47,115 nt of DNA from an uncultured Gammaproteobacteria bacterium (GTDB lineage: Bacteria > Pseudomonadota > Gammaproteobacteria > PS1 > Pseudothioglobaceae): positions 1-47,115 of the forward strand of contig CAJWTP010000006.1 in assembly GCA_913047325.1 (NCBI GenBank). The letters are read 5' to 3'. This document shows, in pieces, positions 1 to 47,115 of the stretch. The first letter of the stretch is position 1, and each line of letters begins with the position of its first letter. The notes below the pieces were generated by a model. It was not told the origin of the DNA, made no database searches, and was given only the letters and a program-made list of their open reading frames with translations. The translations under genes and the position numbers were made by a program.

Positions 1-249
1 GAATTTATTAGCCATCAGGATGGTACAACATGGAATAGAGAAAAATCCATTGAGATGTTTACAATGCTTATGAACAACGACGACTTCGTAACTCATGAGT
101 CGCGCTGTCTTTATGAAAATGATGATGCTATGGTTACCCACGGAGTAATGAGCTTTCCAGATGGATCTCGTGAAGCAGTACTAGCCTTTCATCAAATAAA
201 GGATGGAAAAGTTATTCGTATGGAGACCGGCGCAACACTTCTAGAATAA
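1..249 (+). CDS. SnoaL/NTF2-like protein, C-terminal part (truncated by window start)
   Basis: Open frame runs from base 1 in frame with the listed ORF 55..249. Short sequence with a SnoaL-like pattern (ESRCLYENDDAMVTHGVMSFPDGSREAVLAFHQIKDGKVIRMETGATLLE). Confidence 0.5.
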   Translation, partial: EFISHQDGTTWNREKSIEMFTMLMNNDDFVTHESRCLYENDDAMVTHGVMSFPDGSREAVLAFHQIKDGKVIRMETGATLLE

Positions 250-264
250 AAGGCTAGTTTTTTT

Positions 265-741
265 TCAGACGGTTTTGTCTTTTAAAGACAAGGTAAGCTC
301 AAATCTCGCCACCACTTCATCTGAAAGCGAAGGTACAGTTGCCTCTATGTTCATTTTGTAGTTGTGTCTTTCGCCACTCTCGATCGCCTTTTTTACGAGC
401 TCTCTTATAGCTAAACCGTCATTACAGGAGAAATGGACATCCCCCTCCGGACGCTTGAGAAAATCGGCCTTGAAATCTTTGAAAATGAGGTGAATATTGC
501 GTCCACTCTCAGCAATAGGGTCCATTGCAAGAAAACCGCCTGTGACGTCTGCACCTACTGCTAGTGCGCCAAAATACATACTACCTAGATGATTTTTGGT
601 TCTTCGTCTTAATGCAATCCTAATCTCTAATCTTTCATCGGTATGCTCGATAACTTTTGGCCTACAAAGCCAAATGAGTGGTACTTTGAAAATACCAAAT
701 TTAAGTATCATTTTTGTAGTATTAAATTCCCTCGATGACAT
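265..741 (-). CDS. Hotdog-fold thioesterase-like protein (DUF4442/PaaI-like)
   Basis: 158 aa ORF. Hotdog-like segment HLGSMYFGALAVGADVTGGFLAM. Family call is by eye. Confidence 0.55.
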   Translation of the reverse strand: MSSREFNTTKMILKFGIFKVPLIWLCRPKVIEHTDERLEIRIALRRRTKNHLGSMYFGALAVGADVTGGFLAMDPIAESGRNIHLIFKDFKADFLKRPEGDVHFSCNDGLAIRELVKKAIESGERHNYKMNIEATVPSLSDEVVARFELTLSLKDKTV

Positions 742-1044
742 ATATGTTTAACCCAACCAAATAAATTTCAATATTGAAATTATAGAGACCTTCTAAATAG
801 GCGTTTTTATATTATATTGGAAATGCTTACTTTGCATTAATGGATATGTTTTTTACTAACATTGATATTAATAGATCATCTAAATGAGAATCGTAAATTG
901 GTCATATTGATTTCTATAAGGTTTAAATGTATAAATTAAATTATTAATTCATATATATGATATAATATATTCCATTAAATTTATATGTTAAACTTACAAT
1001 TAACGTATACAACAGAATTGTTTATTTTTATAGGAGAATAGGAC

Positions 1045-1326
1045 ATGATTCAATTCATTGTTCATGATGAGAATGACTCTGTAGGCGTTGTCACCGTTGA
1101 AGGTCTTAAGACTAATGACACATTAACTGGCTGGATAATGGATCAGGACAAGTTAATCGATATCAAGATCAACCAAGACATCCCTATTGGACATAAAGTG
1201 GCTATAAGGGAACTCAAAAAAGATAGCACAGTAATAAAATACGGAACCGACATCGGTCGCGCAATTTCAGATATATCCGCAGGCGATCACTTACATGTAC
1301 ATAACGTAAAAACAAAAAGGTGGTAG
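1045..1326 (+). CDS. suyA: (2R)-sulfolactate sulfo-lyase subunit alpha (SAF domain, UxaA N-terminal-like)
   Basis: 93 aa SAF-domain protein ([11 protein letters not shown]...IPIGHKVAI...[28 protein letters not shown]) directly before an altronate dehydratase-like large subunit, followed by hpsN-like and comC-like genes. RBS-like aggag upstream. Confidence 0.8.
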
Positions 1327-1327
1327 T

Positions 1328-2494
1328 ATGAAATTAGACCAAAAAATTTATGGATTTCGTCGTGATAATAACCGAGTAGGTATTCGTAATTACGTCGTTA
1401 TCCTGCCAGTTGACGATATATCAAACGCGGCATGTGAAGCCGTTGCCAATAATATTAAAGGCACTATCGCATTACCCCACCCATACGGAAGATTGCAATT
1501 TGGCGAAGACTTGGACTTACACTTTCGTACAATGATTGGTGCTGGCGCTAACCCTAATGTTGCAGCTGTTGTGGTCATCGGCATTGAGCCGGGCTGGACC
1601 CAAAAGATTGTCGACGGTATTGCCGTAACAGGGAAGCCGGTCAAAGGTTTCTCAATCGAGAAGAAAGGCGACATCCAGACCATTGCTGACGCCTCTAAAG
1701 CAGCCTACGACATGGTTCATTATGCTAGCGGCCTGCAGCGAGAGCCTTGCGATATTAGCGAGCTATGGGTATCGACCAAGTGTGGTGAATCCGACACAAC
1801 GTCGGGTTTCGGTTCAAATCCAGCCGTTGGAAATGCATTCGATAAATTATATGAAATTAACAGCACTTTGTTGTTTGGCGAAACATCAGAAATTACCGGT
1901 GGCGAACATTTAGTTGAAGCGAGATGCGCCAATAAGGCTGTCGCTGAACAGTTTATGTTTATGTTTAATCGCTACCAAGACATGATAGAGAGATTTAAGA
2001 CGGACGATCTATCTGAATCACAGCCAACTAAAGGAAATATTGAAGGCGGTCTGACTACTATTGAAGAGAAAGCCCTTGGCAATATCCAAAAGATTGGTAA
2101 AAAATGCCAAGTCGATGGTGTATTGGACAAGGCCGAAATGCCAACTGGAAAAGGATTATGGTTTATGGACTCATCATCTGCAGCAGCTGAAATGGTTACT
2201 TTGTGTGCTGCCTCTGGTTATGTAGCGCACTTTTTCCCTACCGGACAGGGAAATATCATCGGCAACCCCATTCTCCCTGTAATAAAAATTTGTGCCAATC
2301 CGAGAACAGTTAGAACAATGTCTGAACACGTTGATGTTGATGTAACAGGTCTACTAAATCGAGACATCAACCTCGACCAAGCAGGAGATAAATTACTTGA
2401 AAACCTGATCTGCACTGCTAATGGTAGAATGACTGCTGCTGAGATACTTGGCCATCAAGAGTTTGTATTAACGCGTTTATATGAGAGTGCCTAA
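1328..2494 (+). CDS. suyB: (2R)-sulfolactate sulfo-lyase subunit beta (UxaA/altronate dehydratase C-terminal family)
   Basis: 388 aa; [77 protein letters not shown]. Adjacent to suyA. Confidence 0.82.
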
Positions 2495-2527
2495 CATTGA
2501 TGGATTAGTCGCCTTAGGGGTTAGCAA

Positions 2528-3547
2528 TTGCAAAACACACTACAGTTGGATGAAAATGAGGCATGGAAGTTAGCATTTGATGTTCTGCAACACCACCAGA
2601 CATCGACGGAAAATGCTAAAGAGGTCGCTGATGCGTTAATTTGCGCTGAGATTGACGGTCAATCCGGACATGGTCTTTCACGCATACCTTCCTACATACA
2701 ACAGTTATCTTCCGGCAAGGTTGACGGCAATGCAAAACCTATAATTGTTAGCAGTAATGGAGCTGTTATTAGGATTGACGCAAAAAATGGTTTTGCCTAT
2801 CCGGCTCTCTCATTAGCGATAAAAGAGGTAGCCAGCTACAGTAAAAAATATGGCATCGCAGTTGCCAGTATTTCTCATTCACATCATTTTGGGCAAGCTG
2901 GACGTCATGTTGAACGCCTAGCAGAGTCTGGACTGATAGGTTTAATGTTTGGCAATACCCCTAAAGCAATCACACCATGGGGAGGATCTCAAGCTTTATT
3001 CGGCACTAATCCGATTGCATTCTCTGCGCCTCGTGGTAAAGCTCCACCACTGGTGGTTGATTTAAGCTTAAGCAAAGTAGCTCGCGGCAAAGTGATGTTG
3101 GCCAATCAAAAAAATGAGCGCATACCTCAAGGTTGGGCGATAGACGAACAAGGCAATCCAACGACCGATGCAAAAAAAGCTCTTGCAGGAGCCATGCTTC
3201 CAATTGGCGATGCCAAAGGTAGCGCCTTAGCTTTGATGGTAGAAATACTTAGCGCGGCACTTACTGGCTCAAATTTCGGCTTTGAGGCGAGCTCGTTTTT
3301 TGATTCAGAGGGCGACTCACCAGGAGTAGGACAACTCATAATTGCGATAGACCCAGGCTTCTTTTCTGGGGACGTTTTTAGTGAACGTATGGAAACAATT
3401 ATAAGCGCCATACTTGAGCAACCCTCGACGAGACTGCCAGGTAATAAACGCCTAGAAAAAAGAAAATGGCGTGAAAAAACAAAAAAAATAGCTGTATCAA
3501 AAGAACTTTATGATGAGATTGGTAAGCTAACAGAATCAATATTATGA
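2528..3547 (+). CDS. comC: Malate/L-lactate dehydrogenase (Ldh_2) family, likely (R)-sulfolactate dehydrogenase ComC-like
   Basis: 339 aa, apparent TTG start. Ldh_2 motifs: ADALICAEIDGQSGHGLSRIPSYIQQL, SHHFGQAGRHVERLAESGLIGLMFGNTPKAITPWGG, FGTNPIAFSAPR. Substrate inferred from the suyAB/hpsN context. Confidence 0.7.
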   Translation: MQNTLQLDENEAWKLAFDVLQHHQTSTENAKEVADALICAEIDGQSGHGLSRIPSYIQQLSSGKVDGNAKPIIVSSNGAVIRIDAKNGFAYPALSLAIKEVASYSKKYGIAVASISHSHHFGQAGRHVERLAESGLIGLMFGNTPKAITPWGGSQALFGTNPIAFSAPRGKAPPLVVDLSLSKVARGKVMLANQKNERIPQGWAIDEQGNPTTDAKKALAGAMLPIGDAKGSALALMVEILSAALTGSNFGFEASSFFDSEGDSPGVGQLIIAIDPGFFSGDVFSERMETIISAILEQPSTRLPGNKRLEKRKWREKTKKIAVSKELYDEIGKLTESIL

Positions 3548-3586
3548 TCAATGCAAGATAGTGGAATTAAAACTAAAATTAATTAA

Positions 3587-4915
<1,329 letters not shown>

Positions 4916-4920
4916 ATTAT

Positions 4921-5682
4921 ATGGATTTAGCTAATTTTTCACTGGACAATAAAATTGCCCTAGTAACCGGTGGCAGCAGTGGTGTTGGTAAAATGATAGC
5001 ATTAGCATTAGCCCGTGCAGGGGCATTTGTTTGGATTGCAAGCATAGATGACAATGCAGATGAAACCATAAAAGAGATAGAAGAGCTAGGCTCTCAAGCG
5101 GCATTTTTTCGAGTTGATGTTGCCAATTCCAATAAATTAGAAGAGATGCTATCTGAGATCTACAGCGCGTCAAAAAAAATAGATATTTTAATTAACGCTG
5201 CCGGTATAAATGTCAGACTTCCAGCTGAAGAAATGACACTCAATGCTTGGCAAAAAACCATAGATATCAATTTAACCGCGCCCTACCAATTAAGTCAATT
5301 GGTTGTTGAAAAGATGAAAGAAAGTGGCTGGGGAAGAATTATTAATATTGCTTCCTTGCAGTCCCTTCGAGCATTCGACAATAGCATTCCCTACGGTGCA
5401 AGCAAGGGCGGAGTGATGCAGCTGACTCGCGCATTAGCCCAGGCCTACTCTAAACACGGCATACTTGTTAACGCTATTGCACCGGGATTTTTTCATACCA
5501 AGCTAACTGAATCATTATTTCAAGACCCTGAAAAGTTACAAGTTTTAGCAGATAAAACAATGATGAATCGTAACGGCGAAGAAGATGACTTATTTGGCAT
5601 CAGTGTCTTTCTATGTAGTGATGCTAATTCATATATTACAGGCCAAACAATATTCTTAGATGGAGGCTTTTCAGCGCAATGA
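4921..5682 (+). CDS. SDR-family NAD(P)-dependent oxidoreductase, candidate DHPS 2-dehydrogenase (HpsO/HpsP role)
   Basis: TGGSSGVGK Rossmann motif, NAAG, YGASK catalytic motif; 5 bp after hpsN-like. Confidence 0.75.
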   Translation: MDLANFSLDNKIALVTGGSSGVGKMIALALARAGAFVWIASIDDNADETIKEIEELGSQAAFFRVDVANSNKLEEMLSEIYSASKKIDILINAAGINVRLPAEEMTLNAWQKTIDINLTAPYQLSQLVVEKMKESGWGRIINIASLQSLRAFDNSIPYGASKGGVMQLTRALAQAYSKHGILVNAIAPGFFHTKLTESLFQDPEKLQVLADKTMMNRNGEEDDLFGISVFLCSDANSYITGQTIFLDGGFSAQ

Positions 5683-6689
5683 TGGATACAATGGCAGCAG
5701 TGGTTTATACCGCTCCCGAAGAAATGACCTATGTTCCTGAGTACCGATCTACTCAACAAGATCGCGATGACGACGTTTTATTACGCATTGAGTCTGTAGG
5801 TATCTGTGGCTCCGACATGCACGCCTACCACGGCAAAGATCCGAGAAGAAAGCCAGGCCTTATTCTGGGACATGAATTTTGCGGAGAAATTGTTGAAGGC
5901 AGTAGACAAGGTCAATTGGTTACAGGCAACCCATTGATTACCTGCGGTAAATGTGATTTTTGCTTACAAGGTCGTGACAATCTATGCACAGATAGAGATA
6001 TGATTGGAATGACTAGGCTAGGCGCTTTTGCGCAATTTATGGCTATACCTGAGCGTTGTTTAATTGATGCGCCAAATGATATGAACCCTAATCATATCGC
6101 CCTAACTGAACCTGCTGCGACAGTCATACATGCTGTTGACCTAGCCATTAATGGATTAAACCAACCCATAAATGAATGTCGGGTTATGGTTATTGGGGCA
6201 GGGGCAATTGGCCTTTTAACAGCATTATTGCTAAAGTCCTATGGTGTCAAAATGCAAGTTTTAGAGACCAACCTGTCTCGTCATCTATGTGTAAAAGAGC
6301 ATGTCGGCATTGATCCGACCAATCCCCTTACTGAATCGATCAACGATAATTCATTTGATGTTGTTATCGACTGCGTGGGCAGTAAAAAAACAAGCTCGCT
6401 TTCATTTAAAACTATCAAAGCGGGTGGCGTTATTGTTAATGTTGGTCTGCAAAACTGGACAAGTGAGATTGATATAAGAAAACTCACCTTACAAGAGATT
6501 AAGTTGATTGGTTGCTATACATACACTATGAAAGATTTTAAATCTGCACTAAAGGCAATTGAAGAAGGTAGATTTGGCAACTTGTCCTGGATAAGCGAAC
6601 TTCCCCTGTCAGATGCTAATTTAGCCTTCAAAAAACTACATAATGGTACAATGGCATCGGCTAAAGTAATACTGAAACCACACAAATAA
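5679..6689 (+). CDS. Zinc-dependent medium-chain alcohol dehydrogenase, candidate second DHPS 2-dehydrogenase (HpsO/HpsP role)
   Basis: GICGSDMHAYHGKDPRRKPGLILGHEFCGE; structural Zn cysteines CGKCDFCLQGRDNLC; 4-bp ATGA overlap with the upstream SDR. Confidence 0.78.
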   Translation: MMDTMAAVVYTAPEEMTYVPEYRSTQQDRDDDVLLRIESVGICGSDMHAYHGKDPRRKPGLILGHEFCGEIVEGSRQGQLVTGNPLITCGKCDFCLQGRDNLCTDRDMIGMTRLGAFAQFMAIPERCLIDAPNDMNPNHIALTEPAATVIHAVDLAINGLNQPINECRVMVIGAGAIGLLTALLLKSYGVKMQVLETNLSRHLCVKEHVGIDPTNPLTESINDNSFDVVIDCVGSKKTSSLSFKTIKAGGVIVNVGLQNWTSEIDIRKLTLQEIKLIGCYTYTMKDFKSALKAIEEGRFGNLSWISELPLSDANLAFKKLHNGTMASAKVILKPHK

Positions 6690-6704
6690 ATAATTTTTCC
6701 AGAA

Positions 6705-7475
6705 ATGAGTATAACCGACCTTAATTTTGATATCGATCGCAATAGCCAAACCCCTATGTGGCTTCAGATCAGGGATGAACTTTATAATTGTCTTCACCAA
6801 GAAATATTAAGACCTGGTCAACTTATTCCTAATGAAAAAACCCTAGTAGAGTTATTTAATGTGTCAATTGGCACCGTTAGAAAAGCGATCGGCGCTCTAG
6901 AGAATGAAGGGATATTGATTCGTAAACAGGGTCTTGGAACCTTTGTTTTCGAGCATGATGCCAATAGTTTTCAATTTAAATATTTTCATTTTGTACCTAG
7001 AAACAGTGAAGAGACTGTGATTCCTAATGTTGAGCTTGTTTCCTTTGAAAGGAAGAAAGCTACCAAGTCAGAAATAGAAATACTTAATCTGCCCGCCGAT
7101 AACAGAAACGTTTTTCATATATACAACAAACTAGGTTTTAGAAATAAATTCTATATCGTTGATAAGATTATTATTTCTGTAGCTAAATTCCTTTCTCTGA
7201 CAGAGGAAATGTATGTCAATCGAAATAATACAATTTATAACCTATACCAAAATAAATTCAATATCTTTATAACAGACTGCTCTGAAAAAATAAGGACAGT
7301 TCCAGCCAATGGGGAGACGGCTAAAATCCTAGGCATCGACATTGACACACCGCTTTTAAGAATTGACCGTACCGGCTATACCTATCATAATGAAATAGTT
7401 GAAATCCGAACTTCGTATGTTCATACTAGTGATATTGATTACGTTAGACCTCACTTTAGCGCGCTGGGAGAGTGA
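6705..7475 (+). CDS. GntR-family (HutC/UTRA) transcriptional regulator
   Basis: N-terminal wHTH (PMWLQIRDELYNCLHQEILRPGQLIPNEKTLVELFNVSIGTVRKAIGALENEGILIRKQGLGTFV) plus UTRA-like C-terminus (LLRIDRTGYTYHNEIVEIRTSYVHTSDIDY). Confidence 0.85.
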   Translation: MSITDLNFDIDRNSQTPMWLQIRDELYNCLHQEILRPGQLIPNEKTLVELFNVSIGTVRKAIGALENEGILIRKQGLGTFVFEHDANSFQFKYFHFVPRNSEETVIPNVELVSFERKKATKSEIEILNLPADNRNVFHIYNKLGFRNKFYIVDKIIISVAKFLSLTEEMYVNRNNTIYNLYQNKFNIFITDCSEKIRTVPANGETAKILGIDIDTPLLRIDRTGYTYHNEIVEIRTSYVHTSDIDYVRPHFSALGE

Positions 7476-7514
7476 TCAGCTAATCAATACTCGTTCTATT
7501 TACCTTTTTGCGTC

Positions 7515-8057
7515 TTAGCCTTTAAAAGCGCTATCAGAAAGTAGGTATTTTATTTCTGCCTCCGTACTCTTTCTGCCCAATGTAGCATTCCTGTGCGGGA
7601 ACCTCCCGAATCTTTTTACTATATCTCTATGATGCTTTGAGTATTCTAGGTTGAAGTTATATTTTTGAAAAAGCTTAACCTGCAGATCTTGATCTTCCAT
7701 ATTTTCGCTATGCATCAAGGGCATGAATAAAAAAAGCAATTTGTCTTTGCTTAATTTTTTATCAAAACCCTGACTAATTGCATTCAAGACTATCTTTACT
7801 GCCTTTTTCTCTGTTTGAAAGCTTTTGGGTTGACCTCTGAACATATTGAGAGGAAATTGATCTAATATTATGACTAGCGCTAAGGAGCCTTCGGCAGATT
7901 TCTGCCACTCATCATAAAGTCCGTCAGCAGCCCTTAGCCATAACTTTTCATAACGCCGCTTAATTTCTTTATCTATTTCCGGTGTCGAGGAAAACCAATA
8001 CTTTTCACTTCTCCCAGAAAACCAATAGTCGATAATATCAAGACTACCTAACTCCAT
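7515..8057 (-). CDS. DUF924 family protein
   Basis: 180 aa; IIDYWFSG..KYWFSS..., LVIILDQFPLNMFRGQPKSF, LFLFMPLMHSENMEDQDLQVKLF, HHRDIVKRFGRFPHRNATLGR. Confidence 0.85.
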   Translation of the reverse strand: MELGSLDIIDYWFSGRSEKYWFSSTPEIDKEIKRRYEKLWLRAADGLYDEWQKSAEGSLALVIILDQFPLNMFRGQPKSFQTEKKAVKIVLNAISQGFDKKLSKDKLLFLFMPLMHSENMEDQDLQVKLFQKYNFNLEYSKHHRDIVKRFGRFPHRNATLGRKSTEAEIKYLLSDSAFKG

Positions 8058-8068
8058 TGGTAATCTAT

Positions 8069-9394
8069 TTAATTCCCATACAAATAATTAGGTAGCCATA
8101 AAACTATCTGTGGAAACATAATAATCAAAAATAAACCAACCACCTGAATAACCATGAATTGCATCATGCCCTTATAGATATCTGACAAGTCCCAATCAGG
8201 CGCCACCCCTTTCAAAAAGTATGCCGACAACGCAACCGGCGGCGAAAGCCAGGCTGTCTGCAGGTTAACTGCAACTAGGATTCCAAACCAAGTCAGATTA
8301 AATCCTAGCTGCTCTATCAAAGGCAGAATAATTGGAATAATAATTAGAACTATTGGCACCCACTCTAATGGCCAAGCCAAAAGGAATATAAAAGCCATAA
8401 TCATCAACAATAAAATCGTTGGCGGCAAATCAAGCATCATCAACCATTCAGTTACCATGGTCGGCGTTCCCAGCCTTGAAAATACTGAGCCAAAAAAGTT
8501 TGAAGCAGCAACCAAAACCATTATTAGCGTGGTAATTTCAAGGGTCTTTAACAAGGAATCTTTAAAAGACTGTAAAGTTAATTTACGATAGGCTAGCGTT
8601 AAAATTATCGCACCGACAGCACCCATAGCAGCGCCTTCAGTAGGGGTAGCGAGACCAAACAATATACTTCCAAGCGATGAACCCACCAAGAGAACCGGCG
8701 GAACTAGCCCTTTAAAAAACTCAATCCAAACATGCTTCATTGATGTTGGGCGAAGCTCCTCAGGTACAACAGGGCCCAATGATGGATTTAGATGGCACCT
8801 AATAAGCGTATAGCCGGTGTAGAGAACTGCCAACATCAAACCCGGCATGATTGCTGCAGCAAACAAGTCTGTTACTGGGACATTTAAAATAGGCCCCATA
8901 ACAACCAGCATAATGCTCGGTGGTATCAATATACCTAGAGTTCCACCGGCAGTAATTGAACCAGCGGCCAAGCGCACATCATACTTCGCCCTATTCATTG
9001 TTTTGGCTGACATAATTCCAAGAATTGTCACCGACGCCCCAACAATTCCAGTTGCCGCACCAAATATAGTTGACACGAAAAGTACTGCAACAAATAAAGA
9101 CCCCTTGGTTTTAGATAATGCCATCTGGACGGATGTGAATAGCCTCTCCATCAAGTTTGCTTTCTCCATCAGAATACCCATAAAGGTAAACAAAGGAATC
9201 GCCGCAAGTGTCTGCTCCAACATGCTCGCAGAGAAGTTAAAAGTCATCAAATAAAAGACTAATTTACCGAAGCCAAGATAGCCAAAGAAAACACCTAAAA
9301 AGATTAACGTAAAGGAGATAGGAAAGCCGATAAAAATGGCAAACAGCATTGCTGCAATTAAAATCATGCCTAGCACTTCTGGAGTCATGGCCAT
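8069..9394 (-). CDS. dctM: TRAP transporter large permease subunit (DctM)
   Basis: 441 aa hydrophobic protein with DctM signatures (AIPLFTFMGILMEKANLMERLF, AGGTLGILIPPSIMLVV, PTEGAAMGAVGA). Confidence 0.9.
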   Translation of the reverse strand: MAMTPEVLGMILIAAMLFAIFIGFPISFTLIFLGVFFGYLGFGKLVFYLMTFNFSASMLEQTLAAIPLFTFMGILMEKANLMERLFTSVQMALSKTKGSLFVAVLFVSTIFGAATGIVGASVTILGIMSAKTMNRAKYDVRLAAGSITAGGTLGILIPPSIMLVVMGPILNVPVTDLFAAAIMPGLMLAVLYTGYTLIRCHLNPSLGPVVPEELRPTSMKHVWIEFFKGLVPPVLLVGSSLGSILFGLATPTEGAAMGAVGAIILTLAYRKLTLQSFKDSLLKTLEITTLIMVLVAASNFFGSVFSRLGTPTMVTEWLMMLDLPPTILLLMIMAFIFLLAWPLEWVPIVLIIIPIILPLIEQLGFNLTWFGILVAVNLQTAWLSPPVALSAYFLKGVAPDWDLSDIYKGMMQFMVIQVVGLFLIIMFPQIVLWLPNYLYGN

Positions 9395-9993
9395 CTCCTA
9401 TGTTTAACTGCATACACGCACTTGAGCACCTCTGATACACCTTGTATCAATAGAAGCACTATTCCTATTACTAAAACAGTCTTGATTGGACCCATGAGTG
9501 GCATCCAGGCAGTATCCATCCCTCTTTCCATTTGTGACCAAGATTTATGAGCGTACTTATAGCATGCCCAAACAGCTCCGATTAATCCAGGAAAATAAAA
9601 CAATAGATACAAAGCGAGATCAACCGAGGCTTGTATTCTGATAGACCAATTACGATAGATAAAGTCAGCACGAATATGCACGCCTTTTGAAAGCGCATAA
9701 CCGGCTCCGAGCATAAACATAGCGCCAGCAAACATTCTACTAATGTCGTAGGCCCACATCGTCGGGGCATTAAAGAAATGCCTCGCAACCACTTCATAAA
9801 ACATAGAAACAAACACTGGTACAGTAAGCCAACAAGCTATCTGTCCCACTCTTAAGCTAAAAAGATCAATCCCAAGAATCGTCTTAGCCATATACTTGGG
9901 CATATCATCAGGCATAACACCAGTGTATGATCGCCCTTCAGCAACCATTTCATCAGTAGTGTCTAACTGACTATAATCTTCCTCTTCTGACAT
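9385..9993 (-). CDS. dctQ: TRAP transporter small permease subunit (DctQ)
   Basis: 202 aa, four-TM-like; RHFFNAPTMWAYDISRMFAGAMFMLGAGYALSKGVHIRADFIY; overlaps dctM by 10 bp. Confidence 0.88.
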   Translation of the reverse strand: MSEEEDYSQLDTTDEMVAEGRSYTGVMPDDMPKYMAKTILGIDLFSLRVGQIACWLTVPVFVSMFYEVVARHFFNAPTMWAYDISRMFAGAMFMLGAGYALSKGVHIRADFIYRNWSIRIQASVDLALYLLFYFPGLIGAVWACYKYAHKSWSQMERGMDTAWMPLMGPIKTVLVIGIVLLLIQGVSEVLKCVYAVKHRRWP

Positions 9994-10142
9994 ATTGAAT
10001 ACCTTTGGCTAAATAAAAAAGTGATGAAAAATCATCTTACCTTTTAATAGGTCTAACTCCCAATTAGATTTTATATATTGAGTTGAGAATAACTAAATAA
10101 ATATATAAAAACAAACTGTATTGTACCTAACAAGAAGCCATT

Positions 10143-10169
10143 GCTGGTGGCAGGAGACTGGCCACCAGC
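10143..10169 (-). other. Stem-loop between dctP and dctQ
   Basis: 9-bp perfect arms GCTGGTGGC (10143-10151) / GCCACCAGC (10161-10169), 9-nt loop. Confidence 0.6.
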
Positions 10170-10187
10170 TAAAGCCCCATCAAACTT

Positions 10188-10226
10188 AAAAAAAAAGTTG
10201 CCAACAGTATTAACTGTTGGCAACTT
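10188..10226 (-). terminator. Rho-independent terminator-like hairpin downstream of dctP (minus strand)
   Basis: Perfect 14-bp inverted repeat AAGTTGCCAACAGT (10195-10208) / ACTGTTGGCAACTT (10213-10226). On the minus strand it is followed by a run of T (A-run 10188-10196 on plus). Confidence 0.85.
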
Positions 10227-10251
10227 AGTTTACAAATATAGCGATGAATCT

Positions 10252-11349
10252 TTACTTCAGAGTATCAGCAAACGCTTTACCTAGCTTAGCATTTGATGCT
10301 TGCGAACCAGCCCAGAAAGGCACCGCAATCTTAGCAAAATCTTTCTGAGATTGCCAAACTTCTGCAAAGAAGGCGTTGTCTGCAGCATTCTTTTCAAGCG
10401 TATCCTTCGCAGCGTTCATGTAAGCAGGGAAGTAATCAGCTGGAGTATCCATCAGCTGTACACCCCAATTCTCTGTCAAGTCTTTCAAAGCTAAACCGTT
10501 TTGGTAGATACGGTTAGACATTGAACGAATCAATGAAGCGTCTGCAGCAATATTTATTGCAGCTTGGTCAGTCTCAGAAAGGCTATCCCAAACGTCGCCA
10601 TTGATATACATGTCAGCATTCACAACAACTTGGTGAAGTCCTTGCAAGTAGTAGTACTTAAGAACCTTCTGGAAACCAAAGTCTCTGTCTGGTTGAGGGC
10701 AGCACCACTCTGCTGCATCAATAACACCTTTCTCAAGTGCAGGCAGAATATCTCCACCACCCATAGCTACTGAAGCGACACCAATGTCTTTGTAGGTTTG
10801 ACCTGGAATTCCAGGAGGTGTACGGAATCTTAGCTTACGGAAGTCATCCATATTATTGATTGGTTCTTTAAACCAACCAAGCGCTTCCGGTCCAACAGGT
10901 TGCAACATAAGGCCATGAATATTCATGCCCATTTCATCCCATAGTTGATCATAAAGCTCTTTACCACCAGCACTATGGAACCAAGAAACCCATGCGATAT
11001 TATCAATACCGACACCAGCACCTGCAACAGGAGAACCAAACAACATCGCTGCTGGATGCTTGCCAGACCAGTAATGCGTCCATGCAAATCCACCATCAAG
11101 CAAACCTGCGTCTACTGCATCTAAAACATCATTATTAGGCACAACAGAACCGCCAGGTACAATCTCCATCAACACTCTACCATCAGTCAACGTCGCAACA
11201 TTAGCTGCAAATTCTTTAAGCATCACAACTTCACTGGTGCTGCTTCCTATAACAGATTGTATTTTCATTTTTGTAACTGCCATTGCGCTAGAACTAAAGC
11301 TGAAAGCTAGTAGCGCAGTGAGCATCAAAACATATTTATTTTTTAACAT
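10252..11349 (-). CDS. dctP: TRAP transporter solute-binding protein (DctP family)
   Basis: 365 aa with signal peptide (MLKNKYVLMLTALLAFSFSSSAMA); DctP motifs (LRFRTPPGIPGQTYKDIGVASVAMGGGDILPALEKGVIDAAEWCCPQPDRDFGF). Confidence 0.88.
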   Translation of the reverse strand: MLKNKYVLMLTALLAFSFSSSAMAVTKMKIQSVIGSSTSEVVMLKEFAANVATLTDGRVLMEIVPGGSVVPNNDVLDAVDAGLLDGGFAWTHYWSGKHPAAMLFGSPVAGAGVGIDNIAWVSWFHSAGGKELYDQLWDEMGMNIHGLMLQPVGPEALGWFKEPINNMDDFRKLRFRTPPGIPGQTYKDIGVASVAMGGGDILPALEKGVIDAAEWCCPQPDRDFGFQKVLKYYYLQGLHQVVVNADMYINGDVWDSLSETDQAAINIAADASLIRSMSNRIYQNGLALKDLTENWGVQLMDTPADYFPAYMNAAKDTLEKNAADNAFFAEVWQSQKDFAKIAVPFWAGSQASNAKLGKAFADTLK

Positions 11350-11550
11350 ATAATCTCTCCTTCGAAATATTTAAAAAACTTATTAGACTTAACTTTAGGT
11401 AGTATTTCTAAACCTATCTAAACAATAAATCATTTGGTAGTATACATTAATTAATATATATGTATTCATATATTTGAAAAAAAATAGTGAGTCAAAATTA
11501 ATCGCTATATAATCTAGCAGTATAACTAAAGACACTAGACCGATCAATCT

Positions 11551-13164
11551 ATGAACAAGGAATATGACTATATCATTATCGGCGCTGGCTCTGCTGGTTG
11601 TTTGTTAGCCAACAGACTATCCGCCGACCCAAAGATTAATGTTTTGCTACTTGAAGCAGGAGGCAAAGATAATAATTTATGGCTCCATATACCAGTCGGC
11701 TATTTCAACACCATGAATAACCCTAAGTTTGACTGGATGTATAGATTAGAGAAAGATAAAGGTGTCAATAACAGGCGCATTGATTGGCCTAGAGGGAAGG
11801 TGCTTGGTGGCTCAAGCGCCCTAAACGGTCTACTATATATAAGAGGAGACCGTCATGATTACGATCGATGGCAAGAGTTAGGCAATAAAGACTGGGGTTA
11901 TGGTGACATATTGCCTTACTTCACAAAATCAGAATGCCAAGAGAATGGCAAAAGTAAATATCATGGCGTTGATGGCGAACTTAAAGTATCAAACCTTAGG
12001 TTGAAACGAAAAATAGCTGAATATTTTATCCAGGGTTCACAAGAAATAGGCATACCCTATAACCCAGATTGCAATGGCGAGCATCAAGAAGGGGTTGGAT
12101 ATTTTCAACAAACCTCATTCAAAGGATTTAGAAGGAGTTCGTATAGGTCTTTTCTGAGAAAAAAAATTAGGAATAGAAAAAACCTAACAATAATTAGCGG
12201 ATGCCAAGTTAGCAAACTAATTTTTTCTGAGAAAAAAGCGATTGGTGTGAAGTGTATTCAAAATAAACAAGAAAAAGAATACTACTCTAATGGCGAAGTA
12301 ATTTTGTCTTCTGGTTCTATTGGTTCTCCGCATATACTCCAACTTTCAGGAATAGGTGACGGGGAATCACTAAAAAAACTTGGCATTGAAGTTATTCACG
12401 ATAATCCGGCTGTAGGAAAAAATCTTCAAGACCATCTGCAGATCAGGTTGGTATTTAAAACGAATACTAGAACCCTCAATGATGAGCTTAATAGGTGGTG
12501 GAAAAAGGCCTTAATTGGATTGCAATATATCTTATTTAGAACTGGCCCTTTAACATTGAGCGCCAGCCAGGTCTATGTTTTCACTAATACAAGTCAAGAT
12601 GGATCTAGGCCAAATATACAATTTCATATGCAGCCACTAAGTGCGGATAAGCCTGGCGATGGTGTCCACCCATTTTCTGCATTTACAATGTCAGTCTGCA
12701 CTCTACGTCCCGAGAGTCGTGGCGAAGTAAGAATCAACTCCTCTGACCCTCTCCAGCCTCCAACGATTATTCCAAACTATTTGTCTACCGAGAATGATCA
12801 GAAAATTGCAGTTGAATCAGTCAAGGTGGCAAGAAAAATTGCCCAATCTTCAACATTAAAAAAATATATTACCGATGAATACATTCCTGGAGATTCTTAT
12901 ACTAGCGATAGTGAGCTCCTTGAAGCGGCAAAGAATAACAGCCAAAGCATATACCATCCAGTAGGAACCTGTAAAATGGGCAATGATGCAAGTAGTGTAG
13001 TTGATGACCAACTAAGAGTACGAGGTGTCTCAGGTCTGAGAGTTGTTGACGCTTCAATTATGCCAGAGCTTGTTTCAGGCAATACAAATGCACCAACAAT
13101 GATGATTGCAGAAAAGGCTGCAGATATGATACTTAGAAAAAAAACTAAAATTAATCAACCTTAA
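11551..13164 (+). CDS. GMC-family FAD oxidoreductase (choline dehydrogenase-like)
   Basis: 537 aa; DYIIIGAGSAGCLLANRLSADP, WPRGKVLGGSSALNGLLYIRG, SSGSIGSPHILQLSGIG, HPVGTCKMG, VVDASIMPELVSGNTNAPTMMIAEKAAD. Confidence 0.9.
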   Translation: MNKEYDYIIIGAGSAGCLLANRLSADPKINVLLLEAGGKDNNLWLHIPVGYFNTMNNPKFDWMYRLEKDKGVNNRRIDWPRGKVLGGSSALNGLLYIRGDRHDYDRWQELGNKDWGYGDILPYFTKSECQENGKSKYHGVDGELKVSNLRLKRKIAEYFIQGSQEIGIPYNPDCNGEHQEGVGYFQQTSFKGFRRSSYRSFLRKKIRNRKNLTIISGCQVSKLIFSEKKAIGVKCIQNKQEKEYYSNGEVILSSGSIGSPHILQLSGIGDGESLKKLGIEVIHDNPAVGKNLQDHLQIRLVFKTNTRTLNDELNRWWKKALIGLQYILFRTGPLTLSASQVYVFTNTSQDGSRPNIQFHMQPLSADKPGDGVHPFSAFTMSVCTLRPESRGEVRINSSDPLQPPTIIPNYLSTENDQKIAVESVKVARKIAQSSTLKKYITDEYIPGDSYTSDSELLEAAKNNSQSIYHPVGTCKMGNDASSVVDDQLRVRGVSGLRVVDASIMPELVSGNTNAPTMMIAEKAADMILRKKTKINQP

Positions 13165-13233
13165 CTAGTGTATAAATAATTGTAGGCTAGGTCATTGTAT
13201 CGTTTCGTATTTACTTTATTAAGGGAAAATAAT

Positions 13234-14325
13234 ATGTCATCTGCTCTATCTCAATTCCGTCAAAGCCCACTTTTCAAGCCCGCAATAATTGTTCCAACAA
13301 TAATAATGTTGATTTTTTCATTTTTCAACCTTACAGCGCCTACTGATCCTGTAAGAATAGCCTCAAGTTTCAATCTGGGTATAGTTAATCAGGATGAAGG
13401 ATTAACCTTTCCACCATTAAACTTAGCCTCAAAAGCGATGGAGGGAATGGCTGGCAATTTGCCATTCAGTGTAACTAAGTTTGAGGACCAGAATATTGCG
13501 CGATCGGCACTTGAAGATGGCCAAGTTGCGGCAGTGCTAATTTTCCCCACTGACTTTTCAAAACTCGCAGTTGGAGACCAGAACTTTGCAATTGAGATTT
13601 TAAATACACAACATTTAACGGTTGCCGAAACACAGATGGCCTCGCAATTACCAATGCTTGTTCAGACGTCGCTATCCGCAGCTGTGGCTGGCTTGAGACT
13701 TGCAATGTCTCAGGGTCAAATGCCAAGTCTTGAGTTAACTGTTACTTCAGATGTTGAAACATTGCATAGCGCTCAAAGCGTAGCAACCCTGCCGGCTCCA
13801 TTTGTAATGACATTTACAAGTTGGCTTGCAGCAATGGTAGGAACAATACTTTTATTTCTTGCATCCCAAGAAATGGCTCTTAAAGAACGAGCATATGTTC
13901 GTACTGTTGTTCCATTAATGACTATGGGATTGGCGAGTTTTGTTTTAGCCCTTGTTGTTGCAACAGCAACCTCACAATGGTCGCAACTTATACTGATATG
14001 GTTGAATGTCTGGTTTATTTCACTTTGTCTTGCATGGTTTTTTATCGGAATATTTGAGATAGTTGGTCTTTGGGCACTTATAATTATTCTCCCAACAGTC
14101 TTTTACCAGTCCGCCATAGGAGGCGCCATGGCACCCTTAGTTGCCGCTCCTGAATGGTTGCAGTGGTTCGGAGATCTGATTCCGTTTGATAAGATAGGTG
14201 CAGTATATAGAGGAGTTATGTACAAAGCAGAGGCAAGTTTACCTCTTAGTTGGCTTGGCGGCGGAGTATTTATCGGGCTTGGACTAATCTGGGGACGCAC
14301 ACTCTTTAAACATAATAAAACCTGA
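13234..14325 (+). CDS. ABC-2-type/YhgE-like membrane protein
   Basis: Start moved from TTG 13195 to ATG 13234 (RBS aaggga just upstream). N-terminal TM, extracellular domain with VNQDEG motif, C-terminal multi-TM region. Confidence 0.6.
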   Translation: MSSALSQFRQSPLFKPAIIVPTIIMLIFSFFNLTAPTDPVRIASSFNLGIVNQDEGLTFPPLNLASKAMEGMAGNLPFSVTKFEDQNIARSALEDGQVAAVLIFPTDFSKLAVGDQNFAIEILNTQHLTVAETQMASQLPMLVQTSLSAAVAGLRLAMSQGQMPSLELTVTSDVETLHSAQSVATLPAPFVMTFTSWLAAMVGTILLFLASQEMALKERAYVRTVVPLMTMGLASFVLALVVATATSQWSQLILIWLNVWFISLCLAWFFIGIFEIVGLWALIIILPTVFYQSAIGGAMAPLVAAPEWLQWFGDLIPFDKIGAVYRGVMYKAEASLPLSWLGGGVFIGLGLIWGRTLFKHNKT

Positions 14326-14475
14326 ACTCTCTCTTTATACCTCTACTTATATTAAACAAGAGGCAGCATAACTAAATCTAATGACTTGTTAATAACAATT
14401 AATATAATTGCAAAATCTTATAAACCCTTATAACCTTTTTTTAATCAACCATAATGGCATGTTAAAGATAAAAAT

Positions 14476-15186
14476 ATGCGTATTTGTATATTAACACCGG
14501 GCGATCCCATCAAGAAAAGCCACAGGTCCTCGTCCGAACGTTTTATTGATTTGCTCGCACCTCAATTATCTAAAGCAGAATGGGTTACCATACATTGCCT
14601 AGAGGATGAATTACCTCTTGATGTAAAGGAATTTGATGCATATTTAATTACGGGTGGGAAATATTCAGTATTTGAAGACCTTGACTGGCAACATAGCTTA
14701 TTTGACTTAATCCGAAAGGTCTACCAAAACAACATTCCAATCGTGGGCATATGTTATGGCCACCAAGCTCTAGCTCATGCACTAGGTGGTCAGGTTGAAA
14801 GATTTGATAATGGTTGGGGGGCAGGCGTAACTACCGTAAATATCATCAATCAACCTGACTGGTTAGAACCGCTGGTTGAAAAAGTATATTTACTAGCAAT
14901 GCATCAGGATCAGGTAACTAAAATGCCGGCTAATGCAACCCGTTTTCTGGATAATCACTTTTGCCATATTTCTGGTTTTTATATTGAAGATAGAGTTTTG
15001 GCTATCCAACAGCATCCAGAATTTACACCAGAACTCTGTAGGGATTTGATTCTTAGGCGTAAAGAGCGCATAGGTGAACAGTACGAGTCCGCACTCCAGT
15101 CTCTGGAAATTGAGCATCAAGGAGATTTTGTTGGTCAGTGGATGGTCAACTTTATCCGTCAACGTGAACAAGCGCAATCAGTCTGA
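14476..15186 (+). CDS. Class I (type 1) glutamine amidotransferase-like protein
   Basis: 236 aa; IVGICYGHQALAHALGG nucleophile elbow; GGKYSVFEDLDW; QQHPEFTPE. Confidence 0.85.
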   Translation: MRICILTPGDPIKKSHRSSSERFIDLLAPQLSKAEWVTIHCLEDELPLDVKEFDAYLITGGKYSVFEDLDWQHSLFDLIRKVYQNNIPIVGICYGHQALAHALGGQVERFDNGWGAGVTTVNIINQPDWLEPLVEKVYLLAMHQDQVTKMPANATRFLDNHFCHISGFYIEDRVLAIQQHPEFTPELCRDLILRRKERIGEQYESALQSLEIEHQGDFVGQWMVNFIRQREQAQSV

Positions 15187-15211
15187 ACTTTAATTATCAA
15201 ATAATTATAAT

Positions 15212-16186
15212 TCATCCAGCCATTTCAGCACTAGGGCTCAACTCTATATCAATACCAAGCTTTTTTGTTGTTTCTGATAAGGACTCTTGAAAGCTAGCCA
15301 AAAACAGATTTTCCGTTGTAGATTGATTTAACCATGGTGGCATTGAAAGATAAAAGTCAGTTTGATGGTTGAACTCATCGACATAGCGCCAAGTTAAATT
15401 ATCATTGTGCTGACAAACCAGCTCGGCAATCAACACATTATTAATCGAAAGAGCGTTAAGCTCGGGAATCATGGACATTGATAAAGTAGAGAATGGCGAC
15501 TCTAAAACTTTTTGATATCTAATTTTGTGCTTATATAGGAGAGATCTGTGGCTTTCATATGATGGGTCAGTTCTAGAAGCCATTATCATTTTTTCATTAT
15601 CAATATCATCAACCGACAAGGTTGACTTAGATGACAAGGAATGATTGCTTGGCATCACGCATACCTCTCTTGCGGAAAGTAGTCTCTTTGAAATAATATT
15701 GGCATGGTCAATCTGTCTGGTACTCAGAGTTAAATCAACATTGCCTCTTCTAATAGCTCGACCCATATTGGCTATTGGCAAAGAATTAACATAGAACAAC
15801 ATGTCTGGCTTGCTTTTGTGTATATGAGAAATAACTCTAGGCAATATTTCATTAACAACAGACAGGCTTGCTGAAAACCTTAACGGATTTAGGGTTAGTT
15901 CATTGGATCGACCAAAGTTAAGCTGCATTTGAATTTTATCAAGCTGTGTCAGCAACTGCTCAACGTCATCTCTTAAGCTGGTAGCTCTATCAGTGGGAGA
16001 AATTAAGCCATTACGACGAACAAATAGTGGGACACCTACAGCGTCTTCTAGCTTCTTAATTAATTGACTAACAGCAGGTTGAGAAACACCCAACTTTTTA
16101 GCCGCAGCAGAGACACTGCCGCAAGTAACAACTTCAGAAAAGGCCTCTATATACTTAAAACGGTTAATTTTTGGATTTTCATTCAT
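15212..16186 (-). CDS. LysR-family transcriptional regulator
   Basis: 324 aa; FKYIEAFSEVVTCGSVSAAAKKLGVSQPAVSQLIKKLEDAVGVPLFVR HTH. Confidence 0.92.
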   Translation of the reverse strand: MNENPKINRFKYIEAFSEVVTCGSVSAAAKKLGVSQPAVSQLIKKLEDAVGVPLFVRRNGLISPTDRATSLRDDVEQLLTQLDKIQMQLNFGRSNELTLNPLRFSASLSVVNEILPRVISHIHKSKPDMLFYVNSLPIANMGRAIRRGNVDLTLSTRQIDHANIISKRLLSAREVCVMPSNHSLSSKSTLSVDDIDNEKMIMASRTDPSYESHRSLLYKHKIRYQKVLESPFSTLSMSMIPELNALSINNVLIAELVCQHNDNLTWRYVDEFNHQTDFYLSMPPWLNQSTTENLFLASFQESLSETTKKLGIDIELSPSAEMAG

Positions 16187-16339
16187 AACGCTATTATTAA
16201 ACTTAGCTTTATAAAAGTAGATGTTACCTGTTTAACCTATAACACAATCTTATATTGTCTAAATTAGGTTTTATAAGGTTGCAGGAATGTAATCAATTAC
16301 GTTAATCTGTTATATATTTCATATTAAAGTGTAACGATT

Positions 16340-17230
16340 GTGGCAAACATACAAGTCAATGGCCAGCCCATTCCAAGTGTCAGTGTTGAGGACAACATAC
16401 GCTCGAATGGCAAGCTAAGCGTTCCCCTATTGCTCAGCTTTCCTCATAGCGGCGAATCCTATCCGGACGACTTTGGAACCAACCCAGAGTTACCATTTGA
16501 GATTCTCGACTTCCCTAACGACAGATATGTCAATGAACTGTATGAATCTCGTGAAGAGTTAGGTCTTTTGTCTGTTCATGCAAACTTTCCGAGGACATAT
16601 ATTGACGTCAACCGTAACCAACACAATATAGATATAGATATGCTCACTGATGGGGAGGATTGGTATGGTCGTATTCATCCTAACGGCGCTAAAACCGGCA
16701 CAACACTGTTTTGGTCAAAAAGTAAGGAGGTGTTTGATATTTATGCACGGAAACTAAGCCATACAGAACTAAAAAGGCGACTCGCGCAGTGTTTTGTCCC
16801 TTATCACCAGTTAATGACTTACCATATCCAGCAAGCTTACCAAAAACATGGTAAGGCATTTATCCTTGATTGCCACTCGATGACTCAATTTGACGGTAGA
16901 CTTCGTGGTCGAAAACAAAGACCAGAAATAGATATAGGCGACCGTCTTGGTCAAAGCTGCAATACTGCCTTTACTGAATGTGTTGCTGATACCTTTAGCG
17001 CCTTAGGTTATGACGTAAAGACTAATGGACGCTTCCTTGGTGGTGAAATAGTGCTACATTACGGTTGGCCTGAAATTGATCAAAACATCTTGCAAATTGA
17101 AATTAGGCGAGACTTGTATATGGATGAAAAAAGCCGCAAAAAAAATCAACGCTTTGAAGAAGTGCAGCGCGATTGTGGGGCTGCTTTGGCTGAAGTCAAA
17201 GCATTTGTAAAACAATCAGTCAATTTATAA
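16340..17230 (+). CDS. N-formylglutamate amidohydrolase family protein
   Basis: 296 aa, GTG start; LSFPHSGESYPDDF, YIDVNRNQHNID, FILDCHSM, NGRFLGGEIVLHYGWPEIDQNILQIEIRRDLYMDE. Confidence 0.85.
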   Translation: MANIQVNGQPIPSVSVEDNIRSNGKLSVPLLLSFPHSGESYPDDFGTNPELPFEILDFPNDRYVNELYESREELGLLSVHANFPRTYIDVNRNQHNIDIDMLTDGEDWYGRIHPNGAKTGTTLFWSKSKEVFDIYARKLSHTELKRRLAQCFVPYHQLMTYHIQQAYQKHGKAFILDCHSMTQFDGRLRGRKQRPEIDIGDRLGQSCNTAFTECVADTFSALGYDVKTNGRFLGGEIVLHYGWPEIDQNILQIEIRRDLYMDEKSRKKNQRFEEVQRDCGAALAEVKAFVKQSVNL

Positions 17231-17368
17231 ACTTATAACCATAACTTATAACTAAAGAGTTTAAATTAATAACATTGCACTAACAATAAGGACTAATTAT
17301 TATTAGAATCAGAGAGATGTAAATTCTATTATAACTCTTACGTAATTTACAAAAGGAGAAGAAAAACC

Positions 17369-18970
17369 ATGAAACATATTAACTTTAAAACCGTCTGTTT
17401 TGTTGGGCTCTTCGCCAGCATGATGGGCTCTGTGTATGCAGATACATTGCGAATGGCGTATTCGGTCGCACCGAAAACGATAGATCCATATAAAAGCAGC
17501 GCCTCAGCAACCGCTTCATTAAATGAGCATCTTTATGAAGCTCTTGTTTCGCGTACCAATGAAAAACTGTTGGCTACATCTTACGGCTGGACAGATGATA
17601 CAACACTTGTAGTTAACCTAAGAAAAGGTGTCAAGTTCCATAATGGAGCTGACTTCACAGCTGAAGATGTTATTTATAGCTCATGTCGCATGATGTATAG
17701 AGTTGGCGGCAAGAAAAACATGCTCACAAGTGCGATGGGTCCAGTGACTGACGTGGTAGCGATTGATGACTATACCGTGGCCTTCAAAACTGTAGGTCTG
17801 TACCCAATACTCATTCAAAAACTTAAATCTTTATCTATTTTAGACAGTGGTGATGCCGATCTAGGGCCAACACTTAAGTTTGACAATACTGGTGACTGTG
17901 GCATAACACGTTACCCAACTAAAGATGAGTTTGCGACCGGTAAGTATGCAAACGGTACGGGCAAGTACAAATACGAGTCTTTCGAAAATACCGGCGATGC
18001 CGTCTTGGTACGTAATGATAATTATTGGGGTGAACCAGGCAACTGGGATCGCGTAGAAATGACTTCGGTAGCGAATTCTGGTGCACGAATGGCTGGACTA
18101 CTTGCTGGAGATTATGATTTGATTGAGAACCCTACTGGTGAAGATTTACTGGCTTTGGAAGGTAACTCTGCCTATAGTTACTCAACTATGCCTTCTTGGC
18201 GCACCATTTTCTTGATATTGGATGTAGGTAGTGATGTCGCACCAGGAGTGAGGGCTACCGATGGATCAAACCCACTAAAAGATATCAGAGTGAGACAAGC
18301 GCTTTCATTATCGATTGATAGAGATGCAATTGTAGATAAATTAATGGGTGGTAATGCAACCGTTGCTAGCCAGTTTGCACCAAGCTATCAAGATGGTGCG
18401 GATTCGTCAATGCCAGATATGGCTTACGATGCTGATAAGGCAAGGCAATTACTCGCTGAAGCGGGTTACGAACCTCATCATATTTCTATCGATCTCAGAA
18501 TGCCAACTGCTAAGTATCAAAATGGTACTCGAGTTGGTCAAGCTATTGCTCAATACTGGTCTCGTATCGGTATTAACGTAACTCTAGTAGCTGAGCCTTG
18601 GTCTGTATTTAGAAAGGGTCGTTCAGCTCGTGAGTTGGGTGTGTTTATGTACGGATGGGGTCATCCTCAAGGTCCTGCGCAGATGATTTCATATGCGTTT
18701 GGAACTAGGAATAAGGCTCTCAACCTAGGAGGCAGTAACTACTCTAACTATACTGATCCAGACTACGATGCCGCAATGGCAGCATGGGCAGTTGAAACGG
18801 ACGAAGCAAAGGCCTTTGAATATAATCAAGCGGCCATGCGTATAGCTGTTAGGGATTTACCAGGAATACCTCTATACTACCAGCATAGCATCTGGGCTCA
18901 CACAAGCGACATAAGCGTTATTGGTCGACCAGATGAGCGTACCTTTGCTGACATGGCGACTAAAAATTAG
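17369..18970 (+). CDS. ABC transporter substrate-binding protein, family 5 (peptide/nickel/opine)
   Basis: 533 aa with signal peptide; LRMAYSVAPKTIDPYKSS, VVNLRKGVKFHNGADFTAEDVIYS, LKDIRVRQALSLSIDRDAIVDKLM. Confidence 0.88.
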   Translation: MKHINFKTVCFVGLFASMMGSVYADTLRMAYSVAPKTIDPYKSSASATASLNEHLYEALVSRTNEKLLATSYGWTDDTTLVVNLRKGVKFHNGADFTAEDVIYSSCRMMYRVGGKKNMLTSAMGPVTDVVAIDDYTVAFKTVGLYPILIQKLKSLSILDSGDADLGPTLKFDNTGDCGITRYPTKDEFATGKYANGTGKYKYESFENTGDAVLVRNDNYWGEPGNWDRVEMTSVANSGARMAGLLAGDYDLIENPTGEDLLALEGNSAYSYSTMPSWRTIFLILDVGSDVAPGVRATDGSNPLKDIRVRQALSLSIDRDAIVDKLMGGNATVASQFAPSYQDGADSSMPDMAYDADKARQLLAEAGYEPHHISIDLRMPTAKYQNGTRVGQAIAQYWSRIGINVTLVAEPWSVFRKGRSARELGVFMYGWGHPQGPAQMISYAFGTRNKALNLGGSNYSNYTDPDYDAAMAAWAVETDEAKAFEYNQAAMRIAVRDLPGIPLYYQHSIWAHTSDISVIGRPDERTFADMATKN

Positions 18971-18995
18971 AGACCTTTAGAAGTACACTAAATAG

Positions 18996-19040
18996 CCCCT
19001 CATGCAAGTAATCTGCTACACTTGTGTGAGGGGTTTTTTT
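18996..19040 (+). terminator. Rho-independent terminator between substrate-binding protein and first permease
   Basis: CCCCTCATGCAAG (18996-19008) / CTTGTGTGAGGGG (19021-19033), 13-bp stem including two GU pairs, followed by T7. Confidence 0.88.
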
Positions 19041-19183
19041 ATGAACTTTTTGTATCTAAAGTTTAATATAAAAATTACAATTATCCTTTTGTAAGATTTA
19101 CGCATAATGGACTCCTCCACTCAGCCAGAGCGTTTTTGGAGCCTAATTATTATAAAAACCCCACAATTAGAGGCACACAATTC

Positions 19184-20152
19184 ATGATTAAGTACATTTT
19201 AAAACGTCTTTGGCACAGCGGCATACTAGCAATCGTCATGTCGTTAATCGTTTTTTTTGGCCTGTACGTGGTTGGTGACCCAGTTGAAATGTTATCGGAT
19301 GACGAGTTTACCGAGCAGGACAAAATCGAATTAGCCATTGAACTTGGACTTGATAAGCCACTTTATGAGCAATACTTTACCTATACAGGGGGTATGCTTC
19401 AAGGGGACTTTGGTACCTCGTTTGTCTACAATAGACCAGTACTTGATCTCATCATGGAGCGCCTTCCAGCCACATTAGAAATCTCCCTCTTAGCGATGGT
19501 TATTGGCCTTGGTATTGGCATCCCTCTCGGAATATTTTCCGGTATAAAAAACAATTCCAGAGCTTCGAAAATAATAAGCTTTTTCACAACCGTAGGTTAT
19601 TCAACGCCCAATTTTTGGCAAGCCATAATTTTGATTATGGTGTTTGCGGTTTTTTTGCAATGGCTTCCGGCCTCAGGTAGAGGACTTACCAACTCAATGT
19701 TTGGTATCGAGTGGGCCTGGTTATCCCTTAATGGCTTACAGCACATGGCTCTCCCGGCAATTAATCTCGCGATTTACAAAATTTGTATGCAGCAAAGGCT
19801 TGCTAAGTCTGGAACCCAAGAAATCTTATACCAAGAATATATGACCTTTGCTCGAGCCAAAGGAATAACAAGAAATCGCATTATTAGACGTCACCTTCTT
19901 CGCAATATTTTGATACCGATTGTTACCATTACAGGACTAGAAGTGGGAGGACTGATTGCATTCTCTACAGTCACCGAAACAATCTTTTCTTGGCCAGGTA
20001 TCGGTAAATTATTACTAGATTCCATCCATATGATTGATAGGCCAGTTGTTGTTGCCTATCTCATCCTAATTACTCTGATGTTTGTCTTTATTAATTTTGT
20101 TGTGGATGTCATGTATGCATTTCTAGACCCACGTATTCGACACCAAAAGTAA
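19184..20152 (+). CDS. Peptide/opine ABC transporter permease (DppB-like)
   Basis: Likely ATG at 19184 (MIKYILKRLWHSGILAIVMSLIVFFG); FARAKGITRNRIIRRHLLRNILIPIVTITGLEVGGLI EAA loop. Confidence 0.87.
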   Translation: MIKYILKRLWHSGILAIVMSLIVFFGLYVVGDPVEMLSDDEFTEQDKIELAIELGLDKPLYEQYFTYTGGMLQGDFGTSFVYNRPVLDLIMERLPATLEISLLAMVIGLGIGIPLGIFSGIKNNSRASKIISFFTTVGYSTPNFWQAIILIMVFAVFLQWLPASGRGLTNSMFGIEWAWLSLNGLQHMALPAINLAIYKICMQQRLAKSGTQEILYQEYMTFARAKGITRNRIIRRHLLRNILIPIVTITGLEVGGLIAFSTVTETIFSWPGIGKLLLDSIHMIDRPVVVAYLILITLMFVFINFVVDVMYAFLDPRIRHQK

Positions 20153-20158
20153 CTACCT

Positions 20159-21064
20159 ATGATTGATTACAAAAAAAAATTAGCACCATTAAGCTTGCAA
20201 ACAAAATCCATTTTCTCTGGTCACCCAATAGCAATTGCTGGTTTGATTGGCTTTGTTATGTTTGTTTTAATCGCACTTTTAGCCCCATGGATTGCACCAC
20301 AAAATCCCTACGATTTGATGGTTTTAGACATTATGGATGGACTATTGCCTCCATTATCTAAGCTTGGTAATGGCACTACCTCTTGGCTTGGTACTGACGC
20401 AGTTGGTCGTGACATATTATCTGCAGTTATGTACGGGTTACGATTAAGTCTTTTTGTTGCATTTATTGCCACAACTGTTGGTTCCTTAATTGGCGTATTT
20501 CTTGGACTTCTAGCAGCGGTCAAAGGTGGCTGGGTAGAGAGTGTTATTATGCGTGCTGTTGATTTAAAAGTGAGCTTTCCAGGCATTTTACTGGCGCTCA
20601 TGATGTTGGCCATATTCGGAACCGGAGTCGATAAGATTATCTATGCCCTCATTATTGGCGTTTGGGCTAGCAAAGCAAGACTTACTCGATCCTCTGCGCT
20701 ATCAGAGATGCAAAAAGAATATATTGATGCGGCAAGAATATCCGCTATTCCTAACTGGAGAATTATGCTGAAATTTTTGCTACCTAATAGTATTGCGCCT
20801 GTGCTAGTCATGATACCAATGTCACTTTCGGGCTGCATCGGTGCGGAAGCAACGCTGTCATTTCTGGGTGTAGGTGTTCCAATCACCGAACCGTCATTGG
20901 GATTATTAATCGCCAATGGTAATGACTACCTTCTTTCCGGAAAATGGTGGATTAGTATTTTTCCTGGTGTTGTTCTAGTCTCTCTGGTTTTATGTATTAA
21001 TGTTGTTGCAGACAGAATTCGTGAACATAATAATCCTTTTTTAAAATCAATGAATATGCAATGA
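20159..21064 (+). CDS. Peptide/opine ABC transporter permease (DppC-like)
   Basis: 301 aa; LGTDAVGRDILSAVMYGLRLSLFVAF; EYIDAARISAIPNWRIMLKFLLPNSIAPVLV. Confidence 0.88.
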   Translation: MIDYKKKLAPLSLQTKSIFSGHPIAIAGLIGFVMFVLIALLAPWIAPQNPYDLMVLDIMDGLLPPLSKLGNGTTSWLGTDAVGRDILSAVMYGLRLSLFVAFIATTVGSLIGVFLGLLAAVKGGWVESVIMRAVDLKVSFPGILLALMMLAIFGTGVDKIIYALIIGVWASKARLTRSSALSEMQKEYIDAARISAIPNWRIMLKFLLPNSIAPVLVMIPMSLSGCIGAEATLSFLGVGVPITEPSLGLLIANGNDYLLSGKWWISIFPGVVLVSLVLCINVVADRIREHNNPFLKSMNMQ

Positions 21065-22767
21065 ATAATACTCCACTTCTTAAAATAAATAACTTAACAG
21101 TCACCTACCCTTTGAATTCTGAAGGGAGTGATGTACTCAAGGCTCTTGATAATACCTCTCTTAAAGTAAATTCAGGACAAATCATAGGAATAGTTGGTGA
21201 AAGTGGTGCTGGAAAATCAACTATTGGTAAGGCTATCCTGGGTCTTCTTGACCCGCCAGCAAAACTTGTTAGTGGTGAAATTATATTTCTCGGAAATTCG
21301 CTTGTTGGTTTAAGTGAAGCACAATTCGAATCTTTGCGTGGCAACCAAATCGGCTATATATACCAAAATCCGATGACCGCCCTTAACCCCGTCCTAACAA
21401 TCGGCGAACAGGTCATAGAGGCCATAGAAGCCAACACCGATATGAGAGGCAAAAATGCTCGAGAATATGCCATTCAGTTGTTAGAACGAGCAGACGTCAG
21501 CTTTGCCGAAGATCGGCTTCAAAAGTACCCCCATCAATTATCTGGCGGATTATGCCAGCGCATTGTATTTGCAATCGCAATTGCTGCAAAACCCAAGCTC
21601 ATTATTGCCGATGAACCAACAACTGCTTTGGATGTTACTGTGCAACAATCGGTACTACAGACTCTGATTAAGCTGAGTCAACAAGAACAGATTGCCATTA
21701 TTTTAATAACCCACGATATAGGTGTTATAGCAGAAACATGTGATTATGTATACGTCCTAAGATATGGCAAACATGTCGAGCAAGATGCAACAAATAGGGT
21801 ACTTCAAAGACCAACACAGGACTATACCAGGTCGTTAATGGCATCGGTACCTTTGATAGAGAAGCGCCTTCACCGTTTCGCTTTAAATGAAGAAGATAAT
21901 TTGGAGGATATCTCTACCGGTCTTCACTACTTGCAAGAAAAGCAAACAACACAGGACTCGACAAATAAGCCCATACTGGAAGCTCGTAATCTTTCAAAAA
22001 TCTTTATTACCCCTTCCAGTCTGTTTAAAGCAAAACAGTTATTTACTGCTGTCAAGGATGTAAGTTTCACAGTTCGGCGCGGTGAAACTGTTGGAATTGT
22101 TGGAGAATCAGGTTCTGGTAAATCAACCATTGGAAGAATGATTTTAGGTTTGGAGGATATAACTGAAGGTAGTGTCATTTACCGTGGCAAAGACCTCAAG
22201 CTAATAACCGATAGCACTGAACATCGGGCACATTGCCTATCCATGCAATGCATTTTTCAAGATCCGTATTCCTCGCTCAATCCACGCATGACGGCCGGAG
22301 AAAACATCACCTATGGTTTGCAAGTTCACAAAATGATAGGCTCGAGTGACGCCAAATCATTGGCACAAGAACTTATGGCTTTGGTTGGCTTGCAGCGTGA
22401 AGATGCTGAAAAGTTGCCACATGCTTTTTCTGGCGGTGAAAGACAAAGGATCGGCATCGCTCGAGCTCTGAGCTATCGTCCTGATTTTATTTTTTGTGAC
22501 GAACCTACCTCTGCACTGGATGTTTCTGTCCAAGCTAATTTACTTAATCTGCTAAAGGATTTACAAGAAAAATTTTCCCTGACGTTGCTTTTCGTGAGCC
22601 ACGACCTGGCTGTCATTAGACAAATGTGCGACAGAGTGATTGTGATGAAAGAAGGAGAAGCTCTAGAATACGACAGCAATGAAAATATTTTTGAGCGCCC
22701 AAAACACAAATACACTCGTTCACTTCTTGAAGCCATGCCAAAATTTAAAGGACTAGCTCAAACATAG
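21061..22767 (+). CDS. Dual ABC-domain ATP-binding protein of peptide/opine transporter (DppD-DppF fusion)
   Basis: 568 aa with two Walker A (GESGAGKST, GESGSGKST) and two signature motifs (LSGGLCQRI, FSGGERQRIGIARAL); overlaps upstream permease by ATGA. Confidence 0.92.
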   Translation: MNNTPLLKINNLTVTYPLNSEGSDVLKALDNTSLKVNSGQIIGIVGESGAGKSTIGKAILGLLDPPAKLVSGEIIFLGNSLVGLSEAQFESLRGNQIGYIYQNPMTALNPVLTIGEQVIEAIEANTDMRGKNAREYAIQLLERADVSFAEDRLQKYPHQLSGGLCQRIVFAIAIAAKPKLIIADEPTTALDVTVQQSVLQTLIKLSQQEQIAIILITHDIGVIAETCDYVYVLRYGKHVEQDATNRVLQRPTQDYTRSLMASVPLIEKRLHRFALNEEDNLEDISTGLHYLQEKQTTQDSTNKPILEARNLSKIFITPSSLFKAKQLFTAVKDVSFTVRRGETVGIVGESGSGKSTIGRMILGLEDITEGSVIYRGKDLKLITDSTEHRAHCLSMQCIFQDPYSSLNPRMTAGENITYGLQVHKMIGSSDAKSLAQELMALVGLQREDAEKLPHAFSGGERQRIGIARALSYRPDFIFCDEPTSALDVSVQANLLNLLKDLQEKFSLTLLFVSHDLAVIRQMCDRVIVMKEGEALEYDSNENIFERPKHKYTRSLLEAMPKFKGLAQT

Positions 22768-22787
22768 ATGAGCATTAGTAAATCGTC

Positions 22788-23666
22788 CTAATTTAGTGGG
22801 CTAAGTAGCTGCTGATTGTCTTGTTGCTGTTTGATTGTGCTCTCAATGTCGGTCCGATATTTTTCTATTTGTTGACGCAACCTTTTGTCTTGCTCTTTAC
22901 TGCGTGTGTTCAGTACAGCAGCGAACATTTCATGGGTAACGTTGAGGTTATGACTATAGATATCACTATACCCTCTCGAGAAGGCGTTGCCTCTAGAAGT
23001 CATTACATACAACAGCTCCTGCTCCCAACCAACATCTCGAACCAGTATTTCCTCGAGTTCATCTAAAAGAGCCATGCGTCTATCAAACCATACATCATCA
23101 TCCCTCTGGAGCTGAGATGAGGCTTTACTGACGAGTTCTGTTTGCTCCCTACTTAACTCACCCATAAACTTAGCCAGGTTATCTCTTATTCTCTCGAATG
23201 CATCTTGTTGATACTGTTCATCAGTACGGCCGAGTCGTTCGTTATTATATTCCTCCGCCTGACTTCTCATGACTTCTAAAAATCCATCTATCTGCTTACT
23301 TGACAACTCTCTACCTAGCGGCAATATCCATTTCATTGAGCCTTGCTCTAGACGAAACCAGGCATCCTCGATGATCATAGAGACAGTGGCAATATCGTCG
23401 GCCTTTATTTTCTGTTTAGATAGTAACAAGCTTTCAGAGGCATCCAAAATCTTCAGATAAAACGGCATTTCATTGGCTTGATGCCAATCAAAAAAAGGAA
23501 CAAGAAGTTCATCAAGGTAGTCTTTTTGTTCAGCGTTGAGATCCACAAAACTTCCCAAATACCAAGGAAGCATGAAGTTGATTCGGTTATGAACAAAGGT
23601 AGTGGTACTGCAACTGGCTAACAGTATGACAAGAACCAATAAAAGTTTTTTCAATTTTTGTAGCAT
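22788..23666 (-). CDS. DUF6279-like lipoprotein
   Basis: 292 aa; N-terminal lipobox LLASC; INFMLPWYLGSFVDLNAEQKDYLDELL; repeated helical C-terminus. Confidence 0.7.
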   Translation of the reverse strand: MLQKLKKLLLVLVILLASCSTTTFVHNRINFMLPWYLGSFVDLNAEQKDYLDELLVPFFDWHQANEMPFYLKILDASESLLLSKQKIKADDIATVSMIIEDAWFRLEQGSMKWILPLGRELSSKQIDGFLEVMRSQAEEYNNERLGRTDEQYQQDAFERIRDNLAKFMGELSREQTELVSKASSQLQRDDDVWFDRRMALLDELEEILVRDVGWEQELLYVMTSRGNAFSRGYSDIYSHNLNVTHEMFAAVLNTRSKEQDKRLRQQIEKYRTDIESTIKQQQDNQQLLSPLN

Positions 23667-23803
23667 TTAATTTGTTCCGACAGACTCGTATTATAAGCGA
23701 TAACTTGACAATCTTTTTTTGTCTTCCTCTTCTAACTAAAATATATAAGACATAAACTTATGTTTAAATCACCGTTTACAGATAAAAACAACAAGAAATA
23801 CTG

Positions 23804-24856
23804 ATGGACAAACAAATACACAACACCAATATTGTAAGTGAAACTGTTATCACCTCCCCTAATGATCTCAGTGATAAATTGCCCATCACTCAAAAGGCCA
23901 AGAGAAATATTATGGCTGGCCGCAAAGTGGTGAGCGATATTCTCTCTGGAAAGGATTCTAGATTTATGGTGATTGTTGGACCCTGCTCAATTCATGACCT
24001 TGACTCGGCAAAAGAATACGCACATAAACTGCAAACCCTCAGTGAAGAATTAAAGGAATCACTCTATATAGTGATGAGAGTTTATTTTGAAAAACCAAGA
24101 ACAACGATTGGCTGGAAGGGTTTAGTTAGTGATCCTGATATGGATAATTCACTTGATGTCGACAAAGGGCTTTATCAAAGTCGAGAGTTTTTATCCTGGC
24201 TAGGGGACCTAGGTATGCCGGCAGCCACAGAAGCTCTCAATCCTATTACCCCCCAATATCTGGCGGATCTAATCTCTTGGTGCGCCATAGGTGCAAGAAC
24301 AACCGAGTCACAAACTCATCGTGAAATGTCGAGCGGCCTTTCAATGACAGTTGGCTTTAAGAATGGCACCGATGGAAACTTAATAATGGCCGTCAATGCA
24401 ATTAAAGCTTGTTCTTCACCTCAAAGTTTTTTAGGAATCAATGACAATGGTCAAATTTCAACATTTAAGGCAAAAGGCAACAAGTCGTCACACATTATTC
24501 TGAGGGGTGGCATTAAACCAAACTACCATAGTGAAGATGTTGAGCGTTGTGAAAAACTTCTCCAGCAAAACGATTTACCTGAAAGGATTATGGTGGACTG
24601 TTCGCACGATAACTCTAATCAGGACTACCGGCTACAAGGCAATGTGGTTGAAGAAATTAGTGCACAAATTGTCGCTGGAAACAAATCAATATTTGGCATC
24701 ATGTTAGAAAGCAATCTGTTTTCTGGCAATCAAAAAATACTGGACAATCAAAATGAGATGAAGTATGGTGTATCCGTCACTGACGGTTGCATAGATTGGA
24801 AAGAAACGCAAACAGTCCTTAGGAATCTTGCTGAAACATTATCAAATATACAATAA
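23804..24856 (+). CDS. aroG: 3-deoxy-7-phosphoheptulonate (DAHP) synthase
   Basis: 350 aa; FMVIVGPCSIHDLDSAKEYA, MRVYFEKPRTTIGWKGLVSDPDMDNS, WCAIGARTTESQTHREMSSGLSM, IMVDCSHDNSNQDYR. Paralogue letter not resolvable by eye. Confidence 0.88.
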   Translation: MDKQIHNTNIVSETVITSPNDLSDKLPITQKAKRNIMAGRKVVSDILSGKDSRFMVIVGPCSIHDLDSAKEYAHKLQTLSEELKESLYIVMRVYFEKPRTTIGWKGLVSDPDMDNSLDVDKGLYQSREFLSWLGDLGMPAATEALNPITPQYLADLISWCAIGARTTESQTHREMSSGLSMTVGFKNGTDGNLIMAVNAIKACSSPQSFLGINDNGQISTFKAKGNKSSHIILRGGIKPNYHSEDVERCEKLLQQNDLPERIMVDCSHDNSNQDYRLQGNVVEEISAQIVAGNKSIFGIMLESNLFSGNQKILDNQNEMKYGVSVTDGCIDWKETQTVLRNLAETLSNIQ

Positions 24857-24944
24857 CTAAGTTTCAATACAATAGATTAGATTTTTATTCGGACTTGCAA
24901 ATCATAGATAGGATTATTTCAACGACTGAAAGCACCCCTTGTCC

Positions 24945-24964
24945 TTGCTACACCTGTGTGGCAA
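24945..24964 (+). other. Small stem-loop downstream of DAHP synthase gene
   Basis: TTGCTAC (24945-24951) / GTGGCAA (24958-24964), one GU pair; no T-tract. Confidence 0.4.
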
Positions 24965-25087
24965 TGCAAATTGCAATTTAATTGATGTGGATTAATTTTG
25001 AGGAATTAAAATATAACATTTGTTCTATTTTTAAAAAAATAGAAAATTTATATATTGATATATATAAATTGAAGTATACTACTTTTT

Positions 25088-25148
25088 CTTGAAGTTATAA
25101 ATATGCTTCAAGAATTGGAATCAATTTTGACTTCCAATATTTTTTTTT
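25088..25148 (+). promoter_or_regulatory. Tandem stem-loops with terminator-like T-tract immediately upstream of the inositol-type binding protein gene
   Basis: CTTGAAG (25088-25094)/CTTCAAG (25106-25112), then ATTGGAA-TCA (25114-25123)/TGACTTCCAAT (25128-25138) followed by T9 (25140-25148). RBS agaggag and ATG (25168) follow directly. Confidence 0.65.
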
Positions 25149-25167
25149 AGAAGAGGAGTATTACAAC

Positions 25168-26130
25168 ATGTTAAAGATAAATAAGCACGCGTCTAACATT
25201 GTTCTTGCAATATTTGTACTTTTTGCAACAGCTATGTTTGGAAGTTCAACAGCAATTGCATCAGGAGAGAAATTTGTCCTAATTAGTCATGCACCAGATT
25301 CTGATTCGTGGTGGAACACAATTAAGAATGCAATTGGAATAGCCGGTGATCAAATGGATGTTTCGGTAGATTATCGTAACCCTACTACTGGTGATTTAGC
25401 AGATATGGCACGTATTGTCCAGCAGGCTGCAGCAAGTGACCCTGATGGCATTATTGTAACAATTGCTGATTTTGATGTACTAAAAGGACCTATTACTGAC
25501 GCAATAGCAAAGGGCATTCCAGTGGTTACAATTAACTCTGGAACTCGTGCTCAATCTGAAGCACTTGGTGCATTGGCGCATATTGGCCAACCTGAGTATG
25601 ATGCTGGTTTTGGTGCAGGTAAAAGAGCTAAGGCCGCTGGTGTAAGTGAGTTCCTATGTGTCAATCACTTTTTTACAAATCCTGTGTCTGTTGATCGTTG
25701 CCAAGGCTATGCCGATGCACTTGGTGTAGATCTAGGCCATCAAATGATAGACTCTGGACAAGATCCAACGGAAATAAAAAATAAAGTTATGGCACACCTT
25801 AGGTCGCACCCTAGCACGGACGCCATTCTTACCTTGGGTCCAACCTCTGCTCATCCAACACTTTCAGCTTTGGATGACCTAGGCCGTTCGGGTGATATCT
25901 ATTTTGGTACTTTTGACCTTTCAGGTGAAATTGCAGCTGCCGTTAAATCTGGTGTGATTTCATTTGCCATTGATCAACAACCATACCTACAAGGGTATCT
26001 TCCGGTTGTTTTCTTGACTAACTTGTCTCGCTATGGTGTATGGCCATCTGGCGCCATTAACTCTGGCCCTGGATTTATCACTAAGAGCAACATAAGCTTA
26101 GTTGAAAAATACGCAGGTGTATATCGTTAG
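25168..26130 (+). CDS. Sugar ABC transporter substrate-binding protein (IbpA-like, probable inositol)
   Basis: 320 aa, signal peptide, periplasmic-binding LacI-type fold (FVLISHAPDSDSWWNTIKNAIGIAGDQMDVSVDYRNP, PVVTINSG). Inositol specificity from operon context only. Confidence 0.85.
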   Translation: MLKINKHASNIVLAIFVLFATAMFGSSTAIASGEKFVLISHAPDSDSWWNTIKNAIGIAGDQMDVSVDYRNPTTGDLADMARIVQQAAASDPDGIIVTIADFDVLKGPITDAIAKGIPVVTINSGTRAQSEALGALAHIGQPEYDAGFGAGKRAKAAGVSEFLCVNHFFTNPVSVDRCQGYADALGVDLGHQMIDSGQDPTEIKNKVMAHLRSHPSTDAILTLGPTSAHPTLSALDDLGRSGDIYFGTFDLSGEIAAAVKSGVISFAIDQQPYLQGYLPVVFLTNLSRYGVWPSGAINSGPGFITKSNISLVEKYAGVYR

Positions 26131-26151
26131 TAGTTAATTAGACGTCTCCTT

Positions 26152-26184
26152 GCTGCCCGCCACTGATCTGCTGTGGTGGGCAGC
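26152..26184 (+). terminator. Strong stem-loop between binding protein and permease genes
   Basis: GCTGCCCGCCAC (26152-26163) / GTGGTGGGCAGC (26173-26184), 12-bp stem with one GU pair, followed by ATTATTT. Confidence 0.75.
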
Positions 26185-26216
26185 ATTATTTCCTCCTTAA
26201 AAAGTTCTGAAATGGA

Positions 26217-27332
26217 TTGAATCTCATGTCTATAAATAAAAAAAATACTTCGCCTATTCGCGCTTATATTAAAAACGCTATGATACGCCCAGACCTAGGG
26301 GCCATAGTTGGCGTTATATTGGTTTTTCTTTTCTTTTTTCTGGTAGCACATGATACTGGCATGTTTTCTCTAGAAGGATCCATGAATTGGGGCATAGTCT
26401 CTTCTCAGTTCATTATTATTGCTGTTGGTGCCTGCCTGTTGATGATTGCTGGTGAATTTGATCTTTCAGTTGGATCGATGATAGGTTTTGCTGGCATAGT
26501 GATCGCTGTCACTTCTATTGTTTGGGGTTGGCCTGTTTGGCTCAGTATTCTTACAGCCTTTGCTGTAGCGATGTCGATAGGCGCTTTAATTGGCTATATT
26601 ACAGTCAAAACAAATCTACCATCCTTTATTGTTAGTCTTGCTTTTTTATATATTTTGCGAGGTTTGACAATTTTTATTGCTATTGCCAGTACCAAAAAAA
26701 CCATTATTGGAGGTGTAACCGAAGTTGCTCAAAATGACTGGTTAGCGCCTATCTTCGGTGGAAAAATATTCTCAGGCTTATTCGAATGGCTTGCTGAACA
26801 GGGCTGGATTCAAACCTTTGTAGCTGGCACTAAAGCTGGCCAGCCAGTTGTATCTGGAATCCCTGCATTGATGGTTTGGGCACTGGGTCTAATTATTTTT
26901 GGTCATTTTGTGTTAACAAAAACTCGTTTTGGTAATTGGATTTACGCCTCCGGTGGCGATGCACAAGCTGCACGGCACATTGGCGTACCGGTTAACAAAG
27001 TTAAAATACTCATGTTTGTCTTTACTGCTTTTTGTGCAACCGTATTCGCCACCACTCAAGTTATTGAGTTTGGCTCGGCTTCAGCGGATAGAGGCATCCT
27101 TAAAGAATTTGAAGCAATTATTTCAGTGGTTATAGGTGGCGCCTTATTAACTGGAGGTTATGGATCAGTTATTGGTGCAGCTCTGGGCGCAATCATATTT
27201 GGAGTAGTGCAACAAGGTTTGTTTTTTATCGGCGTGGAGAGCTCATTATTTCGAGTTTTCCTAGGAGTGCTTTTACTATTAGCAGTGATACTCAATACAC
27301 ATGTTCGCAAATTAATCACAGGAGCGAAATGA
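26217..27332 (+). CDS. Sugar ABC transporter permease (IatP/RbsC-like)
   Basis: 371 aa multi-TM; ACLLMIAGEFDLSVGSMIGFAG; EAIISVVIGGALLTGGYGSVIGAALGAIIFGVVQQGLF. Confidence 0.87.
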   Translation: MNLMSINKKNTSPIRAYIKNAMIRPDLGAIVGVILVFLFFFLVAHDTGMFSLEGSMNWGIVSSQFIIIAVGACLLMIAGEFDLSVGSMIGFAGIVIAVTSIVWGWPVWLSILTAFAVAMSIGALIGYITVKTNLPSFIVSLAFLYILRGLTIFIAIASTKKTIIGGVTEVAQNDWLAPIFGGKIFSGLFEWLAEQGWIQTFVAGTKAGQPVVSGIPALMVWALGLIIFGHFVLTKTRFGNWIYASGGDAQAARHIGVPVNKVKILMFVFTAFCATVFATTQVIEFGSASADRGILKEFEAIISVVIGGALLTGGYGSVIGAALGAIIFGVVQQGLFFIGVESSLFRVFLGVLLLLAVILNTHVRKLITGAK

Positions 27333-28102
27333 TGAGTACTTCACCACTGATGGAACTTACAGACATTCATAAAAGTTTTGGTAATGTAAATGCCCTTAGA
27401 GGGGTTTCAATTTCTATTAATAGGGGAGAATGCCACTGCTTATTGGGCGATAACGGCGCAGGAAAATCAACATTGATTAAAATCATGTCTGGGGTACACC
27501 AGCCCACAGCTGGGCAAGTAAATATTAATGGAAAACCCACTGTAATGCAAGGCCCCCGTGAAGCAATAGATTCTGGAATTGCTACAGTTTATCAAGATTT
27601 GGCATTGATTCCATTAATGTCAGTGTCGCGTAATTTTTGGCTCGGTAGAGAACTGACAAAAAAAATAGGTCCAATCGCTGTAATGGACTTTGATAAATGT
27701 AACTCAATTTTGATGTCAGAAATGGAAAAAATAGGGATCCAATTACGAGACCCGAGTCAATCAATAGGAACTCTTTCAGGTGGTGAAAGGCAAACCGTTG
27801 CCATTGCTCGTGCCGTATTTTTTGGTGCTGAAATATTAATACTTGATGAGCCTACATCAGCTTTGGGTGTATACCAGACCGCTAATGTATTAAAAACTGT
27901 AGAAAAGGTTCGGGAAAAAGGTGTTGCAGTAGTATTTATATCGCATAACGTTTCACATGCCTTAGCTGTAGGGGACAAATTTACAGTTCTATCTCGAGGC
28001 GAAACTCTTGGCACTGCTCTTGCTGGAGAGATTAATTATGAAGAATTACAATTTATGATGTCTGGAAATAAGGAATTGTCAGCATTAAAAAATAGCAAAT
28101 AA
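27329..28102 (+). CDS. Sugar ABC transporter ATP-binding protein, single ABC domain (IatA/FrcA-like)
   Basis: 257 aa; GDNGAGKSTLIK, LSGGERQTVAIARA, ILDEPTSALG; overlaps permease stop (ATGA). Confidence 0.88.
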   Translation: MMSTSPLMELTDIHKSFGNVNALRGVSISINRGECHCLLGDNGAGKSTLIKIMSGVHQPTAGQVNINGKPTVMQGPREAIDSGIATVYQDLALIPLMSVSRNFWLGRELTKKIGPIAVMDFDKCNSILMSEMEKIGIQLRDPSQSIGTLSGGERQTVAIARAVFFGAEILILDEPTSALGVYQTANVLKTVEKVREKGVAVVFISHNVSHALAVGDKFTVLSRGETLGTALAGEINYEELQFMMSGNKELSALKNSK

Positions 28103-28131
28103 GGAATTGTCAGAATTAATAAATAGCAAAT
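28070..28131 (+). repeat. 31-bp tandem direct repeat, two adjacent copies, 29/31 identical
   Basis: aaggaattgtcagcattaaaaaatagcaaat (28070-28100) followed directly by aaggaattgtcagaattaataaatagcaaat (28101-28131). Confidence 0.95.
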
Positions 28132-28134
28132 ATT

Positions 28135-29115
28135 ATGAAAATATGTTTGATTGGTGCAGGTCGCATAGGTGCTGTCCATGCAATAGCAATAGCGGGTGAA
28201 GCAACAACTACGCTTCATTCGGTTGTTGACCTCCATCCAGAAGCGGCAGAGCAGCTTGCCAAAAAGTACAATGCTATCGCCTTAAACTTAGACCAGGCGT
28301 TCAATAATAACGAAATAGATGCCTTTATCATTGCCAGCAGTACTGCTACACATGCAGACCTAATAGAACGGTGTGCCCGAGCAGGTAAGCCTGTTTTTTG
28401 CGAAAAACCAATTGATTTAAGTCTCGATAGAGCTTTATCGTGTGCCAAAGTTGTTAAAGAAAGTGGCATTGTATGCATGATTGGTTTTAACAGGCGATTT
28501 GATCCACATATGGTCAGCTTAAAGAATAAAGTTGATGCAAACCTTATTGGCTCAGTTCAGTCTTTGATAATTAACTCTCATGACCCAGAACCGCCTTCTA
28601 TGGAATATATTGCAAGCTCTGGCGGGTTGTTTTATGACATGATGATCCACGATTTTGACATGGCCTGCTGGATACTTAAAGACACACCAAGCAATATATA
28701 TGTTGCTGCCACTGCTACAAATGATGATATTGCTAGCTATGGTGATGTGGATACTGCCAGTGTCATATTAACCATGAAGAATGGTGCGATTGCAACTATT
28801 ATTAATGGTCGTCAAGCGGCTTTTGGTTATGACCAGAGAATTGAAGTTTTTGGACAAAAAGGAATGTTGCAAGTACAAAATGCACTTGAAGATAATGTGG
28901 TGCTAAGCAATGCAAATGGAATTAACCAAGCTAAAGCAAAATATTTTTTCTTAGAAAGATATGAAAAGGCATATCACAACGAATTGGTACATTTTATGAA
29001 ATCAGTTCAAACAGGTGCTAAGCCTAGCGTAGACATTTCAGATGGCGTTCTGGCATTGAAAATTGCCGAAGCAGCTAAACAGTCTTTTGAAAGCGGAAAC
29101 CCAGTTAACTTATAA
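28135..29115 (+). CDS. iolG: Inositol 2-dehydrogenase (Gfo/Idh/MocA family)
   Basis: 326 aa; GAGRIGAVHA, VFCEKPIDLSLDRALSC, IGFNRRFDPHMVSLK, GGLFYDMMIHDFDMACWIL. Confidence 0.85.
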   Translation: MKICLIGAGRIGAVHAIAIAGEATTTLHSVVDLHPEAAEQLAKKYNAIALNLDQAFNNNEIDAFIIASSTATHADLIERCARAGKPVFCEKPIDLSLDRALSCAKVVKESGIVCMIGFNRRFDPHMVSLKNKVDANLIGSVQSLIINSHDPEPPSMEYIASSGGLFYDMMIHDFDMACWILKDTPSNIYVAATATNDDIASYGDVDTASVILTMKNGAIATIINGRQAAFGYDQRIEVFGQKGMLQVQNALEDNVVLSNANGINQAKAKYFFLERYEKAYHNELVHFMKSVQTGAKPSVDISDGVLALKIAEAAKQSFESGNPVNL

Positions 29116-29127
29116 ATATTAAATAGA

Positions 29128-29949
29128 ATGCTGCCACAGAATATTAACGATTTGAATAGTTTATTACAAGAGAGCTATCCCAAATTAAGCAAGAAAATGA
29201 AGTTGATAGCATTCTACATTATCGATCAACCTCAAAAACTCGCATTGAACACTCTTGCGGTGATTGCAGAAGATGTTGGGGTTTATCCTTCAACTCTGGT
29301 GCGCTTTGCTAAACATTTTGGTTTTAGTGGTTTTGCAGAACTGCAAGCGCTATTCAAGGTCAAAATTTCGCAATCTGCGATCAACTATCATCAGCGTATC
29401 ACTGATGTTCAAAAAGTAACTGGAGGTGATGTAAATATGAATAGTTCGAATATATTTCATGATGTTACTAGTCGTAATATTGCTGCCACAAAAATACTAT
29501 CTGAACAAACAGATGAAGAGTTAATAGAGGAATCCGTGCAGACATTGTGTGCGGCTAATGAAGTAATTTTATGTGGCTCGAATAGAGCTCAACCTATAGC
29601 AAGCTATTTTTATTATATGTTAAATAATCTAGGCATTCGATGCCGCATTACCAATAACGTAGCTGAAGAAGAAAGCCTATCACATTGGCTTGATGAGAAA
29701 ACTGTACTAATTGCAATCACTTATAACCCTTATTCTACTTGGACAACTGAAACCGTTAAGGAGGCAAAAAAATCTAATGCAACGGTTATTCTGCTGACCG
29801 ATACAAAGCTAAATCCTATTGCCCATCTTGCGGATTATTTATTTTGCATACATGAAGCAGAGATCCACACTTTTAGGTCCTTAGGGGCAACAATGTGCCT
29901 TGTTCAGGCTATATGTATATCCATCGGATACCATCAACAGGAAAATTAA
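29128..29949 (+). CDS. MurR/RpiR-family regulator (IolR-like)
   Basis: 273 aa; HTH_6 (NTLAVIAEDVGVYPSTLVRFAKHFGFSGFAELQALFKVKI) plus SIS domain. Sits inside the iol operon. Confidence 0.85.
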   Translation: MLPQNINDLNSLLQESYPKLSKKMKLIAFYIIDQPQKLALNTLAVIAEDVGVYPSTLVRFAKHFGFSGFAELQALFKVKISQSAINYHQRITDVQKVTGGDVNMNSSNIFHDVTSRNIAATKILSEQTDEELIEESVQTLCAANEVILCGSNRAQPIASYFYYMLNNLGIRCRITNNVAEEESLSHWLDEKTVLIAITYNPYSTWTTETVKEAKKSNATVILLTDTKLNPIAHLADYLFCIHEAEIHTFRSLGATMCLVQAICISIGYHQQEN

Positions 29950-29951
29950 AT

Positions 29952-30752
29952 ATGTCACTTTTATCTCGTCCAAAATTAAGTTCAGATGGTTGTTACCAAA
30001 ACATTACGCCAAAATCAGCCAATTGGGAATATGTCGGATTTCAAGCACATGAACTGGCGCCTCAACAAACTTTGAATTGGATTGATCCAGATAATGAATC
30101 ATGCTTGGTAATCTTATCTGGCAAGGCTGATATTAGAGTAGATAAGCAGACTTTTCATGGTCTTGGCGATAGGACGAGTGTATTTGAAGATAAAAAACCG
30201 CACGCAGTATATGCGCCCAATAACAGTCAAGTATCTATCAAAGCAATAACCAAACTCGAGCTGGCAATAGCAACTGCCCCCGGTTTTGGAAACTATCCTG
30301 CCAGATGCATTAAGCCTGAAGAAATGACCAGTGAAATTCGAGGAGAAGGCAGCAATACAAGATCAATTTGCAACATATTACCGGAACAAGACAAAGCCGA
30401 TAGTTTGCTGGTTGTCGAAGTCAAAACGCCGGCCGGAAATTGGTCTAGTTACCCACCCCATAAACATGACTCTGACAACATTCCAGTCGAATCCTATTTA
30501 GAAGAAACATATTATCATCGAATAAACCCACCACAAGGTTTTGTTTTTCAGCGCGTATATACCGACGATTTAGCTATTGATGAAACTATGGCTGTGGAAG
30601 ATAAATGCGTTGTTCTAGTGCCACGAGGTTATCACCCTGTTGGTGCTCCTTATGGATACGATTCTTACTATTTGAATGTAATGGCGGGACCAAAACGTCG
30701 ATGGATTTTTAAGAACCATCCTGATCACCAATGGATGTTGGATAAAACATGA
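29952..30752 (+). CDS. iolB: 5-deoxy-glucuronate isomerase
   Basis: Likely ATG 29952 (MSLLSRPKLSSDGCYQNITPKSANWEYVGFQ); GNWSSYPPHKHDSDNIPVESYLEETYYHRINPPQGFVFQRVYT; VLVPRGYHPVGAPYGYDSYYLNVMAGPKR. Confidence 0.9.
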   Translation: MSLLSRPKLSSDGCYQNITPKSANWEYVGFQAHELAPQQTLNWIDPDNESCLVILSGKADIRVDKQTFHGLGDRTSVFEDKKPHAVYAPNNSQVSIKAITKLELAIATAPGFGNYPARCIKPEEMTSEIRGEGSNTRSICNILPEQDKADSLLVVEVKTPAGNWSSYPPHKHDSDNIPVESYLEETYYHRINPPQGFVFQRVYTDDLAIDETMAVEDKCVVLVPRGYHPVGAPYGYDSYYLNVMAGPKRRWIFKNHPDHQWMLDKT

Positions 30753-32665
30753 AAAAACTGGATATTATTTGTCTAGGGCGTGCGGCAGTAGATTTTTACG
30801 GACAACAAATTGGGTCCACCCTAGAAAATATGGGTAGTTTCGCAAAATATCTTGGCGGCTCATCCGCAAATATTGCTTACGGTTGTTCCAAACTTGGACT
30901 TAAGTCCGCAATGCTCACTCGAGTTGGCGATGAACATATGGGTCGTTTTGTGCGCAATGAGTTGGCAAGCGTTGGGGTAGACGTTTCCCATGTCATTACA
31001 GATAAAGAGAGATTAACAGGTTTAGTCGTGCTAGGCATACAAGACAAAGAAACCTTCCCACTTATCTTTTACCGAAAAGACTGTGCAGATATGGCGGTTA
31101 ACATAAAAGACTTTACAGTTGAATTCATTGCCAGCAGTAAAGCGCTGTTAATTACGGGAACACATTTTTCTTCTACCAACACTTATAGCACCAGTATGAA
31201 AGCTATTGAGTATGCCAAGGTATCAAATACCAAAGTAATTATAGACATCGATTATCGACCTGTATTGTGGGGTTTAACTGGATTAGGTGATGGTGAATCT
31301 CGTTTTATTGCAAGTGATGATGTAAGTCAACATCTTCAAACTATACTGCCTTATTGCGATGTTATTGTCGGCACCGAAGAAGAGATTCATATTGCTGGTG
31401 GTAGTGAAGACACGATTACTGCTTTAAGGCAAATTCGAAAACTAAGCGACACCATTATTGTATTAAAACTTGGCCCATTGGGGTGTACAGTAATTACCAG
31501 TGATATTCCAGACAGTTCAGCTGGCTTTAAGGCTATAAAAGGCAATCAAGTCGAGATACTAAACGTGCTAGGCGCCGGTGACGCCTTCATGTCTGGATTT
31601 TTACGTGGCTACTTAAGAGACGAGAGTCTTGAAAAAAGCGCCACTTATGCAAATGCCTCAGGCGCACTAGTAGTTTCTCGACATGGTTGTGCCCCAGCAA
31701 TTCCAAGCGAAGAAGAGCTGTTTTACTATTTGGATAATGCACATAATATCTCAGACCCAAGTAAAGATAGTGCCCTTAATCATCTCCACAGAGTTAGCTT
31801 TAGAGGCGACATGAAATCAGAAATTTTTGGTTTCGCGTTTGATCATCGCAAGCAACTCTATGATTTAGCGATTGAGTGCGGGGAAGATCCAAATCAAATA
31901 GTAAAGCTAAAAAAACTATTTTTGAGTTCGATAGAGAGCACCATTAAGCAAATCAATATTTCAGAGAGAAATGTTGGCGTACTAATCGATGACACTTATG
32001 GTGAAGAAGCACTACACTCTATCGCTGAAAAACCATGGTGGATTGGAAGACCAGTAGAGCTTCCCAGCTCCCGCCCTCTAGAATTCGAAGGCGGAGGATC
32101 AATTGGATCGAAACTACAGTCTTGGCCATTAACACATGTTGTAAAGTGCTTGTTGTTTTATCATCCAGACGACCCTATTGAATTGAGGCTCAAGCAAGAA
32201 CGGCAACTGAAGGAGCTGTATTCTGCTTGCGTTCAAAGCGGACATCAATTGTTATTAGAAGTAATCCCACCTGCAGAATCTGAAGAGGATGCCTCTACAA
32301 TACCGCAAATACTAAAGAGGTTTTATCATCTCGGCATTAAACCAGATTGGTGGAAATTACCAGCACTTCAAGACAAGTCTTGGCAACTAACAAGCGAGGT
32401 CATATTGGGCCATGACCCACACTGCCAAGGTGTATTATTATTAGGACTGTCTGCATCCATGGAGGCTGTGAAAGAATCTTTTGCTGGCGCAACAAAATAC
32501 GATATTTGTAAAGGTTTTACAGTTGGCAGAACAATTTTTTATGAACCAGCGAAAGAGTGGATGCAACACAAGATAAGCGACCAAGAGTTGGTTGACTCTG
32601 TGGCCGGTAATTATATCGAATTAATTAAAGCTTGGAAAAAATACAGAGAGGAAATGAGCAAATGA
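30749..32665 (+). CDS. iolC: 5-dehydro-2-deoxygluconokinase fused to DUF2090 (aldolase-like) domain
   Basis: 638 aa; N-terminal PfkB kinase (LGRAAVDFYGQQIGSTLENMGSFAKYLGGSSANIAYGCSKLGL, NVLGAGDAFMSGFLRGYL), C-terminal DUF2090-like (FAFDHRKQLYDLAIECGEDP...WWKLPAL). Confidence 0.9.
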   Translation: MKKLDIICLGRAAVDFYGQQIGSTLENMGSFAKYLGGSSANIAYGCSKLGLKSAMLTRVGDEHMGRFVRNELASVGVDVSHVITDKERLTGLVVLGIQDKETFPLIFYRKDCADMAVNIKDFTVEFIASSKALLITGTHFSSTNTYSTSMKAIEYAKVSNTKVIIDIDYRPVLWGLTGLGDGESRFIASDDVSQHLQTILPYCDVIVGTEEEIHIAGGSEDTITALRQIRKLSDTIIVLKLGPLGCTVITSDIPDSSAGFKAIKGNQVEILNVLGAGDAFMSGFLRGYLRDESLEKSATYANASGALVVSRHGCAPAIPSEEELFYYLDNAHNISDPSKDSALNHLHRVSFRGDMKSEIFGFAFDHRKQLYDLAIECGEDPNQIVKLKKLFLSSIESTIKQINISERNVGVLIDDTYGEEALHSIAEKPWWIGRPVELPSSRPLEFEGGGSIGSKLQSWPLTHVVKCLLFYHPDDPIELRLKQERQLKELYSACVQSGHQLLLEVIPPAESEEDASTIPQILKRFYHLGIKPDWWKLPALQDKSWQLTSEVILGHDPHCQGVLLLGLSASMEAVKESFAGATKYDICKGFTVGRTIFYEPAKEWMQHKISDQELVDSVAGNYIELIKAWKKYREEMSK

Positions 32666-34518
32666 AAACAATTAGACTCACAATGGCGCAGGCCGTAGTT
32701 AAATATTTGTCGGCACAACATATCAAGATTGATGATGAAGTTCAGCCCATATTTGCTGGAGTTTTTGCTATCTTTGGACATGGCAATGTGGCAGGTATGG
32801 GGCAGGCATTGGAAGAGCAGCAAAAGCATTTGCCTACGCTCCGTGCACACAGCGAGCAAGGCATGGTTCATGCTGCTATAGCTTATGCCAAGGCCAACAA
32901 ACGCCAAAGAATGATGGCTTGCACCAGCTCAATTGGACCTGGTGCGACCAATATGATCACTGCCGCAGCGCTGGCCCATGTTAACAGACTTCCAGTTTTA
33001 TTATTGCCGGGTGATTTTTTTGCAAGCCGAACCCCAGACCCCGTACTCCAGCAATTAGAAGATTTCTCAAACCCCACGATTAGTGTCAACGATTGTTTCA
33101 AGACAGTGAGTCGATATTTTGATCGCATTATGAGGCCCGAACAAATCATTAATAGTTTGCCTGTTGCGATGCAAACTCTATTAGACCCAGAAAACTGTGG
33201 TCCAGTAACCTTGTCTCTACCCCAGGATGTTCAAGCAGAAGCGTTTGACTATCCCGAAGAGTTTTTTATTAAGCGTACCCATTCCATCCGTCAAATAGCA
33301 CTTGATAATGCGGAATTAACTCGTGCAGTTGAAGCGTTGTTACAATCTAAAAAACCACTGATCGTAGCCGGTGGTGGTGTGCATTATGCAAAAGCGTGTG
33401 AGGCGTTGCAAAAATTTGCGGGAAAATACCAAATTCCAGTAGCAGAAACCCAAGCAGGGAAAGGTTCGTTGGCATGGGACCACCCCTGCTATGTTGGCGC
33501 TATTGGAGTAACCGGCTCCAATGCAGCCAATAATCTGGCACAACAAGCAGATGTTGTATTGGCGATCGGTACAAGGTTACAGGATTTTACTACTGGCTCT
33601 AGAACACTATTTGCTAATACAACATTATTACAGTTAAATGTTTCTCGTTTTGACGCCATAAAACACAGCGCACTATCGTTGTTGGGTGATGCTAAGCTAG
33701 GAATAATGCAATTGGATAAACACCTCTCAACTTGGAAAGCACCACGGTCTTGGTTCGATTTGGGACAAAAAGAAATTGCCAAGTGGAATAGCTACTATGA
33801 CCAAATTACCTCCATTAGCGATTTATCAAACACAGAAAATATTTTGCCCACAGATGCTCAGGTGTTGGGTGAAGTGAAACGTCATGGCACAGTCAGTGAT
33901 ATTGTTCTTTGTGCTGCAGGAAGTTTGCCAGGTGAATTGCATAAATTGTGGCGAACAGAGCAGGTTGGTGGTTACCATGCTGAATACGGTTTTTCTTGTA
34001 TGGGATACGAAATAGCTGGAGGATTAGGTGTGAAAATGGCAGAGCCAGAGCGAGAAGTAATTGTACTTGTTGGAGATGGTTCATACTTGATGCTTAACTC
34101 AGAATTGGCAACTAGCGTCATGTTAGGCCACAAAATAATCGTTATTGTTTTGGATAATCGAGGATTCTCTTGTATTAATCGTCTTCAAAATGCAACCGGT
34201 AATCGTTCGTTTAATAATTTATTGAAAGATTGCCAAAGTGTCGATGATGGTCATCCAGAAATTAATTTTGCGATGCACGCAAAGGCACTAGGAGCTAATT
34301 CTGAACAAGTTAACAGTATACAAGAATTAGAATCGGCACTTGTTCGTGCGCAATCCTCATCAAAATCTTATGTTATAAGCTTAGTGACAGACTCTCACAA
34401 AATAAGTCCAGAAGGTGGCTGCTGGTGGGAAGTTGCAGTACCTGAAGTGTCATCAAATATAAAAGGCAAAGAGGTTCTCAAATCTTATAAAGAGTCTAAA
34501 ACAAAACAACCTTACTAA
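32662..34518 (+). CDS. iolD: 3D-(3,5/4)-trihydroxycyclohexane-1,2-dione hydrolase (ThDP-dependent)
   Basis: Likely ATG 32662 (MKTIRLTMAQAVVKYLSAQHIKID); AHSEQGMVHAAIAYAKANKRQRMMACTSSIGPGATNM; ThDP motif VLVGDGSYLMLNSELATSVMLGHKIIVIVLDN. Confidence 0.92.
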   Translation: MKTIRLTMAQAVVKYLSAQHIKIDDEVQPIFAGVFAIFGHGNVAGMGQALEEQQKHLPTLRAHSEQGMVHAAIAYAKANKRQRMMACTSSIGPGATNMITAAALAHVNRLPVLLLPGDFFASRTPDPVLQQLEDFSNPTISVNDCFKTVSRYFDRIMRPEQIINSLPVAMQTLLDPENCGPVTLSLPQDVQAEAFDYPEEFFIKRTHSIRQIALDNAELTRAVEALLQSKKPLIVAGGGVHYAKACEALQKFAGKYQIPVAETQAGKGSLAWDHPCYVGAIGVTGSNAANNLAQQADVVLAIGTRLQDFTTGSRTLFANTTLLQLNVSRFDAIKHSALSLLGDAKLGIMQLDKHLSTWKAPRSWFDLGQKEIAKWNSYYDQITSISDLSNTENILPTDAQVLGEVKRHGTVSDIVLCAAGSLPGELHKLWRTEQVGGYHAEYGFSCMGYEIAGGLGVKMAEPEREVIVLVGDGSYLMLNSELATSVMLGHKIIVIVLDNRGFSCINRLQNATGNRSFNNLLKDCQSVDDGHPEINFAMHAKALGANSEQVNSIQELESALVRAQSSSKSYVISLVTDSHKISPEGGCWWEVAVPEVSSNIKGKEVLKSYKESKTKQPY

Positions 34519-34520
34519 TT

Positions 34521-35705
34521 ATGAAAAAAGAAGCATCAAAAGCAAGCATTAATCAAGTTTTTTTTAGTGAATCAGATATTAATCATGATGATTTAAGGCA
34601 AATCTGTTCTCAAAAAACGTTCAAAGAAGAATACCCCTTGGCTGATTCTGTTGAAAATAATGTCGTGATTTATAACGCAATAAACATAACCCCGCTCACT
34701 GATAACTCAAACCAAGAAAAGAGATTAAAAACTGAGTTGAATCACATTTTAGAGAAAGGTCCGGGAGTTTTCGTTATTCGTAATCTATTTGAGGATTGCG
34801 AAGTAATAGATCAGAGCAACGATATTTTTGAAAAGATTATTAAGAAAGAAGATAACAGCAAAAATGACCATTTCGCCTCTGGTACCAATGCAAGGATATG
34901 GAATAGCTTACAAAAAGTTGCCCTCGAAAATCCTGAAGTATTTATCAATTATTATTCTAACAACGTCCTGAGAGTTGTTGCAGAGTCCTGGTGTGGCCCA
35001 AACTTTCAAATGACGGCACAAGTCAATGTGGTCAAGCCTGGTGGTGAAATGCAAAAGCCACATCGCGATTACCATTTAGGATTTCAAGAAAACAAAGAAA
35101 TACAAGAGTACCCCATCTCGAGTCAACGTATGTCTCAGAACTTAACTTTGCAGGGTGCGGTTGCGCACAGCGAAATGCCACTTGAAAGTGGTCCAACCAT
35201 GCTACTGCCCCACTCGCATAAGTATGAATTGGGGTATTTGGCATGGCGGAATAATGTATTTCAAAATTTTTTTTGTGAGAACGCTGTCCAGCTTCCATTA
35301 AAGAAAGGTGATGGCGTATTTTTTAATCCTGCGTTATTTCATGCGGCTGGCACCAACAGCACTAAAAAAATTGACCGCATTGCTAATCTGTTACAAATCT
35401 CGTCGGTCTTCGGCAAGACTATGGAACATATTGATTATATTAAAATTATCAAGAATATTTACCCAGCTTTACTAGAGCACCAAAACAACAACACACTTTC
35501 GAAAAAATCTATTACGAATGTCTGCATCTGTGCAACCGACGGTTACGCCTTCCCAACAAACCTAGATTACGATACAAATGCTTATTCTGGTATTAAGGGG
35601 TTCAGTATGTTTGAAATCACACTGCAAGCACTCGAACAGTCTCTTGATTTGGATAATTTCACCTCAAAACTTTATGAACACCAAAAGATTAAGTTTGCCA
35701 GTTAA
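34521..35705 (+). CDS. Phytanoyl-CoA dioxygenase (PhyH)-family 2-oxoglutarate/Fe(II) oxygenase
   Basis: 394 aa; HxD as HRD (KPHRDYHLGFQ), QGAVAHSEMPLESGPTMLLPHSHKYELGYLAW, distal His/Arg FFNPALFHAAGTNSTKKIDRIANLLQIS. 2 bp after the iolD stop. Confidence 0.82.
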   Translation: MKKEASKASINQVFFSESDINHDDLRQICSQKTFKEEYPLADSVENNVVIYNAINITPLTDNSNQEKRLKTELNHILEKGPGVFVIRNLFEDCEVIDQSNDIFEKIIKKEDNSKNDHFASGTNARIWNSLQKVALENPEVFINYYSNNVLRVVAESWCGPNFQMTAQVNVVKPGGEMQKPHRDYHLGFQENKEIQEYPISSQRMSQNLTLQGAVAHSEMPLESGPTMLLPHSHKYELGYLAWRNNVFQNFFCENAVQLPLKKGDGVFFNPALFHAAGTNSTKKIDRIANLLQISSVFGKTMEHIDYIKIIKNIYPALLEHQNNNTLSKKSITNVCICATDGYAFPTNLDYDTNAYSGIKGFSMFEITLQALEQSLDLDNFTSKLYEHQKIKFAS

Positions 35706-35771
35706 TCAATTTTTGTGGCTTGTATAGTTGGTGATGGCGCAAATATTATAAATAATACTTTGGAGAACAAA

Positions 35772-36677
35772 ATGAGTATAAAAATTGGTGTTAGTCCGAT
35801 TTCATGGACTAACGATGACATGCCAGAATTGGGTGGTGACACGACAATGGAACATTGTTTGCAAGAAGGCAAGCTTGCTGGCTATAGTGGCTTTGAATTA
35901 GGTGGCAAATGGCCTCGAGAAGCATCAGTTTTAGAGCCCTTATTTAATAAATATGACATGGACATAGTCTCAAGCTGGTTTAGTGGAGATCTACTAATAG
36001 GAAGTCTCGAAGATGAAATAAAAAGAATAACGCCTCATATGCAACTCCTGAAAGATCTAGGGACAAAAGTGATTGTCTATTGTGAAATGGATGCTTGTGT
36101 CCATGGAGAAATAACTGTGCCTCTTTCAAGACGCCCAGTTATTGCTGAAGATCAATGGCAAGAGTGGACTGCAAAGCTTAACCAGCTGTCAGAATATACT
36201 TTATCGCATGGAATGCAACTGGCCTACCATCACCATATGGGAACAGTGGTTCAAATCGAAGAGGAAGTGGACAAACTAATGGCAATGACAAATAGTGATC
36301 TCGGGTTGGTATTAGATACTGGTCACTTAATATATGCCGGCTCAGACCCACTAAGGGTCTATGAAAAGTACAGTGACAGAGTGCTCCATATTCATTGTAA
36401 AGATGTAAGAGGGGCGTTATTAGATGATTCACTCAATACTGATTCAAGTTTTTTAAATTCTGTACTAAATGGTGTATTTACTGTGCCAGGTGATGGTGAT
36501 TTCAATTTTCCTGATCTATTTAAAATGGTGAGTGATAATGAGTATAGTGGCTGGATAGTTGTTGAGGCCGAACAAGATCCAGCTAAAGCGCATCCATTAA
36601 CGTACGTGACAATGGGTTATAACAATATTCAAAGTTACTGTGATAAATTTGGAATTCAAATAGAGGATAGAGAATGA
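35772..36677 (+). CDS. iolE: Myo-inosose-2 dehydratase
   Basis: Likely ATG 35772; IKIGVSPISWTNDDMPELGGDTTMEHCLQEGKLAGYSGFELGGKWP; LVLDTGHLIYAGSDPLRVYEKYSDRVLHIHCKDVR; GVFTVPGDGDFNFPDLF. Confidence 0.92.
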   Translation: MSIKIGVSPISWTNDDMPELGGDTTMEHCLQEGKLAGYSGFELGGKWPREASVLEPLFNKYDMDIVSSWFSGDLLIGSLEDEIKRITPHMQLLKDLGTKVIVYCEMDACVHGEITVPLSRRPVIAEDQWQEWTAKLNQLSEYTLSHGMQLAYHHHMGTVVQIEEEVDKLMAMTNSDLGLVLDTGHLIYAGSDPLRVYEKYSDRVLHIHCKDVRGALLDDSLNTDSSFLNSVLNGVFTVPGDGDFNFPDLFKMVSDNEYSGWIVVEAEQDPAKAHPLTYVTMGYNNIQSYCDKFGIQIEDRE

Positions 36678-37798
36678 AAACAATTGGTATAGGTGTTATT
36701 GGTACGGCTTTTATGGGTAAGGCTCATTCTATTGCCTATGCTGCTGCAGGAAGTGTTTTTGGAGATGGTTTACGACCAACCCTAGAGTTGATTTGTGACT
36801 ACAATTCTGATAGAGCTGAAGTTATGCGAAAGGAAATGGGTTTTGCTCGGTGCACTAGCACTTGGATGGATGTAGTGAATGATCCAAAAGTTCAACTAAT
36901 TTCTGTTTGTGTTCCAAATTCGTTACATAAAGAGATTTCAGTAGCTGCACTCAAGGCTGGTAAGCATGTCTGGTGTGAAAAACCTATGTCCACCAATTTA
37001 TCTGACTCTGAAGCTATGTTTGCAGCAGCCAAAGCCAGTAGTGCTCAAACTATACTTGGCTATAACTATACTCAAAATCCAGCGGTTCAAAGTGCTAGAA
37101 AACTTATTGATGAGGACGTTATAGGTCGAGTAATCGGCTTTTATGGAAGCTACGATGTCGACAATGAGGCTGATCCAGATAGACCCCATTCTTGGCGAAT
37201 GAGTCGTGAAGCTTCAGGTACTGGCTCTAATGCCGATGTGATGTGCCATTTAGTTAGCATGGCTCATTATATGACAGGTAGCGAAATAACTCGATTAGTT
37301 GGGGATTATGATACAGTTCATAAAGAGCGCCCTGACCCAAAAAATCAGGGGCAAACATTAGTAGTTGACAATGACGATGTTTGTACAGCAATGGCTCATT
37401 TTGAGAGTGGAATTAAGGGAACCTTGCGTGTAAGTCGAGTAGCTTGGGGAAGAAAATGCGGATTGCGTTGGGAAATTCATGGCTCACAAGGCATGATATG
37501 TCACGATCAGGAACGACTAAATGAAATCAAGTTATATACAAGGAGTGATGATCCTAGACAGGAGGGTTTTAAAACCATTTTGAGCGGTCCGGCTCAACCC
37601 CCATATAATGCCTTTTTGCCAAATGCGGGACATAGTCTTGGCTATATCGACGTCAAGGTATGCGAACTCAAACATATACTGGATGCAATTGAAACAGGCC
37701 AGCCAGTCTGGCCCAACTTTGCTGATGGCTTAAAAATTGAAAGAGTGATGGACGCCATAGATCGTTCTGCACTTTCTGGTCAGTGGCTTGATGTCTAA
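36674..37798 (+). CDS. Gfo/Idh/MocA-family oxidoreductase, second inositol-type dehydrogenase
   Basis: 374 aa; GVIGTAFMGKAHSIAYAAAG, HVWCEKPMSTNLSDSEAMF, LGYNYTQNPAVQSARKLI; ATGA overlap with iolE. Confidence 0.85.
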   Translation: MKTIGIGVIGTAFMGKAHSIAYAAAGSVFGDGLRPTLELICDYNSDRAEVMRKEMGFARCTSTWMDVVNDPKVQLISVCVPNSLHKEISVAALKAGKHVWCEKPMSTNLSDSEAMFAAAKASSAQTILGYNYTQNPAVQSARKLIDEDVIGRVIGFYGSYDVDNEADPDRPHSWRMSREASGTGSNADVMCHLVSMAHYMTGSEITRLVGDYDTVHKERPDPKNQGQTLVVDNDDVCTAMAHFESGIKGTLRVSRVAWGRKCGLRWEIHGSQGMICHDQERLNEIKLYTRSDDPRQEGFKTILSGPAQPPYNAFLPNAGHSLGYIDVKVCELKHILDAIETGQPVWPNFADGLKIERVMDAIDRSALSGQWLDV

Positions 37799-38789
37799 AA
37801 TACAAATACAACATTTGCATTACCTAGATAATCGATTATGGCACGGCTTGGTAGTAGGAAGGGCTGGCCTCGACCTTTATCCACAGCCTTCAGGAAGTAA
37901 AACTCGCGATGCAGGGTTATTTGCTAGTGACGTAGGCGGCTCTGGCGCTAATATTGCTGTAGCTATGAGGCATGCAGGGGGTGAAGTAGGCCTTATCTCG
38001 GCTTTATCCGACGATTCCGTCGGTGAATATGTGCGGCAGCGACTTACAAATGAAGGCATTGATCTACAATTATTGCAAACCACTTCAGGTGACGAACGCA
38101 CCAGTCTAGCAATTGCCGAAGAGCGCTCGGAGGACTGCGAAGTAGTAATATATCGTAATAATCCTGCGGATCTGCGAATTACCTGTGATGAAGCTATACG
38201 ACTGGCCATTAGCCAAAGCGACAATCTGATCGTAACTGGCACCAGTCTAATTGAGTCTGATTCACGAAAACAAACCCTTGAAATGATGGATCATGCAAAA
38301 CAAAATAATTGCAAGGTCTGGCTAGATTTAGATTACAGACATTGGAACTGGCCCGATATTAAAACTACCCGCTCAGCCTATCAAAAAGCTGCGGAACAAG
38401 CGGATGTACTAGTTGGCAATGAAGATGAATTCAATATTCTGCAAGAAGACATTAATGCACAGGCTAAGCAATGTGCCGCCCATGACCAAGTGATAATCCT
38501 CAAGCGTGGCGTAAAGGGTTGCAGTCTTTTTTCTGGTGGGGCTCGACTTGATACCGGAATTTATGCCCTGCCAGTCTGCAAGCCTTATGGTTCTGGCGAT
38601 GCTTTTCTTGGTAACGTGATAATGAATTATATGTCTTCTGGTGACTGGCAACAAGCCATTGAGGCTGGCAGTGCCGCAGCAGCTTTAGTAGTATCCCAGC
38701 GAGGCTGTGTTAGTGCTATGCCTAACTTAGAGGAAATTGAATTATTGCAAAAACGAATGATGATAAAACCTACAACAAAGTGGAGTTAA
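37791..38789 (+). CDS. PfkB-family sugar kinase, stand-alone second IolC-type kinase
   Basis: ATG 37791 (MSKIQIQHLHYLDNRLWHGLVVGRAGLDLYPQPSGSK); DVGGSGANIAVAMRHAGGEVGLISALSDD; CKPYGSGDAFLGNVIMNY. Confidence 0.85.
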   Translation: MSKIQIQHLHYLDNRLWHGLVVGRAGLDLYPQPSGSKTRDAGLFASDVGGSGANIAVAMRHAGGEVGLISALSDDSVGEYVRQRLTNEGIDLQLLQTTSGDERTSLAIAEERSEDCEVVIYRNNPADLRITCDEAIRLAISQSDNLIVTGTSLIESDSRKQTLEMMDHAKQNNCKVWLDLDYRHWNWPDIKTTRSAYQKAAEQADVLVGNEDEFNILQEDINAQAKQCAAHDQVIILKRGVKGCSLFSGGARLDTGIYALPVCKPYGSGDAFLGNVIMNYMSSGDWQQAIEAGSAAAALVVSQRGCVSAMPNLEEIELLQKRMMIKPTTKWS

Positions 38790-38791
38790 AT

Positions 38792-39631
38792 ATGCATATT
38801 CCTCAACATGATAACAATAATCGGGCAATTGTAGATCGTAACCATGACTTGGTTCCCCTATGCTATTTCAATATCATTAAGCTAAAGGCTGGTGAGTCAT
38901 ATAGCTATCAACTAGCTGATTACGAAACTTGTATAGTGCCGGCTACTGGAAGTATTGATGTACAAGTACAAAATCAAACTTTCAAACAGGTTGGAAAGCG
39001 TCAGCATATCTGGGAAAGAGACCCAGAAGGTGTCTACGTGCCGGTGAACTGTGAAGCTACATTGGACTGCATCAGTGGCGACGTAGAAGTCTTCATTTCG
39101 GGAGCCAAGCATAATCAAACCCACAGCGCCTTTGTTATAAGGGAAGACGATATTGATACAGTTCAGTATGGCTCTGATGACACTAAAACTCATCGTAAAA
39201 TTAAACATATTCTGGGTAAGAATCCAGCTGGCGAAGTAGGCAAACTGTTGGTTAGTGAACTATTTACCGTAGGTGCAGGTGGTTGGTCCGGGTTTCCGCC
39301 TCATAAACATGAAATAGACAGGCTGCCTGAAGAGACTCGCCACAATGAAGTTTATAACTTTCGCTTTAACCCGCCTCATGGTTTTGGCGCCCAGTTTTTA
39401 ACTCCAGATGGACAGGACTATGGTCCGGTCTATCATATACGCAATGAATCGACATTTGTCTTTGATAAAGGTTATCACCCTTGTGTAGCGGCTCCTGGGT
39501 ATGAAATGTATTATTTCACTATTCTGGCTGGAGAAACCCAGCGACCGCTGCATATGAATTTTCACAAAGATCATGCCTATCAGCTTGATACCATCCCTGG
39601 CATGCAAGATATGCTTGGCAAATTTAAATAA
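38792..39631 (+). CDS. Second IolB-like 5-deoxy-glucuronate isomerase family protein
   Basis: ATG 38792 (MHIPQHDNNNRAIVDRNHDLVPL); GGWSGFPPHKHEIDRLPEETRHNEVYNFRFNPPHGFGAQFL; GYHPCVAAPGYEMYYFTILAGE. Clearly diverged from 29952..30752. Confidence 0.85.
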   Translation: MHIPQHDNNNRAIVDRNHDLVPLCYFNIIKLKAGESYSYQLADYETCIVPATGSIDVQVQNQTFKQVGKRQHIWERDPEGVYVPVNCEATLDCISGDVEVFISGAKHNQTHSAFVIREDDIDTVQYGSDDTKTHRKIKHILGKNPAGEVGKLLVSELFTVGAGGWSGFPPHKHEIDRLPEETRHNEVYNFRFNPPHGFGAQFLTPDGQDYGPVYHIRNESTFVFDKGYHPCVAAPGYEMYYFTILAGETQRPLHMNFHKDHAYQLDTIPGMQDMLGKFK

Positions 39632-39636
39632 AAAAT

Positions 39637-40467
39637 ATGATTTCTAATCTTAAAGATATTCTTATGCCAGCCCAAGATGGGGGTTATGCTGTCGCCTGCT
39701 TCAATGTATTTGGCTACGAAGATGCACGTGCGGTTGTTAATGCTGCAGAAGCACGCAATGCTTCGGTAATTCTCTCTATTAATATCGACATGCGCCAATT
39801 TATGCCAATGGAGCAAATTATCGGCATGTTAAGACCTATGGCCGAAAAGGCACGAGTTCCTGTGTGTCTGCATCTTGACCATACCTATGAAATTGATACA
39901 GTTAAAGAAGCCGTTGATACTGGATTTACTTCTGTAATGTTTGATGGCTCTCAGTTACCTATCTCTGAAAATATCACCGCCATCCGCGACATTGTTTCCT
40001 ATGCACACCCTAAAGACACATCGGTAGAAGCTGAAGTGGGCTCAGTGCCCTATGCAACTGGTCGTGACAATATCCGTTCTGCCTTAACTGAAGTAATTGA
40101 AGCTGTAGCTATGGAAGAACAAGGACAACCCGATGCACTAGCAATATCCATAGGTAATGTGCATCGTTTGGAAGACCGATCTGTAGCAATTGACTTAGAC
40201 CGTTTTACCGAGTTAGAAAAAGCTTTAAGCCTGCCATTGGTAATTCATGGCGCTAGTGGCCTTGAAAACAAAGAAATCCAAATAATGGCATCACGTCAAG
40301 TAGCTAAATTCAATGTTGGTACCATTTTGCGAAAAACGTTTGGCAACTCATTGCGCACCACACTTAAATCTGACCTTGACTTGTTTGATCGTATCACTAT
40401 AATGCAGCAAGTAATTCCAGATATGCGCACTACAGCTAGTAAAATAATCCGTTTACTAGGGCAGTGA
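39637..40467 (+). CDS. Class II aldolase (FbaA/KbaY/IolJ type)
   Basis: 276 aa; MISNLKDILMPAQDGGYAVACFNVFGYEDARAVVNAAEARNASVIL; VCLHLDHTYEIDTVKEAVDTGFTSVMFDGS; LVIHGASGL. Confidence 0.88.
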   Translation: MISNLKDILMPAQDGGYAVACFNVFGYEDARAVVNAAEARNASVILSINIDMRQFMPMEQIIGMLRPMAEKARVPVCLHLDHTYEIDTVKEAVDTGFTSVMFDGSQLPISENITAIRDIVSYAHPKDTSVEAEVGSVPYATGRDNIRSALTEVIEAVAMEEQGQPDALAISIGNVHRLEDRSVAIDLDRFTELEKALSLPLVIHGASGLENKEIQIMASRQVAKFNVGTILRKTFGNSLRTTLKSDLDLFDRITIMQQVIPDMRTTASKIIRLLGQ

Positions 40468-40490
40468 TGAAACACAACCAAGGAAATAAA

Positions 40491-41984
40491 ATGACCACAT
40501 TGCAACACATCATCGACGGAAAAAACGTCACCGGTACTTCAGAAACTTTGTTTGACATATATGACCCTTCAACCGGGAAGACAACAAAGAAAATAAAAGG
40601 TGCGAGTGCTAATGACGTACAAAAAGCTGTTAAGATTGCGAACGAAAAGTTTACCTCCTGGTCGCAAGTAACACCGTCAAAACGTGCGCAAATCATGTTT
40701 AATTATCGTGACCTAATCATTAAAAATACCGATGAACTAGCTAAACTAATCTCACAAGAGCACGGCAAGACCTTCGCTGACGCTAAGGGTGAGGTGGGTA
40801 GAGGTTTAGAAATAGTTGAGTACTGTACTGCAATCAACAATCACCTTAAATCGGACTTTACTGCAGACGTTTCAACAGGCATTGATAGCCATAATGTTCG
40901 CCAGCCACTTGGCGTTTGCGCTGGTATTGTGCCTTTTAACTTTCCGGCAATGGTCCCGATGTGGATGTATCCAGTAGCAATATCATGTGGCAACACTTTT
41001 GTTTTAAAACTATCAGAAAAAGTACCTTCATGTGGATTAAGATTGACCGAATTAATGCAAGAAGCTGGTCTTCCAGCGGGTGTTCTAAATACTATTGTTG
41101 GTGACAAAGAGGCAGTCGATGAAATACTTACAAACCCACTAGTTCGTGCGGTCAGTTTTGTCGGCTCTACACCTGTAGGTGAGTACATCTATCAAGAAGG
41201 TTCACGCCACAATAAACGCGTACAGGCTCTTTGTGGTGCAAAAAATCATATGATCGTGATGCCGGATGCGGATTTGGAACAAAGCACAGATGCCATTATT
41301 GGCGCAGCCTATGGCTCAGCTGGCGAAAGATGTATGGCAATCTCGGTAGTTGTAGCTGTTGGTGATGAGACTGCCGATCAACTCATTGAATCCCTAGCGC
41401 CAAAAATTAAATCTTTAAATATTGGCGCTTATGATGAACCTAATGTAGAAATGGGTCCGGTAATCTCTAAGGAGAGTCAAGAAAAAATACTATCCTATAT
41501 CGAGTCTGGCATTGATGACGGGGCAGAACTGAAAGTTGATGGCAGATCCGCAACCGAAAAAGACGGCTTCTTCATTGGAGGCTGCTTGTTCGACAAAGTA
41601 ACCCCGAATATGTCAATTTACACCGATGAAATTTTTGGCCCTGTTCTGTCCATTGTAAGAGTGTCAACTTACGATGAAGCATTGGCGCTTGTCAATGATC
41701 ACGAATATGGCAACGGTACAGCTATATTCACTCGCGACGGTGACACTGCACGCCACTTCACTTCAAACGTTAAGGTCGGTATGGTCGGAGTTAATATCCC
41801 AATCCCTGTCCCGGTTGCGATGCACAGCTTTGGTGGCTGGAAGCGTTCACTTTTTGGTGGTTCCTCAATTCATGGCATGGAGGGTGTGCGCTTTTACACC
41901 CAGCTCAAAACCGTCACCTCAAGATGGCCTTCAGGCATCCGGAAAGGCGCCCAGTTCCATTTTAAAAGTGGCAAAGACGTTTAG
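40491..41984 (+). CDS. iolA: Methylmalonate/malonate-semialdehyde dehydrogenase (acylating)
   Basis: ALDH superfamily; likely ATG 40491 (RBS aaggaa); QPLGVCAGIVPFNFPAMVPMWMYPVAISCGNTFVLKLSEKVPS; GSAGERCMAISVVV. Confidence 0.9.
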   Translation: MTTLQHIIDGKNVTGTSETLFDIYDPSTGKTTKKIKGASANDVQKAVKIANEKFTSWSQVTPSKRAQIMFNYRDLIIKNTDELAKLISQEHGKTFADAKGEVGRGLEIVEYCTAINNHLKSDFTADVSTGIDSHNVRQPLGVCAGIVPFNFPAMVPMWMYPVAISCGNTFVLKLSEKVPSCGLRLTELMQEAGLPAGVLNTIVGDKEAVDEILTNPLVRAVSFVGSTPVGEYIYQEGSRHNKRVQALCGAKNHMIVMPDADLEQSTDAIIGAAYGSAGERCMAISVVVAVGDETADQLIESLAPKIKSLNIGAYDEPNVEMGPVISKESQEKILSYIESGIDDGAELKVDGRSATEKDGFFIGGCLFDKVTPNMSIYTDEIFGPVLSIVRVSTYDEALALVNDHEYGNGTAIFTRDGDTARHFTSNVKVGMVGVNIPIPVPVAMHSFGGWKRSLFGGSSIHGMEGVRFYTQLKTVTSRWPSGIRKGAQFHFKSGKDV

Positions 41985-42014
41985 CTAGAAGAAATATCAT
42001 TAATTAAACATTTT

Positions 42015-45000
42015 CTACAAAGCCAAAAGATTTGCATTGCCACCAGATGCCGTAGTGTCTATCGTCACTACACGCTCGTTGACTAATCGCCAAGGTTCGA
42101 AGATTGAGTCGATGACCGGGATAATATCTTGTCTATTTTCTAGTTCAGTCTCAACTGACATCAAGTCACCGAAATAGAATATGGCATGATATTTGTCACT
42201 GACAAGCAGGTCTGGGCTTGGCCCTTTCTCTAGCCTAACAATACTTTTTTCTGCAAAACCCAGACCAACCAATGAAGAGTAATCTTTTTCGCTCAATAGA
42301 GCGATAACACTGTTTCCAAGAGCTAAAGATATTATTGCTTGCTCAAGAGCATCGCTCGATGCTGGGCCCAAACAAAGCACGCAGCCCTTGGCATGGTAGC
42401 TAAGCTCGTTAGACTCTCCTGTCGGACCTGGCAATGAATGTTTAGAAGTGAATGCTTGAATTGTTTCAATCAAAAAATCGAAAAATCTAGAATCTATTGC
42501 CGAAAAACTATGTTTCAGCTTGGCTAATAAATTGTCGTCAAATTTTATTTGAGGGGCGGCCAATTCATCCATATTAATTAAACACTCGTAAAGCTCTAGT
42601 GGCAGATCATTTGCGCTTCCGCAGGAGAGGCTTTGGCTATAACCGTGAAGCGAATGCAGGCCGCCAGCTTTTGGCCCTGTGCCAGACAAACCCTCGCCAC
42701 CAAAGGGCTGTGAACCTACAATAGCGCCTACCTGGTTACGGTTAACGTAGATATTGCCCGCATTAACCCTGCCTATGACTTCGTCGACTTGTTGTTTGAT
42801 TCGAGAATGAATGCCGAATGTCAAACCATAGCCTTTAGCATTTAACTGGTCAATCTTGTCACTCAAGTCGTTGACACTATAACGGATGACATGAAGTATT
42901 GGACCAAAAAACTCTTCATTGAGCTCATCAAGAGACTCAAGATGGATGATAGTTGGACTAACAAAGTAGCCATCACTGTTGGCATTGTTGATCTCTGCGA
43001 TAACCTTATTTTGCTTCCTAGCTTGGTCTATATGTCTTTGCAGTCTTGTTTGCGCTTCAGCATTGATGACTGGGCCGCAGTCTGTATCCAAAAACCTTGG
43101 ATTGCCGAGACTTAGCTCCAGCATCGCTCCCTTTATCATTAGAACGGTATCATCAAAACACTCGTCCTGAATAAGGAGTATTCTGAGCGCGGAACAGCGC
43201 TGACCGGCACTCTTGAATGCACTATCAAGGACATCTCGAGCGACCTGTTCACTGAGTGCTGTCGAGTCAACCACCATAGCGTTTAGGCCGCCCGTCTCGG
43301 CAATCATTCTGGCACTGGCATTGTTATTCATCAACAGGTTGCTCTTGATAAGCTTAGCCACCTGGGTTGATCCGGTAAAGGCGACCCCGGCAATATCTGG
43401 TCGACTTGTGAGATAGGAGCCCACCTCGGGGCCTGTCCCCAGACATAACTGCAGAACTCCCAACGGTATGCCCGCCTCAATTAATAATTGTGACGCTCTA
43501 TAGGCTATCAGAGAGGTGCTCTCGGCGGGTTTGGCGATAACACAATTACCTGCGGACAATGCGGCCGCTATCTGGCCAGTAAAAATTGCCAGCGGAAAAT
43601 TCCAGGGACTTATACAGACAAAAACGCCAAGTGCTTCGCGCTCATTCGGCATCACTATTTGCCCAAGTTTGGCGTAATAGCGCAAGAAGTCGACCGCCTC
43701 TCGCACCTCGTCTACAGCGTCTTGATAAGTTTTTCCCGCTTCCCTCATCGCTAAAACCATTAACTCTGCTAGATTAGTCTCATAAAGGTCTGCTGCACGA
43801 TTTAAACTCTGAAGAATTTCATCCTGGTTTTGTCTACTCTCAGGAAAGGCACTTGTTGCTCTCTCCAGGCATTGATCTATCTGTTTATTGGTGGCATAAA
43901 TTACAGCACCGACCTCGTCAGAGTTGTCAGCTGGATTTATTACTCGTTGTATGTCATCCCCTTTTACGTCAACCTTATCAATGATGGATTTTGCATGCCA
44001 TTTATACTCAAGCCATCTTTGCTGTTGCTTATATAGACGATCAACCTCGTCTTGCTCTGATAGTATGACGCTTTTCGAGTTATGACGAATGCTTTTATAG
44101 ATATCTTTTGGCAAGGGTATAAGCGGATGAGAAGTCTGCGGATCCTTTTCAACTTGGCTCAAAACGTCAGACGCCAAATCTATTGGACTAATGCTTTTGT
44201 CAAACAGGTGATTGATAAATGAACTGTTGGCGCCATTTTCAAGTAATCGTCTCATCAGATATGCCAGTAAGTCTTTATTGCTGCCGACCGGTGCATAGAC
44301 TCTGGTTATCACCCCATACTGACTTGCTATGAGTTTGTGCAGAGACTCGCCCATGCCGTGCAGGCGTTGAATCTCGAAACCAGACTTATCGCCAGCTATT
44401 TCACAAACACTCACCAAGGTGTGGGCATTGTGACTGGCAAATTGGGGATAAATATAGTCGCGCATACTCACCAGCTTTTGCGCACAAACAAGATAGGAGT
44501 AGTCGGTATTGGCTTTTTTTGTGAACACCGGATAATCAACATCCCCTAACACTTGGGCCTGCTTGATTTCACTGTCCCAATAGGCTCCCTTGACTAAACG
44601 CAACATGATTGATAAATTATTTTTCTGACACTGGGCATAAAGCCAGTCCAAAACATGAGGAGCGCGCTTTTGATATGCCTGAACAACAACACCAAAACCT
44701 CCCCATTTAGAATTCGCCATAGTATTCATAATTGCGCCAATAACATCGAGCGATATATCGAGGCGCTCTGACTCTTCAGCGTCGATGTTGATGGCGACAT
44801 TGTATTTTTCAGCAATCTTGACTAGCTCTGTGATTCTAGGCACTAGTTCTTTCAAGACACGATCCTTATGGGCAAAGTTATAGGTTGGATGCAGCGCAGA
44901 AAGTTTTACCGAAATACCATTAGCCATTATGGTTTCGGCTCCATTGCTGCTCTCGCCAATCACCGTTAATGCATGTTTATAGGCCAGAAAGTATCGATCA

Positions 45001-45629
45001 GCATCTGCCCTTGTCCATGCAGCCTCACCAAGCATATCAAAAGAATGAATATCGCCTTTATTCTTAGATATTGCGCTTTCAATGTCCTCTGAAAAAACGA
45101 ACTGGGAGCCAAAAAATTTCATAACGCTGCTTGCACTAAAACGAATCCCAGGTCTGGATAAAATATCAAGTGCGTGCTTAATGCGCCCCCTGATGGACTC
45201 GTTGTGGCCATGACTAATCATCATATCGGCAATACTAAGCGCGAGTGTTGCTAAACTTACAATTGAAGATTTTCCACCTTGTAGGTGTTTCGACCAAGCC
45301 TTATTTGAAATTTTGTCGGCGAAAAGCTTGTCTCTTGTTTTGTTGTCGGGCACTCGCAAAAAAGACTCAGCCAAGGTCATTAGTGACAGCCCTTCCTCAG
45401 TATTGAGATTGTACTCAGCTATAAACTGTGAAAGTAAATCTGGCCTTCTGGATTGACGTAAATTTTCGATTAGTTCAGCCGTTTTCGCGCTAACTATGGC
45501 TCTTTGCTTGGAACTGGTATTTTCGATAGCCATCAGCTCTGACAATGCCCGTTTTTCTTCCATCACCCGCGCATTTCTCACGATTTGACGCAAATCACTG
45601 TAATCAGTAGACAATTCTTTATGAGTCAT
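42015..45629 (-). CDS. putA: Bifunctional proline dehydrogenase / L-glutamate gamma-semialdehyde dehydrogenase
   Basis: 1204 aa; PRODH ([37 protein letters not shown]), ALDH domain ([48 protein letters not shown]), C-terminal ALDH-like extension. No obvious N-terminal RHH domain. Confidence 0.95.
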
Positions 45630-45695
45630 GTTATAAATTTTGCTATTCTTTACAAACTATATGTTAGCGAATATTTCTACAATAAAATAAAAAAA

Positions 45696-45718
45696 AATTC
45701 TTGACATATACAAGAATT
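45696..45718. promoter_or_regulatory. Perfect inverted repeat in putA / methyltransferase divergent promoter, overlapping a TTGACA -35-like box
   Basis: AATTCTTG (45696-45703) - acatata - CAAGAATT (45711-45718); TTGACA at 45701-45706. Confidence 0.55.
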
Positions 45719-45762
45719 AGGAACAAAATTCGGCGATATTATATACCTTAGATTATTCACAA

Positions 45763-47115
45763 ATGGTTAGAAGAAAATCAGGCGGAAGAGAGGCCAGAAT
45801 AGCCTTAAGAAGTGCGCCACTAGCTAAAGAAGAAAGGCCCGTCAGACCTGGTGAAATAGGGGGCAGCTATAAGCCCCTGACACAGCCTCAAATGGAGGCC
45901 ATTGAAGAAAATGTCTTCCGAATTCTTGAGGAGATTGGTTTTAATGACGCCACCCCTCATTGCGTTGAAAAGTGCGTCGCAGTGGGCGCAATCATGGGTA
46001 ACGATGGTCGACTAAGAATGCCAAGAGAGATAGTAAAAAAGGCTATGAATCAGTCCCAGAGGAACTTGACTCTTTACGGCCAATCTAGTGAACATGATTT
46101 GGATTTGAGTGGGTCAAAAGTGCACTTCTCCACTGCAGGTGCGGCTGTATTGGTTGCAGATACTGAAAACAATAACTATAGAGAATCCACCAGTCAGGAT
46201 CTATATGACATGGCCCGAATTACTGACAAATGTGAACATATCCATATGTTTCAAAGAACCTGCGTGCTGCGGGATATTAGTGATCCATTTGACCTAGATC
46301 TGAATTCGATTTATTGCTCAGTCATGGGTACCCAAAAACACATCGGAATAAGCTTCACTGAGGCAAGGCATGTGGAGGCAGGACTTGAGATGCTTCATAT
46401 CATTGCTGGCAGTGAGAGTGATTGGCGAGCAAGACCATTTGTGAGCATGAGTAACTGCTTTGTGGTTCCCCCTATGAAGTTTGCTGAAGAGTCTTTAGAA
46501 TGTTTACGAGTTGGGGTTGAAGGCGGGATGCCTATCCTACTTTTATCAGCCGCTCAGGCTGGCGCCACTGCACCGCCACTATTACCAGGAGTTGTCTCTC
46601 AAGCTTGGGCGGAATGTCTAGGGGGCTTAGTTTACGTTAATGCGATTAAACCTGGCGCGCCAGCAATTCTGGGGACTTGGCCATTTGTCTCAGATCTTCG
46701 CACTGGAGCGATGTGTGGCGGGTCACCGGAACAAGGCTTAATTTCTGCTGCTTGCGCCCAAATGGGAATTTATTTTGATTTGCCAACAGGCACTGTCGCA
46801 GGTATGACGGATGCAAAGTTTCCTGACTACCAGGCAGGAACAGAGCGTGCCTCCACCCATGTAGCAGCTGCCATGGCGGGGGCAAACATTGTTTACGAGT
46901 CAGCGGGTATGTACGCCAGCCTTTTGGGCACTTGTCCTGAGAGTTTGTTGCTTGACAATGATTTTTTAGGAGCTTCTATGAGAATGACAAAAGGTTTCAG
47001 TGATGTCAGCAAAGAATCATTATGCTTCGAAGCTGTCAAAGATGTTTGCCTGAATAATCTTGGCCACTACCTAGGCTCTGAACAAACAATCAATGTTATG
47101 CAGAGCGAATATATT
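45763..47115 (+). CDS. Trimethylamine methyltransferase (MttB) family protein, truncated by window end
   Basis: 451 codons open to the window end, ATG 45763 (MVRRKSGGREARIALRSAPLAKEERPVRPGEIGGSYKPLTQPQMEAIEENVFRILEEIGFNDATPHC). Not in the ORF track. No in-frame stop (so no TAG) in the visible part. Confidence 0.88.
   Translation, partial: MVRRKSGGREARIALRSAPLAKEERPVRPGEIGGSYKPLTQPQMEAIEENVFRILEEIGFNDATPHCVEKCVAVGAIMGNDGRLRMPREIVKKAMNQSQRNLTLYGQSSEHDLDLSGSKVHFSTAGAAVLVADTENNNYRESTSQDLYDMARITDKCEHIHMFQRTCVLRDISDPFDLDLNSIYCSVMGTQKHIGISFTEARHVEAGLEMLHIIAGSESDWRARPFVSMSNCFVVPPMKFAEESLECLRVGVEGGMPILLLSAAQAGATAPPLLPGVVSQAWAECLGGLVYVNAIKPGAPAILGTWPFVSDLRTGAMCGGSPEQGLISAACAQMGIYFDLPTGTVAGMTDAKFPDYQAGTERASTHVAAAMAGANIVYESAGMYASLLGTCPESLLLDNDFLGASMRMTKGFSDVSKESLCFEAVKDVCLNNLGHYLGSEQTINVMQSEYI

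Follow-up and report, generated by a model that had tools for sequence, protein, structure and literature searches.

A PhyH-subfamily oxygenase in the inositol operon of a gammaproteobacterium and its probable role in cyclitol catabolism

The operon and its oxygenase

The window, that is, the whole stretch of 47 115 nucleotides that was analyzed, belongs to a 1.66-Mb gammaproteobacterial draft genome whose host would be a marine bacterium of the SUP05/Arctic96BD-19 type. It contains an inositol (iol) operon in the order SBP (substrate-binding protein)-permease-ATPase-iolG1-RpiR-iolB1-iolC1(DUF2090)-iolD-PhyH-iolE-iolG2-iolC2-iolB2-iolJ, followed in the window by iolA. The genes are listed below with the match or annotation behind each assignment.

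25168-26130 (+), SBP nearest the rhizopine (inosamine) SBP family (NF052284, 270 bits, cut-off 420; PDB 4ru1)
26226-27332 (+), sugar ABC permease (sequence annotation)
27332-28102 (+), single-domain sugar ABC ATPase (sequence annotation)
28135-29115 (+), iolG1, inositol 2-dehydrogenase (TIGR04380, 399 bits)
29128-29949 (+), RpiR/SIS-type operon regulator (sequence inspection; no NCBIfam model matches)
29952-30752 (+), iolB1, canonical 5-deoxy-glucuronate isomerase (TIGR04378, 342 bits)
30749-32665 (+), iolC1 fused to a DUF2090 aldolase (NF047869, 840 bits)
32662-34518 (+), iolD, trihydroxycyclohexanedione hydrolase (TIGR04377, 934 bits)
34521-35705 (+), PhyH-subfamily 2-oxoglutarate (2OG)/Fe(II) oxygenase, 394 aa, predicted ligands H181, D183, and H274 (Fe) and R286 (2OG)
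35772-36677 (+), iolE, myo-inosose-2 dehydratase (TIGR04379, 394 bits)
36674-37798 (+), iolG2, scyllo-inositol-dehydrogenase-like Gfo/Idh protein (46% identity to 5YA8; K103/D188/H192 retained, E165 replaced by V162)
37791-38789 (+), iolC2, second deoxy-keto-gluconokinase-like PfkB kinase, without DUF2090 (TIGR04382, 271 bits, cut-off 300)
38780-39631 (+), iolB2, divergent second IolB (TIGR04378, 168 bits, cut-off 205; co-occurrence)
39637-40467 (+), iolJ-like class II aldolase (PF01116)
40467-41984 (+), iolA, CoA-acylating methylmalonate/malonate semialdehyde dehydrogenase (TIGR01722, 660 bits)

The reading frame given for the oxygenase in an earlier note (34521-35705, forward strand, 394 aa) is exact in its coordinates, and so is the spacing: iolD ends at 34518, which leaves a gap of 2 nt upstream, and the ATG of iolE lies at 35772, which leaves 66 nt downstream. 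The protein matches the Pfam model PhyH (PF05721) with 98.4 bits (cut-off 22), and no NCBIfam model matches it. Another 11 genomes of the genus carry orthologs at 63% to 78% identity (one copy is internally deleted), and these together with the curated Pfam match identify it as a real gene and not a chance ORF. The HRD and distal His...Arg motifs that had been proposed correspond to H181-R182-D183 (the HxD motif), H274 (the distal histidine), and R286 (the 2OG-binding arginine). H181, D183, H274, and R286 are invariant in 21 aligned relatives and retained in 97 to 99 of 99 relatives, and a polar signature, DHFxxGxNxRxWN...QxxHRDYHxGF, is invariant. The protein is thus a predicted 2OG/Fe(II) enzyme by its PhyH domain and its metal and co-substrate residues and, judged by sequence, a member of an unnamed but distinct and well-defined PhyH subfamily. 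AlphaFold2, run on a three-sequence input, gave a model of low confidence (pLDDT = 37.6, pTM = 0.32). The GC content of the gene is 0.376, compared with 0.37 to 0.45 in its neighbors, and this comparison gave no clear signal of a recent horizontal acquisition in the window genome.

The duplicated module downstream of the oxygenase, also recognized earlier, is real. The paralogs share 31% (IolB1/IolB2), 27% (IolC1/IolC2), and 20% (IolG1/IolG2) identity, so the genes of the second module are old paralogs rather than recent copies. The iolE and iolD genes are single and common to both branches, with B and C duplicated. The two known aldolase solutions occur together in this operon, the IolC-DUF2090 fusion (30749-32665) and the IolJ-type class II aldolase (39637-40467).

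Elsewhere in the window, a cluster at 1050-11349 resembles those for organosulfonate (dihydroxypropanesulfonate/sulfolactate) degradation. It comprises a small SuyA-like ORF (~1050-1320), a SuyB/altronate-dehydratase-like protein (1328-2494), an L-sulfolactate-dehydrogenase-like protein (NF040650, 228 bits, below the cut-off of 500), a HisD-like dehydrogenase (TIGR00069, 414 bits) that may be a sulfopropanediol dehydrogenase of the HpsN type, SDR and Zn-ADH genes, a GntR regulator, and a TRAP transporter.

Conservation and genomic neighborhoods

Within the genus, PhyH is all-or-none with iolD and the second module iolG2-iolC2-iolB2-iolJ. Among 29 genomes, iolD is present in 12 (once as a contig-end fragment), PhyH in 12 (including one internally deleted copy, in G022), and iolG2 in 11; all mismatches fall at contig ends or in G022, and no full iol operon without PhyH was found in this set. 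The operon order is identical in every member with adequate sequence. In G022 (L026, 4900-5750) both iolD and PhyH have internal deletions while iolE-G2-C2-B2-J is intact, which may reflect decay or an assembly artifact.

By profile search, relatives at ~37% to 47% identity were recovered from alphaproteobacteria and from further gammaproteobacterial families. Plasmids yielded others, from Betaproteobacteria, Gammaproteobacteria, and the actinomycete Tsukamurella; no relative was found in the viral contigs searched. Neighbor genes were labeled by translated BLAST at moderate identity. On this basis, PhyH has iol genes around it in families f52, f61, f223, and f219 (in f52 and f61 at five of five loci) as well as in Thioclava, Paracoccus, and Tsukamurella. 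In a Pseudomonadota-wide sample, iol genes, a divergent LacI-type regulator, or both lie within ~10 kb of PhyH at 14 of 18 loci. In alphaproteobacteria, PhyH is neighbored by an importer 56% to 69% identical to that of the window; at six loci with 57% to 69% identity the two share a cluster, and on an Agrobacterium plasmid an importer of this type lies 6 kb from PhyH. The position of the gene varies between operons (iolD-PhyH-iolE, iolE-PhyH-iolB, iolJ-PhyH, or after iolD), which favors repeated functional recruitment over one frozen gene order; the iol-linked enzymes do not form a single clade, and the group of the window enzyme sits on a long branch and is unusual in composition. Placement beside iol genes, on which the earlier note had staked its reading, therefore proved to be conserved in several families and in two phyla.

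Many relatives have no cyclitol gene beside them, or just an SDR and a LacI regulator. The main counter-example is family f145, in which PhyH is present in 40 of 48 genomes and most loci are without a nearby cyclitol gene. At eight loci, a recurring three-gene unit combines PhyH with an SDR of the PRK06198 subfamily and a divergent LacI regulator that has a Peripla_BP_4 domain. The idea that this regulator shares the ligand of the SBP through close homology was dropped, as BLASTP gave no meaningful match despite the Peripla_BP_4 domain.

The tie between PhyH and the second module, suggested earlier from the window, extends beyond the all-or-none pattern of the genus to the alphaproteobacterial family f223, sampled as 150 genomes from 149 genera (PhyH in 29, iolB2 in 49, iolD in 74). 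All 29 PhyH carriers have iolB2, compared with 49 of 150 genomes overall (P = 3.5e-18, kinship ignored). Among iolD carriers, PhyH is found in 28 of 48 with iolB2 and 0 of 26 without it (P = 8.5e-8, kinship ignored). The association goes beyond mere linkage, since the two genes often lie on different contigs. The nesting is looser outside this sample: most rhizobial PhyH carriers are without iolB2, as is one PhyH-bearing f223 genome (G772) of a wider sample.

This nesting bears on where in the pathway the enzyme acts. Its substrate could arise further along, as an intermediate or a side product; the enzyme might, for instance, repair or reroute a stereochemically wrong deoxy-uronate from the shared IolE and IolD for use by IolB2, IolC2, and IolJ, which would suit both the strict f223 pattern and the sharing of iolE and iolD while B and C are duplicated. 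We regard such a role as improbable, because some PhyH genes accompany LacI and SDR genes at a great distance from any iolD, and because there are lineages, rhizobia among them, that have PhyH but not iolB2. It is very improbable that the gene is a passenger, or a phytanoyl-CoA-type α-oxidation enzyme, that came to lie in the operon by chance. The Pfam name and the rank of the gene among the less conserved of the operon (63% to 78% identity within the genus) would agree with this, but the recurrent linkage to iol genes across many families and two phyla, the genome-level nesting with iolB2, and the invariant polar signature argue against it. From its genomic context, we conclude that this oxygenase of a distinct PhyH subfamily very likely acts in cyclitol catabolism.

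Candidate reactions of the oxygenase

Since the same family adjoins inositol genes in many unrelated bacteria, the oxygenase probably prepares a modified, perhaps methylated, inositol. Our preferred, still tentative, reading is that it acts early on an imported modified inositol by oxidative O-demethylation and that the iol enzymes complete the breakdown. The substrate would enter through the putatively rhizopine-type ABC importer; Fe(II) on H181/D183/H274 and 2OG on R286 would activate O2, the ferryl species would take a hydrogen from the O-methyl group, and the hemiacetal would collapse to formaldehyde and a free inositol (or inosose). The remaining steps would fall to IolG2/IolG1, IolE, IolD, IolB1/B2, IolC1/C2, and the DUF2090 or IolJ aldolase, with the second G2-C2-B2-J branch presumably serving the released stereoisomer.

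The one direct hint of formaldehyde release comes from five f145 loci at which FrmA-FghA, the glutathione-linked gene pair for formaldehyde oxidation, lies divergent to PhyH, an iolG2-type gene accompanying the latter at some of them. At one of them (L041, 6059-10609) the S-(hydroxymethyl)glutathione dehydrogenase and S-formylglutathione hydrolase both score above curated cut-offs. All five loci belong to one sublineage, and the adjacency therefore counts as a single event. FrmA, the glutathione-dependent formaldehyde dehydrogenase, was not found in the window genome or in the complete genome G007. It is present in three of 29 genus members, one of which carries PhyH, and FrmA as a genus-wide partner was rejected because most PhyH carriers of the genus are without it. 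At another locus (L145, 13263-17890) a formyltetrahydrofolate deformylase (PurU) lies inside a sugar ABC transporter cluster ~3 kb from PhyH, possibly another one-carbon link.

The commonest PhyH reaction is C-H hydroxylation, and the enzyme could instead hydroxylate a deoxy-cyclitol of the quercitol or cyclohexanetetrol type to an inositol usable by the iol pathway. The frequent pairing of PhyH with a dehydrogenase (an SDR of the PRK06198 family or a Gfo/Idh protein) would fit such a step, and the cyclitol context supports it equally with O-demethylation; the FrmA-FghA neighborhood would however be left unexplained, and we consider this alternative unlikely.

The partner proteins have a bearing on the substrate. 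The sole NCBIfam match of the SBP is the rhizopine SBP model NF052284, and the SBP is kept in the sister operons, as might be expected if PhyH oxidatively deaminated an inosamine of the rhizopine type, a 2OG-driven hydroxylation at the C-N carbon giving an inosose and ammonia. A possible precedent is KanJ, the 2OG oxygenase responsible for deaminating an aminocyclitol antibiotic in kanamycin biosynthesis. The score of 270 bits is nonetheless below the curated cut-off of 420, and with scyllo-inosose entering the usual pathway there would be no explanation for the strict tie to iolB2, which makes deamination a decidedly unlikely choice. IolG2 is 46% identical to 5YA8, a crystallized scyllo-inositol dehydrogenase, and retains the catalytic and contact residues K103, D188, H192, Y132, Y160, R175, and H320, whose roles in sugar binding and catalysis are taken from PMC5969746. 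The single change in this contact set is E165 to V162, genus-wide, and the lost polar contact, which might suit a methylated or deoxygenated position, counts in favor of O-demethylation.

Returning to O-demethylation, a broader proposal, which we find rather doubtful, is that the PhyH subfamily serves bacteria generally to unlock methylated inositols (pinitol and ononitol, for example), as an oxidative O-demethylase or by a comparable reaction. It would be coupled to a second, stereochemically distinct IolG2-C2-B2-J branch, non-homologous to MocDEF, and distributed over Actinomycetota and Alpha-, Beta-, and Gammaproteobacteria, with rhizobia and marine bacterioplankton among its hosts. Plants contain methylated inositols as abundant solutes: of the compounds measured in root exudate of Mimosa, pinitol had the highest concentration (PMC5789663), and legume nodules accumulate pinitol and ononitol (PMC8730688). 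Our literature searches for a PhyH enzyme with inositol or pinitol found no paper connecting PhyH to inositol catabolism, and a large survey of inositol clusters (PMC9430895) mentions neither phytanoyl nor PhyH. If the link is true, it would provide a named gene family for an as yet unassigned entry step of modified-inositol use, a marker predicting which bacteria use such compounds, and, for many proteins whose sole annotation is phytanoyl-CoA dioxygenase, a likely role.

Comparison with known systems

To our knowledge, the textbook inositol pathway has no oxygenase step. The canonical myo-inositol operons of Bacillus subtilis and rhizobia share IolG, E, D, B, C, J, and A with the window, which in contrast has an oxygenase between iolD and iolE that is conserved in the genus, second G, C, and B paralogs, and both DUF2090 and IolJ-type aldolases.

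Human phytanoyl-CoA 2-hydroxylase (PhyH, 2A1X) has in common with the oxygenase the PhyH domain, by sequence, and the HxD...H...R motif. However, the match is just 27 bits over residues 81 to 284, and the subfamily, ~390 aa in length, has its own conserved ends. Close kinship with a PhyH of known unrelated function, which the earlier note had considered as an argument against its reading, was not seen, the nearest solved structures all being remote. The context is cyclitol catabolism and not fatty-acid oxidation: no α-oxidation setting was found among the PhyH neighbors, which are cyclitol genes, LacI regulators with Peripla_BP_4, and SDRs. A function as phytanoyl-CoA hydroxylase is not supported.

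The Pl-scyllo-inositol dehydrogenase/L-glucose dehydrogenase of Paracoccus laeviglucosivorans (5YA8) shares with IolG2 the catalytic K-D-H residues and four of five further substrate contacts. IolG2 differs in the genus-wide valine at contact Glu165 and in its genomic company of PhyH and iolC2-B2-J.

Rhizopine catabolism (mocCABRDEF) resembles the window operon in having Gfo/Idh dehydrogenases and an oxygenase step and in depending on the inositol pathway, and perhaps also in its SBP, for which the window protein matches the rhizopine model below the cut-off. In the rhizobial model as outlined in PMC5789663 (citing Bahar 1998), the oxygenase is the ferredoxin-oxygenase complex MocDEF, whereas the window operon has a PhyH enzyme and, by annotation, no MocDEF among its genes; its regulator is of the RpiR type (LacI type in relatives) in place of MocR. 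By analogy, the window operon may work as rhizopine catabolism does, with an oxygenase and the inositol pathway acting together.
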